A stretch of DNA of 64,000 nt, taken from contig NZ_VOUA01000001.1 of NCBI RefSeq assembly GCF_024372725.1, forward strand, positions 327,242-391,241, given 5' to 3'. The translations under genes were made by a program, and so were the position numbers. Each line of letters begins with the position of its first letter. The stretch's first letter is position 1. The notes under the pieces are model-generated. The model saw only the letters and a program-made list of their open reading frames with translations. It was not told the origin of the DNA and did not search any database. Below are positions 1 through 64,000 of the stretch, piece after piece. The stretch is from Methanosarcina sp. KYL-1. Its GTDB lineage: Archaea; Halobacteriota; Methanosarcinia; Methanosarcinales; Methanosarcinaceae.

Positions 1-480
1 ATCCATCCAAATCATTTGCAAAGCCCGGCTTCACGTTCTCCGGAAGTGCTGTGGGCTTCTTTTATCACCTCTATGGCAATTTCCAGGAACACACGTTACA
101 TTCACGGTACTGTTATCAATAACTTCTCAGGTCCATGTACGGAATCCATGATGTATGAAACTGCGGTTCAGGCAATTGGGAGTACTGTATGCGGAAGCGA
201 TTATCTTTCGGGGCCCGTTTCAAACGCAGGGAATGAACTGAATCATTCGGGAGGCCTGGATGCTCTTTTCATGGCAAAGATTGCAGAACTGGCAACGGCT
301 CTTTCTCTTGATGATGCAAACTATCTATGCACAGAAATCTACCAGAAATATAAAGGCGAAAAGCCTGAGTTTGGCAAACCCTTCGAAGAGTGCTATAACC
401 TGAAAACAATAGAGCCTTCTGAAGAATATTATACCATATATGAGCAGGCTATGGGACAGGTCTATGATCTTCTGGCATGA
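1..480 (+). CDS. MtmB-like methyltransferase, 3' end only
   Basis: The reading frame is open from base 1 and stops with TGA at 478-480, so the window cuts the gene. The visible 159 codons align closely with the C-terminal part (from about residue 290) of the complete MtmB-like protein at 19611-20966, sharing HPNHL, SPASRS, EVLWASFITSMAI, SGPCTESMMYETA and PVSNAGNELNH. The family is monomethylamine:corrinoid methyltransferase (TIM barrel). The residue equivalent to pyrrolysine lies upstream of the window, so whether this copy has an amber codon cannot be seen. No corrinoid protein follows it; the next gene is a convergent hemL-like gene. It is a paralogue or duplicate of 19611-20966. Confidence 0.85.
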   Translation: MHPNHLQSPASRSPEVLWASFITSMAISRNTRYIHGTVINNFSGPCTESMMYETAVQAIGSTVCGSDYLSGPVSNAGNELNHSGGLDALFMAKIAELATALSLDDANYLCTEIYQKYKGEKPEFGKPFEECYNLKTIEPSEEYYTIYEQAMGQVYDLLA

Positions 481-563
481 TGTCTCATGCCTGCCGCATT
501 TTAATGAAAATTTATAATATATGTAGACCTGCCTGTCATTACTCTATTTCTATATTTCTTTTT

Positions 564-1832
564 TCAGAGGCATTCTCTGTATGCTTCAAGAACCTTTTCA
601 ATGTCTTCTTCGGAATGTGCGGAAGATATAAAGTTAGTTTCAAGTTGTGAGGGTGGCAGGAATACTCCAAATTTGAGCATTCGGTGGAAGAAGTTAGGAT
701 ATTCTTTCAGGTCGCAGGTAAGTGCATCCCTGTAGTTCCTGGGTTTTTTCCCAAAGAATACCTTGAACATTGAGCCTATTCCTGACACCGAGTATCCGGG
801 TTTTTTGTCTTCAACAATTTCGGAAAGCGCAGTTCTCAGTTTTTCTCCTTTTGCGTTTAACTTTTCGTGAACATTTTCCTTTCCAAGGAGTTCAAGTGTT
901 GAGATTCCAGCTGCCAGGGAGCAGGGATTTCCACTAAAGGTTCCGGCCTGGTATACAGGGCCCGAAGGGGAAACCATTTCCATTATTTCCTTTTTCCCTC
1001 CAAATATCCCTATTGGGAGCCCTCCTCCTGCTACCTTCCCAAGTGTTGCAAGGTCCGGATTAACGCCGAAGTATTCGGAAGCTCCTCCCATTGCAAGCCT
1101 GAAACCCGTGATCACCTCGTCAAAGATTAAAAGCACTTCGTTTTCTTCCGTAAGTTTTCTTATTTCATGCAGGTAGTTTCCTTCCGGGGGGATGGGGCCT
1201 GCGTTTCCCATAACAGGTTCCATTATCAGTGCTGCCAGATCCTCCTTGTTTTTTTCTATAAGCTCGGCCATTGCCTCGATATTGTTGAATGGTGCCTGGA
1301 GGGTATATTTTGTAAAATCAGATGGAATTCCTGCGGAATTTGCTTTACTATATGTGCTTACTCCTGAACCGGCTTTCACAAGTACTGCGTCGTGGGCTCC
1401 ATGGTACCCTCCTTCTATTTTTATGAAACTGTTTTTTCCTGTGTATCCTCTGGCCAGTCGAAGTGCGCTCATAGTCGCTTCAGTACCTGTTGATACGAAA
1501 CGCATCATTTCAAGACTTTTACAAGAGTTGGCAATTTTTTCTGCAATTCTCACCTCAAGTTCGGTTGGTGTTCCGTAGATCCATCCTCTATTCAACTGGT
1601 CTACGATTGATTGTTTTATGATGGGATGGTTGTGCCCCAGAATTACTGGACCGTGGGCCAGGCAGCAATCTATAAATTCGTTTCCATCTATATCATAGAG
1701 TTTTGATCCCTTTGCGGTCGCCACGTAGAATGGATAGGGTTTTATCGCGCGTACCGGGCTGTTTACTCCTCCCGGGATTAATTTTCTTGCTTTCTGGTAT
1801 TCTTTTTCGGATTTTTCCGAATTTTCAAGCAT
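564..1832 (-). CDS. hemL: Glutamate-1-semialdehyde 2,1-aminomutase (HemL-type)
   Basis: PLP-dependent class III aminotransferase-fold protein that converts glutamate-1-semialdehyde to 5-aminolevulinate, the tetrapyrrole precursor of corrinoids and F430. Seen: [12 protein letters not shown] near the N-terminus, [16 protein letters not shown], the aspartate motif [10 protein letters not shown] and the Schiff-base lysine motif [12 protein letters not shown]. The frame extends 45 codons further upstream, but I start at the ATG ending at 1832 because AAAGGA lies 7 nt before it and the resulting 422 residues fit the family. The upstream extension is Lys-rich and not HemL-like. No other hem gene is adjacent, which is unusual for a methanogen. 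It could be a second, dedicated copy serving corrinoid demand of the neighbouring methyltransferases (inference). Confidence 0.88.
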
Positions 1833-2084
1833 CAATTTTTCCTTTCTCACTTTTGCTGCCTCTTCTTTTGCTTGTTCTGAAACCTTTTTTCCATATCTTT
1901 TTTTCATTAGTGAATAATTTTTTTTATAACTTAATTTCCTCAAATTTTGTGTTCTAAATCCGAACATCCTTGCTTGATTCGGATTAGTTCATTTTGGGTG
2001 TGAGGGTCTTTAATTTTTCCTTCCGGGGTGCTGGTATAATTGTTCTTCATTACCCTTCGCTTTTCTTTTTTATTTTATATATAT

Positions 2085-2143
2085 ACCTTTCTCTTAAAAT
2101 AGAAAATTTTATATATTAATAAATTAGCAATACTATTGCATTG
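2085..2143 (+). promoter_or_regulatory. Putative promoter of the mtbC-mtbB unit
   Basis: Very AT-rich DNA with TATA-like stretches TTTTATATATTAAT near 2107-2120 and TATATATA further upstream (2078-2085). It precedes both the small ORF at 2144 and mtbC at 2258. It is the only plausible promoter between hemL (divergent) and mtbC. The start site was not determined. Confidence 0.45.
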
Positions 2144-2254
2144 ATGTCTGACATTACGCGAAGCGCAAATTCGGACGTTCTGCAAAAAATTTCCAACTCT
2201 ATGGTCAGTAACGTGAGAATTCCGATAACTCTTCAATATCTTGGAGGATTGTAG
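2144..2254 (+). CDS. Possible 36-residue leader ORF ending in amber then opal
   Basis: An ATG at 2144 opens a 36-codon frame (begins MSDITRSANSDV, ends ITLQYLGGL) that stops with TAG at 2252-2254, followed in frame by TGA at 2255-2257; the mtbC ATG begins at 2258. The mtbC ribosome site (GGAGG, 2243-2247) lies inside the last codons, so translation of the two could be coupled. There is no strong ribosome site for the ORF itself, and I recognise no family. It may be a chance frame. The amber end directly before a pyrrolysine operon is discussed as a finding. Confidence 0.3.
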   Translation: MSDITRSANSDVLQKISNSMVSNVRIPITLQYLGGL

Positions 2255-2257
2255 TGA

Positions 2258-2905
2258 ATGACAAAAGATGAATTATTTTCGGAGCTTTCCAATGCAGTAA
2301 TCTCCTGTAAGAAAGATAAGGTCCTCGAGGCCGTTGAAAAAGCGCGGCGTGAATTGGATCCTTCAGAAATCATTGACAAAGGGCTGGCAGCCGGAATGAA
2401 TGAAGTGGGTATTCTTTTTGAAAAAGGCAGGCTTTTTTTGCCCCACGTTATGATGGCAGCCGATGCAATGACTGCTGGTGTAAAACTGCTCGAAGACGAC
2501 CTCCCTGCCGGTGCTGTAAAAGGAAAACTTGGGACTATAGTGAACGGAACTGTCGAGGGGGACGTACACGATATTGGAAAGTCCATTGTTTCCACCATGC
2601 TGCAGTCTGCAGGGTTTGAAGTGCATGATGTGGGAAGGGATGTGCCTGTTCAGGTCTTCATCGATAAAATCCGGGAAGTAGATGCCGACATGGTGGGGCT
2701 TTCTGCCCTGATGACAACGACCCTGCTGGGTCAGAAAGAAGTCATTACCTGTCTGAAAGAGGAAGGGATTCGTGACAGGGTAAAAGTAATGGTAGGGGGA
2801 TCTCCTGCTACCCAGGCATGGGCCGACAAAATTGGTGCGGACTGCTATGCAGAAAACGCAAGTGAAGCTGTGATGAAAGCAAAGGAACTTCTTTGCGGAG
2901 CATGA
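2258..2905 (+). CDS. mtbC: Dimethylamine corrinoid protein MtbC
   Basis: Corrinoid carrier (215 aa) that accepts the methyl group from dimethylamine via MtbB and passes it to coenzyme M through a methylcobamide:CoM methyltransferase (MtbA, not in this window). Seen: an N-terminal helical cap domain (about residues 1-88) and a Rossmann-like cobalamin domain with the lower-ligand motif GDVHDIGK (His104), then VGLSALMTTT and VMVGGSPATQAWADKIGAD. GGAGG ends 10 nt before the ATG. The gene is 12 nt upstream of mtbB and co-transcribed with it. MttC at 6086 is a close paralogue; assignment as MtbC rather than MttC rests on its position beside mtbB. Confidence 0.93.
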   Translation: MTKDELFSELSNAVISCKKDKVLEAVEKARRELDPSEIIDKGLAAGMNEVGILFEKGRLFLPHVMMAADAMTAGVKLLEDDLPAGAVKGKLGTIVNGTVEGDVHDIGKSIVSTMLQSAGFEVHDVGRDVPVQVFIDKIREVDADMVGLSALMTTTLLGQKEVITCLKEEGIRDRVKVMVGGSPATQAWADKIGADCYAENASEAVMKAKELLCGA

Positions 2906-2917
2906 GGTGGTATAAGT

Positions 2918-4321
2918 ATGGCTACTGAATACATGACCCGCATGGGGGACGGTCGCAGAGTTTTCATGACCCGGGAAGATATCCTGGCTGACATTGAAGC
3001 TGGAGTTGCGGAAGGCGCTGACAGTGCTGAGGTGCCTGCTCTTTCAGAGGAGGAGATTGAACACCTGCTGGAAATTGTATGTGCTAAAGAAAGGATTGTA
3101 ACTGTTGAACCCGGAAATGAAATTGTCATGTCGCAGGACGGGGGTGCAATCTCAATAGACTCCGAACATACAAGTGGAGTTCCCAGTGGTCGGATCCTCG
3201 CGACCCTCATGTATGAAAGGGGCTTCTGTATGGATTCCATTGACTTTGGGCATACCGATTACAGCTTCAAGCCTGTAAAACCGTTGATTTCCGTGGAGTG
3301 CCAGCAGATGAGGTGGGTTCAGGAAGCAGTTACCGTTCCTGTGCTTTATGGTGCAATGCCCAATATGGGGCTGTACTATACTCCCGATGGCCCCTATGAA
3401 AATCCGGGAGACCTTATGAAAGCTTTCAAGATCCAGGAAGCAAGGGAATCCATTGAAAAATCTGCAGATCACCTGACAAGGGACATCATCTGGATCGTTC
3501 AGAAAATGATGAAGTCCGGGGGTGCAGACGGGATTAACTTTGACACTACCGGGGCTGCAGGGGATGGGGATTTCTTTGCTGCTCTCCGCGCAGTTGAATT
3601 CCTGAGAAAGGAGTTCCCTGAAATGTATATTGAAATGGGTATGGCAGGTGAAAGCATGCTGGGGATCCATGGGGAGCTTGAGTATAAGGGTAAAGCCGTG
3701 GCAGGCCTCTGGCCTCACAAACAGGTAGAGCTCGCTGCAGAGGCAGGGGCCAATGTCTTCGGGCCGGCTGTCAACACAAACACTACCAGATCTTTCGCCT
3801 GGAACCTTGCAAGGGCTGTGACCATTGTAAAGGAAGCTTCTAAGGTTTCTCCTATTCCCGTACACGTCAACATGGGTAACGGTGTTGGTGGCGTGCCTAT
3901 GTTTGAGCTCCCGACACTTGATGCTCTCTCAAGGGCAAACAAAGCCATGGTCGAACTGGCACATGTGGATGGCATATAGTCCGGATCCGGTGATTCCTTC
4001 AGTATGCGTGGTGTTCATGTTGCCACCTCGGGAATGACCGGTATGAGGGCTGCAGGCGATCTTGTGGCCAGGGTTGAGTTTGCAAAGAGCATGAAGATTG
4101 GCGATGCAAAAGCCTACGTGGCAAAGAAGCTTGGGGTTGATGTGATGGACCTTGCCGATGAGAATGCTATGAAGGAAGTCAGGGAGGAACTGGGGCTTGG
4201 AACTATGACCGAGTTCAGGGAAACGCCTAAGGGTATTGCTGCAAAGATGAATATCGAGAAAGTGCTTGATCTTAAAATCAACTCATGTGAGCTTTTCCGA
4301 AGCCTTGCAGGGTTTATTTAA
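2918..4321 (+). CDS. mtbB: Dimethylamine methyltransferase MtbB, pyrrolysine protein
   Basis: Transfers a methyl group from dimethylamine to the MtbC corrinoid, releasing monomethylamine. The frame contains one amber codon at 3977-3979 (codon 354) and continues in the same frame to TAA at 4319-4321, giving 467 residues. The segment before the amber ends in HVDGI, matching the VDGI-Pyl context of known MtbB, and the downstream part ([27 protein letters not shown]) continues the same family. The amber is therefore read as pyrrolysine, and the gene is neither a pseudogene nor two genes. The start follows GAGGTGG. Also seen: [16 protein letters not shown] and [15 protein letters not shown]. The pylT, pylS and pylBCD genes needed for readthrough are not in the window. 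Confidence 0.96.
3977..3979 (+). other. In-frame amber codon read as pyrrolysine (mtbB)
   Basis: TAG at codon 354 of mtbB, flanked on both sides by conserved MtbB sequence in one frame. This is the site occupied by pyrrolysine in characterised dimethylamine methyltransferases. Confidence 0.95.
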
Positions 4322-4350
4322 GTACAGTACTTTTCTTTTTTCCTTTTTTT
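4320..4350 (+). terminator. Putative T-tract terminator after mtbB
   Basis: A short inverted repeat AAGTAC-A-GTACTT (4320-4332) overlaps the mtbB stop and runs into a nearly continuous T-rich tract to about 4348. Archaeal termination depends mainly on such T-tracts. Confidence 0.5.
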
Positions 4351-4408
4351 GGCCTGGGTCTCTTTCTCTACTTGATGGTTTTTTTATTTCCTGCCATCTC
4401 AGTTTTTT

Positions 4409-4480
4409 AACCTTTCGGTGAAAGGTTTTACTATAATATATATAGTTTTCGTATAATTAAGAAATATTTATATATTATTA
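4409..4480 (+). promoter_or_regulatory. Hairpin and TATA region upstream of mttB
   Basis: The 260-base gap between mtbB and mttB holds a perfect 8-bp hairpin AACCTTTC-GGT-GAAAGGTT (4409-4427) followed by TATAATATATATAG (about 4433-4446) and ATATTTATATATTA (about 4467-4480), both good archaeal TATA candidates. With the terminator just after mtbB, this suggests mttB-mttC has its own promoter and a leader of roughly 80-100 nt. Confidence 0.5.
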
Positions 4481-4582
4481 ATTTCTCATATATCTTGAGG
4501 TATTGTCTGGCTGTGATCAGAATCCTCTGTCAAAAATGTGTTTCCTCGTTAATATCAAATAAATGAATAGGTGGCTAAAAAA

Positions 4583-6073
4583 ATGATTAACAAGTCCTAC
4601 TCCGGTAAAAATTTGCTGGATGGTCTTTATCTTGGAGTACTTTCGCAGGATGAACTTAAGGCCATTCACGCTGCAACAGTAGACATATTTTCTGAATACG
4701 GAATCCTGGTGACCGATTCCGAAGCAAGGCAGATCTTCAAGGATGGAGGCTGTGATGTTGATGAAAACACAAAGATGGTAAAGATCCCTGAACATGTTCT
4801 TGAAGAGGCATTAAAGAAGGCCCCCTCCAGGTTCAAGCTTTACGGAAGGGACAAGAAATACAATCTTGTACAGGAGGCAGGCGGAGATACCCTCTGGACT
4901 AATTTCGGTATTGGCGTTAAGATGAGCGTCTATGACGAGTCAAAAGGGCGCTGTGTTGTTAGGAGCAGTACGGCTCAAGATGTTGCAGACACCGCAAAGA
5001 TGTGTGATTGGGCGGAGAATATGGACTTTTACACAGTTGCCGTGGCTGCTATGGATTGGACTGGCAAGGGTGCAGCTGACGTACACTCGACATACGAGGC
5101 CATTACAAACATTTCAAAGCCTGTGCTCCTTGCTCCGGAAGCCGAAAGCTTTGACTACTACATGGACATGATGGCAGCCTACTACGGGGGGGATATGGAA
5201 GAAGCCATCAAGAAACCTATCTGTTCCATGGCAGCATGTCCAACAAGCCCCCTGGAACTGGGTGACAATGTGTGTCAGATGACTATCAAGAGTGCCCGCA
5301 TCAAGTTCCCGAACAATATTATCAGTATGGCTATGTCTGGGGCCTCTTCTCCGGTCTTCCTCGCTTCTACCCTTGTTACCCACAACGCAGAGGTCCTCGC
5401 GACTCTTGTGCTTGCACAATTGACAGAGCCCGGCGCACCTTTCTGGTACGGTAGCTCAACCACAGGATTTGACATGAAGAGGGGCACGGCCCCGGTGGGT
5501 TCTCCTGAACTCGGGCTGCTCAGCGCAGCTGTCGCAAAACTTGCCCAGTTTTACAACCTTCCTTCCTTTGTGGCAGGCACCTAGGCCGACTCCAAGCTGC
5601 CTGACGCCCAGGCAGGGCACGAGAAAACTCTTACAAGCCTTCTTCCTGCCCTTGCCGGTGCAAACTCCATTTACGGAGCAGGCATGCTTGAGCTAGGTAT
5701 GACCTTTTCTATGGAACAGTTTGTGATAGACAATGACATTATAGGTATGATTAAGAAGAGCATGGAAGGAATTCCGGTTTCCGGGGAGACCCTGGCTGTC
5801 GAAGCTATCAAGAAAGTGGGAGCTGGAAATAACTTCCTCGGGCATAAGACCAGCCGGCAGAATATAGACCTGCCCTCCAACCCCAGGCTTTTTGACAGGC
5901 GTATGTATGGGGACTGGGAATCGGCAGGTTCAAAAGACACAATGGCAGCTGCACATGAAAAAGTTGTAGACGTCATGAAAAACCATGTGGTCAAACCCAT
6001 CGATTCTGATATCCTGAAGGATATGTGGGCCATAGTGAAAAAGGCCGATAAAGAACACGGCAGGCAATTGTGA
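4583..6073 (+). CDS. mttB: Trimethylamine methyltransferase MttB, pyrrolysine protein
   Basis: Demethylates trimethylamine and methylates the MttC corrinoid. A single in-frame amber lies at 5582-5584; the frame then runs on to TGA at 6071-6073, 496 residues in all. The context LPSFVAGT[19 protein letters not shown] matches known MttB around its pyrrolysine. I use the ATG at 4583 rather than the GTG at 4571, because AGGTGG lies 8 nt upstream of it and because it puts the amber at codon 334, the position I recall for Pyl in Methanosarcina barkeri MttB. Other motifs: KLCDWAEN-type [29 protein letters not shown] and [21 protein letters not shown]. It is followed 12 nt later by mttC. Confidence 0.96.
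5582..5584 (+). other. In-frame amber codon read as pyrrolysine (mttB)
   Basis: TAG at codon 334 counted from the ATG at 4583; conserved MttB sequence continues without frameshift on both sides. Confidence 0.95.
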
Positions 6074-6085
6074 GGAGATTCATAA

Positions 6086-6736
6086 ATGGCAACAAAAGAA
6101 GAAATTATTGCAAGGGCAAAAGCTGCAGTCCTTGATTTTGATGACGAAGCAGCAGAAGAAGTAGCTCAGGAAGCACTTGACGCAGGTATTAATGTCATAG
6201 AGATTATTGAGAATGGTTTTTCAGCAGCGTTGGGGAATGTCGGTGAAAGGTTCGAAAGTGGTGAACTCTTCCTTCCTCACCTGATTGCGGCTTCTGATGC
6301 CATGGGTGCAGGTATGAAGGTCCTTGCCCCTGCAGTTGAGGGGAAAATTAAGGGAGAAAAGATCGCTAAAGTGGTGCTCGGAACCATTGAAGGCGATATC
6401 CACTCCATCGGGAAAGATATTGTCGCTGCAATGCTCAAGATTGCCGGATTCGAAGTTATCGACCTTGGAAGGGATGTGCCTATAGATAAGTATCTGAGTG
6501 CCGCAAAAGAAAATAGTGCAGATGTTGTCGGTTCTTCCGCTCTCATGACGACCACAATGGTCAACCAGATCAAACTGGAGGAAGCTCTAAATGAAGCAGG
6601 CATTCGCGGTCAGGTCAAGACAATGGTCGGTGGGGCGCCTGTTACCCAGACCTGGGCAGATGAAATCGGTGCTGACATCTATGCCGAAAACGCCAGAGAC
6701 GCGGTAAGTCAGTTAAAGGGTATCTTTGCTAAATAA
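6086..6736 (+). CDS. mttC: Trimethylamine corrinoid protein MttC
   Basis: A 216-residue corrinoid carrier for MttB. It has the N-terminal cap domain (FESGELFLPHLIAASDAM) and the cobalamin-binding motif GDIHSIGK with His106 as predicted lower ligand, followed by VVGSSALMTTT and VGGAPVTQTWADEIGAD. The Ser in DIHSIGK separates it from the MtbC-type DVHDIGK at 2258. It starts 12 nt after mttB behind a GAGGAG-like site and is the last gene of the unit; a strong hairpin-T terminator follows. Confidence 0.94.
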   Translation: MATKEEIIARAKAAVLDFDDEAAEEVAQEALDAGINVIEIIENGFSAALGNVGERFESGELFLPHLIAASDAMGAGMKVLAPAVEGKIKGEKIAKVVLGTIEGDIHSIGKDIVAAMLKIAGFEVIDLGRDVPIDKYLSAAKENSADVVGSSALMTTTMVNQIKLEEALNEAGIRGQVKTMVGGAPVTQTWADEIGADIYAENARDAVSQLKGIFAK

Positions 6737-6776
6737 CCCGTAGATACAACCGCCTGTTTATGGGCTAAAAATAGAT

Positions 6777-6805
6777 AAGTGGAGGGTTTTTTCTCCACTT
6801 TTTGT
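6777..6805 (+). terminator. Intrinsic-type terminator after mttC
   Basis: Perfect 8-bp stem AAGTGGAG (6777-6784) / CTCCACTT (6793-6800) with a loop of GGTTTTTT, followed by a T-run. It sits 40 bases past the mttC stop. Confidence 0.75.
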
Positions 6806-6943
6806 TGGTTGTGTGTTTTGATTGATTGTGGGGGAAGTCTTTCCCACTTCCCCCCTTCTAATTCTACGTGTTAATCTAAATAAATATGTTTACAAAATTA
6901 AGAGTTGTGAAGTAATCCGTAAATCTTCAAATTATTTTTTTCT

Positions 6944-7300
6944 TCACATACTGCAGCCTCTGCACAACGCTTCGTCACATCCCATGTCCTTAAACTTCCA
7001 TTTTGCGCTCCATTTTTTGAGCTCCCATATTACCTGCATGAACTCTTCTCCGCATTCCGTGAGAAAGTACTCGGATTTCCCGGGCAGAACGGTTGTATCA
7101 ATTCTTTTTTCTATCAGTCCTTCCTGTTCGAGTTCGCCAAGGCTTGTGGAAAGGGCGGTTGGGGTTATGTTTCCGAGTTTTCTCTTCAGCTCGTTAAAGC
7201 GTTTTTCTTTCTTTTCGCCTTTGTAAAGTTCCAGCATGATTTCAATGGTCCATTTTTTCCCGATTATGTGGCTTGATTGGTATATGGCGCATTCTTTCAT
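6944..7300 (-). CDS. HxlR-family winged-helix regulator with Cys-rich tail
   Basis: A 118-residue HxlR/MarR-like DNA-binding protein: IIGKKWTIEIMLELYKG, RFNELKRKLGNITPTALSTSLGELEQEGLIEKR and TECGEEF are typical of the family. Cys residues at 4, 83, 108, 113 and 116 (CDEALCRGC at the end) are unusual and could bind metal or sense thiols (inference). It is divergently transcribed from the CGGC gene at 7442, which it probably controls together with itself. A TATA-like TTTATATAG lies only about 24-31 nt upstream of the ATG, so the mRNA may have little or no leader. Confidence 0.88.
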   Translation of the reverse strand: MKECAIYQSSHIIGKKWTIEIMLELYKGEKKEKRFNELKRKLGNITPTALSTSLGELEQEGLIEKRIDTTVLPGKSEYFLTECGEEFMQVIWELKKWSAKWKFKDMGCDEALCRGCSM

Positions 7301-7441
7301 AGTACAGAATTATAGACTGCCCACTATATAAACTAGTATAATTATTGTATCTAATATTAAATCTATACTTAGTACTCAAAAGATACCATATGCCTTTGAA
7401 GGCAGCCTGGAAATATCTCAGAACAAAAAGGAGTGATATCC
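7301..7441. promoter_or_regulatory. Divergent promoter region, HxlR gene / CGGC gene
   Basis: 140 bases of AT-rich DNA between the two start codons. It contains a TATA-like ACTATATAAAC (about 7322-7332) serving the minus-strand regulator, and imperfect inverted elements ACTAGTATA / TATACTTAGT that could be an operator. Only the HxlR-side TATA call is reasonably firm. Confidence 0.45.
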
Positions 7442-7774
7442 GTGACAGAAGAAATAAAACTCACAAAAATTGCAGTTGTCAGATGTGAAACCGTTTCAGA
7501 AAGTTGCCCGGGAACCGGTTGTTTTGCAGCCTTCAACGGGAAAATGGCCAGTTTTGCTGACTATGGTGTGAACGCGCAGATGGTTGCTTATTTCACCTGC
7601 GGGGGCTGTTCAGGGCGCAGGGTGGCTAATCTGATAGGGGAAATCAAAAAAGTTGAACCGGACGCCATTCATCTCAGTACCTGCATGGTAAAAAGCAGTG
7701 CCTGTCCCAACCTTGTTTACATCAAGGGAGTATTCGAGGAGGCAGGTATTAAAGTTGTGGAAGGAACTCATTGA
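7442..7774 (+). CDS. CGGC-domain protein
   Basis: A 110-residue protein with KIAVVRCETVSESCPGTGC at the N-terminus, TCGGCSGRRV in the middle and LSTCMVKSSACPN towards the end, the cysteine layout of the CGGC domain family, thought to bind metal or a cluster; biochemical function unknown. I start at the GTG at 7442, because AAAGGAG ends 8 nt upstream; an in-frame GTG at 7433 overlaps that ribosome site. Its position beside the Cys-rich HxlR regulator and the methylamine operons suggests a redox or metal-linked accessory role (inference). Confidence 0.82.
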   Translation: MTEEIKLTKIAVVRCETVSESCPGTGCFAAFNGKMASFADYGVNAQMVAYFTCGGCSGRRVANLIGEIKKVEPDAIHLSTCMVKSSACPNLVYIKGVFEEAGIKVVEGTH

Positions 7775-7801
7775 TTTTTCGTGACATTATTCTGGATTTC
7801 C

Positions 7802-7836
7802 GGGAAAGGCTGCGTTTCCCTTTCCTCTAATTTTTT
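7802..7836 (+). terminator. Terminator after the CGGC gene
   Basis: Inverted repeat GGGAAA (7802-7807) / TTTCCC (7815-7820) followed by TTTCC and a run of six T residues. Confidence 0.55.
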
Positions 7837-7849
7837 ATTCCCTGTACGT

Positions 7850-7880
7850 AGCCAGCAAAGGGATTTTTCTCCCGCTGGCT
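7850..7880. other. Strong isolated hairpin
   Basis: AGCCAGC (7850-7856) pairs with GCTGGCT (7874-7880), with an inner GGGA/TCCC pairing inside. It lies 75 bases after the CGGC gene. It could be a second terminator, or part of a small RNA. From here to 8311 I see no gene. Confidence 0.4.
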
Positions 7881-8311
7881 CTTTGTAATTCCTTTCGCCA
7901 GGGGTTTGTAAACCTTGTTTGCAAGGATCATAATGCCGGTTTTTCTGTAATATCAAAAACACTCATATGATTCAGGTCAAATTCATTATCTTCAAATCCT
8001 TTTTCAAAGCAATGATCTAAGAAGTGGATTCAAATCTACAGAAAATTCGGAACACTGCCGATGGAGAAAAGATAATTCTTTTTATTACGGGTTACTTTTA
8101 TGCATTGAGTTTTGCTATTTAAGCCTGAACTTCGCACGCATAAGTTTTTTAAGGAATTAAAAAATAGGAGAAAAGTGGGGTCAGGCAGTGAATTAAAAAT
8201 TCCGTGATTCCTTTCGTCCCTTTAACCATTGTTTGCGGCTCTGGTGTAGTAAGGGGTGAAAGGGCTAATGTTTGATTTGTGGAATATTTTAACACTGCTT
8301 GAGATTCCCAC

Positions 8312-10417
8312 TTATTTTTTCTTTGAGGATGCGGCTAACAGGCAGATTCCAAGCAATCCTGTCAGGATCCCGAAGCCAGGAGACTTTTCTGCATTTTCGG
8401 CTTCTCCTTTTTCAGTTACGGTGTTTTCGTCAGCCGTTTCACTTTCGTCTGTCCCTCTGGGGAGAGGTCCGATTTCGGTGCTTTCTTCGGCGACTTCCGT
8501 GCTTTCGGTCTCTTCAATATCATCTGCCGATAGCTCTTCTCCGTCTTCTTCCTCAGCTTCAATACTTACTGCTTTTGCCGGGTAGATGTAATACTTCCCT
8601 GCTCCTGCGATGTCCACGTCCGAGCTTGTGAAATAGAGGTCGTCTGTGAGGTACGTTACGTCGTCCACTTCGAGGCTGATGGCATTTGAGTTTTCGAGCA
8701 CGATTTCATCGGATTCTGCCACTGTACATTCGAACTCTCCCAATGTGAAGTCAGTGTCTATTGTCAGGACTTCTTCTTTGTCAATGAGCCAGGTGTATTT
8801 CAGCTTCACAACGCTGTCTGTTGCTGACTGGAATACTTTGTCCACATATGTGACGAAGTATACTGCATCTTCCTGGTCTGCAAAGTCCGCAGTTGCCACA
8901 AAAGCCCTTTCTTCACTGTCTTCTTCGGTGTCCGCGTTAAGAATGGCTGTCTCGAGTTCCTCTCCGTCCTTCTGGAGGGCGAGCCATACCTTATTTCCGT
9001 CAACGTCTACCTGCTTGCATTCGAGTGTGTATCCTGCTCCCAGGTCCCAGGTCTCTCCTGCCTTCAGGGTCTGGATGTCGTCCGAGCCCTGTTCGAGGAG
9101 GAGCTTTGTAATGGTTGTTGCGTCCCCGTTAATTGCCACGTATTTTTCCCCGATCCAGGGGAGAAGGGTATAGCTTCCGTCCTCGTCTACCACAACCCCG
9201 CGCTTGCTCATGGCTTTGTACTGCTTGGCGTAGGGGGCCGTGGAGTAGGTGAGTTCTCCGTCGTCAATGGTATATTCGTTATCAACACCAATTGGGCCGC
9301 TGTTGCTGTCTGCTGCATTTTCGTAGTAGAAGCGCTCTGTCCAGGACTCGTAGTTGTCGATATCAAAATAGAAAGAGCCCCAGCTTGAAGCGTCCCAGGA
9401 AATCCCGTCTGCAGCTTCCACAATTGTACCCCTTACTTCATATGTTCCGGGGCTTGTGGCTTCCTTTGCAGGGTAGATATAGAAGTTTCCGTCCCCTGCA
9501 ATGTCCACATCGGATATGCAGATGTAGAGCTCGTCGGTAATGTAGGTTATGTCATCAATGTTGAGGGAAATCGAATTTGAGTTTTCGAGCACGATTTCAT
9601 CGGATTCCGCCACTGTACATTCAAACTCTCCCAATGTGAAATCCGTGTCTATCGTTTGAATCTCGTCCTTGTCAATGATCCAGGTGTATTTCAACCTCAC
9701 AACACTGTCTGTTGCTGACTGGAATACTTTGTCCGCATATGTGACGAAGTATACTGCGTCTTCCTGGTCTGCAAAGTCTGAGGTTGCCACAAAAGCCCTT
9801 TCTTCACTGTCTTCCTCTGTGTCGGTGTTAAGGATTTCGGAGTCGAGTTCTTCCCCATCTTTCAGGAGAGCGAGCCATACCTTATTCCCGTCTACATCGA
9901 CCTGCTTGCATTCAAGGCTGTATCCTGCTTCCAGGTCCCAGGTCTCTCCTGCCTTCAGGGTCTGGACGTCGTCCGAGCCCTGTTCGAGGAGGAGCTTTGT
10001 AATGGTTGTTGCGTCCCCGTTTACTGCCACGTATTTTTCCCCGAGCCAGGGGAGAAGGGTATAACTTCCGTCCTCGTCCACAACAACCCCGCGCTTGCTC
10101 ATCACCTTGTACTGCTTGGTGTAGGGGGCCGTGGAGTAGGTGAGTTCTCCGTCGTCAATGGTGGCTTCGTTTCCGATCCCCAGGGGGCCGTTGTTGCTGT
10201 CGGCATCGTTTTCATAGTAGAAGCGCTCTGTCCAGGACTCGTTATTGTCAATGTCCGCATATAAAGCGCCCCAGTTTTCGGCGTTCCAGAACAGATCCTC
10301 GGATCCGGTGTCCAGAATTGCTCCCGGGATTTCAACTGAAGCTGCCAACCCCGAAGGAAGCAGCGACAGGAGAACCGTCAGTGCTAATATTGTAGGAAAT
10401 ACTCCATTTTTTTGCAT
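8312..10417 (-). CDS. S-layer protein with two repeated domains and PGF-type anchor
   Basis: Exported cell-envelope protein of about 701 residues. A signal peptide (hydrophobic FPTILALTVLLSLLPSGLAA) is followed by two tandem copies of a roughly 290-residue domain (about residues 35-325 and 330-620). The copies are nearly identical in long stretches, for example ESWTERFYYEN, GVVVDEDGSYTLLPW, ERAFVAT and YIYPAK in both. An acidic, Ser/Thr/Glu-rich spacer then leads to a C-terminal SPGFGILTGLLGICLLA helix with a basic tail, the PGF-CTERM archaeosortase signal. This is the Methanosarcina S-layer (DUF1608) architecture. The ATG at 10417 directly precedes the signal peptide; an in-frame ATG at 10429 is an alternative. 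It is acidic, as expected for a surface glycoprotein. Confidence 0.92.
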   Translation of the reverse strand: MQKNGVFPTILALTVLLSLLPSGLAASVEIPGAILDTGSEDLFWNAENWGALYADIDNNESWTERFYYENDADSNNGPLGIGNEATIDDGELTYSTAPYTKQYKVMSKRGVVVDEDGSYTLLPWLGEKYVAVNGDATTITKLLLEQGSDDVQTLKAGETWDLEAGYSLECKQVDVDGNKVWLALLKDGEELDSEILNTDTEEDSEERAFVATSDFADQEDAVYFVTYADKVFQSATDSVVRLKYTWIIDKDEIQTIDTDFTLGEFECTVAESDEIVLENSNSISLNIDDITYITDELYICISDVDIAGDGNFYIYPAKEATSPGTYEVRGTIVEAADGISWDASSWGSFYFDIDNYESWTERFYYENAADSNSGPIGVDNEYTIDDGELTYSTAPYAKQYKAMSKRGVVVDEDGSYTLLPWIGEKYVAINGDATTITKLLLEQGSDDIQTLKAGETWDLGAGYTLECKQVDVDGNKVWLALQKDGEELETAILNADTEEDSEERAFVATADFADQEDAVYFVTYVDKVFQSATDSVVKLKYTWLIDKEEVLTIDTDFTLGEFECTVAESDEIVLENSNAISLEVDDVTYLTDDLYFTSSDVDIAGAGKYYIYPAKAVSIEAEEEDGEELSADDIEETESTEVAEESTEIGPLPRGTDESETADENTVTEKGEAENAEKSPGFGILTGLLGICLLAASSKKK

Positions 10418-10771
10418 GTTTGATCCCATTTCTTCAATTAGTATTTTTATGCTCCTTTTATACCACATTCTATTTTCAAAATTCTACTATATATTACTTT
10501 TTATTTTAATCAAAAGTTATTTATACTACTTTCTAGAAAAACAATCTAACTTGCGAAGAGGTTCCCTAAAAGCTTTCAATCAAGGTAAAAATTATATACT
10601 ATTTTTCTTTCCGGTTTTGAATGTTTATTTTGAAATATGATTTTTTTCCCGGTTGGTCTATTGTTTCATAAGTGTTTAGAAAAAGTACTGCACCTGAAAC
10701 ACTATGTTGTTTTTAAAAAAGGATTAAAATAGGGATATCTACAATTTACCGGTTGATCTCCCAACTTTTGC

Positions 10772-10891
10772 TTATATTTTACTCATGAAATTTCTTGCAA
10801 GGTATAACACGGTCAGATCTATGAAAAGCAGAATGCAAAAAAATATATAATCTGCTCCTTCAAACGCCCAAATACCTTCAATGTGAATCAT
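10772..10891 (-). CDS. 39-residue membrane microprotein (cassette copy 1)
   Basis: A small gene missed by usual length cut-offs. It begins MIHIEGIWAFEGADY, continues with a hydrophobic segment of about 20 residues (FFCILLFIDLTVLYLA) and ends RNFMSKI. A clear GGAGG lies upstream of the ATG. It follows the winged-helix gene at 10927 by 35 bases. A homologue sits in the same place in the second cassette (14753-14875), sharing I-[DE]-GIWAF-x-GADY and the FMSK ending. Conservation of frame, length and ribosome site across two diverged copies argues it is translated. Function is unknown; a single-span membrane partner of the adjacent DMT permease is the natural guess. Confidence 0.8.
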   Translation of the reverse strand: MIHIEGIWAFEGADYIFFCILLFIDLTVLYLARNFMSKI

Positions 10892-10926
10892 CCTGCGCCT
10901 CCTTTCTGCCAGAAAATTTCGATAAT

Positions 10927-11211
10927 TTACATTAAGTATTCAAGGGCTCTGGACTTTCCTTCCTCTGAGATTTTGAATCTGTACAGCACTTTGCCTTTCC
11001 CGAAGTGTGTGCCGTCATCTACTGCCACTTCCGTGACATGGAACAGTCCACTGGAAACAAGTTCTGCTGTCCAGAAACGCACGGTCCATCGCCAGCGCTT
11101 ATTGCTTTTTCCATACTCCTCAAGAACCTGGCTGACAAGCTCGTAGTCCCATGCCTCATCTTTTTTCTCATAGAGGAGCTGGAGAAGTCTACTTTTCATT
11201 GGAAGTTTCAT
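10927..11211 (-). CDS. Small winged-helix-like protein (cassette copy 1)
   Basis: A 94-residue protein (MKLPMKSRLLQLLYEKKDEAW...). It is a clear paralogue of the 97-residue protein at 14888-15181: both have KS-L-LLYEK-EAWDYELV, a Trp-rich helix (W-W-V-RFWT-EL) and a VAVDDG-HFG-KVLYRF hairpin followed by a C-terminal helix. The helix-helix-helix-wing order looks like a winged-helix domain (inference from pattern, not a profile hit). It lies 22 bases downstream of the DMT permease gene. It could regulate the cassette, or be a cytoplasmic partner of the transporter. Confidence 0.75.
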   Translation of the reverse strand: MKLPMKSRLLQLLYEKKDEAWDYELVSQVLEEYGKSNKRWRWTVRFWTAELVSSGLFHVTEVAVDDGTHFGKGKVLYRFKISEEGKSRALEYLM

Positions 11212-11233
11212 TTTTCTTCTCCCTTTCTATTTT

Positions 11234-12445
11234 TCAGGAACTTTCGACTTCTCTGGTTGTTTCGAGAATGGTGTCTTTGCTTTCCCAGTACATGACAAAG
11301 GTCCCTCCTATTGTGATCAGGGACCCGACGAGGAGCCACCATTTGAATGACTCTCCAAGGAAGAGGGAGAGTGACATAATTGCAAATATCACGTAAAAGG
11401 TGGAAATGCTCTGGCCCCGCCCCGCTCCTATTAGTACGTAGGACTTGTACATCCCGATATAGGCGGCTGCAAAGGATGCGGATGCGAGAGCTTCCCAGAA
11501 TATAAATTGTGGGTTTGTGTATGCGGCAATAAACACCGTGCTTATGGTATCAAACCCGAATATCAGGGAGGCGGCTGGAATCATTATGCAGATCCATATC
11601 AGGGCATCCCATATCAGGCGGACTGTAACGCAGGCTTCAGTGTCGCAAAGGTCTGAAGTGCGTCCTGCAACGGTAGCTTCCATTCCCCACCCAAAGGCTG
11701 CCATCAATCCTCCAACATATCCAAGCCATGAGCTGCCAGAGTTTGAAATTTCTTCAATCAGTTTAAGGGGATTCCATATGAATGCCCCTCCGATGATTGT
11801 GAATACTATGGCAGTTATTGTCCTTTTGTTTATTTTTTCCTTGTACCAGAGTCTTGCCGTAAGGGCGGCTATCGGTCCGCAAAGCAGGGCCGCGGATGCA
11901 GAGAATGATCCTCCTATATATCCAACTGCAAGCGTGCTTCCGTAAAGTGCAAATACGCCTCCGCAAAAACCGGCCAGCAACAGCCATTTTGATATTTTGG
12001 GGTTAAAGAAGGTCCTGTAAACTTCCGACATTTTTCCCTGCCCGACAACGAAGAGAAGTGCAAAAATAAAAGGGTCTCCGATAGACAGCCCGGCTGATGC
12101 AAGGAGGGTGGCTATAAAATGCCCGTGTTCACTCGGAAAAACCGTCGGATCATTAAGTGGGTATACATGCCATAGAGCTGAAAGTGGGATGTATCCAATT
12201 CCCCATAAAAATGCCCCTATCAGTGCCCAGGTAAACCCCCATTTTATTCTGTTTTTCTTTTCATTCACTATGCAGCTCTCAATGTCAATATTTTCCCAAC
12301 TAAGCTGCTTTTTCTGATTTTCATACTCTCCGTTTTCAAGGCATGTTTTTATTCTAACCCCTCCGTTTTTGCACAAAATTATTCTTCCTTTTTTGCAACT
12401 CTCCGGTTTTGGTCGTGGGGGTGAGTTCCTGAAAACCGTAGGCAT
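11234..12445 (-). CDS. DMT-superfamily permease (cassette copy 1)
   Basis: About 403 residues with some ten hydrophobic segments in the EamA-type arrangement. It is paralogous to 15184-16311: EKKNRIKWGF before the first helix, AVGYIGGSFSASAALLCGPIAALTARLWYKEK, GRTSDLCDTE, IGMYKSYVLIGAGRGQSISTFYVI and MYWESKD all have counterparts. The N-terminal 60 residues are poorly conserved and the start is uncertain; ATG at 12445 is chosen over one at 12475. It is probably an uptake or efflux system for a methylated amine-type substrate, given the surrounding methyltransferases; genes called methylamine permeases occur at such places in Methanosarcina. The substrate is not readable from the sequence. Confidence 0.85.
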   Translation of the reverse strand: MPTVFRNSPPRPKPESCKKGRIILCKNGGVRIKTCLENGEYENQKKQLSWENIDIESCIVNEKKNRIKWGFTWALIGAFLWGIGYIPLSALWHVYPLNDPTVFPSEHGHFIATLLASAGLSIGDPFIFALLFVVGQGKMSEVYRTFFNPKISKWLLLAGFCGGVFALYGSTLAVGYIGGSFSASAALLCGPIAALTARLWYKEKINKRTITAIVFTIIGGAFIWNPLKLIEEISNSGSSWLGYVGGLMAAFGWGMEATVAGRTSDLCDTEACVTVRLIWDALIWICIMIPAASLIFGFDTISTVFIAAYTNPQFIFWEALASASFAAAYIGMYKSYVLIGAGRGQSISTFYVIFAIMSLSLFLGESFKWWLLVGSLITIGGTFVMYWESKDTILETTREVESS

Positions 12446-12475
12446 AAGAATCTCTTTGTATCTTTTCCCAAACAC

Positions 12476-12951
12476 GTGGAATGTGCTCGTTTTTCAGATT
12501 CTATCAATAACTCTCCTCATGACCCTGTTTTTTATCAGGTTTATCAGGCTTCTTAAATCCATTTTTTTTCAATTGTTCAATTTGCTAAGAAATTTCAACT
12601 CAATCCCCTTATTTTTTATATCGATGTCAACTTTAATATTAATTTTTTTATATTTCGCTTTTTTTGTATATTATATATTCGTTTTTCTATTCAAATAGCA
12701 TCATTTAAATATTATGAATTTTCTTTTACACAGTTCTTCCCCCGGTTATTTTCTTTAATATAATGAATTTTCTTTTTGCATTTCCATCTGGGCAATGTTA
12801 TCGGAATCAATATAATTCAGGGAAAAGGGTTAATGAAAATATGATATTGGAAGATGATGGATTAAGTGAGTATAAAAATAGGGAAATTTGAAAAAAGGAT
12901 GAGGAATAAAATAGTTTGAGCATGGTCCATAACCATGCTCTTCTAAATTTT
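12476..12951. other. Intergenic, AT-rich, no gene seen
   Basis: About 480 bases between the start of the DMT gene and the end of the APC permease gene. It is very T-rich on the plus strand near 12560-12700, with possible TATA elements for the DMT gene. No conserved ORF, repeat or hairpin stands out. Confidence 0.5.
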
Positions 12952-14466
12952 TTATGCTTCTTTCATATGAGATATGGGGTCAGTTCTCATGGACGATGGC
13001 TCTTTTCCTGAATTCGGGTTTTTTGGTGCAAAATCCAGCTCTTTTTCTCCAAAAATCATATATTCGCGCTCTTCTTCGCTTATAGAATTCCTCTCGTTTG
13101 TTGCCATGTAGTAAAACACCACTCCCAGTAACATCCAGGCGAGGAATGTGGCCCATTCAACGGAATTTATTGCGCCAGGACTTCCAGGTACAACCATCAT
13201 CATTACCATTAAGGCGGTAATGAGAGTTGCTAAGTATCCTGTCTTGATGCCTCCGGGCATCTTAAAGGGCCTTTCCATTTCGGGTTCGATTTTTCTCAAT
13301 CTAACGGCTGAGAGGCAGACAAAAAGCCATGCGAGCATGAAGGAAAGTGCGCCCACACTCATTACAGGAATCAGAATGGCAGTTCCTACGAATGGGGCAA
13401 TTATAGTGATTATACTCACAAAAATTATGGCATTCTTTGGGGTCCGGCATCTCTCATCAACTTTTCCAAAGTATGTGGGGATGAGTTTTGCGCGTCCCAT
13501 ACTGAAAATCAGCCTGGTTGATGCAACGAAGAAAGCATTTAACGTGCTTAGCAACCCGCAGACAGCTCCAATTAAAACAAGTCTGCCGATGAAGGGGGCT
13601 ACACCCATTATCGCGTCGGCGGCCGGATACTCAAGATTTATGAGGCTTTTCCAGGGCATAAGCAGGGCAACGACAAATATTATGGTGCTGTAAAATATTG
13701 CCCCTGATAAGGGTGTTATGCTCAGGACTTTTCCCAGGTTATGGTAACTTATTCCCGACTTACTTTCTTCTGCTCCCTGGGGAATTGTATCAAAACCTGC
13801 TACGAAGAAGGGGGTGATTGCAAGCACTGCAATAATGCCTCCCAATGTTCCGAATCCTTCTATGGAATGTCCCATGTAGGGCTGGAGGTTTGAGGCATCT
13901 CCGAGTAAAACGCCGGCAAATGCATAGGCAATTCCACACAGTATCAGGAGTTTTGTGATGGAGGACTGAAATTTAGCAGCTTTTTCGACACCCTTGTAGT
14001 TAATGTACGCGATAGAGAGGGCCACAATCAGCTCCAGCATAAGGAGGGGAAAGTATACTTCAAATCCCATTATTTCATAGAGTGGCATTGTTTTTAGTCC
14101 GGGGAAGATGCTTGATGCAATGGTGCCGACAGCTACTGCTTCCCAGGGGCAGAGAAATACATAAGCAAATGATAGTATCCATCCAGTATAAAAAGAGGCT
14201 TTAGGGCCAAATCCTCTGTAGGTATAGGCGATCTCTCCTCCTGCCACTGGCATGGAAGAGACCATTTCTCCATATGTCCATGTGACTGGGAGCAGAATTG
14301 CTCCTCCTATAAGAAATGCAATTATTGCGGCCAGAGGCCCTCCTGCAGTCCCTATCCAGTCGCCAACACAGACGACCCAGCCAATCCCTACCATTGAACC
14401 GAAGCCCAGGGTGAAATAATCGAAAAGTCCCATCGTTTTCTTCAGTTCGTGCCTTTCAATATGCAT
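12952..14466 (-). CDS. APC-family amine/amino acid permease
   Basis: A 504-residue transporter with about twelve membrane segments. The APC signature is near the N-terminus (FDYFTLGFGSMVGIGWVVCVGDW), followed by GGPLAAIIAFLIGG, PVAGGEIAYTYRGFGPKASFYTGW and TPKNAIIFVSIITI. The family exchanges or imports amino acids, polyamines or amines with protons or sodium. It lies between the two DMT cassettes and close to amine methyltransferases, so methylamine or a related N-methyl compound is a plausible substrate (inference). The C-terminus is a hydrophilic tail of about 50 residues. It appears to be its own transcription unit, with 285 bases before the cassette microprotein gene upstream. Confidence 0.9.
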   Translation of the reverse strand: MHIERHELKKTMGLFDYFTLGFGSMVGIGWVVCVGDWIGTAGGPLAAIIAFLIGGAILLPVTWTYGEMVSSMPVAGGEIAYTYRGFGPKASFYTGWILSFAYVFLCPWEAVAVGTIASSIFPGLKTMPLYEIMGFEVYFPLLMLELIVALSIAYINYKGVEKAAKFQSSITKLLILCGIAYAFAGVLLGDASNLQPYMGHSIEGFGTLGGIIAVLAITPFFVAGFDTIPQGAEESKSGISYHNLGKVLSITPLSGAIFYSTIIFVVALLMPWKSLINLEYPAADAIMGVAPFIGRLVLIGAVCGLLSTLNAFFVASTRLIFSMGRAKLIPTYFGKVDERCRTPKNAIIFVSIITIIAPFVGTAILIPVMSVGALSFMLAWLFVCLSAVRLRKIEPEMERPFKMPGGIKTGYLATLITALMVMMMVVPGSPGAINSVEWATFLAWMLLGVVFYYMATNERNSISEEEREYMIFGEKELDFAPKNPNSGKEPSSMRTDPISHMKEA

Positions 14467-14730
14467 CTCTGATTTGCCATCTCCTTCATTTTTATTATCA
14501 AGAATATGAATTCCTCCGGTATGCAGATGGAAAAGTGCAGTCTACGCTATCATATGTTAAAATTTGAAATTGAATCAGTACCGGGAATCTGGTTTTCATG
14601 GCATAATGGTGCCATGAACAGGCATTTTAAGAAAAAATGGAGTTTTTGAAGCCTGAATTCGCGACAAAACCAGTTATGCCTTTTTTCCCTTTCACGGTTT
14701 AGTATCTCGGTGTTTTCCGGATTATTCCTT

Positions 14731-14761
14731 AAAAATAAAGGTTTGAGAAGGCTCAAACCTT
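14731..14761 (-). terminator. Terminator of the second DMT cassette
   Basis: Perfect 10-bp inverted repeat AAGGTTTGAG (14738-14747) / CTCAAACCTT (14752-14761) with a 4-base loop. Read on the minus strand it is followed by TATTTTTAAGG. The stem includes the stop codon of the microprotein gene, so the cassette transcript ends exactly there. This supports the microprotein being the last gene of the operon. Confidence 0.75.
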
Positions 14762-14875
14762 GCTCATGAAGGTACGTGAAAGGTAGAGGATTGCAACATC
14801 CAGAGCTATCAACAGGAATGCAAAAAGGTAGTCAGCCCCGTTAAACGCCCAGATTCCGTCTATGTGGAATAACAT
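14753..14875 (-). CDS. 40-residue membrane microprotein (cassette copy 2)
   Basis: Starts MLFHIDGIWAFNGADY, has a hydrophobic span (LFAFLLIALDVAILYL) and ends SRTFMSKV before TGA. GAGGTGA lies 6 nt before the ATG, and the gene begins 12 nt after the winged-helix gene. It is homologous along its whole length to the microprotein at 10772-10891. The terminator stem overlaps its last codons. Unknown family; predicted single-span membrane protein with a short Asp/Trp-containing N-terminal segment. Confidence 0.82.
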   Translation of the reverse strand: MLFHIDGIWAFNGADYLFAFLLIALDVAILYLSRTFMSKV

Positions 14876-14887
14876 CTTTATCACCTC

Positions 14888-15181
14888 TCAGATCAGGAGT
14901 TCCTCAGCCCTTTCTTTCCCAAGTGCTGTCATCTGGAACCTGTACAGTACCTTGTCTGTCCCGAAGTGGCTTCCGTCGTCAACGGCAGCTTCTACGACTT
15001 TGAAGATATTTGAGGCCGCAAGTTCTATTGTCCAGAAACGAATGACCCATTTCCAGTAATCTGTGGTCTTTCTGGACTTCTCCTGAATTTCATGTACAAG
15101 CTCGTAATCCCAGGCTTCGCCTTTTTCATAAAGCAGTTTTACAAGCATGCTCTTCATTGTCAGTTTGCTGTCGTCTGCCAT
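14888..15181 (-). CDS. Small winged-helix-like protein (cassette copy 2)
   Basis: A 97-residue paralogue of 10927-11211 (LTMKSMLVKLLYEKGEAWDYELV, RFWTIELAASNIF, VDDGSHFGTDKVLYRFQMT, C-terminal GKERAEELLI). The pattern of helices and a beta-hairpin suggests a winged-helix fold. It begins 2 bases after the DMT permease stop and precedes the microprotein by 12 bases, so the three are a tight operon. Not assigned to a named family. A role as regulator or as permease-associated protein is inference. Confidence 0.78.
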   Translation of the reverse strand: MADDSKLTMKSMLVKLLYEKGEAWDYELVHEIQEKSRKTTDYWKWVIRFWTIELAASNIFKVVEAAVDDGSHFGTDKVLYRFQMTALGKERAEELLI

Positions 15182-15183
15182 AT

Positions 15184-16311
15184 TCAGGCCTCCTTAACGA
15201 CTCTGGTTCCGTCTGTCATTGAGTCGCTGCTTTCCCAGTACATATATACGGTACCGAATACAGCCAGTGCAGAGCCGGCTACAATCCACCACTTCAGAAC
15301 GTCTCCCATGAAGAAGTAAAGGGTAAGGAATCCTGGAATTATGTACAGGGTTGCAATGCTCAAACCGCGGCCTGCACCAATCAACGGGAAGGATCTGTAC
15401 ATCCCCACATAGGCTGAGAACAGTGACATTACATAGAGCACTTCCCATATCCAGTATGCGGGGTGCTGGTATATGTGTGCCATTGCCCCGATCATCGTGT
15501 CAAACCCGAAGAGCAGGATTGCAAGGGGAAGGCAAAAGAAGGTCCACCAGAAGAAATCAAAGATTCCGCGGCATGTCATGTTCATGGAATAATCGTATAC
15601 ATCGGCTACACGTGCAACAAACACTCCTTCAAGGCCCCATGCAAGTGCTGCCAGCATACCGCCAACGTAACCGATCCATGCATCCTTGGTTGCCGGATTT
15701 GCAAGGTCTTGAAGCAATGCATAAGGGTTGAATACAAAAATCCCACCAAGAACGATAAATAAAATCCCAATCATTGCTTTTTTATTCAATTTTTCATGAT
15801 ACCATAAGTTTGCAACAATTGCAGCAATCGCACCCGTGAGAAGGCTCGCTGCGGCAGCAAAAGAGCCACCTGCATAAGCAACGGCAAGCTGGTATCCTCC
15901 TACTCCTATCGGGCTTGCAATTAATGTCGCAAGGAGCATGGTTTTCGAAATTCTAAGATTGGATATTGCCTTTGGCACATCGGATAGTTTGCTTTCTCCA
16001 AGATCCCAGAACAACGTGGTAACAAAGACTTTAGTAATTCCGGCTCCAAAGGCGATTGTAACCATTGCAACAAGGTATCCTGTATATCCTTCGGGAAAAA
16101 CTGCGGAATTACTCATATCGGGGATTTTCCAGACTGCTACGGACGGGACATATCCCATTCCCCATATAATGGCAGCCAGGATTCCCCAGATGAATCCCCA
16201 CTTTATTCTGTTCTTTTTCTCCTTTCCAATCAAGTCGCCAAGCTTTGAACTTGCATATTCTGCATGTTCTTTCGTGTTGAACGGCCTTTTGTTTTCTGAC
16301 ACGTTTTCCAT
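15184..16311 (-). CDS. DMT-superfamily permease (cassette copy 2)
   Basis: A 375-residue EamA/RhaT-like transporter with about ten membrane helices. Features: KNRIKWGFIWGILAAIIWGMGY as helix 1, YAGGSFAAAASLLTGAIAAIVANLWYHEKL at the end of the first repeat, GLEGVFVARVADVYDYS, IGMYRSFPLIGAGRGLSIATLYIIPGF and a final MYWESSDSM. It is the first gene of the cassette with 14888-15181 and 14753-14875. The ATG at 16311 follows AGGAGGATAACATGG-type sequence. Homology to 11234-12445 is clear outside the N-terminus. Substrate unknown; a methylated nitrogen compound is suggested by context. Confidence 0.88.
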   Translation of the reverse strand: MENVSENKRPFNTKEHAEYASSKLGDLIGKEKKNRIKWGFIWGILAAIIWGMGYVPSVAVWKIPDMSNSAVFPEGYTGYLVAMVTIAFGAGITKVFVTTLFWDLGESKLSDVPKAISNLRISKTMLLATLIASPIGVGGYQLAVAYAGGSFAAAASLLTGAIAAIVANLWYHEKLNKKAMIGILFIVLGGIFVFNPYALLQDLANPATKDAWIGYVGGMLAALAWGLEGVFVARVADVYDYSMNMTCRGIFDFFWWTFFCLPLAILLFGFDTMIGAMAHIYQHPAYWIWEVLYVMSLFSAYVGMYRSFPLIGAGRGLSIATLYIIPGFLTLYFFMGDVLKWWIVAGSALAVFGTVYMYWESSDSMTDGTRVVKEA

Positions 16312-17151
16312 GTTATCCTCCTGACCTGCTTTGCAGAAGTCTTGTCCAGCTTCTTCTTTTGTAATTATCTATTATATATAGTTTTTTATTTTACTCGAAA
16401 TCTATTTATATCACTATTTATTCAACAATTATTTTTTCATGCTTGAGTTTGCAGAGTGTATGACGATCTAACTGCATATCTGTCTTCTATATTTGGTTAT
16501 GTGTAAAAAATCGATCTCAATTGGCTCTTCTATTGTTTATGCAATCCTGCCTGGTTGGTGGGGTGCAACAAAATTTTTCCAAGCTTTTAAAAAATGATCT
16601 TTTTCACAAAATGTTAGAATGGATCGTGTGGATTATTCCCCTTATTTTACGGGTTCAGAATATTTTCTTCATAAGAGGCTTAGGTGGGTGTTTCCTTGAA
16701 CCTTTTCCTGTCGGGTAAATCCAGTTTGTAACTTCATCCCTCTAATTTCTCCTTTTGTCTGCCGTCTTTTTTCTTCTTCAATATATTCTATTTAAACAAT
16801 TTCATTTCATTAGAAATCTTTATATATACTAATTTTCAAAATCCGTCTCTCACGTTTCAAAATCAGCTGGTTTTATACTTCAAAAGTCGGGATGGGCCTG
16901 TCTCCAAAAGCTATGGATTAACCCCAATGTTATCTTAAATTCCTGGTAACTATTCAGTCTACATAACGCAGTCAATTGATGTTGATTTTGATGTCCCCGC
17001 CTGAAAATTGGTTTCGCCTGAAAATTGGTTTCACCTGAAAATTGGTTTCACCTGAAAAAGAGATTATAACTGAAAAATAGTTGCAGGCTTTTTATTTTCA
17101 TTTTTACCCCTCCCCGGGGGGAGGGGTTGCTTACTCTTGTTCTTGTTTTTC
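16312..17151. repeat. 840-base intergenic region with a 17-bp tandem repeat
   Basis: No supportable gene. At 17000-17057 the unit CCTGAAAATTGGTTTCA (17 bp, last base G or A) occurs three times plus a partial copy. At 17106-17127 there is a GC-rich inverted repeat ACCCCTCCCC / GGGGAGGGGT, 25 bases after the stop of the minus-strand MtmB-like gene. It lacks a T-run on the minus strand, so its terminator role is unsure. TATA-like elements around 16371-16405 may serve the DMT permease. Confidence 0.6.
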
Positions 17152-18534
17152 TTATTCTTTTACTTCCAGGCCCATATCACTAATTTTTGCCTTTGTCCCC
17201 TCCCAAAGGTCTACGAATTCTTTTGAAGGCCTGTTGGTTCTCAGATCATAGCATTCGTAGAACTTCTTTCCGGGCTCCGGCTTGAAGGTTGAAGGATTGT
17301 CTCCTCCGTACATTTTAATGAATTCCACGACAAATTCATTTGCTTCCTTCAAACTCATGCCTGCAAATGCACTGCTTGCTCCGTCAAGGATCCTTGAATT
17401 CATTCCCGAGTATTCGTTTTCGTGGATTGCGTCGCATGAAATTGCACCCTGGATTGCATCGGAGCCGGCAGAGACTGCTGTGCCGCCTATTGCAAAGGTT
17501 TCATAAATCATCCTTTCCGTACACATCCCTGATGAGGCTCCACAGTATACCTGTATCAATGCATTTGTATTCTGGGTCATTGCAGCAGTCATTGAACCTA
17601 TTGCAAAAATGCCCTCATTGAACACCTGATGTCCTGTAACAACATCAAAGGGTGGAGTGACATAAATACAGGGTCCGCCGAGTAGGAGGAAGGATGCAAT
17701 GCATTCTGCTGTCAAGCCGATTGCGGTTGTTTCTGGCCCTCCCAGATATCCTCCCAGCAGGGGTGCCATACAGTTGGCTATTCCAAGGTTGTTATACTGA
17801 CAGTATAGGGACTTTTTAAGCACGTCCCAGTCCACTTTCATGTCATTCAGGAGGGAAACCAGCAGCCTGTCAGAGGAGCGGAGTCCTTCCGGGGCATGCC
17901 CGAAACACTGCCCCTCGCTGCTTGATGCGCTCATAGTCCCCGTGATCGAGAGCCCCGGCCTTCCGGCTCTGCGGAGTGCCTCCCTCGTCATCTCGATTTC
18001 TCTTCTTGCGGCAATCATTTCTGCCGTGGTATTGGACTTTATTTCTGAACCGTTGATTGTTTCCAGAGTTGCTGTGTGCAAACCTCTCACGCAGGGTTCC
18101 TGGGCAAAGGACTGCATGAGGGGGATGTAGTATTCTTCTGAAATGGGGGCTCCACACGGTCCTCCGATTATTGGGGGGAGTCTCTTGCTTTCAAAACCTC
18201 TTTTTACCACCTGGCATTTTTCATTTCCTTCTCCCATTGTATATTCCCCGGGAAGGAGCCTGAGGTGGTGCTTTATTTCAGATTCTTCGAATTTTATGAT
18301 GCGCCCTGTTGATTCATTATAAAATCCTACATCAACGAGAAGGTCTACTGCTGCATTAAATATGTTTTTTATGTAGCTAGGGTCTGAAGGAACAATTTCC
18401 TCCGGGGTAAAAGAAATATCGTACTCACTCGCGAGTTCGTACAGTTTTGTGGGTAGGGTTATATTTGAAAATTCAGTCTCATCCTGCTGTCTTCCTTCAA
18501 TTGAACGTATGTATATGTCCCATGGGTCTAACAT
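17152..18534 (-). CDS. MtmB-family methyltransferase lacking pyrrolysine (Thr at the site)
   Basis: A 460-residue protein of the monomethylamine methyltransferase family: IIGGPCGAPISEEYYIPLMQSFA, GRPGLSITGTMSAS, LLGGYLGGPETTAIG, CTERMIYETFAIGGTAVSAG and KKFYECYDLRTNRPSKEF. In MtmB the motif is GRPGMGV-Pyl-GPETS; here the pyrrolysine position is Thr198 (ITGT), and no amber codon exists in the frame. It lies 23 bases downstream of a corrinoid-protein gene on the same strand, so it most likely methylates that corrinoid. Without Pyl, which in MtmB binds and orients the amine, the substrate should differ from monomethylamine (inference by analogy with Pyl-free MttB-family enzymes such as MtgB). 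ATG 18534 follows GGTGATAAC. Confidence 0.9.
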   Translation of the reverse strand: MLDPWDIYIRSIEGRQQDETEFSNITLPTKLYELASEYDISFTPEEIVPSDPSYIKNIFNAAVDLLVDVGFYNESTGRIIKFEESEIKHHLRLLPGEYTMGEGNEKCQVVKRGFESKRLPPIIGGPCGAPISEEYYIPLMQSFAQEPCVRGLHTATLETINGSEIKSNTTAEMIAARREIEMTREALRRAGRPGLSITGTMSASSSEGQCFGHAPEGLRSSDRLLVSLLNDMKVDWDVLKKSLYCQYNNLGIANCMAPLLGGYLGGPETTAIGLTAECIASFLLLGGPCIYVTPPFDVVTGHQVFNEGIFAIGSMTAAMTQNTNALIQVYCGASSGMCTERMIYETFAIGGTAVSAGSDAIQGAISCDAIHENEYSGMNSRILDGASSAFAGMSLKEANEFVVEFIKMYGGDNPSTFKPEPGKKFYECYDLRTNRPSKEFVDLWEGTKAKISDMGLEVKE

Positions 18535-18557
18535 GTTATCACCTTCTTCCTTCTCGA

Positions 18558-19202
18558 TTACGCCTTAGCGATCAGTTTTTGTGCAACTCTTACAGCATCC
18601 ATTGCGTCTTCCGCATATGCATCGGCCCCTATCTGGTCGGCATATCCCTGGCTTACGGGAGCCCCTCCGACCATGATCTTAAACTGCTCCTCACATCCCA
18701 TGCTGTTTCGAAGTTCCACTACGTCCCTCAGGTATGGCATGGTTGTGGACATAAGGGCGGAACACGCAACAATGTCTGCCTTATTTTCTTTTGCGGCTTC
18801 GAGATACTTTTTTACGGGGACATCTTTTCCGAGGTCGATAACTTCCATCCCTGCAGTTTTCAACATGACGGCGACAATGTTCTTTCCAAGATCATGGATG
18901 TCTCCTTCGATCGTACCAATAATTACTTTTCCAGCGCATTTAGCTTCGGATACGTCCAGAGCATCGATCAGCATCTTATTTGATTTTTCCATTATGCCGG
19001 CAGCAAGTACGACCTGGGGCAGGAAAAATTTCCTCTGGTTAAACCTTTCTCCTACTTCGATCATCGCATCTGCCAGAGTCTTCATAACCGTTGAAGCGCT
19101 GATATTGTTATTCAGGCACTCTTTGACGGCACTGGTTGTTTTGTCAGAGTTTATTGCTAAAAGTGAATCATAAACTGATTTGAGTAATTCTTCTTCTGCC
19201 AT
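18558..19202 (-). CDS. Corrinoid protein of the MtmC/MtbC/MttC family
   Basis: A 214-residue methyl carrier with the N-terminal cap domain (IEVGERFNQRKFFLPQVVLAAGIM) and the cobalamin motif GDIHDLGK (His103 as predicted lower ligand), then ACSALMSTTMP and VGGAPVSQGYADQIGAD. It is divergent from MtbC and MttC of this window. It is the first gene of a two-gene operon with the Pyl-free MtmB homologue at 17152-18534 and divergent from another such homologue at 19611. Likely receives a methyl group from one or both, and passes it to a CoM methyltransferase encoded elsewhere. Confidence 0.92.
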   Translation of the reverse strand: MAEEELLKSVYDSLLAINSDKTTSAVKECLNNNISASTVMKTLADAMIEVGERFNQRKFFLPQVVLAAGIMEKSNKMLIDALDVSEAKCAGKVIIGTIEGDIHDLGKNIVAVMLKTAGMEVIDLGKDVPVKKYLEAAKENKADIVACSALMSTTMPYLRDVVELRNSMGCEEQFKIMVGGAPVSQGYADQIGADAYAEDAMDAVRVAQKLIAKA

Positions 19203-19610
19203 GTTCCAACCTTTTTATTTGATTTATTTTATCAGTAAAATATTAGGGTTTTTATCAACCAATCAATACTTTTTTGTTATATTATTTATAATTTTCTATT
19301 CAATGCGAAATGTTTATATATAATTTAGTTTCACTACTTATTTGGTTACGGAATTTATATGCTCAAATATTGTGAACTACCATGATGAACGGGAAACTCT
19401 CTGAAAATTTCAATTTAATTGATACTCCTTCGAGAAATAATATGTTCTTTCACATGGGGACATAGGATTCATTTTTCTCCTTCCGCGGAGCTTCGGAATC
19501 TGTTCTCTCTATATTTTTTCAGGGTTTTGCCTGAAGTAAAAATCAAGATGATCCGGACAGTTATGAGAGTTTTAATGTCTTAATATAAGATAAATAAAGG
19601 AAGACGTTGA
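19203..19610. promoter_or_regulatory. Divergent promoter region of the MtmB-like divergon
   Basis: 408 bases between the corrinoid-protein gene (minus) and the MtmB-like gene (plus). GTTTATATATAAT at about 19311-19323 is a strong TATA candidate, and further A/T-rich elements lie at 19255-19295. The plus-strand gene is preceded by AAAGGAAG. No clear palindrome was found. Confidence 0.5.
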
Positions 19611-20966
19611 ATGGAATATTTCATTTCCAAGATGCTGAATGGAAAAGAAAGAACTGAAAGTGAACATGAGCGTTTAATTTACCGAAATTCCCTTGAACTG
19701 GTTGAAGCCCATGATCTTACTTTTGATCCCGAATATCCGGTACCTGTGGATATGAGACTGGCAGACCGTGTTTTCAGTGCAGCTCTCAACTTGCTGGAAG
19801 AAGTTGGAGTTTATTCCACAGATACAAAGAGAGTGGTTGAGTTCTCCAAAAGTGAAATGAGGCAGTGCATCAGAAACTCCCCATTTTCTTTTAGAATAGG
19901 GAGCAATGCAGATTCAACAGAGGTCAGGTTCAGAAATGTGCTTGATGAACGGACCCCGTTGATTATCGGGGGGCCCTGTGCAGTTCCTATAACTGATGAT
20001 TTATTTCTTCCGGTTCACCGGTCTTATGCAAAAATAAATCGGGTTGATTCGGTTGCACCTGCTTCGTATCATTGTTCTGAATATCCACGCTACAGGTTAA
20101 AGAAGAGTCCGCTTAACATGTATGAGGCTCATAAGGCGGTTAAGTTGATCAAAGAAGCCTGCAGAGTTGAAGGGCGCCCTGATATCTGTTGCGTAAGCCC
20201 TCCTTTTATTGATGATGTTAGAACCGCGCTTTCCATATCAGACCCTCAGTTTATGGGTAGGGGGGACCTGGAGGAGTTGTATCCGAAACCCGATTTGAAA
20301 GCGGATCTTGATCAGATGGCGAGAGTCATTCATTATCGTGGTGTGGGGGTGTACTATGTGTCCTCCTCCATGTTATTGATGGGTGGCATCACAAGTGCCA
20401 CTCCCGAACAATTTGCAATTGAAATGACTGCAGAGATCTTAAAAAGCAGAATCCTTTACTCTTGTCCCCTTAGTTTTGTTCATCCTAACCATCTTCGAAG
20501 TCCGGCTTCCAGGTCTCTGGAAGTGTTGTGGGCTTCCTTTATCACTTCCATGGCAATTACAAGGAACTCTGATCTTCTTCACGGCATTGTGGTCAACAAT
20601 TCTTCCGGTCCCTGTACAGAGTCAATGATGTACGAAACTGCCGTGCAGACGATAGGGAGCACTGTTTGCGGTGCCGATTCGCTCTCTGGCCCGGTTTCAA
20701 ATGCAGGTAATGAACTGAACCATGCTGCGGGTCTGGATGCTCTTTTCATGGCAGCGGTTTCTGAACTCTCGGTATCCCTCTCTCTAAAGGATGCAAATGA
20801 TCTATGTCTTATTTTGTTCAATGAGTATCGGGACAAAAAGCCTGAGTTTGGAAAAAAGTTTGATGAATGCTATGATCTCTCAAGAATTGAGCCTTCAGAA
20901 GAATATCTTGACATATACGAGAGGGCAATGGAACATATATATGAACTGATAAGTGAAAGCCTGTGA
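19611..20966 (+). CDS. MtmB-family methyltransferase lacking pyrrolysine (Val at the site)
   Basis: A 451-residue protein, closest in this window to the partial gene at 1-480 and more distant from 17152-18534. Family features: LIIGGPCAVPITDDLFLPVHRSYAK, EGRPDICCVSPPF, SGPCTESMMYETAV, FGKKFDECYDLSRIEPSEEY. In the MtmB alignment GRPGMGV-Pyl, the pyrrolysine position corresponds to Val195 in GRPDICCV. The neighbouring Cys193 and Cys194 are not seen in MtmB. No in-frame amber. Divergent from the corrinoid gene at 18558-19202, with which it probably works. It ends before a convergent HyuA-type gene. Function as a methyltransferase is inferred from the fold; the substrate is unknown. Confidence 0.88.
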   Translation: MEYFISKMLNGKERTESEHERLIYRNSLELVEAHDLTFDPEYPVPVDMRLADRVFSAALNLLEEVGVYSTDTKRVVEFSKSEMRQCIRNSPFSFRIGSNADSTEVRFRNVLDERTPLIIGGPCAVPITDDLFLPVHRSYAKINRVDSVAPASYHCSEYPRYRLKKSPLNMYEAHKAVKLIKEACRVEGRPDICCVSPPFIDDVRTALSISDPQFMGRGDLEELYPKPDLKADLDQMARVIHYRGVGVYYVSSSMLLMGGITSATPEQFAIEMTAEILKSRILYSCPLSFVHPNHLRSPASRSLEVLWASFITSMAITRNSDLLHGIVVNNSSGPCTESMMYETAVQTIGSTVCGADSLSGPVSNAGNELNHAAGLDALFMAAVSELSVSLSLKDANDLCLILFNEYRDKKPEFGKKFDECYDLSRIEPSEEYLDIYERAMEHIYELISESL

Positions 20967-21132
20967 ACTTCTAAGAACTTGAAATCAACGTCATTCTGCA
21001 GTTTTGTGAACAGGCTCTTTGTATATCAAGAACTGGGATTTATTGAATGTTGGTTCTTTGCCTCCTGGTTCTTATCCTAAAGTTAAATAACCATTCCTGA
21101 CATTGGATAAACTGACATTGGATAAAATAAGA

Positions 21133-21164
21133 TTTATCAGGCATGACCTGTTTGTCCTGATAAA
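21133..21164. terminator. Hairpin between convergent genes
   Basis: TTTATCAGG (21133-21141) / CCTGATAAA (21156-21164), a perfect 9-bp stem, between the MtmB-like gene and the convergent HyuA gene. A 14-base direct repeat TGACATTGGATAAA lies just before it. Probable bidirectional terminator. Confidence 0.5.
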
Positions 21165-21228
21165 CCAAACTCTCTAAAATCAGCTTACGTTTTCCAATTT
21201 TGAGCATACCCGTCTGGAAATTGCAAAT

Positions 21229-23160
21229 TTACCCCTCTTTAGCTTCCCTTATCCCCACGCCCATAACCATCAGTTTCGTCTCCATTGGGGGGTGGTTCCA
21301 GCCGTCGGGGGAGATCGTTTTTTTCTCAATGGAAATCTCGACCTGGGGTCCGCTTAAGCCGCAGTCTTTCATGTAGTCCCCAATAAGCTTTTTTCCGAGG
21401 GCTGTGGCTGTGTCAAGGGCATCGGTGTAGATTTCGAACTTCAGCCTGCCTGTGGGGGAAAAGACAAGAAAGCCCTTATCGGGAGACATCAGGCTTTCGG
21501 GCCGGATCAGGATTTCAACCCTTTTGATGCCTTTTCCCACCAGGGCTCCTACTGCGTTTCCCACCTCGGCGTGTTCGGGGACCTGGACTTCCGCATCTAT
21601 GAGCTCTTTTATTTCCTCTCTGTATGCCCGGACAGGGCCTCCGAGCAGGACTATGGGAATTCCCAGTTTGAATTTTGCAGGGTAGTTTCCGTCAAGGATT
21701 TTTTCAACGGCTGTTTCGGGGACTCCTGCCAGGATATAGGAGAGCAGGTGAAGGGTCATGCTCATTGCAACCTGTTTTTTTACGGCAGTGCAGAACTCGT
21801 GGGGGGTCATGCGCATGAGCCTTGAAAGGCGTTCGGCCCCTATGCGGGAAGCTTCTTCGTTCCAGTCCGTGTAGTCCCCAAGCACATGCAGGGCATCGGT
21901 AGGGGTAAAGCCGATTGCCTGGACAAGCCGCTTCTTTATAAGGGAGTCAAGGGTCTGGGGGATCGGGTCTTTTTTGATAAGCTTTCCTATCTCGTCGATG
22001 GAGAGGGGTTCGTCTCCGAGTACATTCAGGATTTCGGCTTCCGAAACGCTCAGTTCCCCTGCAGGGTAGCCGGACCGCAAGAAGAATTTTGTGGGCTGGA
22101 CGTTTTCACAGAGATCTTCTCTGGCAGGCATGGGGGTCCTTTTTAACATGTTCAGGAAATCGGGGTACTGCATCGCGGCCACCGAAAGGGGTATGACTCT
22201 CCGCGGGCCGATGAAAAGTTCTCTGTTCATCGTCCAGACGTGGCTGTCCCCGCCCATCGCCGTGGTCTCCATTTTAATTGCCCTTACGCGGGTCTTCCAC
22301 CCGCCCACAACGGCGCCTTCATCGCTCAGGTCGGGCACGCCCCCGCAGATCGAGGAAATGTCCGTGCTTGTCCCGCCCACGTCCACAACGGCGCAGGTCT
22401 CAAGCCCCGAGAGGTAGGAAGCCCCGACAAGGCTTGCCGCAGGCCCGGAAAAAATGGTCTCGATGGGCTTTTGCAGGGCATCCCTGATCCCAACCACGGA
22501 ACCGTCGCATTTGAGCATGAGGAGCCTTGCATTGATGCCCCTTTCCTTTATGTCGGTAATGATTGACTGCGCAAACTGCCGGGTTATGGGGATTAGCTGG
22601 GCGTTTAGAAAAGCGGTTACTGCCCTTTCGTAAGCTCCCAGTTCCTGGGAGAGCTCGTGCCCGCAGACCGCAGGCAGGCCCGTAAGTTCAAGGACCCGGT
22701 CCCTTGCTTTCAGTTCATGTTCGGGGTTCCGGGTGCTGAAGTAAGAAGAAATGGCAAAAGCAGACACCTTGCCCTTTACCTTCAGGGCAAATTTCTCAAT
22801 GGCCTCGAGGTCCAGGGGTACGTTTTCTTCCCCGTTATGGTTGTGTCCGCCTGCGGCAAAAAGGACATGTTTTGTGGGCAGTTCCTTTTCAAGGGGGTGG
22901 TCTCCTATAAGGATCAGGGCAACTGGGAACCCCGTACCCTCCAGGATCGTATTGGTAGAAAGAGTAGTTGAAACCGAGACCAGTTTTACATTTTCGAGAT
23001 GTTCAGGTTCCAGGCCGTTAAGCACGTTTTTAATGCCGGTCAGGGGGTCAGGGTAGGTAGTAAGCGCTTTGTTTGAAGCTATAATGGCGCCGTCAGAGTC
23101 TCTTATGAGCACTGCATCCGTGTAAGTTCCGCCTGCATCAATCCCGAGGCTGTAATGCAT
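21229..23160 (-). CDS. Stand-alone HyuA-type hydantoinase/oxoprolinase family protein (copy 1)
   Basis: A 643-residue ASKHA-fold protein: GIDAGGTYTDAV at the N-terminus, STTLSTNTILEG, HELSQELGAYERAVTAFLNAQL, the second phosphate loop VVDVGGTSTDIS and GGDSHVW. The family hydrolyses hydantoins or 5-oxoproline with ATP, normally with a HyuB partner, and no HyuB is present here. About 60% of the positions I compared are the same in 27470-29392. Distantly, the ATPase fold is shared with proteins that reductively activate corrinoids, so a role in corrinoid-protein activation or in opening a cyclic N-methyl substrate are both possible (inference). It ends convergent to the Pyl-free MtmB homologue. 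The C-terminal region carries DGWNHPPMETKLMVMG, also found in copy 2. Confidence 0.85.
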   Translation of the reverse strand: MHYSLGIDAGGTYTDAVLIRDSDGAIIASNKALTTYPDPLTGIKNVLNGLEPEHLENVKLVSVSTTLSTNTILEGTGFPVALILIGDHPLEKELPTKHVLFAAGGHNHNGEENVPLDLEAIEKFALKVKGKVSAFAISSYFSTRNPEHELKARDRVLELTGLPAVCGHELSQELGAYERAVTAFLNAQLIPITRQFAQSIITDIKERGINARLLMLKCDGSVVGIRDALQKPIETIFSGPAASLVGASYLSGLETCAVVDVGGTSTDISSICGGVPDLSDEGAVVGGWKTRVRAIKMETTAMGGDSHVWTMNRELFIGPRRVIPLSVAAMQYPDFLNMLKRTPMPAREDLCENVQPTKFFLRSGYPAGELSVSEAEILNVLGDEPLSIDEIGKLIKKDPIPQTLDSLIKKRLVQAIGFTPTDALHVLGDYTDWNEEASRIGAERLSRLMRMTPHEFCTAVKKQVAMSMTLHLLSYILAGVPETAVEKILDGNYPAKFKLGIPIVLLGGPVRAYREEIKELIDAEVQVPEHAEVGNAVGALVGKGIKRVEILIRPESLMSPDKGFLVFSPTGRLKFEIYTDALDTATALGKKLIGDYMKDCGLSGPQVEISIEKKTISPDGWNHPPMETKLMVMGVGIREAKEG

Positions 23161-23508
23161 GATGAAAATGACTCCTTTGTATATTTGTTTTTGTTTTTGG
23201 GTTTATTGCAATTTGGTACTTCTGTGCAATAACCTGGCTATTTTAAAACTGATTATGGGTTAGGTATGCCGAACATCAGATAAAAGGAATTGCTTATCAC
23301 TGTGAACATTAAATCCAGAGATCGGAAGCGATTTTTTATATCTCTCCTGTGAAATTCAAGTAAATCCGGGTTTGAAACCGGATTGCCCGGTAAAATTCAT
23401 TTAGATGAAAAATCGGATCTCTTTAAGGAAAACTATTAATAACTTTATTTCTGGAAAACAGGGAAATAATTCTCAATTAGATAGTGAATTTCAGAGGACT
23501 CTGCTGCT
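23161..23508. promoter_or_regulatory. Divergent intergenic region, HyuA / SAM methyltransferase
   Basis: 350 bases between the two start codons. Inverted elements AATCCGGGTTTGAAACCGGATT (gapped; halves AATCCGGGTTT and AAACCGGATT) occur near 23364-23385 and could be an operator or hairpin. TATTAATAACTTTATTT near 23430 may be the plus-strand TATA region. No ORF. Confidence 0.35.
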
Positions 23509-24210
23509 ATGGCTCCTGCAAAACCTGCCCAAAACGCTACTTCTCATCTTCCCGAGGATTACGATGCCCTGATCTCCGATGTTCTTCCTTACTACTCATC
23601 TTTTCATCAGGAAACCCTCAATTTCGTCAAATCGCTGCCGTCCATCCCGAAGGTATGGATGGATGCCGGATGCGGAACAGGGTCCCTGGTCAATAAGGCA
23701 ATTGGGGACTTTCCCGATACAAAATTCCTTTTACTTGACCCTTCGGAAGGCATGCTAAATCAGGCAAGGGAAAAACTAACGTCCTGCCCTGCCGAAAGGC
23801 TGGAATTTCTGAGAGCTTCCCCCACACAGGAATTCTCTCAAAAATTAGAGGAACAACCGGACGTTATCACTGCTATACAGTGCCACCACTACCTTAGCCG
23901 CGAAGGCAGGGCCGAAGCCACCAGGGTGTGTTATAAGCTGCTAAAAGAAGGTGGAGCTTACATCACCTTCGAAAACATCAGGCCGCTAACGGAAGAGGGC
24001 ATAACAATAGGAAAACGATACTGGGGCAACTTTCAGTTAACCCGCGGCAGGAGCGAGGAAGAAGTCGGAAAACATCTTGAGCGCTTTGATACTGAGTATT
24101 TCCCCCTAACTGTCGAAGAACATCTGGAACTGTTAAGAGAAACAGGATTCAAGATCGTGGAGTTGTTCTGGTACTCTTACATGCAGGCTGGTTTTTACTG
24201 CATTAAATAA
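23509..24210 (+). CDS. Class I SAM-dependent methyltransferase
   Basis: A 233-residue protein with the SAM-binding motif I VWMDAGCGTGSLV, an acidic motif at the end of strand 2 (LLLDPSEGML), post-I region DVITAIQCHHYL and a late GAYITFENIRPLT. The fold is UbiE/Coq5-like; the substrate cannot be inferred. The start at 23509 follows AGAGGA. It stands alone between a HyuA gene and a DEAD-box helicase gene on the opposite strand. It lacks the Cys-rich features expected of an arsenite methyltransferase. Confidence 0.85.
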   Translation: MAPAKPAQNATSHLPEDYDALISDVLPYYSSFHQETLNFVKSLPSIPKVWMDAGCGTGSLVNKAIGDFPDTKFLLLDPSEGMLNQAREKLTSCPAERLEFLRASPTQEFSQKLEEQPDVITAIQCHHYLSREGRAEATRVCYKLLKEGGAYITFENIRPLTEEGITIGKRYWGNFQLTRGRSEEEVGKHLERFDTEYFPLTVEEHLELLRETGFKIVELFWYSYMQAGFYCIK

Positions 24211-24391
24211 TTCATTCAACTGTTTTGCAGAGTATCATCCATTTATGCTGTCGCTTCGAATATCCGAAGTTAATAAGAACCCGGTTAAAATAAGATCAAG
24301 TAAAATATATGTCCTGAAAATTTGTCGGAGTTCCTGAAGCTTTGCAGCCTCAGGAATCCTGAAAAAAAGAATTTAAGTAATACGAAAAATC

Positions 24392-26140
24392 TTAGTTTTT
24401 CGGAGTTCTTGAACTTCTTGAATTTCTCGAACTTCCGTTGGAACCTCTCGAACTTCCGTTATAATTTCTTGAACTTCCTGCATTTCTCGTATTATTTGTG
24501 CCGCGGGAGTCCCCGCGAGAGTCACTGCGGGAGTCACCGGCATTCTTTGAGCTTCTTCCCCTGGATTTCTGGGCAAGTTCAACAAAGGGTTTTTTCCCTC
24601 TTCTCTTGTTTTTGAAGATTTCAAGCAGGGCTTCAGCCTGTTCAAAGGGCACGGTTACGAAGGAAAAGTGGGGGAAGATCTCAACATCTTTGATTCCTGC
24701 CTCCATGTCTCCGGTTTCCTGCTGTATGAATTCGCAGAGTTTCTCGGGGGTCATGCCGTCAGCTTTTCCCATAGCTATGAATAGCCTGGCTTTGCCTTTC
24801 TTATCGACATATGAGCTGCCGGAAATCTCCGAATAAACGCTTTCGTCAAACTTCTCCTTGAAGGTGTACTTCAAAAGGGCGGCCAGGATTTTCTCTGCAG
24901 GGTACTCTTCCAGGAGCTTTTCGCTCATCTCAAGGCAGTCCCCGTAGTCTTCGGACACTATGGTGGCTTCGAGCTCGGTTTTTACTCTTGTTTTCTTGGC
25001 CTTTATCACGTCTTTTATTTCAGGCAGACGGCCTTTTTTCATCTCGGACTTTGAAGTCTTTTTGATATAGGTGAGGCGCCTGTATTCCGTAGACGTTACA
25101 AAGGTTATTGCAGTCCCCTGTTTTCCGGCCCTTCCTGTCCTTCCTATCCTGTGCACGTAGGACTCAGGGTCCTGGGGCAGGGAATAGTTGATGACGTGGG
25201 TCAGGTCAAGGATGTCAATGCCTCTGGCTGCAACGTCGGTTGCGACCAGGATATTTAACTTCTGCTTCCTGAACCTGTTCAGGATTTTTTCCCTTTCTTG
25301 CTGGGAGATGTCCCCGTGCAGGGCATCAGCCGAATAGCCACGGTCGCTGAGCTTCTGGGCAAGCTGGCTGGTATCTGTTTTTGTCCGGCAGAAGACAAGC
25401 CCGTAGAATTCGTCTTCAATGTCGATAATCCTGCAGAGGGCTTCAAACTTATCGTGTTCCTTGACCTCGAAATAGATCTGTTCGGTCAGGTTTGCGACAA
25501 GTTCTTCTTTTTCGATTGAGACATGCTCGTAGTTTTGCATGTACTTCTTGACAATGCCAAGGATTGGTTTTGGCATTGTTGCAGAGAAACAGAGCATCCT
25601 TTTTTCAGGGCCTGTTGCCTTCAGGATCTCCTTTATGTCGTCAATAAAGCCCATGTTAAGCATTTCGTCGGCTTCGTCAAGCACGAAGTAAGAAATGCTG
25701 TCGAGGTTCAGGCTCTTTCTGTTGATGTGGTCGATGACCCTGCCGGGGGTCCCTACAACGATGTCCACTCCGCTTTTCAGTGTCCTTAGCTGCTGGGTCA
25801 TGGACTGTCCCCCATAGATAGGGGTGATGTGCAGCTTTTTGTCCCCTTTCAGGGAGTTGAGCTCTTCTGAGACCTGGATTGCCAGTTCCCGGGTCGGGGT
25901 AAGGATTATTGCCTGGACCTTTCCTGACTTTTCAGGTATTCTTTCAATAATCGGGACACCGAAAGCTACGGTTTTTCCGGTCCCTGTCTGGGCCTGCCCG
26001 ATAATGTCACATTCTCCTTTCAAAAAGAGGGGGATGACTTTTTCCTGAATTGGGGTTGGTTCTTCAAACCCTTTCTTTTTCATGGCTTTCAATGTGCTGT
26101 CCGAAAGCCCAAGTTCCTTGAATTTTGCTAATTTTTCCAT
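24392..26140 (-). CDS. DEAD-box RNA helicase with DbpA-like domain and R/S/G/N tail
   Basis: A 582-residue ATP-dependent RNA helicase. Motifs in order: Q-motif region GFEEPTPIQ, AQTGTGKT (Walker A), PTRELA, GTPGR, DEAD, SAT, ATDVAARGID and HRIGRTGR. A further domain of about 75 residues near 435-510 (ARLFIAMGKADGMTPEKLCEFI...) resembles the RRM-like DbpA/DeaD RNA-binding domain. The last 50 residues are a low-complexity SRGDSRG/SSRN tail. Such helicases (CsdA/DeaD type) unwind RNA in ribosome assembly and are cold-induced in methanogens. It is monocistronic with a long structured leader. Confidence 0.96.
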   Translation of the reverse strand: MEKLAKFKELGLSDSTLKAMKKKGFEEPTPIQEKVIPLFLKGECDIIGQAQTGTGKTVAFGVPIIERIPEKSGKVQAIILTPTRELAIQVSEELNSLKGDKKLHITPIYGGQSMTQQLRTLKSGVDIVVGTPGRVIDHINRKSLNLDSISYFVLDEADEMLNMGFIDDIKEILKATGPEKRMLCFSATMPKPILGIVKKYMQNYEHVSIEKEELVANLTEQIYFEVKEHDKFEALCRIIDIEDEFYGLVFCRTKTDTSQLAQKLSDRGYSADALHGDISQQEREKILNRFRKQKLNILVATDVAARGIDILDLTHVINYSLPQDPESYVHRIGRTGRAGKQGTAITFVTSTEYRRLTYIKKTSKSEMKKGRLPEIKDVIKAKKTRVKTELEATIVSEDYGDCLEMSEKLLEEYPAEKILAALLKYTFKEKFDESVYSEISGSSYVDKKGKARLFIAMGKADGMTPEKLCEFIQQETGDMEAGIKDVEIFPHFSFVTVPFEQAEALLEIFKNKRRGKKPFVELAQKSRGRSSKNAGDSRSDSRGDSRGTNNTRNAGSSRNYNGSSRGSNGSSRNSRSSRTPKN

Positions 26141-26331
26141 GTACTCACTCTAGAATTGACCATTTTTGCTTGCTTATTTTGCTGATTGCAGATCTTGCCT
26201 GTTACATATTTTCTTAATTGCGGTTTTTCTGGCTGTGCGGTCTCTTGTGCACAGCTTACAGTCTAACCATACGGCAGGCCAGTTCCCGTAACAGTTAGAA
26301 CCGCCGGTTTCATCTCTGCAGGTCAGCAAGG

Positions 26332-26391
26332 GCTTTTGATGGTTTTCTTTCGTTTTGTTCAAAGCCGGGCGGCATGAACTCCATCAAAAGC
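26332..26391 (-). promoter_or_regulatory. Structured 5' leader of the helicase gene
   Basis: GCTTTTGATGG (26332-26342) and CCATCAAAAGC (26381-26391) form an 11-bp stem with a 38-base loop, about 190-250 bases upstream of the helicase ATG (26140). If transcription starts near 26430 the stem lies at the 5' end of the mRNA. Long leaders are known for archaeal deaD genes and are tied to cold regulation. Confidence 0.5.
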
Positions 26392-26424
26392 TTAAAAGGC
26401 AGGAAGCCTTCTGAAACAGCCGTA

Positions 26425-26444
26425 TACGTTTAAATATAAACGTA
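26425..26444. promoter_or_regulatory. Palindrome TACGTTTA-AATA-TAAACGTA
   Basis: A perfect 8-bp inverted repeat with an AT-rich centre just upstream of the structured helicase leader. It overlaps the most likely promoter, so it may contain the TATA box or be an operator. Confidence 0.4.
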
Positions 26445-27344
26445 CGATGAAAGGTGGTTGAAAACCAGGAAAGTCAATTTTTTAGTATAAACAAAACTTA
26501 AACAGTTAAAATACGGTTTTCTTGGATAAGTTCCGACTATAGCTTTTGACATCTTCCCCTGGATGCAGACAGGTACGGGAATCCCGAATCAAGCATAAAC
26601 AATGCATTACATGGAGTTCCTGTATATAACCTTTCTCTATATCTGGCCTGATCCCTGTCACGGCTTTTTGCCCGAATATCCGGAGGCCCGGAAACCCGGG
26701 AATCCATGGGCAGTAAAGTTTCTTTACAGAATACTTTACAGAAGGAATTATTTGTCCGTACGGCCAATTCCTGTGCAAAAAAGCCTTAAAGCCCTGCTGC
26801 AGGCCCCTCTCTGCAGAATCTGATGCGAATAATTTCCCTGTCCTCGGGCACATTCGGGATATCAGGTGCTCTTGAGCGTTATTCTGTTCTTAATTCACTT
26901 ATCGAATGCATGAGCAGGAATAAAATGGCCGCAATAAATGCCCCTGCCAGTTCAGGCATGAATTCATTTGAAATCATTGCTAAGAGGGTAAAAACAAAAG
27001 TGAGTATAATTAATGTATAGTTATTCATATATCAAAATAGTCTTATTGGTATAAATTCTTTTTCGCGGATCTTCTGGATTTTTTCCTTTATGGTCGTTTT
27101 TTCTAAAACTATTCAAGGCAGAAATATGCCTCTTATATTCGTTTTTTGTATAATTATTTTATATTTAAATTCTTATGGATGTGTGAAAATAATAAAAAAT
27201 TAATATCTAAGTACTGGTCAAAAAAGAGTTTAATCGTATATCAATAATTCCTTCATTGATGCCGGAAAATAATGCTGTTTTTATGCGCTTGCACATTTAC
27301 GTCCTCGTGGACTATCTAGAACTTGCATATTTCCGTTTTTATGC
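26445..27344. other. 900-base intergenic region, no supported gene
   Basis: Between the helicase promoter and the MITE-like element. Several short frames exist on both strands but none has a good ribosome site together with recognisable sequence. The part after 27020 is very AT-rich. Nothing else is seen. Confidence 0.5.
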
Positions 27345-27460
27345 AGGACTTACGCACTTGAGATACATAATAAAGTACAATAGACGTTGTGGTTAAATTT
27401 AAGATTTAGACAGTTTAAGGTTTAATTCTATTGATTTCTCAGCTCAACCGCGTAAGTCCT
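27345..27460. mobile_element. MITE-like element with terminal inverted repeats
   Basis: AGGACTTACGC (27345-27355) is repeated inverted as GCGTAAGTCCT (27450-27460). The similarity extends inward over TTGAG / CTCAA, giving imperfect inverted termini of about 18 bp around a 116-bp AT-rich body with no ORF. It ends 9 bases before the stop codon of HyuA copy 2. The size, termini and lack of coding fit a miniature inverted-repeat element mobilised by a transposase elsewhere. A target duplication is not obvious (TATGC on the left, ATTATGC on the right). Confidence 0.6.
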
Positions 27461-27469
27461 ATTATGCAT

Positions 27470-29392
27470 TCACGCGCTTGCGTAGTTTCCGGTGCCCAGG
27501 AAGACCAGTTTTGTCTCCATGGGGTTTTTCCAGCCATCAGGCACGATTTCTCTTTTGTCTATTTCGATCCGGATCTTGCCGGGGTCAAGGCCCGAGTCGG
27601 CCATGTAGTCCATTATCAATTTTTCTCCCAGGCTGTGAGCATGGTCAAGGGCTTCTCCGTAATGTCCGAACCTTTCCCTTCCCCTCTCCGAAAAGACGAA
27701 GAATTCCAGGTCAGGAGCTGCCATGGATACAGGCCTTATCAGGATTTCGGCTCTGCGTACTCCTTTTGCGGCAAGGGCTCCGGCTGCGTTTCCTGCTTCC
27801 GCATGTTTCGGGACTACGATTTCCGCATCAAGGATATTCTTCAACTCTTCCTGATAGGCGACAACCGGGCCCCCGATAAGGACCACCGGGACTTCCACTT
27901 TGAATTTTGCGGGAGATTCGAGGTCAAAGATTTTCCTGACCTCGGTTTTATCGACTCCATCCAGGAAGAACGATATGAGTCCCGAGGCCATGTTTCTGGC
28001 AAACTCTTTCTTTATATGCCTGGCAAATTCCTCTTTTTCCATCCCCACAAGGGACCCGAGCATCGCTGCTCCTATTTCCGAAGCCTCAGTTTCCCATTCT
28101 GTATAGTCCCCGAGCACGTGGAGGGCGTCAGTAGGGGTAAACCCGACTGCCTGGATCAGGCGCTTCTGGAGCAGGGAGTCCAGCTGGTAGGATGCAGGAT
28201 ACTTTCCAAGGCGGGTGTACATCTCGGAAACGGATGTAGGCGTTTCGCTTACCGCATCCAGGACTTCCTTTTCCCCTTTGCTGATCTCTATTGGCCTGTA
28301 CCCTGTCCTGATGTAGAACTTTGTGGGCTGGAAATTGATCCCCATGATTATTTTCGAGGGCATGGGGTTTACTTTCAACTGCTGCAGGAAACCCAGGTAA
28401 AGTGAAGCCGCCCTGCAGAGCGGAATTACCCGGTGGGGTCCGATGGTAATCTTTTTTTCTTTGACCCAGACGTGGCTGTCTCCCCCCATTGCCGAGGTCT
28501 CCATTTTTATCGCCCTGACCCGGGTCGTCCAGCCTCCAACTACGGCTCCGGCTTCGCTCATCTCAGGGACCCCGTTTTTGATCATGGAAATGTCCGTGCT
28601 CGTACCTCCCACGTCGATCATGGCGCAGGTATCCTTTCCGCTCAGGAAAGCGGCTCCCACCAGGCTTCCCGCAGGGCCCGAAAAGATGGACTCGATGGGT
28701 TTTTCCAGGGCCTTTTTGATTCCCACGACGGACCCGTCGCATTTGAGCATCAGGACTTTTGCCTCCATCCCGCGGCTTTCTATTTCTTTTACCACGGTCT
28801 GCATGAATTTCTCGGAAATCGGGATTAACTGGGCGTTAAAAAAAGCAGTTACAGCCCTTTCGAAGGCTCCCAGGTCCTGGGAGAGTTCGTGGGCACAGAC
28901 CACGGGCAGGCCGGTAAGTTCAAAAACGGCTTTCTTTACGGCAATTTCGTGTTCGGGGTTTCTTATGCTGAAATAGGACGAAACCGCAAATGCCGATACC
29001 TTTTCTTTAACTTCCAGGGCGAATTTCTTCACAGCTTCAAGGTCAAGGGGAGCGGCCTCTGCCCCGTTGTACCCGTGCCCACCGTTTACCTGAATATAGT
29101 GGGGGGTCGGAAGTTCTTTTGTGAGGTCATAGTTCCCGACAAGGATCAGCCCTACCGGGAAGCCTGTCCCTTCCAGGATCGTGTTGGTGGAAAGGGTGGT
29201 AGAAACCGATACGACTTTTACGTTTTTTATGTACTCTTTGTCCAGCCCGTCAATTGCGTTTTTAATGCCTTCGAGCGGGTCAGGGTATGTCGTAAGCGCC
29301 TTGCTTACCGCGATGACGGTGTCATCCCTGTTCCTGACAATTACGGCGTCGGTGTAGGTACCTCCTGCATCAATACCAAGGCTGTAGTGCAT
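27470..29392 (-). CDS. Stand-alone HyuA-type hydantoinase/oxoprolinase family protein (copy 2)
   Basis: A 640-residue paralogue of 21229-23160: GIDAGGTYTDAVIVRN, KALTTYPDPLEGIKNA, STTLSTNTILEGTGFPV, HELSQDLGAFERAVTAFFNAQLIPI, AMIDVGGTSTDIS, AIKMETSAMGGDSHVW and GFTPTDALHVLGDYTEW. The ASKHA nucleotide-binding motifs are intact, so it should bind ATP. No HyuB subunit is encoded nearby. It is downstream, on the same strand, of a hypothetical gene and a DUF1638 gene (29850-31230), with gaps of about 450 and 150 bases. The role of these single-subunit proteins in methanogens is unknown to me. An MITE-like element sits 9 bases past the stop. Confidence 0.85.
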   Translation of the reverse strand: MHYSLGIDAGGTYTDAVIVRNRDDTVIAVSKALTTYPDPLEGIKNAIDGLDKEYIKNVKVVSVSTTLSTNTILEGTGFPVGLILVGNYDLTKELPTPHYIQVNGGHGYNGAEAAPLDLEAVKKFALEVKEKVSAFAVSSYFSIRNPEHEIAVKKAVFELTGLPVVCAHELSQDLGAFERAVTAFFNAQLIPISEKFMQTVVKEIESRGMEAKVLMLKCDGSVVGIKKALEKPIESIFSGPAGSLVGAAFLSGKDTCAMIDVGGTSTDISMIKNGVPEMSEAGAVVGGWTTRVRAIKMETSAMGGDSHVWVKEKKITIGPHRVIPLCRAASLYLGFLQQLKVNPMPSKIIMGINFQPTKFYIRTGYRPIEISKGEKEVLDAVSETPTSVSEMYTRLGKYPASYQLDSLLQKRLIQAVGFTPTDALHVLGDYTEWETEASEIGAAMLGSLVGMEKEEFARHIKKEFARNMASGLISFFLDGVDKTEVRKIFDLESPAKFKVEVPVVLIGGPVVAYQEELKNILDAEIVVPKHAEAGNAAGALAAKGVRRAEILIRPVSMAAPDLEFFVFSERGRERFGHYGEALDHAHSLGEKLIMDYMADSGLDPGKIRIEIDKREIVPDGWKNPMETKLVFLGTGNYASA

Positions 29393-29849
29393 TTTTCTAA
29401 CTCCTTTTTAGTTTTTACTGGCATTTACTGGTATTCGCGTATTGCAGGTTAGATATCCCAATTCTTTTAAATACTTTTCCAATTTCTTTATTCACTGTTA
29501 ACTTTAAAAATTCATTATCAATTGCCAACTTTTTACTTTTATCCGTTAAGTTACGCTTAAATAATTTTCTATTAAGCTCGTGCAGTCGTGCCCGATTAAT
29601 ACTCCATTCTCCACCTTTCTCATGGAAAATCTTCTGCCAGTTCTTTCTGTTAATTTTTTGCACTTAAGGTTAAAGACTGCCAGAAAAAAATGGGCTGAAA
29701 AGGACTGAAAAAAACGGGTTAGAATAAAAGTTGAATTGGGAATAACATCAACCGATAATAAGAGACACTAAAAGTAGAATTAATGAAGAATTGAAGGAAA
29801 GGAATATGGAAAGGAATATGGAAAGGAATCAAGGATGGGGGTTCAGGCT
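29393..29849. other. Intergenic, AT-rich, no convincing gene
   Basis: An 82-codon minus-strand frame at 29415-29663 (Lys/Asn/Arg-rich) lies just before the HyuA start. I could not place it in a family and it may be chance in AT-rich DNA. GGAATATGGAAA is tandemly repeated at about 29802-29829. Confidence 0.4.
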
Positions 29850-30278
29850 TCAAAACCAGCCCTGGAGGTGGAGCTCGTCAGTAAGCATTTCTTTTAAGAG
29901 GTTCAGCCTGTCTACCGAATTCTTTATCTGTTCAGGCTTGTCGAGGAGTTCTTCGCACCCGGTTTCTTCTTGAATGGTGGTGACCCTCAAAAGTTCGGCA
30001 AAGTTTACGCATTCGTCCAGGAAGCTGTTAAAGAGCCTGCGGGATTTCATAAAGTAGTCAGAGGTCCTGAAGTCCGGCTGGAGGGTTTTTTCGTATTCTG
30101 CCCTCTGTTTTATTTCCGAGGCCTGGAACCGGGCTTCCACATAGTCCCTTGTATTGAGGGAATCGCCGATGTCCCGGAGGACGGCTCCTATGTGCTGGAT
30201 GAAGTAGGCTACTTCAAAAGCCCACTGCTTATCGTAATTTGTCTGGGGGCCGGGATTGAAAAAAGGGGTGGTATCCAT
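29850..30278 (-). CDS. Conserved-looking helical protein, unknown function
   Basis: 142 residues, not recognised. The composition is normal for a soluble all-helical protein (KQWAFEVAYFIQHIGAVLRDIGDSL, ARFQASEIKQRAEYEKTL, FLDECVNFAELLRV, LDKPEQIKNSVDRLNLLKEMLTDEL), and codon use matches neighbouring genes. ATG 30278 is preceded by AGGAGAT. It lies between DUF1638 (upstream, same strand, 154-base gap) and HyuA copy 2, so it may belong to the same accessory function. No cysteine motif, membrane segment or DNA-binding motif was seen. Confidence 0.6.
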   Translation of the reverse strand: MDTTPFFNPGPQTNYDKQWAFEVAYFIQHIGAVLRDIGDSLNTRDYVEARFQASEIKQRAEYEKTLQPDFRTSDYFMKSRRLFNSFLDECVNFAELLRVTTIQEETGCEELLDKPEQIKNSVDRLNLLKEMLTDELHLQGWF

Positions 30279-30432
30279 TGCCGGTATCTCCTGCTAATTT
30301 TTCCTTTCGCCTTCTCACAATATTAACAGTCTTGACAGCCTTAACAGTCTTAACAGTCTGGGACGGATTGAATAAAAATTTAACTATGTTTTCCGGTTGC
30401 ACCTTACGTTTTTTCCGGAGTCGGTTAAGTTT

Positions 30433-31230
30433 TCATTCTTTTTTTCTTCTGAGGATTTCTTCCCTTGCCCTCTTATAACAGTTTTCGATAAGTTCCGGGC
30501 TGCCTTTCATCTCCACTATTTCAAAACCAAAGAGGTCTGCAAATTCCCGGACCTTTGCCTCAAACTCTTTTTCATAGTGAAGCCCCGTATCCACCTTTGC
30601 AACGTTTTTGTATCCTGAATAATCAAAGACCATCTTTGTCATTTCTACGTTTTCAGGGTCAGGGGTAACCCTGGATGCGACCAGCATCTCTTTCCAGTAT
30701 ACTGCCCCAACCGGGGTCAGGAAATATGTGCCCGTACCTTCAGCCTGCAGTTTTGAAAGGAAAGCCCCCCTGCCTCCGAGTACGGCTCCTACGCAGTCGT
30801 CTACAATTCCCCCTCCCTTTTCTGCCAGGATAAAAACCGGAAAGCCTGAGGCCTCAAAGTCCTTTTCAATACTTCCCAGCACGTTTCCGCAGAGCCCGTA
30901 GAGTACGAAGGCCCCGTCGGAATATTCCCTTATCTCCTCCACACTCTCGTAGACCGCTTCTCTGAGCCTATCGGGAAACCCGTCCAGGGCAAATTCGAGC
31001 AGGTCCACAATAAGGGTGAAACCGCTGCTCTTTTCCCTTTCGGATTTTTTCGGGATTTTTTCCAGAGGCAGGACCCTGTAAGGATAGCCTATTTCTTTCA
31101 GTTTCCTGACAAGTCCTTCATTGTTTTCGTTTTCGAGGACAATAACCTCTTCCAGTTCGGGCCCCTTTTCTATCAGGTACACGACCTCGTCCTCAAAAAT
31201 CCGGCATCCGATGATTGTCATTACTGGCAT
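30433..31230 (-). CDS. DUF1638 family protein
   Basis: 265 residues: MTIIGCRIFEDEVVYLIEK at the N-terminus, VLYGLCGNVLGSIE, EKGGGIVDDCVGAVLGGRGAFL, TYFLTPVGAVYWKEML and a C-terminal YKNVAKVDTGLHYEKEFEAKVREFA. The family is uncharacterised. From general knowledge, its genes are common beside corrinoid methyltransferase genes in methanogens and anaerobic bacteria. Cys9, Cys113 and the conserved DDC are candidate functional residues. Its presence here with HyuA proteins and Pyl-free MtmB homologues strengthens the idea of a corrinoid-linked pathway. Confidence 0.82.
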   Translation of the reverse strand: MPVMTIIGCRIFEDEVVYLIEKGPELEEVIVLENENNEGLVRKLKEIGYPYRVLPLEKIPKKSEREKSSGFTLIVDLLEFALDGFPDRLREAVYESVEEIREYSDGAFVLYGLCGNVLGSIEKDFEASGFPVFILAEKGGGIVDDCVGAVLGGRGAFLSKLQAEGTGTYFLTPVGAVYWKEMLVASRVTPDPENVEMTKMVFDYSGYKNVAKVDTGLHYEKEFEAKVREFADLFGFEIVEMKGSPELIENCYKRAREEILRRKKE

Positions 31231-31296
31231 GGTGAATCGTCCTTTTTTTCAGGCTTTTTGGATCAGATTACTAATATATATCCGGATTCATATATT

Positions 31297-31358
31297 GGTT
31301 CTTCTTCTCCTTCTTCTCTTCCTTCTTCTTCTCCTTCTTCTCTTTCTTCTCTTCCTTA
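31297..31358. repeat. Polypyrimidine (CTT/CTC) tract
   Basis: About 60 bases made almost only of T and C (repeats of TTCTTCTCC and TCTTCC) upstream of the DUF1638 gene. Further on, the phrase ATTGGAGATTTGATAC occurs twice in tandem (about 31453-31488). Confidence 0.6.
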
Positions 31359-31568
31359 AATTCCCTTAAGTTCCTGCTTTCAAAATTCTTCGTGATGCGT
31401 TTTTTCTTTTTACCTGCCCCTTCAGGTTTTTTCTTACTTTCCTAAAATGTATATATTGGAGATTTGATACTATTGGAGATTTGATACCTGTTGGGAGAAA
31501 TTTTCAATAAACTTCTGGATTCGGATTATTTAGTAAGTTGATAATTTAGTAAGTTTCAGGAACAGGAT

Positions 31569-32114
31569 ATGATGGAAACACGCTACAGTGTCAGAAAAGC
31601 CAATCTTTCGGACCTGCACAAAATTAAGGCTCTTTACAGGACAGTTGCAGCCCTTTCCGGCGGGATTGCAAGGGAAGCCGATGAAGTTACCTGGGATTAC
31701 GTCCGGAACTTTATAGAAAAAAGCCTTGGGGCCGGCGTTATTCTGGCAGTTGAAAACCCCCTGGACCCTGAAGAAATCATCGCAGAGGTCCACACCTATA
31801 CACCCGGGATAAAGGTCTTTGCCCACGTTTTTGGCGACCTGACCATCGTTGTGCATCCGGACCACCAGGAAAAAGGAGTCGGAAAACTGCTCTTTGCCAC
31901 CCTGATGGAAGAAATCGAATCCAGGCACCCGGAAATCGTCAGGGTGGAACTTATTGCCAGGGAAAGCAACGAAAAGGCCATCAGGTTTTACAAAAAGTTC
32001 GGTTTTAAGGCCGAGGGCCGGCTTGAAAACAGGATTTGCGGCAAAACAGGAAAGCTGGAAGCCGACATCCCCATGGGCTGGGTCCGGCAGGGGCCGGGGC
32101 AAGGGCCGGGGTAG
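31569..32114 (+). CDS. GNAT-family N-acetyltransferase
   Basis: 181 residues with the GNAT acetyl-CoA loop: VHPDHQEKGVGKLLFATLMEEI (Q/R-x-x-G-x-G/A region), then ELIARESNEKAIRFYKKFGFKAEGRLENRI, the typical motif B with NxKAxxFYxxxGF. The N-terminal RKANLSDLHKIKALYR matches motif C/D. AGGA lies 5 nt before the first of two consecutive ATG codons (31569, 31572). The C-terminal tail GQGPGQGPG-like is low-complexity. The acceptor is unknown. Monocistronic. Confidence 0.9.
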   Translation: MMETRYSVRKANLSDLHKIKALYRTVAALSGGIAREADEVTWDYVRNFIEKSLGAGVILAVENPLDPEEIIAEVHTYTPGIKVFAHVFGDLTIVVHPDHQEKGVGKLLFATLMEEIESRHPEIVRVELIARESNEKAIRFYKKFGFKAEGRLENRICGKTGKLEADIPMGWVRQGPGQGPG

Positions 32115-32203
32115 CAGGCTTGAAGCCCCCGGTTCCGGGAGGATGCGGGAGTGAAGCAAGTACGGGTTTTTGGGGATAAATTAAGGCTGGCTTTTCCGGC
32201 TGC

Positions 32204-32512
32204 TTATTCAACGGTTTTCGGTTTGCAGACCATGGCTCCGGGTTTGCAGACTTTGTGGCAGGCCCCGTCTCCCACGCACCTTCCGTCATTTACAGGCACG
32301 GCAACTCTTTTTCCTTCGATTTCCTGCAGTTCGTATACCCCTTCGGAACACACACGGACGCACTTCCCGCAGCCAGTGCACTTTTCACGGTCAACGTATT
32401 CGATGAAGGCGGGAATCCATTCACTGCCATCTTTCCGGATGCCGGTCACGTATTTTTTGTTTTTGTCCATTCCGCTGCAGCAGGAGCAGGTTGGGGTAGA
32501 AAGCGTTTTCAT
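32204..32512 (-). CDS. Ferredoxin with one 4Fe-4S and one Cys-Asp type motif
   Basis: 102 residues from the ATG at 32512, chosen because GGAGG lies 7 nt upstream (the longer frame to 32551 has no such site). First motif CTGCGKCVRVC is a standard CxxCxxCxxxC. The second, CVGDGACHKVCKPG, has Asp in place of the second Cys, as in archaeal ferredoxins with an Asp-ligated or 3Fe cluster. The N-terminus has an extra CSCCSG, and the C-terminus VCKP. The overall plan (WIPAFIEYVDREKCTGCGKC) resembles the nif-associated ferredoxin III family. Here it stands alone, 25 kb from nifN. Likely a low-potential electron carrier. Confidence 0.85.
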   Translation of the reverse strand: MKTLSTPTCSCCSGMDKNKKYVTGIRKDGSEWIPAFIEYVDREKCTGCGKCVRVCSEGVYELQEIEGKRVAVPVNDGRCVGDGACHKVCKPGAMVCKPKTVE

Positions 32513-32780
32513 ATCAGTTACCTCCGGACTAATAACCATAATAACAACCATAATTCACCATTAGAAATACTGTTTTTGCTGTATTGATTCCTCATCATTG
32601 AAGAACCATCCTTACATCAGTACTTTTTTCCTTATTTCAGTTCTTTTCTTCTCATGTCAGTTTTTTCATATCAATTTTCTTTGATAATAGGCTCATGGTT
32701 TTAAGATTTGTTTTTCCCAATATTCATTAAGGGTTATTAAGGGTTTTTCGAGAAATTCAATGGTTGAAGGAGGATGAGAA

Positions 32781-32933
32781 ATGGAAGATGAAAAGGAAGC
32801 GGTTCAGGAAGAAGAAAATCCTGATACAGGTACAGAAACCGATGACGAAGACCTTTTGTACACGCATAAGCCGGAATCCCGGGATAGCGGCATGCGCTGG
32901 AATAACACCTTATGCAGAAAGCCGGGACGCTGA
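32781..32933 (+). CDS. Small acidic protein, 50 residues
   Basis: ATG at 32781 with GGAGG 7 nt upstream opens a frame MEDEKEAVQEEENPDTG..., ending RKPGR before TGA. The N-terminal 26 residues are dominated by Glu/Asp. The alternative longer frame starting at 32764 has no matching site and is basic repeat sequence. Unknown family. The excellent ribosome site is the main support; it could be a truncated gene, since the following DNA is a simple repeat. Confidence 0.45.
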   Translation: MEDEKEAVQEEENPDTGTETDDEDLLYTHKPESRDSGMRWNNTLCRKPGR

Positions 32934-32976
32934 AACTCAAGAGTATTGCCTGAGCCTGGTGGTTTTCATACTAATT

Positions 32977-33036
32977 ATTCAACATCAAGAAATTCAACAT
33001 CAAGAAATTCAACATCAAGAAATTCAACATCAATAA
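32977..33036. repeat. 15-bp tandem repeat, four copies
   Basis: ATTCAACATCAAGAA repeated four times (last copy with changes at the end), between the small acidic ORF and the CMD gene. Confidence 0.85.
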
Positions 33037-33074
33037 CTCAACTTCATAAAATTAGCTTCAAATTGAAAAGGTTT

Positions 33075-33116
33075 TAAAGTATAATTTGTACTAATTAAAG
33101 TATAATTTGTACTAAT
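33075..33116 (+). promoter_or_regulatory. 21-bp tandem direct repeat upstream of the AhpD-like gene
   Basis: TAAAGTATAATTTGTACTAAT occurs twice back to back. Each copy contains an imperfect palindrome AGTATAA-T-TTGTACT (6 of 7 positions pair). It ends 29 bases before the ATG at 33145, so it overlaps the promoter; TATAAT-like sequence is inside. Probable double operator. Confidence 0.55.
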
Positions 33117-33144
33117 ATATTTGTCTAAACCGGAGGATAATATT

Positions 33145-33486
33145 ATGTCATTTTTGAATGAAATGTTGCCTGAAACAGCGGAAGCTTTTGGACAGATGAG
33201 GAACTCTATTTTTAAGGACGGTTTCCTCGACATTAAGACAAAAGAGCTGATCGCCGTTGCTTCCGCGGTCCTCATGCGCTGCCAGTTTTGCGTTGACGTG
33301 CACTCCCAGCGGGCTGTTGCTGCAGGGGCTACGAAGGGAGAGATCGCAGAAGCCATTTCAGTTGCCATGTTTGTGGCTGCCGGGTCGCAGGTCGGGTGGA
33401 CGAACATATACGGGGAAAACGTATACGATAAAATTTTTGAAAAGGATAAGGAAGAAGAGGACTGCTGCTGTTGCTGTGATGACTGA
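33145..33486 (+). CDS. AhpD/carboxymuconolactone decarboxylase-like protein with Cys-rich tail (copy 1)
   Basis: 113 residues from the ATG at 33145 (GGAGG 8 nt upstream). Core: LPETAEAFGQMRNSIFKDGFLD, KTKELIAVASAV and the catalytic-type CQFCVDVHSQRA (CxxC...H as in AhpD peroxidatic/disulfide centres), then GWTNIY. After the fold, the tail runs KEEEDCCCCCDD, five consecutive cysteines that suggest soft-metal or arsenite binding (inference). It is paralogous to 34655-35041. It is convergent to an ArsR regulator and part of the arsenic/metal island. Probably a thiol-disulfide or peroxide-handling protein. Confidence 0.9.
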   Translation: MSFLNEMLPETAEAFGQMRNSIFKDGFLDIKTKELIAVASAVLMRCQFCVDVHSQRAVAAGATKGEIAEAISVAMFVAAGSQVGWTNIYGENVYDKIFEKDKEEEDCCCCCDD

Positions 33487-33529
33487 AACCTTCCCTTCCA
33501 CTTATTTGATTTTTTTTCTTTCTTTGAGT

Positions 33530-33889
33530 TTATTCCGATTTTTTGTCCTGCATTTGCTTTACAGTCTTCAAAATATTCCCAAATTCCGGGTTAAGCCTGT
33601 AAAAGCGCCATTTTGAGCTGTTGTAGGGTTCGATGATCCCGCAGTTTTTCATAATTGTAAGGTGGTGTGAGACCAGGTTCTGCCTCTCATTCAATTTGAA
33701 TATCAGTTCGCAGACGCAGTGGTCTCTTTGGGAAAGGAAGTATGCGATTTTCAACCTTATCGGGTGCCCGAGAGCGCTGAATACCTCGCTCGCTTTTTTT
33801 ATGTCGTTCTCAAGGAAATCGACTTCTTCGAGCATCTTTTCTTCCCATTCTTTTTTTATTCCGGGGTCCGCAGGGCAGCAGTAACTCAT
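33530..33889 (-). CDS. ArsR-family metalloregulator (1)
   Basis: 119 residues: an N-terminal MSYCCPADPG, then the ArsR winged helix ASEVFSALGHPIRLKIAYFL, HCVCELIFKLNERQNLVSHHLTIMKNCGIIEPYNSSKWRFYRLN. The CVC in helix 3 is the arsenite/heavy-metal site of classical ArsR, and the N-terminal CC could add ligands. It represses metal-resistance genes and releases DNA on metal binding. Its own targets are probably the AhpD-like gene and the minus-strand genes next to it. Convergent with 33145-33486, 43 bases apart. Confidence 0.92.
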   Translation of the reverse strand: MSYCCPADPGIKKEWEEKMLEEVDFLENDIKKASEVFSALGHPIRLKIAYFLSQRDHCVCELIFKLNERQNLVSHHLTIMKNCGIIEPYNSSKWRFYRLNPEFGNILKTVKQMQDKKSE

Positions 33890-34029
33890 AAAGAAAAGAA
33901 GTTAAGCTTTCTAAATAAGGTTTTTCACTTCACTATAAAGGGGCCTATATTTAAAAAATTAAAAAGGAGGCAGATTTTTCTTTTCTAAAGGAGGTAGATT
34001 TTTCTTTTCTTATACTTCATTAAACTTCA

Positions 34030-34350
34030 TCAAACTTCATCAAACTCGATACTGATGCTGCCTGCCTTTTTTGCGAGGGATTTTGCCAGGAAGCCGCTTT
34101 CAAGCTTGCAGAGGTTTAGCACTGCACAGGGTACCAGGCAGTTTGAGGAACACTGGGCTTCCTTTGCCCGGTCAATAACATAATTGTCCTTGATGTCCAT
34201 TGTTTCCATCATGGGAATTTCCATGTGGGAAAATTTCTTTATTTTTTCGCAGGGGGTTTCAATGTCCACTATGATTTTTCCGCCTTTCATGTTTCCACGG
34301 ACTTTGTGGACAAAACCGCAGAGAGTGGAATTTACGGTAATTTCTGTCAA
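34030..34350 (-). CDS. Conserved Cys-containing protein, unknown (copy 1)
   Basis: 106 residues; paralogue of 37370-37690 (about 80% the same by eye): TEITVNSTLCGFVHK-RGNMKGGKIIVDIETPCEKIK, KDNYVIDRAKEAQCSSNCLVPCAVLNLCKLESGFLAKSLAKKA. Six to seven cysteines, including CSSNCLVPC...C, look like a metal or Fe-S site. I recognise it only as an uncharacterised methanogen family. Placed in the metal island next to ArsR and AhpD-like genes, it may be a metal chaperone or sensor (inference). Preceded by AAGGTGACAG ribosome site. Confidence 0.75.
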   Translation of the reverse strand: MTEITVNSTLCGFVHKVRGNMKGGKIIVDIETPCEKIKKFSHMEIPMMETMDIKDNYVIDRAKEAQCSSNCLVPCAVLNLCKLESGFLAKSLAKKAGSISIEFDEV

Positions 34351-34580
34351 ACTGTCACCTTGGAATGTTTTTGGGTTATGTGATGTTTTTATGATTTCTC
34401 TTCTCGGTTAACTTCTGGTTAACTTCTTTCTATGCCTGTTATACTTGCTTTTTCTATTTTTTATCATTTTCTTCATTTTCTGAAGCAGGCTTAATCTGAA
34501 TAACAATGACGTGTCAAGAAAATACACATCGGTTAACCAATCCAGTGTATTTGATAAAAGGTATATCAAGTCAGTGGAGT

Positions 34581-34600
34581 ACATCAATTTTTGTTGATAT
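34581..34600. promoter_or_regulatory. Operator type A upstream of AhpD-like copy 2
   Basis: ACATCAA-TTTTTG-TTGATAT, one mismatch from ATATCAA-N6-TTGATAT found at 39327, 40013 and 42409. It lies 54 bases upstream of the ATG at 34655, overlapping the likely promoter. Confidence 0.6.
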
Positions 34601-34654
34601 TTGGCTTTCCGTATTTTATAAATTCAAATCCTTGACTAAGCTGGAGGAATTAAG

Positions 34655-35041
34655 ATGTCCTTTATGAACGAATTACTGCCTGATACTGCTGAAGCTTTCG
34701 GAAAGATGAGGGATTCCATTTTCCAGGGTGGAGAGCTTGACCGCAAGACAAAGGAACTTATCGCCGTCGCTTCTTCTGTCCTCATGCGCTGCCAGTTCTG
34801 TACTGATGTCCACTCCCAGAGAGCCCTTGCCCACGGAGCAAGCAAAAAGGAGATTGCCGAGGCGATTGCCGTTGCCATGTTTATTTCCGCCGGTTCCCAG
34901 CTAGGCTGGACGAACATTTATGACAAAAACGTGTACGAACTTATCTTTGAAGACAAAAAGCCCGAAGAACCCACAGAACCTAACTGTTCCGAAAGTCCTG
35001 AAAAACCGGGAGAAGGGAATGGGTGCTGTTGCGGAAACTAA
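34655..35041 (+). CDS. AhpD/carboxymuconolactone decarboxylase-like protein with Cys-rich tail (copy 2)
   Basis: 128 residues; the first 100 match 33145-33486 (MSFMNELLPDTAEAFGKMRDSIFQGG, KTKELIAVASSVLMRCQFCTDVHSQRA, EIAEAIAVAMFISAGSQLGWTNIY). The linker is Pro/Glu-rich, and the tail ends GNGCCCGN with three consecutive cysteines plus one earlier Cys. GGAGG precedes the ATG. Unlike copy 1 it has a type A operator in its promoter, so the two copies may respond to different regulators. Convergent with the ACR3 gene. Confidence 0.9.
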   Translation: MSFMNELLPDTAEAFGKMRDSIFQGGELDRKTKELIAVASSVLMRCQFCTDVHSQRALAHGASKKEIAEAIAVAMFISAGSQLGWTNIYDKNVYELIFEDKKPEEPTEPNCSESPEKPGEGNGCCCGN

Positions 35042-35146
35042 GGAAGAATTGAAGTTTTCTGCCCAGTATCCTTTTTTCTTTTTTCCAGCTTCCTTTTTTG
35101 CTTTCCTTTCTCTCATTCCCTTTTTTGTTCTTGTTTTCCCTTTTCC

Positions 35147-36199
35147 TTAAAACCTGAATTTCTCCCTATTTTTGTCCATAATTTTCACAAGGGAGAGCAT
35201 CACCGGCACTTCCACAAGCACCCCCACAACCGTAGCAAGGGCAGCTCCGGACTCCATCCCGAAAAGGATAAGGGCCACTGCCACTGCCAGCTCAAAAAAG
35301 TTGCTGGCGCCGATGAAGGTGGAAGGGGCAGCTTCCCTGTAAGGGATTTTCAGGGCTTTTGCCCCTGCATACCCGATTCCGAAGATAAGGTAGGTCTGAA
35401 GCACCAGAGGAATTGCAATCAGGAGGATGTGCAGGGGGTAGTTTATGATGTTTTCCCCCTGGAAGACAAAGATCAGGACGAGAGTGATTAAAAGCCCAGC
35501 CGGAGTCACCCACTGTGTCTTCCTTATCAGGCGGTTTTCAAACCAGGAGATGCCTTTTTTCCTGATCACGACCTGCCTTGTAAGCACTGCAAGCCCGAGG
35601 GGAATTGCCACATAAAAGAGGACCGAAACAAAGATGGTCATGAGGGGCACAGGAAAGTCCGTGGTGACCCCGAGGAGGAACTTACCGAGAGGGGCAAAGA
35701 GGACCAGGATAATGAGGTCGTTTACGGAGACCTGGATCAGGGCATAGTTGATGTTTGCCCTGGCAAGATAGGTCCAGACCAGCACCATTGCCGTGCAGGG
35801 GGCAAGCCCGAGCAGGATCATGCCTGCGATGTACTGGGCCTGGAGGTCGACAGGGACCAGGTTTGAAAAGAGCACACGCATGAAAAGCCACGCAACAAAG
35901 GCCATCGTGAAGGGCTTGATTACCCAGTTTACAGCTAGCGTGAGGAGAAGGGGCTTGAGGTTTGCTTTCACGCTCAGGAGTTCCTCAAAGTTGATTTTCA
36001 ACATGACAGGGTACATCATGACAAGGAGCACAAGCGCCACAGGTATGGAAACATTTGCAACCTCGATTTCCCCAAGGGCATCCGCAAAGCCGGGAAAAGC
36101 ATAGCCTATGGCGGTTCCCAGGACGATACAGATTGCGACCCAGACTGAGAGGTATTTGCTGAAAAAATCAAGCTCCCTTTCTTCCTGTTCTTCCGGCAT
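35147..36199 (-). CDS. ACR3-family arsenite exporter
   Basis: 350 residues, about ten membrane helices. Family motifs: VALVLLVMMYPVMLKINFEEL, the Cys-containing GLAPCTAMVLVWTYLARAN (conserved Cys needed for arsenite transport in ACR3), PLGLAVLTRQ and EAAPSTFIGASNFFELAVAVALILFG. It exports trivalent arsenite (sometimes antimonite) using the proton gradient. The ATG directly follows the stop of the universal stress gene (TAA-ATG), so they are co-transcribed. No arsenate reductase or ArsA lies adjacent. Confidence 0.95.
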   Translation of the reverse strand: MPEEQEERELDFFSKYLSVWVAICIVLGTAIGYAFPGFADALGEIEVANVSIPVALVLLVMMYPVMLKINFEELLSVKANLKPLLLTLAVNWVIKPFTMAFVAWLFMRVLFSNLVPVDLQAQYIAGMILLGLAPCTAMVLVWTYLARANINYALIQVSVNDLIILVLFAPLGKFLLGVTTDFPVPLMTIFVSVLFYVAIPLGLAVLTRQVVIRKKGISWFENRLIRKTQWVTPAGLLITLVLIFVFQGENIINYPLHILLIAIPLVLQTYLIFGIGYAGAKALKIPYREAAPSTFIGASNFFELAVAVALILFGMESGAALATVVGVLVEVPVMLSLVKIMDKNREKFRF

Positions 36200-37210
36200 T
36201 TACGCGCCCCCTTCCTTTCCTTCATTTTTTTCTCCCCTTCCTGCCCCTTCTTCTTTTTCTCCCCTTCCTGCCCCTTCTTCTTTTTCTTCCCTTCCTGCCC
36301 CTTCTTCTTTTTCTTCCCTTCCTGCTCCTTCTTCTTTTTCCTCCCCTTTTTCCTCTCCTCCCATTCCCTTTCCTGAAGGGATCAACAGGACTGGTTTTAT
36401 GGTCTTCCTTAGTACGTTTTCTGCAGTGCTTCCAAGCAGGAGTTCCTCAATAATCCCTTTTCCACGGGAGGTCAGCATTATCAGGGTGACTTCTTCTTTT
36501 AGGGCGAGCCTGGCTATTTCATCCGACGGGATACCTTCAATTACCCTGTGGCTCACATCAAAACCCTTTAGCTCATCTCCGATCTTTCGAAGCATCTGAA
36601 GCACTTCTTCCCTTTGCTCTTCCAGGAAGTCCAGGTCTTTTATGTTCTCTATGACGTGCACGAGTAAGACTTCCCGGGTCATCCCTGCAAAAGAGGAAAG
36701 CACTCTTATGGCCCGCATGGCTTCAAGTGAACAGTCCATGGGCACAAGTATCCTGGAAAAGGTTGCAGTGCACGTTTTTGCATAGGTTTCTTTTCCTTCT
36801 TTCAAGGCATCGTACTTTTCTACAAGGACCATCTTTTTTGATTTCCGGACGATATATTCCGTGGTCCTTCCGAGCAGTTTCCCCCTGATTATTCCGGGGG
36901 TCGTCGTCCCCATCACGATAAGGTCAACGTCCTCCCTTTCGGCAACCTCCGCAATAGTCCTTTTGACGTCCCCAACCACTACCAGGGTTTCGGCTTCCAG
37001 TTCCATTTCCCGGACAAAGTCTGCGTACTCCCCAATCTTTTCTTTTGCGTTTCGCTCAAACATTGGGGTGAGCCCGTGGGCTTTCAGGATGTCCACAACG
37101 TGAAGCAGTATAACTTTCTTCAGCCCGACATGCTGCAGTTCCCCTATGCAGCCGAGCAAATCTTCAGTTTCGATAGTAAAATCCGTCGGAACAAGTACTG
37201 TGTTTATCAA
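36200..37210 (-). CDS. Tandem UspA universal stress protein with repeat tail
   Basis: 336 residues: two UspA domains (about 1-145 and 148-285). Each starts with a VLVPxD-type motif (TVLVPTDFTIE; RILVPMDCSLEA) and ends with a GxxG..S/T nucleotide-binding signature (GTTTPGIIRGKLLGRTTEYIV; TSRGKGIIEELLLGSTAENVL). The last 45 residues are four tandem copies of KEEGAGR[EG]E, encoded by a 27-bp DNA repeat. First gene of a two-gene operon with ACR3, suggesting a stress role tied to arsenite. Confidence 0.92.
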   Translation of the reverse strand: MINTVLVPTDFTIETEDLLGCIGELQHVGLKKVILLHVVDILKAHGLTPMFERNAKEKIGEYADFVREMELEAETLVVVGDVKRTIAEVAEREDVDLIVMGTTTPGIIRGKLLGRTTEYIVRKSKKMVLVEKYDALKEGKETYAKTCTATFSRILVPMDCSLEAMRAIRVLSSFAGMTREVLLVHVIENIKDLDFLEEQREEVLQMLRKIGDELKGFDVSHRVIEGIPSDEIARLALKEEVTLIMLTSRGKGIIEELLLGSTAENVLRKTIKPVLLIPSGKGMGGEEKGEEKEEGAGREEKEEGAGREEKEEGAGRGEKEEGAGRGEKNEGKEGGA

Positions 37211-37369
37211 TTAATACCCCCCAACTCTTTACAAACTCAGCTTCCCCTCCACAGAATTCTGAGTTCTCAGGCAGGCTTACAGGTTGATTCCTGCAGCCTC
37301 TTTTCTTGCTTTCTTTTTGCGATATTGGCCCGGTTTCTATATCATTTTATACTGTTTTGGTAACCCTTT

Positions 37370-37690
37370 TCAGACCTCATCAAATTCGATGCAGAGGCTG
37401 CCCGCCTTTTTCGCCAGGGACTTTGCCAGGAAGCCGCTTTCCAGCTTGCAGAGGTTAAGTACCCCGCAGGGCACCAGGCAGTTTGAGCAGATTTTTGCCT
37501 CTTTCGCTCTGTCCATCACATAGTTGTCTTTGATGTCCAGAATTTCCATCATGGGAATTTCCAGGTGAGAGATTTCCTTTATCTTTTCACAGGGAGTTTC
37601 TATATCAACTATGATTTTTCCGCCTTTCATGCTTCCGCGGAGTTTGTGAGTAAAGTCGCATATTGTGGAGTTGACAGTAATTTCAGACAT
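37370..37690 (-). CDS. Conserved Cys-containing protein, unknown (copy 2)
   Basis: 106 residues, paralogue of 34030-34350: SEITVNSTICDFTHKLRGSMKGGKIIVDIETPCEKIK, IPMMEILDIKDNYVMDRAKEAKICSNCLVPCGVLNLCKLESGF. The CSNCLVPC...C arrangement is retained, so it is likely a metal or cluster site. AGGTGG ribosome site. It stands alone upstream of the USP-ACR3 operon on the same strand. Function not known. Confidence 0.75.
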   Translation of the reverse strand: MSEITVNSTICDFTHKLRGSMKGGKIIVDIETPCEKIKEISHLEIPMMEILDIKDNYVMDRAKEAKICSNCLVPCGVLNLCKLESGFLAKSLAKKAGSLCIEFDEV

Positions 37691-37864
37691 AGGACCACCT
37701 CATGATTTTATTTTCCCCTCTTTCATTCCTTTCCCATAAGTATGGAAAAAGTGCTTAATCAATTCTTTCTCTGAGCTTAGATGTTTGAAAAGAAATCAAT
37801 CGGGATTTTGTCAGTTTTTCTGGTTTTTTCTGCTTTTTTTCCGTGTTTTGTCGGGTTTAAAAAC

Positions 37865-38095
37865 TCAGGCAATCCATTTCAGGACTTCTTTTTCATCCGG
37901 GACCTTTCCTGCAAGCTTTACTTCTCCGTCAATCACGACTGCAGGAGTAACCATCACGCCATAGTTCAGGATTGTTTCAAAGTCCTCTACTTTTACGACT
38001 TCGGCTTCCACACCGTTTTCTTTAAGGACTTTTTCAACGGCTTCTTTTGTCTTCTTGCATTTGGGGCATCCGGTTCCAAGGATTTCGATTTTCAT
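37865..38095 (-). CDS. Small thioredoxin-like redox protein (copy 1)
   Basis: 76 residues: MKIEILGTGCPKCKKTKEAV with a CPKC active site, VVKVEDFETILNYGVMVTPAVVIDGEV (cis-Pro segment VTPAVV). This is the single-domain redox-active disulfide protein 2 type of methanogens, a glutaredoxin-like fold. It follows a UPF0718 permease gene, as often seen, and is a paralogue of 40680-40913. Likely reduces a disulfide or delivers a thiol-bound metal for the permease (inference). Confidence 0.92.
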   Translation of the reverse strand: MKIEILGTGCPKCKKTKEAVEKVLKENGVEAEVVKVEDFETILNYGVMVTPAVVIDGEVKLAGKVPDEKEVLKWIA

Positions 38096-38117
38096 GTTTT
38101 TTCACCATTTTTTCATC

Positions 38118-38258
38118 TTTTGATTTTAGGTTTTGATTTTAGGTTTTGATTTTTGGTTTTGATTTTAGGTTTTGATTTTAGGTTTTGATTTTTGGTTTTG
38201 ATTTTAGGTTTTGATTTTAGGTTTTGATTTTAGGTTTTGATTTTAGGTTTTGATTTCC
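38118..38258. repeat. 13-bp tandem repeat, ten copies
   Basis: TTTTGATTTTAGG repeated ten times from 38118 to 38247 with a partial eleventh. Copies 3 and 6 carry TTTTTGG, so there is a 39-bp higher-order unit. It fills the gap between the permease gene (38300) and the thioredoxin-like gene (38095) in their shared direction of transcription. Confidence 0.9.
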
Positions 38259-38299
38259 AATCGCTCTTCAATCACTCAATTTTCAAATATTCAGGTAGT

Positions 38300-39271
38300 T
38301 CACAGCAGTATGTTGAACAGGTAGCCTGTAAAGATAACCGAGACTGCCACAATCGATACAAATATTGCAATAAGTTCGTTTTTCAGAACCTTTTTGAGGA
38401 TTATCATCTCGGGCAGGGAAACGGCTGTAACTGACATCAGGAAGGCCAGGGAAGTCCCGATGGGGAGCCCTTTTCCGATCAGGCTTTCCACAATAGGGAT
38501 CATGCCCATGACGTTCGAATACAGGGGCACTCCCAGGATGACAGCGATAGGCACTGCAAGCAGGTTGTCCTTGCCTGCGTATTTTTCAAGGATGCCTTCC
38601 GGGGCATATCCGTGGAAGATGCCTCCTATGCTGACTCCGATAATCACGTAGATCCAGATCCTTCCAACGATGTCTTTTACGCCTTCAAAGGCGATGCCTG
38701 CCCTTTCTTTTGCGGTCAGGTTCTCATGTTCAGCCGTCGACTGCCCCACTTTGATTTTGTAGACAAAGTCCTCCACGTATCTTTCCAGTTTCAGGACCCC
38801 TATCAGGTAGCCTCCGAAAACACCCAGCACAATGCCGGATACCACGTAGATTGCTGTTGCCTTAAAGCCGAGGGTTGCCCAGAGCACGGCCACAGCCGCT
38901 TCGTTTACCAGGGGGGAGGTGATCAGGAAAGAAAAGGTAACTCCGAGAGGGACCCCCGCTTCCACGAACCCTATGAAAAGGGGTACCGAGGAGCAAGAAC
39001 AGAAAGGAGAAACCGTGCCTATCAGGGACGCCACCAGGTGGTAGCGGAGCCCTTTCTTTCCTCCGAGTATCCTTCTGGTTTTTTCGGGGGTAATATAAGT
39101 CCTGATGTAGGAGATTGCGAAGATCATCACGGAAAGCAGGACGAAGATCTTCATTACGTCGTAAATGATGAAGTTGATACTGGCTGCAAGGTGCGTCTCG
39201 GGGGCAATCCCGAAGACCTCATAGGTCAGTTTGTCTGCAATCCATTGCAGAGGATAGAATATGTCAACCAT
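38300..39271 (-). CDS. UPF0718/ArsP-type permease (1)
   Basis: 323 residues, about eight membrane helices. Signature GTVSPFCSCSSVPLFIGFVEAGVPLGVTFSFLITSPLVNEAA, with CSC motif, and a second half GGIFHGYAPEG, LGVPLYSNVMGMIPIVESLIGKGLPIGTSLAFLMSVTAVSLPE. The family includes ArsP exporters of methylated trivalent arsenicals and many uncharacterised permeases found with ArsR and thioredoxin-like genes. Its promoter carries a perfect type A palindrome (39325-39348). Followed by the thioredoxin-like gene at 38095. Confidence 0.9.
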   Translation of the reverse strand: MVDIFYPLQWIADKLTYEVFGIAPETHLAASINFIIYDVMKIFVLLSVMIFAISYIRTYITPEKTRRILGGKKGLRYHLVASLIGTVSPFCSCSSVPLFIGFVEAGVPLGVTFSFLITSPLVNEAAVAVLWATLGFKATAIYVVSGIVLGVFGGYLIGVLKLERYVEDFVYKIKVGQSTAEHENLTAKERAGIAFEGVKDIVGRIWIYVIIGVSIGGIFHGYAPEGILEKYAGKDNLLAVPIAVILGVPLYSNVMGMIPIVESLIGKGLPIGTSLAFLMSVTAVSLPEMIILKKVLKNELIAIFVSIVAVSVIFTGYLFNILL

Positions 39272-39324
39272 TTCGGGTTCCTTCTTTTCTTATCGTTCTG
39301 TTTATGTCATGTACCATTATTTTG

Positions 39325-39348
39325 TTATATCAATATATATTGATATAA
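39325..39348. promoter_or_regulatory. Operator type A, perfect palindrome
   Basis: A 24-bp perfect palindrome whose core is ATATCAA-TATATA-TTGATAT (39327-39346). It lies between the permease (minus, ATG 39271) and the small Cys-rich gene (plus, ATG 39463), and overlaps TATA-like sequence. Probable ArsR-family operator for the permease; control of the plus-strand gene is also possible. Confidence 0.7.
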
Positions 39349-39462
39349 TTGTAATTTGATATATAACTTTCGCATCGAATAAAACCCTTTTATAGGAAAC
39401 GAAATATCAAACTCTTAACAAAACCTTCCTGTAATACTCAGGGAAAATTCAGGAGCATGTCC

Positions 39463-39627
39463 ATGGCAAAATGCGCTATCTGCAAAAAGGAAGAAAATTC
39501 ACTGCTCAAGGTAAAGCATAAGGAACTTGGAATGGTAAAACTCTGCTTTGAATGCTGGGGGATTGAATACGGTAATCAGAACCTCCTCCCCTCATGCGGG
39601 GGCGGCTGTGATTGCTGCCGCTTTTAA
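39463..39627 (+). CDS. 54-residue Cys-rich (zinc-ribbon-like) protein, copy 1
   Basis: Below usual ORF cut-offs. MAKCAICKKEENSLL, then KHKELGMVKLCFECW and a tail PSCGGGCDCCRF. AGGAG lies 7 nt before the ATG. The CxxC...CxxC spacing is that of a small treble-clef/zinc ribbon, with a Gly-Cys cluster added. It is homologous along its full length to 42875-43036, which sits beside another ArsR/permease set. Unknown function; metal buffering or regulation in the island is plausible. Confidence 0.78.
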   Translation: MAKCAICKKEENSLLKVKHKELGMVKLCFECWGIEYGNQNLLPSCGGGCDCCRF

Positions 39628-39753
39628 TAATGTCTCAATTTTTCCGGACCTGCTATTTATTGCCAATGTCTGTTCGTGATGAATTTGATTGGGAAGTTCC
39701 CAGAATAGAAAGAGCGTCAAAAGTGTATCCGAAGCGCAGCCGGAAAAAAGGAC

Positions 39754-40014
39754 TTATTCTTCTACTATTTTCAAGATCTTTTGGACCTTTTCGTTGTCTA
39801 TGGAATAAAGCCTCATCTTCCCGTCCTTTCTCACCTTGATAATGCCCCAGTCCTGCAGCTTTGCCAGGTGCATCGAGGTGTTGGACTGGGTCTTGCCTAT
39901 GAGGTCAGGGATCTCGCAGGCGCATCGCTCTCCTTCCAGCAGGACCTTAATTATTTTGTACCGCGTTTCTTCACTTAAGGCTTTGAAGAGCTGTACATTA
40001 TCTTCATCGCTCAT
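39754..40014 (-). CDS. ArsR-family regulator (2), probably leaderless and self-controlled
   Basis: 86 residues from the ATG at 40014: SDEDNVQLFKALSEETRYKIIKVLLEGERCACEIPDLIGKTQSNTSMHLAKLQDWGIIKVRKDGKMRLYS. The CAC in helix 3 is the expected metal or thiol site. There is no ribosome site, but ACTATATATCC lies about 25 bases upstream of the ATG, so the mRNA is probably leaderless. A type A operator (40013-40032) overlaps the start codon, implying autoregulation. The frame extends to 40149 but that part is hydrophobic and unlike ArsR. Confidence 0.92.
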   Translation of the reverse strand: MSDEDNVQLFKALSEETRYKIIKVLLEGERCACEIPDLIGKTQSNTSMHLAKLQDWGIIKVRKDGKMRLYSIDNEKVQKILKIVEE

Positions 40015-40032
40015 ATCAATGAATGGTGATAT
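40013..40032. promoter_or_regulatory. Operator type A at the arsR start
   Basis: ATATCAA-TGAATG-GTGATAT, one base from the consensus ATATCAA-N6-TTGATAT, overlapping the ATG and the region downstream of the TATA box of the ArsR gene. Confidence 0.65.
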
Positions 40033-40216
40033 GTTTGGATATATAGTTTTCTGAGCTTTGATTGTTGAAATTCTGATTAATTTAAAAAAGGTGGTAAAAA
40101 CAAGACAAAAAGGGAAAAACAGAACAAAAACAAGACCAGGATAAGACAAAAACGAAAAATCTGAACTATGATTTAAAAATGTTGATCATCGAATTAAAAA
40201 GAAAAAAAGGGAGAGA

Positions 40217-40600
40217 TCACTCGGACTGCAGGATCTCCATCACTTTTTCGAGAACCTCTGCGACTTCCTCGTCCGAAGGGTTCCTGTCCTTTGTTTTCTT
40301 AACCCCGAGTTCGGAAATCACGATCTGGCGGTCAACCTTGAAGCCAGCCAGTTCCATGGTCTTTGTTGCGCAGTTTACGGGGCAGCCGTCGATGGTCAGG
40401 ATCCGGTCGGAAGCTTCGGCGGACTTCATGAGTCCGGGGGCCCGGGCTCCGATTCCTGCGGTGCACATCAGGTTCCCGATCCCCTGCTTTTCGAGTTCAA
40501 TTGCGATTTTGTTTGAAAGCTGGCCTACATTTGCGGCTCCGACGCAGGGAAAAATTGCCACGTTTGCCGAGCCACAGGAGCATTTTGTTTCTTCAACCAT
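40217..40600 (-). CDS. DGC-domain (putative zinc-binding) protein
   Basis: 127 residues: SCGSANVAIFPCVGAANVGQLSNKIAIELEKQG, MCTAGIGARAPGLM and the family motif IDGCPVNCATKTMELAGF. Four or more conserved Cys predicted to bind metal. Genes of this family often accompany thioredoxin-like and UPF0718 permease genes. It is downstream of the thioredoxin-like gene (40680) in the same direction, and may form an operon with 40998-42059 and 40680-40913. AGGTGACAC ribosome site. Molecular role unknown. Confidence 0.87.
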   Translation of the reverse strand: MVEETKCSCGSANVAIFPCVGAANVGQLSNKIAIELEKQGIGNLMCTAGIGARAPGLMKSAEASDRILTIDGCPVNCATKTMELAGFKVDRQIVISELGVKKTKDRNPSDEEVAEVLEKVMEILQSE

Positions 40601-40679
40601 AAGTGTGTCACCTTTTTTTCGTTTTAACCTTAATTATAAAGTTCTAATCCGTATGGTTTGTTCATCAGTTATATCTTTC

Positions 40680-40913
40680 TTATTCGGTAATCCACTTCTT
40701 GATCTCTTCAAGGCTCGGGACCTTGCCTGCGACTTTGACATCCCCGTCAATCACGAGACCCGGGGTAACCATGACTCCGTAATTAAGGATATCGTCAAAA
40801 TCCTCTACCTTAACAACCTCTGCGTCTACACCTGTTTCCTTTACTGCCTTTTCTGCAAGTTCTTTAAGTTTCTTGCACTTTGCACAGCCTGTACCGAGTA
40901 CTTCGATTTTCAT
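40680..40913 (-). CDS. Small thioredoxin-like redox protein (copy 2)
   Basis: 77 residues: MKIEVLGTGCAKCKKLKELAE with a CAKC active site and NYGVMVTPGLVIDGDVKVAG. Paralogue of 37865-38095, differing mainly in the active-site dipeptide (AK instead of PK), which should shift its redox potential. A type B operator lies upstream (40947-40966). It sits downstream of a UPF0718 permease gene as does copy 1. Confidence 0.92.
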   Translation of the reverse strand: MKIEVLGTGCAKCKKLKELAEKAVKETGVDAEVVKVEDFDDILNYGVMVTPGLVIDGDVKVAGKVPSLEEIKKWITE

Positions 40914-40946
40914 GTTTTCACCTGTGATCCTTATTTTTTATTAAGT

Positions 40947-40966
40947 ATTTCAACCAAATTTGAAAT
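40947..40966. promoter_or_regulatory. Operator type B upstream of the thioredoxin-like gene
   Basis: ATTTCAA-CCAAAT-TTGAAAT, the same half-sites and spacing as at 42119 and 42158. It lies 34 bases upstream of the ATG at 40913 and 31 bases after the permease stop. Confidence 0.6.
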
Positions 40967-40997
40967 ATTTTCCGCATCTTCATATTTTCCGCATTTG

Positions 40998-42059
40998 TCA
41001 TGCCAGCAGGCTTCCGTAGATTAAACCCGACACGGTTGCAATCAGTACTACAAGGGAGATGTAAAGTATTGCACGCTTCGGCTTCATAATCCTGTTAATC
41101 ACGATCATGTTAGGGAGGCTGAGAGCCGGGCCTGCAAGAAGCATTGCCAGGGCAGGACCTTCGCCCATACCGAGCAGGGTCAGGGCCTTGATGATCGGGA
41201 CTTCGGTCAGGGTTGAAAAGTACATCAGGGCTGCTGAGACTGAGGCGATAAGGTTCGAACTGAGGGAGTTTCCCCCAACCAGCGATGCAACAAATTCCTC
41301 TGGCAGGACTTCAACGCCTATCCCTGCAAAGAACACTCCTATCAGAAGCAGGGGAGTGATCTGCTTTATCAGGAACCAGGTTTCTCCCATCCAGCTTGCC
41401 CTCTCTTCAGGGCTGAACCACTTTAAAGAGAAGTAAACCGTAATCGCGATCAGGGGGATCCAGATTAAGAGAATCAGCGGGACCCATCCCAGGACCTTTA
41501 CCGAGAAAGAGACAAGCTCGGGAGAGACAAGAATTGCGAGCAGCAGTATGAAGATCTGGGCGCTGTGCTTGTGTTCGTCCCCGCCAAAGGTCTTGATGGA
41601 TTTACGGTCCCCGTTATTCCTCTCGAAGACAAGCGCCATGATAAGTCCTATGAGTATGGACATCAGGATGGCGGTAAATGCCCGTGCTGCTCCCAGGTCG
41701 TATCCCAGGATCTTTGCGGTATAGACAATCGCAAGGATGTTGATGGCCGGCGCCGAGAAGAGGAAGGTGCTTGCAGGACCTATGCCTGCTCCCCTCTTAT
41801 AAATCCCTGCAAAAAGGGGAAGGACGGTACAGCTGCAGACCGCAAGCAGGCAGCCGGAAACAGCAGCTACCGTGTAAGAGACGTACTTTGGGGCGTCCGC
41901 TCCGAAGAACTTCAGCACCGATTCCTTGGAAAAGAGAGAGGCAATAGCACCTGCCAGGAAAAAGGCGGGCACAAGGCACATCAGCACGTGCAGGGCCAGG
42001 TATTCCTGAACGGACTGTAAACCGATCCCTAATAGATATATAAGGTAATCCAACGTCAT
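40998..42059 (-). CDS. UPF0718-type permease (2)
   Basis: 353 residues, about eight to ten membrane helices: VPAFFLAGAIASLF, TVAAVSGCLLAVCSCTVLPLFAGIYKRGAGIGPASTFLFSAPAINILAI, then ITPLLLIGVFFAGIGVEVLP and LAMLLAGPALSLPNMIVINRIM. CSCT and the intramembrane SAPAIN motif mark the family. It is more distant from the other two permeases of the island. Two type B operators (42117-42140 and 42158-42177) lie in its promoter. Substrate unknown; arsenical, thiol or metal complexes are candidates. Confidence 0.9.
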   Translation of the reverse strand: MTLDYLIYLLGIGLQSVQEYLALHVLMCLVPAFFLAGAIASLFSKESVLKFFGADAPKYVSYTVAAVSGCLLAVCSCTVLPLFAGIYKRGAGIGPASTFLFSAPAINILAIVYTAKILGYDLGAARAFTAILMSILIGLIMALVFERNNGDRKSIKTFGGDEHKHSAQIFILLLAILVSPELVSFSVKVLGWVPLILLIWIPLIAITVYFSLKWFSPEERASWMGETWFLIKQITPLLLIGVFFAGIGVEVLPEEFVASLVGGNSLSSNLIASVSAALMYFSTLTEVPIIKALTLLGMGEGPALAMLLAGPALSLPNMIVINRIMKPKRAILYISLVVLIATVSGLIYGSLLA

Positions 42060-42116
42060 TTTTTTCAGATCCTGATCTGTTGGTTGTCCATTATCATTTT
42101 TTTAAATCCTATACTG

Positions 42117-42177
42117 TTATTTCAAATATATTTGAAATAAACTATATAAAATTTCCCATTTCAAATTATTTTGAAAT
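42117..42177. promoter_or_regulatory. Paired type B operators in the permease promoter
   Basis: First, a perfect 24-bp palindrome at 42117-42140 with core ATTTCAA-ATATAT-TTGAAAT. Second, ATTTCAA-ATTATT-TTGAAAT at 42158-42177. They bracket ACTATATAAA (about 42141-42150), which is a good TATA box in either direction; the centres are 39 bases apart, close to four helical turns. Confidence 0.72.
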
Positions 42178-42408
42178 AACCCCCTGTTTTCTGTTAGTAT
42201 TCAAGGAATATACAGAGGTAGTTGTGTTAGAGATAGTTAAATTCTTTGGGCTCAATCTTAGGTCGTTAATTGAGTAATTGATTGGACTGAAAGCTTTGAA
42301 AGCATTCGTTTATTCCGGATATTTCAAAGGACTGTCGTTTTTTCTGTTATTTTTGAAGACACTATTTTCTGAATTAGCAATCTTTTTATATCATATCTAC
42401 AAATCTAA

Positions 42409-42428
42409 ATATCAATAAATCTTGATAT
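42409..42428. promoter_or_regulatory. Operator type A upstream of the Cys-rich/ArsR/permease unit
   Basis: ATATCAA-TAAATC-TTGATAT, exact half-sites, 23 bases before the ATG at 42452, just downstream of TTTTTATATCATAT. Confidence 0.68.
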
Positions 42429-42451
42429 GATTCAAAAGTAGGTGTGATTAA

Positions 42452-42757
42452 ATGGGCAAACTTGGAAAAAATTTGCTTGGTAAACTGGTTGGAAGCGGCA
42501 AAAGTTGCTGTTGCTGTGGTCCTTCTATTGTAAGTGTCAGAAAGGTCCGAATTGGCGGCAAGGATATGGAAATTGCTGGGTTGGAAGAGGAATTTGAGAG
42601 CTATTGTGCTGCAGGCAAAGCCCCGGAGGACGTGGACAATGAAGAACTTATGCAGAACCTCTTGAAAATAAATGAGATTCCTGAAGCAGAAATGAAAAAC
42701 TTCAAAGCTGCAGTTCTAAAAGAATATAAAAAATACTACCAGGATAAAATAGCTTAA
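42452..42757 (+). CDS. Small protein with CCCC motif, unknown
   Basis: 101 residues: a basic Gly/Leu/Lys N-terminus, then SGKSCCCCGPSIVSVRKVRIGGKDMEIAGLEEEFESYC, and a charged helical C-terminal half (EELMQNLLKINEIPEAEMKNFKAAVLKEYKKYY). Four consecutive cysteines resemble the Cys tails of the AhpD-like proteins in this island. AGGTGTG ribosome site. The first gene after a type A operator, and probably co-transcribed with 42875, ArsR (43064) and a permease (43647). Not recognised as a named family; the second half resembles small thioredoxin-associated proteins only in composition. Confidence 0.75.
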   Translation: MGKLGKNLLGKLVGSGKSCCCCGPSIVSVRKVRIGGKDMEIAGLEEEFESYCAAGKAPEDVDNEELMQNLLKINEIPEAEMKNFKAAVLKEYKKYYQDKIA

Positions 42758-42874
42758 ATCATATCGATATTTGTAGATGCTATTTTTCATTTTGTGGATG
42801 CGGATTTGTTCCATATACTGAATATGGATTTGTTCCATATACTGAAAATGGATTTTGTCTAGAGGTTTCGGAAA

Positions 42875-43036
42875 ATGAGCTTTGAATGCGCAATCTGCGG
42901 AAAAGAAGAATACTCTTTGCTAAGGGCTAACCACAAAGAGCTAGGAAGCATAAAGCTCTGCGTAGAGTGCTGGTCAGGGGAACATAGTAAAAAAAAGCTT
43001 CTTCCCTTAGAAGGTGGCTGCGGCTGCGGCAGGTAA
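42875..43036 (+). CDS. 53-residue Cys-rich (zinc-ribbon-like) protein, copy 2
   Basis: MSFECAICGKEEYSLL, NHKELGSIKLCVECW, tail LEGGCGCGR. Full-length homologue of 39463-39627, with shared pattern CAIC-x-KEE-x-SLL, HKELG, KLC-x-ECW and a Gly/Cys end. AGAGGT precedes the ATG by 8 nt. It lies between the CCCC protein and the ArsR gene. Two such short homologues beside ArsR/permease sets argue that this is a real family. Confidence 0.8.
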   Translation: MSFECAICGKEEYSLLRANHKELGSIKLCVECWSGEHSKKKLLPLEGGCGCGR

Positions 43037-43063
43037 GACCAGGAAACTTAAAGGAGGCCAGGT

Positions 43064-43453
43064 GTGAATAGAGAACGTTGTGAAGTGGAAACCGAAAGAT
43101 TGAGGCGTTTTTTTATTGATGGGGACCAGTTTGAGGCAAGGGCGCAAAAGCTCAGTTCTCTGGTAGACAGGCTGGATGAGGAAGCTTTTTCTTCGGAAGT
43201 CAAAATTTTTAAGGCACTCGCAGACATCAATCGTCTTAAGATTGTAAAGTTATTGAAGGAAGGGGAACTCTGTGCCTGCGAACTGACGGTTGCCCTTGGC
43301 AATTCCCAATCGACTGTTTCTCACCACCTTTCAGTATTGAAAAATGCTGGTGTTATCAAAGAAAGAAAAGAAGGGAAGTGGTCTTATTTCCGCCTCTCGG
43401 ATGGTGCAGTTATCGAACTACTTAACCAGGCAAAGTTGCTTATAAATGAGTAA
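43064..43453 (+). CDS. ArsR-family regulator (3)
   Basis: 129 residues from a GTG at 43064, chosen because GGAGG lies 7 nt upstream. An N-terminal extension of about 45 residues (charged, helical) precedes FKALADINRLKIVKLLKEGELCACELTVALGNSQSTVSHHLSVLKNAGVIKERKEGKWSYFRL. ELCACEL is the classic ArsR metal-binding helix. Located between the Cys-rich small proteins and the ArsP-type permease, so it probably controls this unit; its target may be the type A site at 42409. Confidence 0.93.
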   Translation: MNRERCEVETERLRRFFIDGDQFEARAQKLSSLVDRLDEEAFSSEVKIFKALADINRLKIVKLLKEGELCACELTVALGNSQSTVSHHLSVLKNAGVIKERKEGKWSYFRLSDGAVIELLNQAKLLINE

Positions 43454-43646
43454 ACGCCCTGAGTAAATGTCCTGATAAGCCTTCTGCTAAAAAATATAAT
43501 CAGGAAGCGAAGTTGACCCCTTCAAAAAGAAGTTTTATCTTCAAAAAAGTTGGGTCCCAGAGAAAATAGCTCTGGTAATTTCAGGTTTCCAATAGCTGTA
43601 GCTTTCGATGATTTGAAGAAAAAGTAAACTTTGAAGGAAGATCAAA

Positions 43647-44546
43647 ATGTTTTGGAATAATTTAACTGTGGCGGCTAATTTCTTCATTGAAATCGCCTTA
43701 GAGCTTATTGTTTTATTCATAGGGATAACCTTTCTCGTGGGACTTATTCAGGAGTATTTGCCGGACGAAACCATAAAAAAGGCTATGGGAGGACGGAATA
43801 AAGTTGTAGGCAGTGTCCTTGGGGCAGGATTTGGTGCACTCACTCCTTTCTGCTCCTGTTCAACCATACCGCTTCTCCTGGGGATGCTCAGGGCCGGGGT
43901 GCCCTTCGCTGCAGCAATGGCATTTCTGTTCTCATCACCCTTGCTAAACCCGGTAATAATATCCCTGTTTATCATTCTACTGGGCTGGAAGATAGCCACC
44001 CTCTATTTTGCCGTCACCTTCGTGGCTACAATTGTTATCGGCCTCTTGCTTGATGGGTTCGGCTTCTCAAGTCAGGTTAAGTCAGTGGCCGTTGTACGAA
44101 AAGGCTGTGACTGTCAGCAGGCAACGGACGCGAAATCGAGGATACAGCGGTCTGCAGGATTCGCATTCAGCCTGTTCCGTCAGCTCGTGCCTTATCTCCT
44201 CCTTGGAGCGGGAATTGGGGCATTCATTCACGGATTCGTGCCCACGGAGATTATTACCCTTCTCGCAGGCCCGAGCAATCCTCTGGCAGTTCCAGTGGCT
44301 GCAATTATTGGCATTCCTATCTATATCCGGGCGGAGACCATGGTCCCGATCGGATTGGCACTCACTGAAAAGGGAATGAGCGTGGGAGCCGTCCTGGCAT
44401 TGATTATCGGAGGTGCAGGAGCCAGCATACCCGAGCTGACCCTTCTTTCAGCCATATTCAAGAAGAGGCTGCTGGCAGCCTTCGTGGTGACGGTCTTCTC
44501 CATAGCTGTGGCTGCTGGATGTCTGGCCAATCTATTGACTTTGTGA
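43647..44546 (+). CDS. UPF0718/ArsP-type permease (3)
   Basis: 299 residues, about eight membrane helices: LIQEYLPDETIKKAMGGRN, GALTPFCSCSTIPLLLGMLRAGVPFAAAMAFLFSSPLLNP, GIGAFIHGFVPTE and IGIPIYIRAETMVPIGLALTEKGMSVGAVLALIIGGAGASIPE. It is closest to ArsP, the exporter of trivalent methylated arsenicals, by the TPFCSCSTIP motif. The middle loop contains KGCDCQQA, a possible cytoplasmic metal site. Last gene of the ArsR(3) unit. Confidence 0.9.
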   Translation: MFWNNLTVAANFFIEIALELIVLFIGITFLVGLIQEYLPDETIKKAMGGRNKVVGSVLGAGFGALTPFCSCSTIPLLLGMLRAGVPFAAAMAFLFSSPLLNPVIISLFIILLGWKIATLYFAVTFVATIVIGLLLDGFGFSSQVKSVAVVRKGCDCQQATDAKSRIQRSAGFAFSLFRQLVPYLLLGAGIGAFIHGFVPTEIITLLAGPSNPLAVPVAAIIGIPIYIRAETMVPIGLALTEKGMSVGAVLALIIGGAGASIPELTLLSAIFKKRLLAAFVVTVFSIAVAAGCLANLLTL

Positions 44547-44729
44547 AAGTAATCAAAGAAAAATCAGGAATGATGCCATGCAGATAGATCAAAAATCTTG
44601 CATCATTTCCCAAAAATGTCCGGGAGATCCAGTCTTTTATCTCATCAGTTAATGCCTGCGGGTGAAGAGTGAAGGTTTCTGATATGTTTGCTATATCCTC
44701 TTCCCTTCTTCTACAAAGAAGGTAATTTT

Positions 44730-45014
44730 TCACTTTCTTGCTGCCTTTTGCGCCTCTTTTGCAAGCTCTTTCATCATCTCCCCGACAAGCGTTGCCTTTT
44801 CACAGTGTGAAGCCTCTTTCGGGCTGCAGTTCATGAGCACGCTCATCACCCGGTCAGCTGTCCGGAAATAACCAAGGTCTTCGAGCCTGACCAGGAGGTC
44901 GGATAGCTGTTCACTGAATTCCCGGCATTTTTCGTGGTTGCAGACTGCCTGTTCATGCAGAGTGCACACACACTCCAGGGCTTTAATTATTTCATTCGGG
45001 AGATTTTCGGTCAT
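44730..45014 (-). CDS. Small Cys/His-containing helical protein, unknown
   Basis: 94 residues: LPNEIIKALECVCTLHEQAVCNHEKCREFSEQLSDLLVRLEDLGYFRTADRVMSVLMNCSPKEASHCEKATLVGEMMKELAKEAQ. Six Cys and three His in a helical protein suggest a metal-binding bundle, but I cannot match a family. Downstream of, and in the same direction as, the DsrEFH genes with a 113-base gap that holds an imperfect repeat of ATTTAAAATGTAT. Confidence 0.6.
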   Translation of the reverse strand: MTENLPNEIIKALECVCTLHEQAVCNHEKCREFSEQLSDLLVRLEDLGYFRTADRVMSVLMNCSPKEASHCEKATLVGEMMKELAKEAQKAARK

Positions 45015-45127
45015 GCGGAACGATCCTGTTCGGCAACCCTTTTTGAAAAATTTAAAAGCACTAAAGAATTGAAAACAAAATCCAACTTAAAATTTGCAGT
45101 GTCAACTATTTAAAATGTATGCAACAT

Positions 45128-45505
45128 TTAAAATGTATACGCTTGCCTGCAGTGTTCCATCAGGTCCTCTGTCAGGGCAGCATAAAAGTTCTCCGGGACT
45201 GTTGCCTTTTCTCCTGTCATTTTTTCCCCACCCATTTTTTCCCCGCCCATTCCGGTAATTCCGGCCATTATACCTCTTGCTTCCATATCTTCTTTGCAGG
45301 CGTATACTTGGCCTCCGGGTAGGTTTGCTGTGCCGGTAAGCAGGTGATAGACGCCGTCTCCTGCCAGGTACAGCCTGGCGTTTCCGGAGCGAGCAGCCAG
45401 TTTGAGGCAGAGGTCCGACCTGGGGCTGAAGGGCGGCTTTGTCAGCAGGAACACGTCCTGATCTTCTGTATCCGGTGCTTCCAATTTCATTTTTTCTGGT
45501 TTCAT
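45128..45505 (-). CDS. DsrH/TusB-like sulfur-relay protein
   Basis: 125 residues: DVFLLTKPPFSPRSDLCLKLAARSGNARLYLAGDGVYHLL, ending FYAALTEDLMEHCRQAYTF. The VFLLTKPP and LAGDGVYHL motifs are those of the DsrH/TusB subunit. A Gly/Met/Glu/Lys-rich insertion (MGGEKMGGEKMTGEK) is unusual. Third gene of a DsrE-DsrF-DsrH order. In bacteria the complex relays persulfide sulfur for tRNA thiolation or sulfur oxidation; its role in methanogens is unclear. Confidence 0.82.
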   Translation of the reverse strand: MKPEKMKLEAPDTEDQDVFLLTKPPFSPRSDLCLKLAARSGNARLYLAGDGVYHLLTGTANLPGGQVYACKEDMEARGIMAGITGMGGEKMGGEKMTGEKATVPENFYAALTEDLMEHCRQAYTF

Positions 45506-45520
45506 TTTTAATTCGCCACC

Positions 45521-45865
45521 TCAGAGCAGGATTACACAATCAGAGTTTTCCATTGCTTCCAGCAAGTCCTCTTCATCGACCAGTTCCACAGTTTCTATCA
45601 GGGTCTCTCCGAAAAGGCCTCTTTCCACAAGGGAGGGTTCGTGAGCCAGAACCTTTAATTCGTCATATGAGTAGAGAATATCCGAAAGGTTTGGTACTCC
45701 AAGCTTTCTGCTGTCCTGTCCGGCAGCTACAAGATAAACCCCATCTCCGTAAAGGCCGAGGGTCACATGCATCCTGTTAAGGCTTACTGCAGCCGCATTC
45801 AATGCTCCGAAGGCTTTTTCGCTGCCGTAGGGGGCAGTGTCCAGCAAATAGAAAACTGATTTCAT
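45521..45865 (-). CDS. DsrF/TusC-like sulfur-relay protein
   Basis: 114 residues: MKSVFYLLDTAPYGSEKAFGALNAAAVSLNRMHVTLGLYGDGVYLVAAGQDSRKLG, then LSDILYSYDELKVLAHEPSLVERG and an acidic end. The PYGSEKAFGALNAAL-type segment is the hallmark of the TusC/DsrF subunit. Between the DsrE- and DsrH-like genes, 15 and 34 bases from them, so one operon. Confidence 0.87.
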   Translation of the reverse strand: MKSVFYLLDTAPYGSEKAFGALNAAAVSLNRMHVTLGLYGDGVYLVAAGQDSRKLGVPNLSDILYSYDELKVLAHEPSLVERGLFGETLIETVELVDEEDLLEAMENSDCVILL

Positions 45866-45899
45866 CGGACAACCTCATAAAAACCCTATTCTTTCAGCC

Positions 45900-46292
45900 T
45901 CATCTTGACAGTGAGATTACTCTATCGCTCTTACTTAGCATTTCTGAAAGTTCATAGAGGCTGGAAATTTTTATTCCAGGTATGTAGTCTCTGCAGTTAC
46001 TTCTGCTCGCAGTTTCCTCTTCTGCTATGTAACCTCTCGCAGCAGCACACCGTGCACAGGCTCTGATTACAGCCCCTCTCTCTGCAAGTGCGGTGAAAAG
46101 TTCGCCTGCGTTGATAAAAAAGGACGGATTCTGGCCTTTTTTGGGGATATGCACTGCATCAAGGTACAGGAATATGTTTACTTGATATCGTTTAAGTGCT
46201 TCATCGGCGAGTTTGCAGGCGATCTCTGCGTATTCGGAAATATAAGGGCCATCAGTGAGCACTATAGTAAGTGTCTTCAAAATTTCCTCCAA
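45900..46292 (-). CDS. DsrE/TusD-like sulfur-relay protein
   Basis: 130 residues: LTIVLTDGPYISEYAEIACKLADEALKRYQVNIFLYLDAVHIPKKGQ, then GAVIRACARCAAARGY, where the CxxC...RG context holds the cysteine that carries persulfide in DsrE/TusD. The final DRVISLSR strand is typical. First of the three dsr/tus-like genes, beginning 26 bases after the Fe-S regulator gene at 46318, so probably controlled by it and co-transcribed. Confidence 0.87.
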   Translation of the reverse strand: MEEILKTLTIVLTDGPYISEYAEIACKLADEALKRYQVNIFLYLDAVHIPKKGQNPSFFINAGELFTALAERGAVIRACARCAAARGYIAEEETASRSNCRDYIPGIKISSLYELSEMLSKSDRVISLSR

Positions 46293-46317
46293 TAAATTGT
46301 GTTTTAAGTAAGAGGGT

Positions 46318-47115
46318 TCAAATGTAAGAGGTCAAAATCTGCAGATGTTCCTGATTATTTGCATACTGTGGTTCTTTAAGGAGTGTACACCTGTCCAGAG
46401 TGACCTGTCTTGCCATTAGCTTTATGGCAAAGCTGTAGCAGCCCTGTTCGCCGCACTTGCCGCAGTTTGTCCGGGGCAGGTATTTGTAGACCTCCATGAG
46501 ATCTACCCTTACCTTTTCCCTGGGAGCTGGAGCTACACCTTTTGCAATAGCTTCATTGATAATGCTCTTCAGGCTTTCAAGTACTTCTTTAGCTTCATCC
46601 TCATTTTTAATCATCCTGATGGAGACTTTTCCACTACCGTAAATAGTTGTGATAATTTCTCCTTTTTGAATTATCAGGCTATCTTTTCTATCCGAATAAT
46701 TACTTCTGGGAAAGAGGGGCTCAAGGAGTTTCAGGATTCCACCAGGAGGTGGAAGCATATTTGCACTCACCCTGAGTCTTGAGAGATCTGCTATGCAGGG
46801 CGAAAGCTGCCTGATCGCTGCAATCTCCACTGGCTTTGCCTGGGAAAAGTCTGCAGTTTTCTCCTCACTCTTTCCTGTTTTATTCTTCAGAAACTTCCTG
46901 CCATATTCACTCAGCTTCACAGTCCCTTCTTCCAACTCAATCAGACCCGCCTGTTGTAAAATCTTGAGATGAAAGTCAAGAGTCGTTGTCCCGATTATCT
47001 TTCCCAGTTCCCAGGTACTTATATCTCCATTTGCCAGGAGGTTAATTATCTTCCTTCGGGTACCGTTGGCCATAGCAAAGTTCACGAGTTTTGTCTCATT
47101 CGGATTTTCCGGCAT
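46318..47115 (-). CDS. Winged-helix regulator fused to a 4Fe-4S domain (1)
   Basis: 265 residues. Residues about 1-75: ArsR-like winged helix (NFAMANGTRRKIINLLANGDISTWELGKIIGTTTLDFHLKILQQAGLIELEEG). Middle about 105-200: an alpha/beta domain (LEPLFPRSNYSDRKDSLIIQKGEIITTIYGSGKVSIRMIKNEDEAKEVLESL). C-terminal: EVYKYLPRTNCGKCGEQGCYSFAIKLMARQVTLDRC, the four-Cys cluster motif also seen in CO dehydrogenase/corrinoid Fe-S protein subunits. ATG 47115 follows AGGTGG; a GTG at 47124 is an alternative. Likely a redox- or Fe-S-responsive regulator of the dsrEFH-like genes (inference). Confidence 0.87.
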   Translation of the reverse strand: MPENPNETKLVNFAMANGTRRKIINLLANGDISTWELGKIIGTTTLDFHLKILQQAGLIELEEGTVKLSEYGRKFLKNKTGKSEEKTADFSQAKPVEIAAIRQLSPCIADLSRLRVSANMLPPPGGILKLLEPLFPRSNYSDRKDSLIIQKGEIITTIYGSGKVSIRMIKNEDEAKEVLESLKSIINEAIAKGVAPAPREKVRVDLMEVYKYLPRTNCGKCGEQGCYSFAIKLMARQVTLDRCTLLKEPQYANNQEHLQILTSYI

Positions 47116-47266
47116 CTTTACCACCTACTGGGAACTATTGAAGCCCGATTCTGCAACTCCTTTATGCTTCATCGGTCTCAAGAAAGCCTTTCTTTTCTCC
47201 GAAAGCCCTATGAAAAACTCCTGCCAATAAACAAGGAAGATGTCTGCCCTTTTTCATAAAACCGGA

Positions 47267-48064
47267 TCAGATATATGCAGACAGGACCTGCAGGTGTTCC
47301 TGGTTTACCGCATATTCCGGGGTTTTGAGGGGTGTGCACTTGTCCAGGGTGACTTCCCCGGCCATGAGCTTTATTGCAAAGGTGTAACAGCTCTGTTCCC
47401 CGCATTCTTTGCAGTCGGTTTTTGGCAGATACTTATAGATCTCCATTGGTTCGACCCTGACCTTTTCCCTCGGAGCCGGAGCAACACCTTTTGCTATTGC
47501 CTCGTTTATCGTGCCCCTCAGGCTCTCAAGCATCTCTTTTGCCTCTGCTTCGTTTTTGATCATGGTCATGGTGACTTTTCCAGAGCCGTAGATGGTTGTA
47601 ATAACTTCCCCATTTTGAATTATCAGAGCGCCTATTCTATCCGAATACCTGCCTCGGGGGAAAAGGGGTTCCAGGGTCTTTAGGGCTCCCCCCAGGGGCG
47701 GGGCCATGTTTGCAATTGTCCTGAACTTCGTTGAATCCGCTATGCAGGGCAGAAGCTGCTTAACTTCGGCAATCTCCACGGGTTTTGCCTGTGAGAGGTC
47801 TGCACCTTTCTCCTCCCCTTTTTCAGGTTTGCCCTCAAGGAAGTTCCTTCCGTATTCGGTAAGACTTGCAGTTCCCTCTTTTACTTCGATCAGGCTTGCC
47901 TGCTGCAATAAGTTTAGGTGGTAGTCGAGCATTGTCTTCCCGACCTCTCCTCCTATTTCCTCTGTACTTCTCTCGCCGTCCGCCAGGAAGTTCATTATCT
48001 TCCTTCTAGTGACGTTGGCCATTGCATTGTTAACCAGCTTTATTTCATTCGGATTTCCCGGCAT
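47267..48064 (-). CDS. Winged-helix regulator fused to a 4Fe-4S domain (2)
   Basis: 265 residues from the ATG at 48064 (GGTGGGTG upstream; a longer frame to 48157 is unlikely). It is a tandem paralogue of 46318-47115 with the same three parts: KLVNNAMANVTRRKIMNFLADGERSTEEIGGEVGKTMLDYHLNLLQQASLIEV, the middle domain IIQNGEVITTIYGSGKVTMTMIKNEAEAKEMLESL, and EIYKYLPKTDCKECGEQSCYTFAIKLMAGEVTLDKC. All four cluster cysteines are kept. Upstream of copy 1 with a 151-base gap. Confidence 0.87.
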   Translation of the reverse strand: MPGNPNEIKLVNNAMANVTRRKIMNFLADGERSTEEIGGEVGKTMLDYHLNLLQQASLIEVKEGTASLTEYGRNFLEGKPEKGEEKGADLSQAKPVEIAEVKQLLPCIADSTKFRTIANMAPPLGGALKTLEPLFPRGRYSDRIGALIIQNGEVITTIYGSGKVTMTMIKNEAEAKEMLESLRGTINEAIAKGVAPAPREKVRVEPMEIYKYLPKTDCKECGEQSCYTFAIKLMAGEVTLDKCTPLKTPEYAVNQEHLQVLSAYI

Positions 48065-48443
48065 CTTTAACACCCACCAGAGTTCTGAAAATTTAGTCCC
48101 ATATTTTTCTCGATGCTCATTGCTATCAGGCATCATCAATCTCAAAAACAAAGTCAAATTCTTCTAATCAATTATGGAATCTTCTTATTATTCTATAATT
48201 AATTATGGAATTCACTTCTTAAAAACCCGGAAGCCCAATATCAAAAAAGCTTGATACGAAAATCTCTGAGTTGCCGATTTCTGTGGTGATAAGACAAACC
48301 AGCGGCTGTTTAAGGCAGCGGTGCAGTTAAACCAGAGGAGAGCCGGAGTTGAATAAAAAGAGGGGTTGGGGATGTACCCTGAACCCCTTTCGCTTAATCA
48401 AATCTTTTGCTTAATAAAATAAACCTGCTAATAAAGGATTTTT
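48065..48443. other. Intergenic region, promoter of the Fe-S regulator
   Basis: About 380 bases. ATAATTAATTATGGAATTC and the related CTAATCAATTATGGAATCT form a spaced direct repeat (about 48164-48212). They include TATA-like sequence and may be operators. No gene. Confidence 0.4.
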
Positions 48444-49661
48444 TCAGAAAACTCCCGTATCATAGGCACATTCGCCATGAATTGAAAGATCCAGACCTGC
48501 AAGTTCTTCTTCGTCCGAAACCTTGACAGGGGTTATTACATCTATCAAAATCAGCATAATGTATGTGAACACAAACGCATAGATTGAAGTGATCGCAACA
48601 ACCACCGTTTCTTTGATAAAGAATGTAGTGCCACCGTAAAGCAGCCCGTCTGCTCCAGCCGGGTTTATAACAGTTGAAGCAAAAACTCCAAGGAGAATTG
48701 TCCCGGTCACACCACCAATTCCGTGGACACCCCAGACATCAAGGGCATCATCCCATTCCATCCTGTTTTTGATATGGACCGCAAGGTAGCAGACAATAGC
48801 TCCGATAATACCCATTAATGCAGCTACAGGCATACTAACAAGGCCTGCTGCAGGAGTAATTGTTGCAAGACCTGCAACTGCTCCTGTCATGAATCCTACA
48901 AATTTTGGCTTTCTTTCTCTGTACCATTCTATTATCAGCCAGGTGATTGCTGCAAAAGAAGCTGCGATATCGCTGTTCAGGAACGCAAGTGCGGTAATTC
49001 CGTCAACATTGAGTTCACTGCCAGCGTTAAAACCATACCAGCCAAACCATAGAAGTGCAGTTCCTATAGCCATTAAGGGTATGCTGTTTGGTTTTGATTC
49101 CTTATACTTTCTTGAGCCCACGAAAAAGACTGAGGCAAGGGCTGCAGCTCCTGCTGTAGCGTGAACAACTATTCCGCCTGCAAAGTCAAGGACTCCAATT
49201 TCTGCAAGCAGGCCGCCTCCCCATACCATATGGGCAAAAGGGTAGTAAACAAAGAGCTGCCAGACAACCAGGAAAATAAGATAAGCCTTAAAAGTAACCC
49301 GGTTTGCGAATGCTCCTGTAATCAGGGCCGGAGTAATTATTGCAAACATCATCTGGTAAGCCACGAAAACAAGTTCCGGAAATCCTCCGTTTTTAAATGG
49401 AGTAATCGGAGTAATCCCATGCAAGAACATCTTGTCCAGGTTTCCTATAATTGCGCCTTCTCCCCCGCTGAAGCACAGAGAATACCCGACAACAAACCAT
49501 AAAATAGTTGTTATTCCCAGAGAAACAAAACTCTGCATCATAATTCCTAAAATATTTCGCTTACAAGCGAGCCCTCCATAAAAGAATGCCAGACCGGGGG
49601 TCATAAGCATTACAAGGCTTGTTGCAAGCAGCATAAAACCTGTTGAACCAGTATTTAACAT
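48444..49661 (-). CDS. amt: Ammonium transporter Amt (1)
   Basis: 405 residues, eleven predicted membrane helices. Family motifs: TPGLAFFYGGLACKRNILGIMMQSF, HMVWGGGLLAEIGVLDFAGGIVVHATAGAAALASV, LLWFGWYGFNAGSELNVDG and DVWGVHGIGGVTGTILLGVFA, including the conserved pore His residues. A trimeric channel for ammonium uptake, blocked by GlnK. No PII gene directly adjoins it. About 90% the same by eye as 50208-51422, including an almost identical leader. Expected to be induced by nitrogen limitation with the nif genes. Confidence 0.97.
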   Translation of the reverse strand: MLNTGSTGFMLLATSLVMLMTPGLAFFYGGLACKRNILGIMMQSFVSLGITTILWFVVGYSLCFSGGEGAIIGNLDKMFLHGITPITPFKNGGFPELVFVAYQMMFAIITPALITGAFANRVTFKAYLIFLVVWQLFVYYPFAHMVWGGGLLAEIGVLDFAGGIVVHATAGAAALASVFFVGSRKYKESKPNSIPLMAIGTALLWFGWYGFNAGSELNVDGITALAFLNSDIAASFAAITWLIIEWYRERKPKFVGFMTGAVAGLATITPAAGLVSMPVAALMGIIGAIVCYLAVHIKNRMEWDDALDVWGVHGIGGVTGTILLGVFASTVINPAGADGLLYGGTTFFIKETVVVAITSIYAFVFTYIMLILIDVITPVKVSDEEELAGLDLSIHGECAYDTGVF

Positions 49662-50207
49662 TTTTTCATCCCATCTTTTTTATATGATAACTAGGAAGCC
49701 TCATACACGCCTCCTCTTTCCTAGTTATTTCTATTTAGCTCTTTCCAGCCTTTTGATGCAAAATCTAATCTCAAAATAGATTTTCTGGTAAAAATGGTTG
49801 AGAAATAAGGCTGTATCAGTGCAGAAAAGGCGGAAAAGGGGCCGAAAAAAATACTCGAAACAACTAGTAGTAAAAAAACGTATTGGCTTCTGAAGGCTTT
49901 TAAAATTGAAAAATATAAGAGCCAGGGTTTACCCTGATTCCTTTCACTTGAACCTCTCCGAAAAGTGTTGTTACATACTGTAACTTTTACAGTTGGCAAT
50001 ACGCACAACTTAACTGATACTCGATATTATGACCAATTGTAACTTCTACAACATGCCATTATTGACTTTTCGGATAGGTTCTTATTCAAACAAACCTGCT
50101 GATAAAGGAACTTCTTAAAGGGAATTTTTTTTAGAGAACCATGTTTTGTAAGCCCTTTTACTGTAAATACAGATATCCATTTTTATACAGATTTTAAGGG
50201 GATTTTA
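49662..50207. promoter_or_regulatory. Amt-1 leader and intergenic region
   Basis: About 545 bases. The leader next to the ATG (minus strand: SD GGGATGA, TATA-like CATATAAAAAA) is duplicated before amt-2. ATAACTAGGAA (49687-49697) / TTCCTAGTTAT (49718-49728) is an 11-bp inverted repeat with a 20-base spacer, probably a hairpin or operator. A 95-codon frame at 49721-50008 has no recognisable features. Confidence 0.5.
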
Positions 50208-51422
50208 TCAGTGAATCGCATCGTAGGCACATTCCCCATGCATGGAGATATCCAGTCCTGCCAGCTCTTCTTCATCCGAAACTTTGACCGGAGTTATTAC
50301 ATTTATGAGCATCAGCATAATGTAGGTAAATATAAATGCATAGATTGAAGCCCCTGCAACAACTGCGAGTTCTTTGATAAAGAATGCAGTGCCGCCGTAA
50401 AGCAGTCCGTCAGCTCCTACCGGATTTATGGCAGTTGAAGCAAAGACTCCAAGGAGAATTGTCCCTGTCACTCCTCCTATTCCGTGAACGCCCCATACGT
50501 CCAGGGCATCATCCCATTTCATCCTGTTTTTAATATGTACTGCAAAGTAGCAGGTAATAGCTCCGATGATGCCCATTAATGCAGCCACATGCAAAGAGAC
50601 AAGGCCTGCTGCAGGAGTAATTGTTGCAAGCCCTGCAACAGCTCCTGTCATAAGCCCCACGAATTTTGGCTTTGTTTCCCTGAACCACTCTATTATCATC
50701 CAGGTAATGGCCGCAAAAGATGCTGCAATGTCGCTGTTCAGGAATGCGAGTGCTGTAATCCCGTCCACATTGAGTTCACTGCCAGCGTTAAATCCGTACC
50801 AGCCAAACCAGAGAAGTGCAGTTCCGACAGCCATTAAGGGGATATTGTTTGGCTTTGAATCTTTATACTTCCTTGAGCCTACGAAAAATACTGAGGCAAG
50901 GGCAGCAAATCCGGCTGTCGCATGAACCACGATTCCGCCAGCAAAGTCGATAACTCCCATTTCTGCAAGCAGGCCGCCTCCCCAGACCATATGCACAAAA
51001 GGATAGTAAACAAAGAGCTGCCAGACGACAAGGAAAATTATGTAAGCCTTAAAAGTAATCCGGTTTGCAAATGCTCCCGTAATCAGGGCCGGGGTAATGA
51101 TTGCAAACATCATCTGGTAAGCTACGAAGACGAGTTCGGGAAATCCGGCATCTCCAAACATATCAGTCGGAGCAATCCCATTCAAGAACATTTTGTCCAG
51201 GTTTCCTAAGATTGCACCTTCTCCTCCGCTGAAGCAGAGAGAATATCCTACGAAAAACCATAATATAGTTGTCAGCCCGAGAGAAACAAAACTCTGCATC
51301 ATAATCCCTAAAATGTTTCTCTTACAGGCAAGCCCTCCGTAAAAGAATGCCAGACCAGGGGTCATAAGCATTACAAGACTTGTCGCAAGCAGCATAAAGC
51401 CTGTTGAACCAGTATTTAACAT
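50208..51422 (-). CDS. amt: Ammonium transporter Amt (2)
   Basis: 404 residues, near-duplicate of 48444-49661: the same N-terminus (MLNTGSTGFMLLATSLVMLM), HMVWGGGLLAEMGVIDFAGGIVVHATAGFAALASV, FGWYGFNAGSELNVDG and DVWGVHGIGGVTGTILLGVFA. Differences are mostly conservative and cluster in loops and at the C-terminus, so both copies should be functional. The two form a tandem duplication of gene plus promoter. Confidence 0.97.
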   Translation of the reverse strand: MLNTGSTGFMLLATSLVMLMTPGLAFFYGGLACKRNILGIMMQSFVSLGLTTILWFFVGYSLCFSGGEGAILGNLDKMFLNGIAPTDMFGDAGFPELVFVAYQMMFAIITPALITGAFANRITFKAYIIFLVVWQLFVYYPFVHMVWGGGLLAEMGVIDFAGGIVVHATAGFAALASVFFVGSRKYKDSKPNNIPLMAVGTALLWFGWYGFNAGSELNVDGITALAFLNSDIAASFAAITWMIIEWFRETKPKFVGLMTGAVAGLATITPAAGLVSLHVAALMGIIGAITCYFAVHIKNRMKWDDALDVWGVHGIGGVTGTILLGVFASTAINPVGADGLLYGGTAFFIKELAVVAGASIYAFIFTYIMLMLINVITPVKVSDEEELAGLDISMHGECAYDAIH

Positions 51423-51729
51423 CTTTTCATCCCATCTTTTTTATATGATAACTAGGAAGCCTCAAATCTCTTACCTCCTTCCTACTCTATTCTACTTAAT
51501 TTTTTCGACTTTTTCAAATAAAAATAATAGTATTAAAATAATTCTTAGATTATAACCGATTCAAAAAAGGCTGAATAATGCCGAAAAGACAGAAATAGAT
51601 CAATAAAAGCCTGGGATAATTGACTCTAGAAAACGTATCAAATTGTTTTGGTTTCATGAAATTGATTCTTTTCTATCCATGAAACCGAATCAAAAATCAG
51701 AAAGGTACAGGTGGTGGGTTTGCCTGTAC
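51423..51729. promoter_or_regulatory. Amt-2 leader and intergenic region
   Basis: About 300 bases. The first 40 next to amt-2 match the amt-1 leader, including AACTAGGAAGCCTCA. The rest is AT-rich; TTTCATGAAAT / ATCCATGAAAC-like inverted pieces occur near 51650-51685. No gene seen. Confidence 0.45.
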
Positions 51730-52923
51730 TCAAATGTTATATGCTGCTTCTCCGTGCTGTGTCCGGTCAAGCCCGATATTTTCTTCGCTCTCGCTTACCT
51801 TGAGCCCTATCGTCCTGTGGAGCACAAACCCGATGATGAAGGTGCAAACACTTGCGTAGATAAGCGTGATAACAACTCCTTCTACCTGGAGCAGCAGCTG
51901 CTCGGGGTTTCCGAGCAGGAGCCCTGCAGACCCCACGCTTGCAAATATACCTGTCAGAATCGCACCTGTTATTCCGCCTACCCCGTGGACTCCAAAGGCA
52001 TCAAGAGAGTCATCATACCCGAACCTTCCCTTGAGCATTACGGCCTGGTAGCAGATAAAGCTTGTAATCGCGCCTATCGGAATTGCTGCCATGGGGGTGA
52101 CAAAACCTGCAGCCGGGGTTATGGCAACAAGCCCTGCCAGGATCCCTGTTGCAAACCCGAGGGCAGTAGGACGCCCCAAATGGATCCATTCCATAGTCAT
52201 CCAGACAAACCCTGCGGCTGCGGGCGCTACGAGTGTTGTAATGAATGCAAGGGCTGCGATCTCATTTGCAGCAAGGGACGAGCCAGCATTGAACCCGAAC
52301 CATCCGAACCAGAGAAGCCCGGTCCCCAGGAGAGTAAGGGTAACGTTATGCGGCTTTATCGAATCTATTCCGTACCCTCTCCTCTTGCCAAGGAAGAGCA
52401 AAATCGCGAGGGAGGAGATGCCTGATGTTACATGGACTACAGTGCCGCCTGCAAAGTCAAGGGCTTCTCCTGTAAGGAACCCGCCGCCCCAGACCCAGTG
52501 GCAGACCGGCGCATAGACAATAAGTCCCCAGAGTGCAATGAATGCAATGTATGACTTAAACTTAACACGCCCTACAATGGCACCTGAGATCAGGGCAGGC
52601 GTAATTATTGCAAACATTCCCTGAAACGCGACAAATGCATATGTGGGAATTGTACCCGTTACCGAGTAGGGATCAATTCCTTGCAGGAAGATGTGATTGA
52701 GGCCTCCTATGAACCCGTTTCCGGTCCCAAACGCAAGTGAGTAACCTATTACCACCCATTCGAGAGCCATGACGCCCATTGCAACAAATGAATGCATCAT
52801 GCTGCTCAGGACATTCTTACGCTGAACCAGTCCGCCGTAAAACAGTGCAAGCCCTGGAAGCATTAACAATACAAGGGCAGATGAAATCAACACCCATACG
52901 GTATCTGCTGCTACGATTGCCAT
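51730..52923 (-). CDS. amt: Ammonium transporter Amt (3), paired with glnK
   Basis: 397 residues from the ATG at 52923, chosen because GAGGTGG lies 6 nt upstream (two further upstream ATG codons overlap or abut that site). Motifs: LPGLALFYGGLVQRKNVLSSMMHSF, HWVWGGGFLTGEALDFAGGTVVHVTSG, LLWFGWFGFNAGSSLAANE and DAFGVHGVGGITGAILTGIFA. Clearly more distant from the other two. Starts 11 bases after glnK, the classic glnK-amt operon, so this copy is the one expected to form the GlnK-regulated channel. Confidence 0.97.
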   Translation of the reverse strand: MAIVAADTVWVLISSALVLLMLPGLALFYGGLVQRKNVLSSMMHSFVAMGVMALEWVVIGYSLAFGTGNGFIGGLNHIFLQGIDPYSVTGTIPTYAFVAFQGMFAIITPALISGAIVGRVKFKSYIAFIALWGLIVYAPVCHWVWGGGFLTGEALDFAGGTVVHVTSGISSLAILLFLGKRRGYGIDSIKPHNVTLTLLGTGLLWFGWFGFNAGSSLAANEIAALAFITTLVAPAAAGFVWMTMEWIHLGRPTALGFATGILAGLVAITPAAGFVTPMAAIPIGAITSFICYQAVMLKGRFGYDDSLDAFGVHGVGGITGAILTGIFASVGSAGLLLGNPEQLLLQVEGVVITLIYASVCTFIIGFVLHRTIGLKVSESEENIGLDRTQHGEAAYNI

Positions 52924-52934
52924 CCTCATCCACC

Positions 52935-53279
52935 TCAAATAGCAGCAGGTCCGCTTTCGTCCGTGCGGATCCTTATAACATTTTCAAGCGGGAGCACGAA
53001 TATCTTGCCGCTTCCTACACTGTCGTCATTGCCCTTTGCTCCCCTCTTTATTGCTTCAATCGTTGGTTGCAGGAAATCATCGTTTACTGCAATTTCAAGC
53101 CTGATTTTCTCAAGAAGTGTTATTTCTCCTTCCATCGCCCTGTAGATTTCCATATGCCCTTTTTGCGCTCCATATCCCAAAGCGGACGAGACCGTCAATC
53201 GGTTTACTTCAACTTTCTGAAGTTCACGTTTGACTGCATCAAGCCTCTCAGGCCTTATCATTGCTATTATGTACTTCAT
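52935..53279 (-). CDS. glnK: PII signalling protein GlnK
   Basis: 114 residues from the ATG at 53279 (GGTGG 6 nt upstream; a GTG at 53291 overlaps it). MKYIIAMIRPERLDAVKRELQK, T-loop YGAQKGHMEIYRAMEG with a Tyr at the position of the modifiable Tyr51, KIRLEIAVNDDFLQPTIEAIKRGA, and the nucleotide-binding GSGKIFVLPLENVIRIRTDESG. Binds ATP/ADP and 2-oxoglutarate and blocks the Amt channel when ammonium rises. The T-loop lacks the RGAEY form of bacterial GlnK. Distinct from the NifI proteins of the nif operon. Confidence 0.95.
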   Translation of the reverse strand: MKYIIAMIRPERLDAVKRELQKVEVNRLTVSSALGYGAQKGHMEIYRAMEGEITLLEKIRLEIAVNDDFLQPTIEAIKRGAKGNDDSVGSGKIFVLPLENVIRIRTDESGPAAI

Positions 53280-53337
53280 CGGAACCACCAACAGGTTACC
53301 TATATCCTATATTCTAATATTTTAAGTTATCGTATCC

Positions 53338-53380
53338 CGTGAAAAATAATCACGTAACTACTGTGTAAATTTGCACAGTA
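53338..53380. promoter_or_regulatory. Two palindromes in the glnK / methyltransferase divergent region
   Basis: CGTGA-N7-TCACG (53338-53354), and a 22-bp palindrome with a single mismatched pair, halves TACTGTGTAAA and TTTGCACAGTA (53359-53380). They lie 59-101 bases upstream of glnK and 68-110 bases upstream of the methyltransferase ATG. Candidate operators. Confidence 0.5.
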
Positions 53381-53447
53381 TTTTTCCTGTTTTCCAAAAT
53401 CTCTCCCCGTACGAGAGCTTTTATTCCCTGAACTCAAATTCAGAAGT

Positions 53448-54329
53448 ATGTTCGAAGAAATTGGCAGCGTAAGAAACGAAGCTGATGAAACGTCCCTGCA
53501 GATCCTGGCCCTTTTCCGGGACAGCATAAGCGAGATCCGCTTAAAAGAACCGGAGTCAGTATCCGCATATTTCAATCCCGGCTATTCCACTTATCTGGTT
53601 GTCCACACCCCTCTCAATATCCAGTACCCTGAAAAAAGGAAAGAATGGAACCTGCGCTTTTCCGGGGACCTCGGGGTCTCAGTCGTTGAACTGGTGGTAG
53701 CAGAGGCCGGAAGTGCTTATGTGCGCGGGCTCATGGCTGTAAACGGTTCAAAAATCTATGCTGTCCTGCCCTTTACGGCAATTGATGCGGAAAAAGCTGA
53801 AAAGGCACTGTTTCCTGAAGACCGGATGGGGCGCGTGAGGGCGCAGGTGCTCCCTTCAGTCCTTCCCGGGGTCAAAGGGGACATCATCCTTGACATTGGC
53901 TGCGGTTTCGGAAGCCTCACGATGGAGCTTGCAAAGCAAAACCCCGACTCAACGGTCTACGGGATCGACCTCCACGACTCCCTGACCGGCCAGGCGCAGA
54001 TGAATGCAGAAGTTCTGGGTGTCCCGAATGTGGAGTTCAGGACAGGAAGCGCTTACGCCCTTCCTTTTGGTGCCGGTTCGATGGATTCGGCTACCTGCTT
54101 CTTCATGCTCCACCACCTTGAAGACATTAAGTTTGCCCTGTTTGAGATCAGGAGGGTGCTGAAAACTGGAGGGCAGCTGACTGCTGTCGAGCCCATGGAG
54201 CAGCATCACCACCACGGGCCTCAGCTTTCGGAGGCCGCCTGGAAAGAGCTCTTTGAAAACGCGGGTTTTGACGTAGAGGCGGAAAGCAGGGCAGGTGCAG
54301 TGGTTTTAAGAGCAGTAAAAAGAAGCTGA
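53448..54329 (+). CDS. SAM-dependent methyltransferase with N-terminal extension
   Basis: 293 residues. The first 135 residues are a separate domain of unknown type (FNPGYSTYLVVHTPLN, RFSGDLGVSVVELVVAEAGSAYVRGLMAVNGSKIYAVLP). Then follows a class I methyltransferase: DIILDIGCGFGSLTMELAKQNP (motif I), YGIDLHD, MDSATCFFMLHHLED and LKTGGQLTAVEPMEQHHHHGP. Four consecutive His after the last strand are unusual. Divergent from glnK with palindromes between. The substrate is unknown. Confidence 0.85.
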   Translation: MFEEIGSVRNEADETSLQILALFRDSISEIRLKEPESVSAYFNPGYSTYLVVHTPLNIQYPEKRKEWNLRFSGDLGVSVVELVVAEAGSAYVRGLMAVNGSKIYAVLPFTAIDAEKAEKALFPEDRMGRVRAQVLPSVLPGVKGDIILDIGCGFGSLTMELAKQNPDSTVYGIDLHDSLTGQAQMNAEVLGVPNVEFRTGSAYALPFGAGSMDSATCFFMLHHLEDIKFALFEIRRVLKTGGQLTAVEPMEQHHHHGPQLSEAAWKELFENAGFDVEAESRAGAVVLRAVKRS

Positions 54330-54637
54330 AGCGGGAAGACAAGGCTTAAGCAGGTGCCGGCGCTCTTCCCGGCTGCGAAGCAGACGGTCTTTTTCAAAGA
54401 TCTTTTTTATTTTTTTTATGGGAGGGGAGAGGCGCCGCCAGGCAAGCTGGCGGTGTGTTTCTCTTACACAGGGGCTAAAAAACGGTTAAGGGGTTGATGA
54501 AAGTAGTTCCCGGGCAAATAGGAGGCAGCATTTCCCTATAGCGAAGAGCCGAAATCCTGCCCGAAGTATTAACCGGGGCATTTTCCTGCCCCGGATTAAA
54601 AAAAGGACTTGTTAAGTCCCTTAAATTTTTAAGTCCA
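54330..54637. other. Convergent intergenic region with hairpins
   Basis: A hairpin CCGCCAG-GCAAG-CTGGCGG (54435-54453) follows a T-tract after the methyltransferase. On the minus strand GGACTT-AAC-AAGTCC (54605-54619) followed by seven T is an intrinsic terminator for the mod operon (54598-54619). No gene. Confidence 0.6.
54598..54619 (-). terminator. Terminator of modABC
   Basis: Minus strand: GGACTTAACAAGTCC then TTTTTTT; 6-bp stem with 3-base loop and a clean T-run, 19 bases past the modC stop. Confidence 0.75.
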
Positions 54638-55768
54638 TTAAAAGACGATCATATCCGATGCTCTGAGCCTGACCATGCATTCGTCTCCGGTCCCAATTTT
54701 TAATGAGTCAAAGACGTGGTTTGCGACCTCTACTTTCAGGATGTCCTCGCTGTCTTTGAGTATGAGGGACATGATCCGGCTGGTGCCTTTGTTCACCACG
54801 TTCATTATTATGCCGTCGAAGAGGTTTTTCCTGTCTTCCTGGCGGATGACGTGCATGTTTTTCCTGTCCACAAGCTCGACGTTCTCAGGCCTGATGCCCC
54901 AGCTGACCCTGTCTCCTGCTTTTCGTTCTATATAGGGGGCGGTAATTTCCGTTCCGAGGGACCACAGGAATGTGCACTCGGCTCCGTTTCCGTGTCCTTC
55001 TACCACGGCATTATCAAAGAGGTTTGAGAACCCCACAAGTTCGGCCGCATAGCGGGTTTTCGGGTGGTAGAATATGTCTTCGGGGGAGCCTATCTGCTGC
55101 ACCCTGCCGTCTTCAAAGACTGCCATCCGGTCTGCCATAGTAAAGGCTTCTACAGGGTCGTGGGTAATGAAGATTACAGGAATCTTGAGCCTTTTCTGGA
55201 TATCTCTCAATTCTTTTCTGAGTTTCAGGCGGACTACGGTGTCCAGGGCTGAAAAAGGCTCGTCCAGGAGCAGGACTTCCGGATTGGGGGCAAGGGCTCT
55301 TGCAAGTGCCACTTTCTGCTTTTGCCCGCCGGAGAGTTCGTCCGGGTATGCAAACTCAAGTTCCTCGATTCCCACAAGGCCCAGCATCTCATTCACCCTC
55401 TCCGCTTTTTCCGCAGGGCTCCTGCCTTTAAGCCCGAACTCGATGTTCTGGCGCACATTCATGTGCGGGAAGAGAGCGTTTTCCTGGAACATGTACCCGA
55501 TTTTCCGCTTCTGGGGAGGCAGGTTTACTCTCTTCCTGCTGTCGAAGTACACTGCCCCGTTTATCCTGATAATCCCTGCGTCCGGGGTCTCAAGCCCTGC
55601 AATGCAGCGCAGAGCAGTGGTTTTTCCCGAACCGGAGCAGCCGAACAGGACCGCAAAATCGGAACCGGCATCAAAGCTGCAGTGCATTGAAAAGCTGGGT
55701 TTTTCCCCCTTCTTTTTCCTGTGTTTCCTTCCGTAGAATTCCTTTTCAATGTCAACTTCAATAGTCAT
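54638..55768 (-). CDS. modC: Molybdate ABC transporter ATPase ModC
   Basis: 376 residues. Walker A GCSGSGKTTALR, signature LSGGQKQKVALARALAPNPEVLLLDEPFSALD (Walker B included), switch His in VIFITHDPVEAFTMADRMAVF. The C-terminal 130 residues contain a TOBE/MOP-like oxyanion-binding region (IRPENVELVDRKN, NVVNKGTSRIMSLILKD, ECMVRLRASDMIV). It powers molybdate (or tungstate) import with ModB and ModA. GGTGAGGG precedes the ATG; 32 bases after modB. Placed just downstream of nif, consistent with supplying Mo for FeMo-cofactor. Confidence 0.93.
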   Translation of the reverse strand: MTIEVDIEKEFYGRKHRKKKGEKPSFSMHCSFDAGSDFAVLFGCSGSGKTTALRCIAGLETPDAGIIRINGAVYFDSRKRVNLPPQKRKIGYMFQENALFPHMNVRQNIEFGLKGRSPAEKAERVNEMLGLVGIEELEFAYPDELSGGQKQKVALARALAPNPEVLLLDEPFSALDTVVRLKLRKELRDIQKRLKIPVIFITHDPVEAFTMADRMAVFEDGRVQQIGSPEDIFYHPKTRYAAELVGFSNLFDNAVVEGHGNGAECTFLWSLGTEITAPYIERKAGDRVSWGIRPENVELVDRKNMHVIRQEDRKNLFDGIIMNVVNKGTSRIMSLILKDSEDILKVEVANHVFDSLKIGTGDECMVRLRASDMIVF

Positions 55769-55800
55769 TCAGGCCCTCACCTTTTAGTCTCACCTTTTTT

Positions 55801-56466
55801 TCATCGTTCTCCCAGTTTGTTGGTGGCTGCAATCGTTATAAGGGATATGGCAACCAGGACGAGCACCAGCAGATTGGCAAGTTCGCTGTTTCCCGTCTGG
55901 TATGCGTTATAAATGGAAAGCGACATAGTGCTTGTTTTCCCGGGAATGTTTCCGGCAACCATCAGGGTTGCCCCGAATTCTCCCACGGCTCTTGCAAAAC
56001 TCAGGACACAGCCCGCAAGAATCCCTTTTTTTGCAAGGGGCAGGGTTATGAAGAGCGCGGTTTCGAGTTCGCTTCTCCCCAGGATGCTGGAAGCTTCCTC
56101 CACACTCCGGTCCACGGCTCCTATAGCTGAAGTTGCAGTCTTTACCATCAGGGGCAGGGACACCACAAAAGCCGCAATTGCCGCCGCCTGCCAGGTAAAA
56201 AGGATCCCGTTCCAGCCGAGCAATAAAAGTTTGCTGCCTATTGCTCCGTTTTTCCCCAGAAGGATTACCAGAAGATACCCCGTGACAGTTGGGGGCAGGA
56301 CCATGGGAAGGGTTACAAACGCATCAGCCAGCCATTTTCCGGCAAAATCCCGCTTTGCCAGCAGGTAAGAGATGCACACTCCCAGCACTGCTACAAAAAA
56401 GGTCGTAACCAGGGCAATCCTGAGAGTAAGCAGGAGAGGAGTCATGACCGTTTGAAGCGTTTCCAT
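55801..56466 (-). CDS. modB: Molybdate ABC transporter permease ModB
   Basis: 221 residues, five to six membrane helices: LTLRIALVTTFFVAVLGVCISYLLAKRDF, the ModB-typical FVTLPMVLPPTVTGYLLVILLG, and the EAA loop RSVEEASSILGRSELETALFITLPLAKKGILAG, RAVGEFGATLMVAGNIPGKTSTMSLSIYNAYQ. Works with ModA and ModC. AGGGAT lies before the ATG. A 188-base gap with hairpins separates it from modA. Confidence 0.95.
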   Translation of the reverse strand: METLQTVMTPLLLTLRIALVTTFFVAVLGVCISYLLAKRDFAGKWLADAFVTLPMVLPPTVTGYLLVILLGKNGAIGSKLLLLGWNGILFTWQAAAIAAFVVSLPLMVKTATSAIGAVDRSVEEASSILGRSELETALFITLPLAKKGILAGCVLSFARAVGEFGATLMVAGNIPGKTSTMSLSIYNAYQTGNSELANLLVLVLVAISLITIAATNKLGER

Positions 56467-56654
56467 AGATATCCCTAGTTCCTCTTTGGGATCACAGAAA
56501 ATCGGAGATTTTCTGGGAGTTGCACTGTAAGTGCAACAGCACGGGGTCCGTTTCGCTCGCTTTGCTCGCTCAAGCGGACTAAAAACGCCAGGGCAACCGT
56601 AAATGGCGTAACCCTATCGTTCTTTTTTCCCTGTGCTTCCTTGCTTTTTGTGGT
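56467..56654. repeat. modA-modB spacer with hairpins
   Basis: Contains GTTGCACT-GTA-AGTGCAAC (about 56519-56537) and a GC-richer segment where GTCCGTTT pairs with AAGCGGAC around the repeat CGCTCGCTTTGCTCGCTC (about 56548-56580). Its base composition differs from the other intergenic DNA. Could be a REP-like element or an RNA structure controlling modB relative to modA. Confidence 0.5.
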
Positions 56655-57470
56655 TTAAATCTTCGTTATTCCAAAGCCGTATCCTTCCAGGATTTCCTGT
56701 CCCTGCTGTCCGGTTACGAAGTCAACGAATTCCTGTGCTGTCTCTTTATTTCCCGACTCGCTGAGGACTGCTATCGGGTAGGAAATCGAGGCGTTTACCG
56801 GAACCGTATAAGTTATTTTGTAGAGGTCTTTCTGTCCGCTTTCGGCATCGGTACGGTATACAAAGCCTGCTTCAACTTCTCCCGTTTCCACGTAGGTAAG
56901 TACCTGCTTTACATTTTCTGCAAGAATGACTTTTCCTTCGATTTCGTCCCGGAGTCCGGTTTCCTCAAGAGCCTGTTCCGTATATTTTCCTACAGGGGCA
57001 GTCTCCGGGTTTCCTATTGCGATTTTCTCAACGCTACCTTCGGTGAGGTCTTCAAGGGACGCAGGGTAAGTTCCGGATTCTATGGAATCCTCCGGCACTA
57101 CCATCACCAGGGTGTTGGATGTGAAGTCCTTTCTCGAACGTTCTTCAATCAACCCTTTTTCCGAAAGGATGTCCATGTGGCTTTCGGATGCCGAGGCAAA
57201 TACATCGATTGGAGCCCCGCCTTCGATCTGCATCCTGAGGGTCCCGGAACCCGCAAAGTTCAGTTCGACATCGGTGCCCGGTTTTGCGGCTTCAAACTCC
57301 TCCGCTATATCCGTAAACGCCTCAGTCAGGCTTGCAGCAGCCGAAACCGTGATGATGGTCGGCTGCTCTTCTTCAGTTTCCGGGGAAGCAGCAAGGAAGA
57401 CGACTATTCCGAGGCAGATGACTGCTGCAATGATTGGAAGTATCAGTTTTTTTATTTTAGTTTCGTCCAT
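56655..57470 (-). CDS. modA: Molybdate-binding protein ModA
   Basis: 271 residues: a hydrophobic N-terminal signal/anchor with an AVICLG segment that could be a lipobox, then ITVSAAASLTEAFTDIAEEFEAAKPGTDVELNFAGSGTLRMQIEGGAPIDVFASAS (the SAAASL and GAP.DVFASA oxyanion motifs of ModA), IAIGNPETAPVGKYTEQAL, VETGEVEAGFVYRTDA and SYPIAVL. Binds molybdate outside the membrane. GGAAGAA precedes the ATG. First gene of the mod operon; 168 bases after nifN, with a likely own promoter (TATA-like CTATATATGC at about 57549-57558, minus strand). Confidence 0.95.
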   Translation of the reverse strand: MDETKIKKLILPIIAAVICLGIVVFLAASPETEEEQPTIITVSAAASLTEAFTDIAEEFEAAKPGTDVELNFAGSGTLRMQIEGGAPIDVFASASESHMDILSEKGLIEERSRKDFTSNTLVMVVPEDSIESGTYPASLEDLTEGSVEKIAIGNPETAPVGKYTEQALEETGLRDEIEGKVILAENVKQVLTYVETGEVEAGFVYRTDAESGQKDLYKITYTVPVNASISYPIAVLSESGNKETAQEFVDFVTGQQGQEILEGYGFGITKI

Positions 57471-57638
57471 TGTACTTCTTCCTTATTTTTCTGTAAAATC
57501 TGAACTTTGTACCCTTTCTTTTTCGTTATGTTCAGTTGGAAATAACGCATATATAGTTTGTGATTCACTTCCCAAGGAATATCAAGAAATGGATACAGAG
57601 TCAACCTCATTTTACATAACTGCTCATACCTGGCCTAC

Positions 57639-59225
57639 TTACAGGACCTTCGGTACCCGGTCTGCATCTGCTACGGGGTCCGGCTGCACGGGTGCGGTGA
57701 AGGTATCCGTCGCTTCAAGAATGGCATTGGTAATCCTGTCGAGCAGTTCCATTGCGCCCCTGTATCCGACGGTAAGGATGCGCTGGGCTCCCACCCTGTC
57801 GTGGATAGGGAGGCCCACCCGCACCAGGGGAATGTCGCAGGCTTTTGCAATGTATCTCCCGTTTGAGTTCCCTATCAGGATTTCCGGCTTGCTCTGCTTG
57901 ACCGCGTCGTTGAAAGTGTCAAAGTCAATCCCATCGAGGACCATAGTCTCCAGGTCCGGCCGGATTTCTGCAAAAGCCTCCCGGATGCGGAGTCCAAAGT
58001 CCCGGCTTTTGCTCCCGGTAGCTACGAGCACGGGATTCATCCCGAGTTCCAGCATAAATCTTGTAAGGCTGAATACGGTATCAGGGTCCCCGTAGACTGC
58101 TGCCTTTACCCCGTAGAGGTACTTGTGCACGTCTACCATGGCGTCCAGGAGCCTTCCCCTTTCCTTCTGGTATTTTTCAGGAACCGGGCAGCCAAGGATG
58201 CGGACCAGTTCCGTAAAGAAGCGGTCGGTGTTTGAAAGCCCTATGGGAATGGGGACATTATGTCCGGGAACCCCGTGGGAAGCTTCAAGGTATCCCACAG
58301 CCAGGTTCGTGCTGACAACGCCCAGGCCGAGGCTTGCCCTGCTGTTCGGCATGTCTGTAATTTCGGCAAGAGGGGTACCTCCTGAGGCTATTTTTGGGAG
58401 TTCGTCCCTTAAAGGCGCATCAAAGGTCTCGGAAATGTCGGGCAGGAAGATGTGATCCCCTGCAGTTTCTGCAAGGATTTCTTTGAGTTCCCTCACGTCT
58501 GCGGGGGAGAGGCTCTCGACAGGGATAAGGTTGAGTTTTCCGTTTCCGGCTTCTTCAGCATCAGGTGCTTCTTTCATACCGGGACTTTTTGCTTCCCCGA
58601 CGTTTTCCTCTGCCTTTTCTTTTTCCAGGATTTCCGTATACTCCATAATTTCCATGTTTTCCATGTAATCCATGATCTCGATGTCTTCCGGAATTTCCGG
58701 TTTTTCCGAACCTTCTGGCTTTTTTGGGCTTTCCTGGCTTTCCGGCTTTTCCGCAAACTTCCTGACAACGGCGTCCAGGGCTTTTATGTAGCCGCTTACG
58801 TGGCTATCTCCGTAACTGGGAGTGGAAACCGGAATGATTATGATGTCTTTTTCCGGGTCGTCTCCGATCCCTTCCTCTTCTTTGAATTCCCTGATTATTG
58901 CAGGGACGTCATCTCCGATGGTTTCGGCAAGGCAGGTGGTGGCAACGCCGATTACTTTCGGGGAATACCTGTTGATGACGTTTCTCAGACCTTTCTTCAG
59001 GTTTTCCCTGCCCCCGTAGACCGCTCCCTTTTCGCTGAGGGAGCTTGAGGCAATGTCTACCGGTTCCCTGAAGTGGTGGGCAAGGTGCAGGCGCATGTAG
59101 GTGCTGCAGCCCTGGGAACCGTGGTAGAGGACCATGGTATTTTCAATCCCTTTAAATGCAAGGGCACTTCCCATTGGCTGGCACATGACACAGGGGTTCA
59201 CGGTTGCATAGTTTCTTTTAGTCAT
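57639..59225 (-). CDS. nifN: Nitrogenase cofactor scaffold NifN, with an inserted acidic linker
   Basis: 528 residues, longer than usual NifN. Motifs: NPCVMCQPMGSALAFKGIENTMVLYHGSQGCSTYMRLHLAHHFREP, TTCLAETIGDDVPAIIREF, PVSTPSYGDSHVSGY, TEIFDAPL-type ETFDAPLRDELP and AVYGDPDTVFSLTRFMLELGM. With NifE it forms the scaffold on which FeMo-cofactor is matured. Residues about 160-230 are a low-complexity insertion rich in Glu, Pro, Lys and Met (EKPESQESPKKPEGSEKPEIP and MDYMENMEIMEYTEILEKE). Starts 12 bases after nifE. Last gene of the nif operon here. Confidence 0.95.
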   Translation of the reverse strand: MTKRNYATVNPCVMCQPMGSALAFKGIENTMVLYHGSQGCSTYMRLHLAHHFREPVDIASSSLSEKGAVYGGRENLKKGLRNVINRYSPKVIGVATTCLAETIGDDVPAIIREFKEEEGIGDDPEKDIIIIPVSTPSYGDSHVSGYIKALDAVVRKFAEKPESQESPKKPEGSEKPEIPEDIEIMDYMENMEIMEYTEILEKEKAEENVGEAKSPGMKEAPDAEEAGNGKLNLIPVESLSPADVRELKEILAETAGDHIFLPDISETFDAPLRDELPKIASGGTPLAEITDMPNSRASLGLGVVSTNLAVGYLEASHGVPGHNVPIPIGLSNTDRFFTELVRILGCPVPEKYQKERGRLLDAMVDVHKYLYGVKAAVYGDPDTVFSLTRFMLELGMNPVLVATGSKSRDFGLRIREAFAEIRPDLETMVLDGIDFDTFNDAVKQSKPEILIGNSNGRYIAKACDIPLVRVGLPIHDRVGAQRILTVGYRGAMELLDRITNAILEATDTFTAPVQPDPVADADRVPKVL

Positions 59226-59237
59226 CTCAATGCCTCC

Positions 59238-60761
59238 TCATACCTCGCTCTCAACTGCAACATCCTGATTCGGTTGCAAAAACTCCGGGTCCACGGCCAC
59301 ATCTTTATACTTTTTTGCGCACGGTTCACCGGAGGCCCTCTCTTTTACCCCCGCTCTTTCTGACTCCGAGGTTTCGGGTTTAAGGTTCCTCTGCCTGACA
59401 GCTTTCCAGACAGGGCTGTTGATCGAGGCGTCCACTTCCTTTGCGAAGTTTACAAAGCCGTCAAAGCCTTCGAACTCCATCACCCTGTCGTGGTTGAAGT
59501 CGCAGAAGGCAACTCCCAGCTTGTATGCGATAAACCTCTCCTTTACGCCTGCAACCATCAGGTCGGCTTTCTGTTTCACGAGCAGGTCTGCAAGTTCCAG
59601 AGGGTTTGCATCGTCCACAATGACCGTCCCGTCCCGGACCGAATAACTGATCTGCTCGTAGTCTTCCTTTTTCCCGGTCTGGGTCCCGATGATGACCACT
59701 TCCATGCCGAGTTCCGCAAAACCTTTGATAAGCGTGAGGGCTTTTGCAGGGCCTCCCATGTAGATGGCGGCCTTTTTCCCTTTGACACTCTCTCTGACCC
59801 GGGAAATTTCAGGCATTATCCGGTTCTTTTCGGTCTCCAGGATTTCTTCTGCTATCTTTTTCATCTCTTCGGAGTCAAAGTATTCCGCAGTCTTCCGAAG
59901 AGCAATGGAGATATCTTCGGTTCCGAAGAAACTCACGGTTAAGTATGGAATCCCGTACTCTTGCTGCATCCATTTTGCAAGGTAGGTCATTGACCCGCTG
60001 CACTGGACTAGGTTGAGGTCGGCTTCCGCTGCCCTTGAAATGGATTCGGCAGTCGAATCTCCGGTCATGGAGACTATGACTTCGATTCCCATCTGTTCAA
60101 AGAGGGGTTTTACGAGCCAGACGTCCCCGGCCACATTGAAGTCTCCAAGGATGTTGATCTTTGGCTTTTTGACTTCAGGGCCTTCCTTTGGCTTCTTTAC
60201 TTCCGGTCTTACTATAAGCTGCTTTAAGGCATCGCAGGCAGCCTTGTATCCGTCAGACTTGTTACCTTTGAAGCCTTCGGATTTTACAGGGATTACCGGG
60301 ATATTGTGCTTCTTACTTGCTGTCTTGCAGACCGATTCCAGGTCGTCTCCGATGATTCCTACAATGCATGTGGAATACACGAAAACGAGCGGGGGGTGGT
60401 AGATACCTACCAGCTCATCGATCGCATTTGAAAGTTTTTTCTCTCCTCCGAAGACAACATCGATCTCCTTCATGTCCGTACTGAAACTGCTGCGGTTCGT
60501 TTCGACCCCGCTGGACTTTGCCCCTCTTATGTCCCAGGTATAGCCTGCACAGCCTATAGGGCCGTGGACCAGGTGGACTGCGTCGGTTACGGGGTTTAAG
60601 ACAACCCTTGCTCCCGAATATACACATGCCCGCTGGCTGATGGCTCCTGCAAGGGAGGTATTGTCGCAGGCAAGGGGAATTATATCCCCTTTTTCCTGCT
60701 TTCTGGTGATGTACGGTTGCCTTTCTTCGAGAGTATCCACTATCCCGGTTTTTCCTTTCAT
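59238..60761 (-). CDS. nifE: Nitrogenase cofactor scaffold NifE
   Basis: 507 residues from the ATG at 60761; GGGAG lies 8 nt upstream, while a GTG at 60770 overlaps it. SQRACVYSGARVVLNPVTDAVHLVHGPIGCAGYTWDIRG, STCIVGIIGDDLESVCKTA, PVKSEGFKGNKSDGYKAACDAL, ILGDFNVAGDVWLVKPLFEQMGI, GVAFCDFNHDRVMEFEGFDGFVNFAKEVD. Together with NifN it assembles FeMo-cofactor. The insert IVRPEVKKPKEGPEVKKPK is a duplicated EVKKPK linker. The C-terminal 45 residues are hydrophilic and unlike typical NifE. Confidence 0.95.
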   Translation of the reverse strand: MKGKTGIVDTLEERQPYITRKQEKGDIIPLACDNTSLAGAISQRACVYSGARVVLNPVTDAVHLVHGPIGCAGYTWDIRGAKSSGVETNRSSFSTDMKEIDVVFGGEKKLSNAIDELVGIYHPPLVFVYSTCIVGIIGDDLESVCKTASKKHNIPVIPVKSEGFKGNKSDGYKAACDALKQLIVRPEVKKPKEGPEVKKPKINILGDFNVAGDVWLVKPLFEQMGIEVIVSMTGDSTAESISRAAEADLNLVQCSGSMTYLAKWMQQEYGIPYLTVSFFGTEDISIALRKTAEYFDSEEMKKIAEEILETEKNRIMPEISRVRESVKGKKAAIYMGGPAKALTLIKGFAELGMEVVIIGTQTGKKEDYEQISYSVRDGTVIVDDANPLELADLLVKQKADLMVAGVKERFIAYKLGVAFCDFNHDRVMEFEGFDGFVNFAKEVDASINSPVWKAVRQRNLKPETSESERAGVKERASGEPCAKKYKDVAVDPEFLQPNQDVAVESEV

Positions 60762-60903
60762 CTCTTTCACTCCCCTCTGCTTCTGCTTTTCAGATTTGCA
60801 GCGGCTGTTTCTCCAGTTCTTCTGATTTTTCCCAGTTCTCTTCTGGAATTCTCAGTTCTCTTCTGGAACTTAATTTGAAATTAGTATATTGAAGTCGGGC
60901 CCC

Positions 60904-62274
60904 TTACTGGATGGTTTCAAGCAGCCAGTCAGGTGCATCTCTGTCTTTCCTGTCAAGCAGGGTGTTTCCTATGCGCTCCACCAGTCGTGCAGCTCCGGCG
61001 TACCCCATGACCGGGAAGTAGTGCAGGTTTGCCCGGTCCATGATAGGGAAGCCTACCCTGACAAGGGGCACGTCCTCTGCCCTGGATATGAATTTCCCGT
61101 ATGTGTTGCCGATGAGGAGGTCCACGGGCTTTCGCTTGATGATCTGGTGGAGCATGAAGAGGTCCCCGCCCGAAATTACATCGGCGTCCGGGTATTCGGA
61201 ACCTATGAGTTCTTCTACTTCTTTTTCAAATTCCGAGTTCTGAGTGCCGGTGAGCACCACGCTCGGTTCCATGCCCATTTCCAGCACCAGGCTCGTGAGG
61301 CCTGCAATAATGTCCGGGTCCCCGTAAATGGCTACCTTCTTTCCGTGGTAGTGGGGGTGGGCGTCAGTCATCATGTCTACAAGTCTTCCCCTTTCGTCTT
61401 CAAGTTCGGGGGGAATCGCCACGTTGGAAAGTTTTGCCGCGTTCATGATGAAACGGTCGGTGTTTTGGATTCCTATGGGGGTGGGCCCTATTTTTGCCGG
61501 GACTTTGTAGCGGCTTTCCAGGATCTTTGCAGCAGCTCCTCCTGCCATCCTGCAGAGGGCGATGGTCCCGAGGGAGTTTGCGGAATCTTCGATGTCCCCT
61601 ATCGGGGTCCCGCCTTTCGGGTACATGCCCGCCTCTCCTGTGAGAGGGGCGTCAAAGACATCGGTGGTGTCCGGAAAGACAATGCTGGTGATTCCCATTA
61701 TCGAGAGTAAGCGCTTGATCTCCCTGATGTCCGCAGGTTCCACAAATCCGGGGATGATGTTGAGTTTCCCGTTCGGCTTGCTTTTACTGGCAAAGGTGGT
61801 CACGAAGGACTTTACCATATTGTCATAGCCGGTGATGTGGGTGCCCACGTAACTCGGGGTGGATGCTGCACAGATCTTGATTGATGGGTCTATGAGTTCT
61901 TCGGCCCTTACATCTTCTACGATTACCCCTACGTCGTCGCCTATGGTTTCTGCCACACAGGTGGTGTGGATGGCAATTACTTCGGGTTTGTAGATTGCAG
62001 TCAGGTTTCCGAGGGCTTCTTTGAGGTTTGCTGCTCCTCCGAAGACAGCGGTTCCTTCCGAGAAACTGCTGGTCGTCCCAACGGGGTTTTCGCGGTAGTG
62101 CCTGCTAAGGCACATACGCAGGTATGAAAGGCAGCCCTGTGAGCCGTGGCTGTGTGGCATACAGTTGTGGACACCGAGGGCTGCATAGACTGCGCCTATT
62201 GGCTGGCAGATTTTTGCAGGGTTGATGGTTACTGCTTCTCTGGTTATTTCTTCACATGGAGTGTAATCTAACAT
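60904..62274 (-). CDS. nifK: Nitrogenase MoFe protein beta subunit NifK
   Basis: 456 residues from the ATG at 62274 (GGAGG 8 nt upstream; a longer frame to 62364 overlaps nifD). P-cluster ligands are visible: INPAKICQPIGAVYAALG, GSQGCLSYLRMCLSRHYREN and TTCVAETIGDDV. Also ASTPSYVGTHITGYDNM, FPDTTDVFDAPLTG and KVAIYGDPDIIAGL. It pairs with NifD to form MoFe protein. It is shorter than the Azotobacter subunit because the N-terminal extension is missing, as in methanogens and clostridia. 13 bases after nifD. Confidence 0.97.
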   Translation of the reverse strand: MLDYTPCEEITREAVTINPAKICQPIGAVYAALGVHNCMPHSHGSQGCLSYLRMCLSRHYRENPVGTTSSFSEGTAVFGGAANLKEALGNLTAIYKPEVIAIHTTCVAETIGDDVGVIVEDVRAEELIDPSIKICAASTPSYVGTHITGYDNMVKSFVTTFASKSKPNGKLNIIPGFVEPADIREIKRLLSIMGITSIVFPDTTDVFDAPLTGEAGMYPKGGTPIGDIEDSANSLGTIALCRMAGGAAAKILESRYKVPAKIGPTPIGIQNTDRFIMNAAKLSNVAIPPELEDERGRLVDMMTDAHPHYHGKKVAIYGDPDIIAGLTSLVLEMGMEPSVVLTGTQNSEFEKEVEELIGSEYPDADVISGGDLFMLHQIIKRKPVDLLIGNTYGKFISRAEDVPLVRVGFPIMDRANLHYFPVMGYAGAARLVERIGNTLLDRKDRDAPDWLLETIQ

Positions 62275-62287
62275 TTTTCGTCCCTCC

Positions 62288-63886
62288 TTACTCTGCTCCT
62301 TCTCCTTTCCATGGCGGGCGGATGAACCTCCATGTGGGGCTGTGAAGCGCCATATCGATGTCATACGCGAAGTTCAAAACCCCGGAAAAGCCGGTGTACC
62401 TTCCGCTGTAGTCATAGGAGTGAATCTGCCTTGAGGGGATTCCCATTTTCTGGGCCCAGTACTTGTCCTTGATTCCCGAACAGAAGATGTCGGGTTTAAG
62501 GGCTTTTACAAGGGCTTCGGTTTCGTGGTGGTTAAGGTCGTCAACAACAAAGGTTCCGTCCTTCATTTCAGGGAAAAGCCCCTCATAGTCCATGAGCCCT
62601 ATTTTCTTTTTCAGCTCTTCGATCCGTTCCGGGCTTACTGCGGGCTTGATGCTTTCGTCCCTTTCATAGTGCACATCCTCAAGAATTGATCCAAGCGCAT
62701 TTTCTTTGATCTGGGGTATGATCTGCCTGCCTTCGTAGTCGTCCCTGTGGGCGAACTGGTAGCCTGCAACAACTACTTTCATGCCAAGCTCTTCGAAGAG
62801 GTTCGCATAGTGGTGACTCCTGGAGCCTCCGGAATAGATGAAGGCGGTCTTTCCCTGGAGTTTTTTCCTGTACCTCTCGATTTCATCCCTGTACTTTGCC
62901 GTTTCTTCGGCAATGAGTTCCTCGGTTTTCCTGGTAATTTCCGGGTCGTCAAAAAACTCTGCCATTTTCCTGAGGGATTTTGCAGTAGCTTTCGTGCCTA
63001 TGTAGTTGACCTTCAACCACGGGATCCCGTATTTTTCTTCCATCATACGGTTGGTATAGTTGATGGAACGGTGGCAGAGCAGGATGCTGAGCTTTGCTCT
63101 GTGGGCCTGTGCAAGTTTATGGAATGAACCGTCTCCGGTGAAAGTGGAAACAATCCTGTACCCGATTTTTTCAAGGATCGGCTTGACTTCCCAGAAGTCT
63201 CCTCCTATGTTGTATTCTCCGAATACATTGATGTCAAAGGGAGTTGGGTTTTCAAGTTCCTCGGTTCCGATCAGGTTTTCCATTAGGGCATTGCTTGCAA
63301 TGTGGTGGCCTGCCGACTGGCTGACTCCTCTGTATCCTTCGCAGCGGGAGGGGATGACTTTGATCCCGTACTCTTTTTCAGCTTGCCTGGCAACGGCCTC
63401 GATGTCGTCTCCGATAAGCCCTACAGGGCAGGTTGCAGAGATGCTGATTGCTTCAGGCTTGAAGATTTTCATAACCTCATCAATGGCTTTCTTGAGCTTC
63501 TTCTCACCACCAAAGACGATGTCAGTTTCCTTCATGTCCGTGCATACGCAGTAATTGCTGAAGTTATCTTCACCCTCTTCTGCTTTTGCAAGGTTTCTCC
63601 TGGTGCCCCAGGTGAAGTATGCACAGCCGATCGGGCCGTGGACCAGGTGGACCATGTCCTTGATCGGCCCGAAGACCACACCTTTCGAACCTGCAAAGGC
63701 GCATCCGCGGTTTGTGATGATACCGGGGATTACCTTATCGTCGGCTTCGATGTGCTGTTCGGCGGAACAGTCCCTGACAACTATGTGTTTTCTTCTGTTC
63801 CTGGCTGCTTTTTCCGGGAGCGCCTTCAGCATGTCATCGACAAGCTGCTGTTTGTCTTCAATTCCTGGGTCTATCTCGGCTCCCAT
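62288..63886 (-). CDS. nifD: Nitrogenase MoFe protein alpha subunit NifD
   Basis: 532 residues. RGCAFAGSKGVVFGPIKDMVHLVHGPIGCAYFTWGTRRN carries the P-cluster cysteines; TCPVGLIGDD the third. CEGYRGVSQSAGHHIA has the Gln and His that flank the active site of Mo-nitrogenase (A. vinelandii Gln191, His195). LLCHRSINY holds the cofactor Cys, and RQIHSYDYSG the cofactor His. Residues about 380-435 include the extra loop seen in methanogen and clostridial NifD. The position of A. vinelandii His451 is Thr here (SGRYTGFSG). Catalyses nitrogen reduction with NifK and NifH. ATG lies 2 bases after the nifI2 stop. Confidence 0.97.
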   Translation of the reverse strand: MGAEIDPGIEDKQQLVDDMLKALPEKAARNRRKHIVVRDCSAEQHIEADDKVIPGIITNRGCAFAGSKGVVFGPIKDMVHLVHGPIGCAYFTWGTRRNLAKAEEGEDNFSNYCVCTDMKETDIVFGGEKKLKKAIDEVMKIFKPEAISISATCPVGLIGDDIEAVARQAEKEYGIKVIPSRCEGYRGVSQSAGHHIASNALMENLIGTEELENPTPFDINVFGEYNIGGDFWEVKPILEKIGYRIVSTFTGDGSFHKLAQAHRAKLSILLCHRSINYTNRMMEEKYGIPWLKVNYIGTKATAKSLRKMAEFFDDPEITRKTEELIAEETAKYRDEIERYRKKLQGKTAFIYSGGSRSHHYANLFEELGMKVVVAGYQFAHRDDYEGRQIIPQIKENALGSILEDVHYERDESIKPAVSPERIEELKKKIGLMDYEGLFPEMKDGTFVVDDLNHHETEALVKALKPDIFCSGIKDKYWAQKMGIPSRQIHSYDYSGRYTGFSGVLNFAYDIDMALHSPTWRFIRPPWKGEGAE

Positions 63887-63888
63887 TC

Positions 63889-64000
<112 letters not shown>

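Follow-up and report, generated by a model that had tools for sequence, protein, structure and literature searches.

Two stretches of the minus strand of the Methanosarcina sp. KYL-1 genome, at positions 12445–10772 and 16311–14753 of the 64,000-nucleotide segment that was analysed (the window, by which we mean this whole stretch), each encode a DMT permease, a winged-helix protein (wHTH) of about 95 residues and a single-span protein of 39 or 40 residues. This raises the question of whether the smallest of the three is a gene at all, and of what a winged-helix protein and a membrane microprotein do next to a permease.

Layout of the two cassettes

The gene order and the positions of both cassettes are as given in the initial annotation, and all of the features that it placed there are present. 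The trio genes are closely packed in both cassettes, and the region is organized as follows.

10772..10891, minus strand: single-span microprotein of cassette 1, 39 amino acids, MIHIEGIWAFEGADYIFFCILLFIDLTVLYLARNFMSKI, ribosome site AAGGAGG
10927..11211, minus strand: wHTH of cassette 1, 94 amino acids
11234..12445, minus strand: DMT/EamA permease of cassette 1, start uncertain (ATG 12445, TTG 12376 or GTG 12268)
12952..14466, minus strand: APC-family amino-acid/amine permease between both cassettes (Pfam/NCBIfam)
14722..14770, minus strand: terminator-like hairpin, the stem of which spans the TGA stop of microprotein 2
14753..14875, minus strand: single-span microprotein of cassette 2, 40 amino acids, MLFHIDGIWAFNGADYLFAFLLIALDVAILYLSRTFMSKV, ribosome site GAGGTGAT
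14888..15181, minus strand: wHTH of cassette 2, 97 amino acids, PadR/MarR/RosR-type fold (pLDDT 95)
15184..16311, minus strand: DMT/EamA permease of cassette 2, 375 amino acids, AlphaFold pLDDT 89.5, nearest structure LicB
17152..18534, minus strand: MtmB homologue without pyrrolysine (threonine at the Pyl position), MtqB-like arrangement
18558..19202, minus strand: corrinoid protein, encoded upstream of the MtmB homologue, with MtbC as its best match in NCBIfam (below cut-off)

Both microproteins carry the pattern I-[DE]-GIWAF-x-GADY and the FMSK end that had been proposed for them, and the strong ribosome sites claimed for the two copies are also found. The terminator stem said to cover the stop codon in copy 2 is a perfect 10 bp stem that contains the TGA, with a T-rich run after it (fold z −2.9). 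No hairpin of this kind is seen in copy 1. The only soft point in the two-cassette observation is the start of the cassette 1 permease. ATG 12445 lacks a good ribosome site, while N-terminal similarity to relatives reaches upstream of GTG 12268, the shorter of the two alternatives.

Both permeases pass the Pfam cut-off for EamA (31.0 bits for copy 1 and 28.8 bits for copy 2, with a cut-off of 28.2) and they are 42% identical to each other. Together with locus L127 the two window copies form a single clade (support 0.99), and we therefore infer that the cassettes are true duplicates that predate the split from L127. The two copies may differ in substrate. It is hardly credible that they are merely decaying extra duplicates of the MttP-type permeases described below, without a function of their own. 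The uncertain start of the copy 1 permease would be compatible with decay, and visibly broken cassettes exist elsewhere (L122, L123 and L124). However, all six reading frames of the two cassettes are open, and copy 2 differs from its relative at locus L038, where the permease is about 60% identical, mostly by silent changes (pS 0.68, pN 0.15). Furthermore, the association of this branch with the same MtmB homologue and corrinoid gene is conserved, all three being found together again in the other Methanosarcinaceae genome that harbours L038.

Conservation of the trio within and beyond the Methanosarcinaceae

The microprotein is a real gene. A comparison of 75 distinct 49-residue relatives from Methanosarcinaceae in 866 pairs gives a median dN/dS of 0.11, whereas the same DNA read in the other two frames gives 1.4 and 2.5. 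The microprotein and the wHTH are both conserved in more than 150 distinct sequences, which in combination with the in-frame dN/dS makes this a pattern far beyond chance. In 154 of 155 distinct microproteins the stretch that follows the span is more positive than the one that precedes it. From this charge bias and the positive-inside rule an N-out/C-in topology is inferred. Pfam matches of the microprotein to DUF6358 (E-values of 0.002 and 0.036) and to ATP-synt_Z fall below the cut-off and were rejected, and nothing is found in NCBIfam for either the microprotein or the wHTH. Two annotated plasmid records list the wHTH as a 'hypothetical protein' and do not list the microprotein, although the DNA encodes it; the gene table is incomplete by design, and this absence is suggestive only.

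The window genome contains five cassettes. The three that lie beyond the window, on other contigs, each consist of an MttP-type (putative trimethylamine) permease followed by a wHTH of about 100 residues and then by a 49-residue microprotein. The permease is present in 87 of 111 Methanosarcinaceae genomes, and according to HMMs built from a few seeds nearly every copy is followed by the wHTH and the microprotein. Within the genus Methanosarcina both profiles match the identical 25 of 30 genomes. The other five have no permease match either, and no orphan wHTH or microprotein was found in the 30 genomes. The exceptions in the family are visibly broken copies, a lone permease and the second members of tandem permease pairs, where both permeases have a single wHTH and a single microprotein in common. 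The lone permease, without the other two genes, is located on a Methanohalobium plasmid (L055), with a full cassette elsewhere in that genome. At a Methanosarcina locus (L075) the permease and the microprotein are retained and the wHTH is broken; another intact set is present in the same genome.

Beyond the family we scanned with permease patterns only, using one genome per species, and took the best 80 of 181 loci. All of these 80 have a recognisable wHTH and microprotein. They cover about six phyla, and the taxa include Pseudomonadota, Bacillota, Actinomycetota, Desulfobacterota and Thermoplasmatota; 59 of the 80 loci are bacterial. HMM matches for the wHTH/microprotein are present at L063, L151, L158 and L191. 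The bacterial microproteins are typically 36 residues long (for example MSDFWGFPGADMLAVAVIIVLSSFALYQARTFVTKL) and agree with the window copies both in their start (W-x-F/Y-x-G-A-D) and in their end (L-Y-x-A-R-T-F-V-x-K). A few of their E-values are marginal (up to 0.2), yet these proteins occur in the expected place and have the same motif. At three loci from Ectothiorhodospiraceae (L159, L179 and L182) the wHTH and microprotein genes precede the permease and the trio is complete. At four bacterial loci the permease reads without a stop into the wHTH, giving a C-terminal fusion: L136 from Hyphomicrobiales, L154 and L158 from Rhodobacteraceae and L139 from Gammaproteobacteria.

The same set of genes makes up the MttP operon of M. 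mazei, with permease MM_1691, hypothetical protein MM_1692 and a small membrane protein, sORF_05/MM_RS18880 (PMC11456600). In this study of the M. mazei small proteome (Nat Commun 2024), sORF_05 from the trimethylamine permease operon was found to be translated by ribosome profiling and to be membrane-associated by fractionation, and was suggested to be part of the permease. It occupies the same operon position as our microprotein; the sORF_05 sequence itself was not compared, and microprotein homology is clear across every Methanosarcina MttP locus. Unlike the M. mazei operon, the window cassettes adjoin non-pyrrolysine MtmB homologues. Their permeases share only about 30% identity with MttP, and their microproteins have a different N-terminus and a length of 39–40 residues, compared with 49 residues for the MttP type. 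The function of MttP, including trimethylamine transport, remains unvalidated (PMC11708041).

The microprotein could also be a regulator of the permease, an inhibitor or an adaptor for stability or degradation, that only tunes transport and is not an obligate subunit. Single-span small proteins that modulate transporters are well known and provide a precedent. Overexpression of sORF_05 in M. mazei led to slower growth in nitrogen sufficiency (PMC11456600), as a regulator might. On the other hand, the microprotein is co-encoded at nearly every locus, in the same position and with its own ribosome site, and this across domains. Such constancy exceeds what is usual for optional regulators, and a purely regulatory role appears unlikely to us, without being ruled out.

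Folds of the permease and the winged-helix protein

The model of the copy 2 permease adopts the DMT fold, and DMT structures take up ranks 1–21 of the VIA list. It is closest by fold to choline-bound LicB (Z = 29.2, r.m.s.d. of 2.1 over 254 residues), the best match other than LicB having a Z of 24.9. By sequence, too, LicB stands alone in the PDB as a clear relative of the permease (E-value 1.1e-13). This choline importer from Streptococcus pneumoniae (PDB entries 7b0k and 7paf) is thus the nearest solved relative, a DMT importer of a quaternary amine. The identity with the window permease is only about 20%, and neither a winged-helix nor a microprotein partner is named in the descriptions retrieved for the LicB entries.

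Exporters are numerous among DMT families and also occur in the Pfam EamA family to which the permease is assigned, and export, for example to remove a toxic amine or product, has to be considered. Nevertheless, the closest structure is that of an importer and the genes adjoin catabolic enzymes that need the amine inside. We consider export very improbable.

The model of the copy 2 wHTH is confident and shows a winged helix of the PadR/MarR/RosR type, a fold that it has in common with these regulators. No significant sequence match to them is obtained. The window copies have no Pfam match, two relatives score 12.9 and 14.9 bits against Pfam PadR (cut-off 27), no regulator model of Pfam or NCBIfam is matched at cut-off, and the wHTH profile has no match among PDB sequences. 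The family is acidic, with a median pI of 5.6 and a net charge of −2 (168 sequences), and is tied to the permease by gene order and fusion. The putative recognition helix of window copy 2 is rich in aromatic residues (YWKWVIRFW).

The wHTH might be a local transcription factor of the amine operon and not a structural or transport subunit; released from or tethered by the permease, it would act as a transporter-linked sensor. The confident fold is in agreement with this and the fusions would suit a membrane-tethered regulator equally well. The acidic character of the family, the aromatic-rich helix, the lack of a regulator match at cut-off and the strict linkage to the permease, with no orphan copy found in the genus, make this a possible but doubtful interpretation.

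Neighbouring genes and a putative three-part importer

The likely user of the imported compound is the MtmB homologue at 17152–18534, in which a threonine aligns with the TAG of canonical MtmB. The non-pyrrolysine MtmB homologue MtqB is a tetramethylammonium/choline methyltransferase (Kashyap et al. 2026, PMC13044021), and one such homologue is located downstream of an mtbC-like gene (PMC13044021). This MtqB/MtqC arrangement resembles that at 17152–19202, where a non-pyrrolysine MtmB homologue also lies downstream of an MtbC-like corrinoid gene; the sequence of MtqB was not compared. The text of the MtqB/MtqC paper mentions no permease or transporter.

Archaeal cassettes adjoin mttB, mtbB and corrinoid genes, and in most archaeal loci a methylamine methyltransferase or corrinoid gene lies within 6 kb. 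The window cassettes share with the MttP type the order of permease, wHTH and microprotein and the location near methylamine methyltransferase or corrinoid genes. Among the 59 bacterial loci in the best 80 of 181, a trimethylamine monooxygenase is found within 6 kb at 22, and is confirmed at one of the bacterial loci (NF058570, 820 bits; cut-off 675). A Marinobacter cassette is one that adjoins such a gene. Other bacterial loci have GcvT/ETF-type amine-oxidising clusters or pyrrolysine-type methyltransferases within 6 kb, and about 20 of the 59 have none of the sought methylamine genes within that distance. A literature search for a DMT transporter with a trimethylamine monooxygenase found no paper. 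These neighbourhoods and the relationship to LicB suggest that methylated or quaternary amines are imported, both direction and substrate being inferred. They also lend support to the proposal in the initial annotation that a methylated compound is imported for the methyltransferases, as methylamine genes are neighbours in archaea and bacteria alike.

Our preferred reading, with a probability of about 0.65, is that each cassette encodes a LicB-like importer that consists of three parts and takes up methylated (tertiary or quaternary) amines; its complex, orientation, direction and substrate are inferred. The permease, as a LicB-like member of the DMT superfamily, would form the transport path. 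The microprotein would be a subunit that crosses the membrane once, exposing its N-terminus (W-A/G-F-x-G-A-D) on the outside and its R-T-F-x-x-K end on the cytoplasmic side, and may pack against the permease and thereby stabilize or gate it. The acidic wHTH is envisaged as a partner in the cytoplasm that docks at the C-terminus of the permease and regulates or couples transport. The three units of the window genome that lie outside the window would serve ordinary tri- and dimethylamine operons. The window cassettes would constitute a divergent duplicated branch that supplies the non-pyrrolysine MtmB-type methyltransferases next to them; the compounds supplied may be quaternary amines, for example tetramethylammonium or choline.

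A three-part transporter is the simplest account because the genes co-occur across domains, the set has survived a change in gene order, fusions exist and a conserved microprotein spans the membrane. A transporter with a small membrane subunit and a cytoplasmic partner had been suggested from the window alone, and the cross-domain trio, the fusions and the LicB fold now support it. There are no binding or transport data, and the wHTH has the fold of regulators that bind DNA. The lone L055 permease, the tandem pairs that share a wHTH and a microprotein, the broken wHTH of L075 and the roughly 20 bacterial loci free of amine genes were counted against such an importer. It is an even call whether there is a cross-domain transporter class whose LicB-like permease cannot function without two partners, a single-span subunit of 36–50 residues that is largely missing from annotations and a wHTH that has lost DNA binding and turned into a cytoplasmic transport subunit.

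The idea of a subunit was already published in 2024 for the MttP relatives (M. mazei sORF_05), in a paper that does not describe the cross-domain distribution and the fusions. New are the cross-domain three-part unit, the fusions, the link to LicB and the divergent branch beside non-pyrrolysine MtmB homologues; no report of bacterial cassettes, of fusions, of a connection with LicB or of the divergent branch was found in the literature searched.

Uptake of trimethylamine and quaternary amines feeds methanogenesis as well as marine and gut amine metabolism, and its transporters are poorly defined. If the permease does need two extra parts, one of which is too small for many annotations, tests of the permease as a single gene would miss its function. 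The cassette can be tested directly as a set of three genes, in ordinary bacteria as in methanogens. Its conservation in archaea and many bacteria, with the three genes nearly always kept together, points to a small and mostly overlooked part of the machinery for methylated-amine uptake.

Methyltransferase and hydantoinase genes of the window

In this genome three MtmB homologues lack an amber codon, and two canonical TAG-containing MtmB genes are located on contigs other than that of the window. The three non-amber homologues are candidates for quaternary-amine methyltransferases of the kind of MtqB, a non-pyrrolysine MtmB homologue (tetramethylammonium/choline methyltransferase; PMC13044021).

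Methyltransferase and HyuA-type genes (window coordinates)
1-480 (+), continuing upstream outside the window on the same contig: MtmB homologue without amber codon
2918-3979 and 4571-5584 (+): dimethylamine/trimethylamine methyltransferase cluster
17152-18534 (-): MtmB homologue without amber codon, Thr at the Pyl position
19611-20966 (+): MtmB homologue without amber codon, apparently Val at the Pyl position
21229-23160 (-): hydantoinase/oxoprolinase (HyuA-type) gene
27470-29392 (-): hydantoinase/oxoprolinase (HyuA-type) gene

The open frames of the dimethylamine/trimethylamine cluster stop near the expected position of the amber codon. The two HyuA-type genes lie in the vicinity of the window methyltransferases, and a connection to N-methylated ring compounds is possible.

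Cassette arrangements in other genomes

Four loci of permease relatives (L075, L122, L123 and L124) are degenerate cassettes. In L075 (permease at 1468-2532) the winged-helix gene is the only one broken; in the other three the permease is broken as well.

In L159 and L179 (Ectothiorhodospiraceae), the winged-helix-microprotein pair is separated from the permease by a gene that reads like a universal stress protein. Tandem arrays in the order permease-winged helix-microprotein-permease are observed in L039, L040, L041 and L042, from Methanolobus, Methanomethylovorans and Methanosarcina relatives, suggesting that a single winged-helix protein and a single microprotein may serve two different permeases.

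Follow-up and report, generated by a model that had tools for sequence, protein, structure and literature searches.

The window analysed here, 64,000 nucleotides of Methanosarcina sp. KYL-1, contains genes of the MtmB methyltransferase family that lack pyrrolysine (Pyl). Protein A (460 aa) is encoded by an open reading frame on the reverse strand (17152–18534) and protein B (451 aa) by one on the forward strand (19611–20966). A third non-Pyl MtmB-family gene (G000:C1:326375-327721 in full) straddles the left edge of the window, with its start outside and its C-terminal portion at positions 1–480 of the forward strand. All three genes are found inside a ~23-kb lineage-specific methylamine island whose ends lie at about −1.8 kb and 21.2 kb, with positions 1–21245 falling in the window. 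The two genes flanking the island are adjacent in the other Methanosarcina genomes tested (4/4), which lack the island at this site. No convincing repeats were detected at its boundaries, and a plasmid search gave no result. On the right, a hydantoinase-like ASKHA gene (21229–23160) beside gene B marks where the island ends. This gene was considered as a candidate corrinoid activator and rejected, as its ortholog (79–85% identity) occurs in most Methanosarcina genomes, whether or not they carry these MtmB genes.

Two Pyl-dependent systems are encoded on the forward strand of the island. The dimethylamine system (2258–4321) contains MtbC (2258–2905) and an MtbB with an in-frame TAG at 3977–3979, while the trimethylamine system (4571–6736) contains an MttB with an in-frame TAG at 5582–5584 and MttC (6086–6736). 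Several permease genes are located on the reverse strand. The EamA-like permease at 15184–16311 is of a kind found beside methyltransferase genes in relatives and is predicted to transport, probably, a methylated amine; a 97-aa protein with no family match (14888–15181) is recurrently encoded next to it. An APC-type permease (12952–14466) is 26% identical to a permease encoded at another site of the genome, beside a Pyl-MtmB fragment, and is predicted to be a probable substrate permease. A second EamA-like permease (11234–12475) and its small partner (10927–11211) together span positions 10927–12475.

Proteins A and B are full-length MtmB-family enzymes without pyrrolysine. In a Pfam profile search, the sole match of each is the MtmB profile PF05369 (cut-off of 25 bits), matched from profile position 3 to 450 by protein A (326 bits) and from 8 to 447 by protein B (287 bits), and the MTTB profile PF06253 is matched by neither. 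Their AlphaFold2 models (pLDDT of 92.8 and 93.7, respectively) match the crystal structures of MtmB1 from Methanosarcina barkeri (1NTH and 1L2Q), a member of the same Pfam family with 28% identity, over the full length with TM scores of 0.91–0.95, and the protein A model gives a VIA Z of 56.9 against crystal MtmB. The whole-profile and fold matches agree with the original prediction that MtmB family sequence runs throughout both proteins, and place both inside the family rather than outside it. MtgB and other non-Pyl members of the MttB superfamily (COG5598; PDB 2QNE and 9YCE) are likewise Pyl-free TIM-barrel relatives of a Pyl methyltransferase that act on a quaternary amine. However, the MttB superfamily is a different family, with 12% identity and a Z of about 24 compared to 57 for MtmB.

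In an alignment with 57 TAG-bearing MtmB proteins of Methanosarcinaceae, the Pyl column is occupied by Thr198 in protein A (codon ACG) and by Val195 in protein B (codon GTA). No in-frame TAG is present in either reading frame, the stop codons being TAA and TGA, which confirms the residues and the lack of amber codons originally predicted. Four further columns, Glu229, Glu259, Gln333 and Tyr335, which we take to be the MtmB residues around Pyl, are invariant in the 57 Pyl proteins. By the same alignment-based comparison, protein A has Leu225, Cys255, Tyr330 and Gly332 in these columns, and protein B keeps a glutamate (Glu222) at the first and has Ser252, Val327 and Asn329 at the others. Compared with the Pyl-containing MtmB1, both proteins thus differ in the last three columns, A additionally lacks Glu229, and neither protein carries the residue sets of the MtmB functional family (Pyl202; Glu229, Glu259, Gln333 and Tyr335). 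Both retain the general fold and many residues that are invariant across the family. Membership of the MtmB family, the lack of pyrrolysine and a rebuilt pocket make it very probable that A and B are corrinoid methyltransferases with a substrate other than monomethylamine. If annotated by Pfam family, their genes would be named monomethylamine methyltransferases, which is very probably wrong.

In the MtmB-family tree, proteins A and B fall in two separate clades (A and B), each of which, like clade C and Pyl-MtmB, has 100/100 support. Clade A comprises protein A, MAG STD2_68 and three genomes of one Methanococcoides-like genus, which is likely to be Methanococcoides itself. Protein A is 44–47% identical to the Methanococcoides-like members and 52–60% identical to three paralogues in genome G035. 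No characterised member of clade B was found. Outside the family Methanosarcinaceae, the search for both clades covered Halobacteriota; bacterial members have been reported as well (PMC13044021).

The gene 23 nt upstream of gene A (18558–19202, reverse strand) encodes a cognate, MtqC-like corrinoid protein with PF02310 and PF02607 matches and a DIHDLG cobalamin-binding motif at residue 101. It scores 198 bits against the MtbC model NF041607, below the cut-off of 350. A corrinoid gene of the same type is adjacent to, and precedes, the clade A methyltransferase gene in all five stretches outside the window. In a tree, the corrinoid proteins adjoining clade A form a clade of their own (100/99), apart from MtbC, MttC and MtmC, which shows the same split as the methyltransferase clade. 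Gene B has no corrinoid gene directly upstream, and the dedicated corrinoid protein of the original prediction therefore stands for A and falls for B. Given the separate clades, an identity of 27% between the two proteins and a dedicated corrinoid protein only with A, the sequences place A and B in two classes rather than in the single new class first proposed. The A operon and gene B diverge from an intergenic region (19203–19610) in which no clear operator repeat was found, and which contains a TATA-like sequence, TTTATATATAA, near 19313 as a putative promoter element.

A non-Pyl MtmB homologue of known function, MtqB (ACT9XH_RS04775), has been described in Methanococcoides methylutens Q3c (Kashyap et al., March 2026; PMC13044021), so the MtmB family does have a characterised Pyl-free branch, contrary to what had been supposed. 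MtqB demethylates tetramethylammonium (37 nmol/min/mg) and choline (42), acts weakly on MMA (11), and is inactive on TMA and glycine betaine (PMC13044021). Its gene follows that of its corrinoid partner MtqC (RS04770), which is set apart from MtbC, MttC and MtmC, and the MtqB clade contains Methanococcoides and Methanosarcina sequences (PMC13044021). Gene order, a separate corrinoid clade and clade membership all match this description, and clade A with its corrinoid clade thus appears to be the MtqB/MtqC lineage, identified through its Methanococcoides-like members and not through Q3c MtqB itself. Two clade A members share 77% identity, the published figure for MtqB being 78–87%, and the invariant Cys255-Met256 of clade A is in keeping with the Met and Cys conserved near the ligand in MtqB (PMC13044021). 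Against this assignment, the clade A gene is not near pylS in the three Methanococcoides-like genomes, whereas mtqB is located downstream of the pyl operon (PMC13044021). Instead of founding a new class, protein A would be a diverged new member of an already known lineage. Clade C (Met-type) was also considered as MtqB and rejected, as none of its members comes from the genus Methanosarcina and an adjacent corrinoid gene is missing in 7 of the 8 loci read.

By analogy with MtqB, a quaternary ammonium compound is predicted as the substrate type with the most support, for A at least. This is in line with the N-methyl part of the original prediction and leaves its S- or O-methyl part without support. 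A wholly new corrinoid methyltransferase class for S- or O-methyl substrates is highly improbable, given the ties of clade A to the published MtqB lineage and a genomic setting of methylamine metabolism, even if non-Pyl MtmB relatives may act otherwise. One such relative is Ga0180325_111810 of 'Ca. Formimonas warabiya' DCMF, a non-Pyl MtmB-superfamily protein strongly induced by dichloromethane (PMC9768040). By its published description it resembles A and B as a Pyl-free MtmB relative, but it is bacterial and its function is known only as an association with growth on dichloromethane (PMC9768040). The lost catalytic columns, and the missing corrinoid partner of B, could also be explained if A, B or both were paralogues without catalytic activity, for instance regulators or binding proteins. 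This is improbable, as MtqB is active although it lacks Pyl (PMC13044021), gene A is paired with a corrinoid gene, and both the fold and many residues invariant in the family are preserved.

The substrate of protein A may differ from that of MtqB, because A shares only 44–47% identity with the Methanococcoides-like members and its pocket columns differ from theirs (Gly332 instead of Phe, Ala257 instead of Cys, and Thr198 instead of Val, Gln or Ile). Within the MtqB lineage, A could have shifted to N,N-dimethylethanolamine, another trimethylammonium compound or a tertiary amine, with the three MAG STD2_68 paralogues as substrate variants. The subgroup-specific pocket residues, the 52–60% identity to the G035 paralogues and the extra permeases in the operon region point in this direction. 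Such a shift is nevertheless rather unlikely, since gene order and corrinoid clade are the same, Cys255-Met256 is invariant, and MtqB is itself promiscuous, so that activity on choline or tetramethylammonium may persist. As a diverged MtqB relative, protein A would be useful for finding the pocket residues that replace pyrrolysine.

The preferred reading, to which we assign a probability of roughly two in three, is that the pair 18558–19202 / 17152–18534 encodes a corrinoid protein resembling MtqC together with a methyltransferase of the MtqB lineage that acts on a quaternary amine by direct transfer, and that B is a paralogous methyltransferase with a borrowed corrinoid protein. We infer the substrate class, the direct methyl transfer and the partner of B as follows. 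The MtmB-type TIM barrel of protein A would bind choline, tetramethylammonium or a close analogue where MtmB has Pyl, Glu259 and Gln333. Through a direct SN2 attack, the cob(I)amide on the corrinoid partner would acquire one methyl group; no Pyl adduct would be needed, because the quaternary nitrogen, being positively charged, already serves as a leaving group. MtbA would then transfer the methyl group to coenzyme M, RamA would re-reduce oxidised corrinoid, and any trimethylamine produced could be processed by the island's own Pyl enzymes. The genome contains MtbA-type genes, RamA-type genes and pylS. With protein A, an apparently acquired island would bring methanogenesis from quaternary amines (choline, tetramethylammonium) to a Methanosarcina. 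Protein B would be a Pyl-free paralogue, probably for a related methylated amine, and would borrow a corrinoid protein such as the MtbC or MttC of the island.

Unlike MtqB, protein B belongs to another clade, with a pocket different from that of clade A, and its gene does not directly follow a corrinoid gene. The third copy is 62% identical to B and falls in the same clade. Most clade B loci read lie close to Pyl MtbB/MtbC or MttB/MttC genes and have no directly upstream corrinoid gene, and one clade B copy adjoins a BCCT betaine/choline-type transporter. These neighbours would fit a helper enzyme of Pyl-dependent di- and trimethylamine use, for example a methyltransferase for a co-occurring amine with MtbC or MttC as acceptor. 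This role is put forward tentatively, as it is drawn from gene neighbourhood and none of these Pyl-system genes is found on the stretches available for the clade B loci in genomes G026 and G045. It is likewise possible, though doubtful, that B and the third copy represent a second Pyl-free MtmB lineage with a function distinct from that of MtqB, retaining the glutamate equivalent to Glu229, having no corrinoid protein of its own, borrowing that of a Pyl system and demethylating an amine that has yet to be recognised among methanogen substrates. The lineage marked by protein B is conserved, and the defined genes make the role of Pyl-free MtmB enzymes testable. If the second-lineage reading is true, the MtmB fold has been adapted to Pyl-free chemistry more than once.

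The reading frames of protein A (17152–18534, minus strand) and protein B (19611–20966, plus strand) are both present as first described, and the original prediction that they encode Pyl-free MtmB-family proteins is confirmed, far beyond chance, by profile, alignment, codons and AlphaFold2 models. The whole Pfam MtmB profile (PF05369; cut-off 25 bits) is matched by A with 326 bits and by B with 287 bits, while a search of the NCBIfam profiles yields no model that names either protein. When A and B are aligned with 57 MtmB proteins of the family that carry TAG, the Pyl column is occupied by Thr198 (codon ACG) in A and by Val195 (codon GTA) in B. There is no in-frame TAG anywhere in the two ORFs, which end in TAA and TGA, respectively. 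Direct alignment to the crystal sequence places Thr198 of A under Pyl202 of 1L2Q, and the AlphaFold2 models of A and B (pLDDT >92 each) match 1NTH/1L2Q over their full length.

A 47-sequence MtmB-family tree was drawn from 112 Methanosarcinaceae genomes. As had been proposed as a check alongside inspection of the Pyl column, it compares A and B, with their threonine and valine, with the pyrrolysine enzymes (Pyl-MtmB). Pyl-MtmB and three Pyl-free clades (A, B and C) each receive 100/100 support. Protein A falls within clade A, while clade B contains protein B and a third non-Pyl copy (G000:C1:326375–327721, in the KYL-1 genome) that reaches window base 480. The original reading was sensible and the object it saw is real, although its single class lumped together two fully supported clades: A and B share 27% identity with each other and about 30% with Pyl-MtmB. 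Clade A is split between three proteins from g7, a genus of Methanococcoides-like genomes taken to be Methanococcoides, and a group comprising window protein A and three paralogues from the MAG Methanosarcinaceae archaeon STD2_68 (G035). In samples of 393 Halobacteriota genomes searched with strict cut-offs, clade A was found only in KYL-1 and three g7 genomes, and clade B only in KYL-1 and two others. One clade B gene (L111:6590–7954; G042 C23) is broken by an in-frame TGA or frameshift, which may reflect gene decay or faulty assembly. Two Pyl-MtmB genes of KYL-1 are cut at the ends of contigs C27 and C47, covering profile residues 2–261 only, probably through an assembly break at near-identical copies.

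Four MtmB columns, those of the active-site residues Glu229, Glu259, Gln333 and Tyr335, show no variation among the 57 Pyl proteins. Clade A has Leu/Thr, Cys (in all members), Tyr/His and Gly/Ser/Val/Phe there, respectively. Clade B retains Glu229, with Ser/Thr/Ala/Asp, Val/Thr/Asp and mostly Asn at the other three. As read from these alignments, the predicted pockets of clades A and B are rebuilt in different ways. Clade C (L115–L122 and L083–L102, e.g., L117:8369–9718) is common among the family's other genera; it also keeps Glu229, has Met at the Pyl column in most members, and mostly lacks an adjacent corrinoid gene.

The statement that no Pyl-free MtmB branch had been characterised, the main novelty claim of the original prediction, has been overtaken by MtqB of Methanococcoides methylutens Q3c and is already in print (Front Microbiol, 19 March 2026; PMC13044021). 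The non-Pyl MtmB homologue MtqB (ACT9XH_RS04775) and its corrinoid protein MtqC (RS04770) reach high levels with tetramethylammonium or choline as substrate, but not with trimethylamine (PMC13044021). Partly purified MtqB methylates cob(I)alamin at 37 nmol/min/mg when given tetramethylammonium, at 42 nmol/min/mg when given choline and, weakly, at 11 nmol/min/mg when given monomethylamine; trimethylamine and glycine betaine give no methylation (PMC13044021). Its branch includes Methanococcoides and Methanosarcina sequences, and non-Pyl MtmBs outside that branch were given no function (PMC13044021). An earlier report describes strong induction by dichloromethane of a Pyl-free member of the MtmB superfamily in strain DCMF (PMC9768040).

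On four points we infer that clade A is the MtqB lineage, Q3c MtqB itself not being among the sequences in our tree. A corrinoid gene of the MtqC-like type sits directly upstream of the clade A gene in the window and in 5/5 stretches outside it, matching the published 'unique member' downstream of an mtbC-like gene (PMC13044021); among the non-A clades, an adjacent corrinoid gene occurs at one locus only (clade C, L121). In the corrinoid-protein tree, the proteins beside clade A form their own clade (100/99) apart from MtbC, MttC and MtmC, as is stated for MtqC (PMC13044021). This clade repeats the internal split of the clade A enzymes and is joined, on a long branch, by the L121 protein. Two g7 members of clade A share 77% identity, near the published 78–87% (PMC13044021). 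Finally, clade C is disfavoured as MtqB, since the published branch includes Methanosarcina and no Methanosarcina member of clade C was found in the Methanosarcinaceae genomes searched. Counting against clade A, mtqB is placed downstream of the pyl operon in Q3c (PMC13044021), whereas pylS is not beside clade A in the genomes examined. The Cys255-Met256 pair, invariant throughout clade A, is consistent with the description of a Met and a Cys conserved near the ligand of MtqB (PMC13044021). Window protein A and the g7 members have different residues at Gly332 (Phe in g7), Ala257 (Cys in g7) and Thr198, and it would thus be too simple to assign A the choline/tetramethylammonium specificity. On this reading, protein A would be a divergent representative of an already known type of enzyme.

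On the minus strand, the corrinoid gene (18558–19202) is followed 23 nt later by A and then by genes for an EamA-like permease and its small partner, for an APC permease and for another such permease pair, while B diverges from the corrinoid gene across a gap of about 400 bp. Most likely, A would use a quaternary ammonium compound as methyl donor and pass one methyl group straight to the cob(I)amide of A's own corrinoid protein. The Pyl adduct needed by MtmB would be dispensable because a nitrogen that carries a charge is a leaving group from the start, and the room vacated by Pyl could hold the larger substrate. Coenzyme M would then be methylated by MtbA; the KYL-1 genome holds MtbA-type and RamA-type genes and pylS. 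If tetramethylammonium were the substrate, the trimethylamine produced could be used by neighbouring Pyl enzymes. B would likely perform the same chemistry; since most clade B loci lie close to MtbC/MttC, B may rely on one of these proteins as its corrinoid partner. Small proteins of 94–97 aa (14888–15181 and 10927–11211) recur beside EamA-like permeases in several genomes, have no match in Pfam or NCBIfam, and are possible permease partners.

These genes belong to a methylamine/quaternary-amine island of ~23 kb (window −1.8 kb to 21.2 kb; G000:C1 about 325460–348486), the upstream part of which carries the third non-Pyl copy and the Pyl-dependent pairs MtbC-MtbB and MttB-MttC, with TAG in frame in each of the two methyltransferase genes. 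Its flanking genes (ending near −1.8 kb, and an ASKHA gene at 21.2 kb) are directly adjacent in 4/4 other Methanosarcina genomes compared, so the whole island looks like an insertion in the KYL-1 lineage. Its GC content is slightly lower (43.5% vs 45.5 and 46.6%), and neither clear repeats at its edges nor an integrase were seen. Inside it lies a hemL-like gene (glutamate-1-semialdehyde aminomutase; 564–1967), which may raise tetrapyrrole/corrinoid supply. Its counterpart in G035 (77% identity) is likewise beside clade B and MtbBC, and clade A, clade B, Pyl and hemL-like genes are found again on several G035 contigs. An HxlR-type regulator (6944–7300) and a CGGC-domain protein (7433–7774) are 76–81% identical to a pair adjoining clade A genes on G035 contig C99, and possibly form a regulatory pair of the system. 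Two hydantoinase-like ASKHA proteins (21229–23160 and 27470–29392) are 61% identical to each other; most of the Methanosarcinaceae genomes searched contain 1–9 strong copies of this family, which in some cases lie close to clade C genes.
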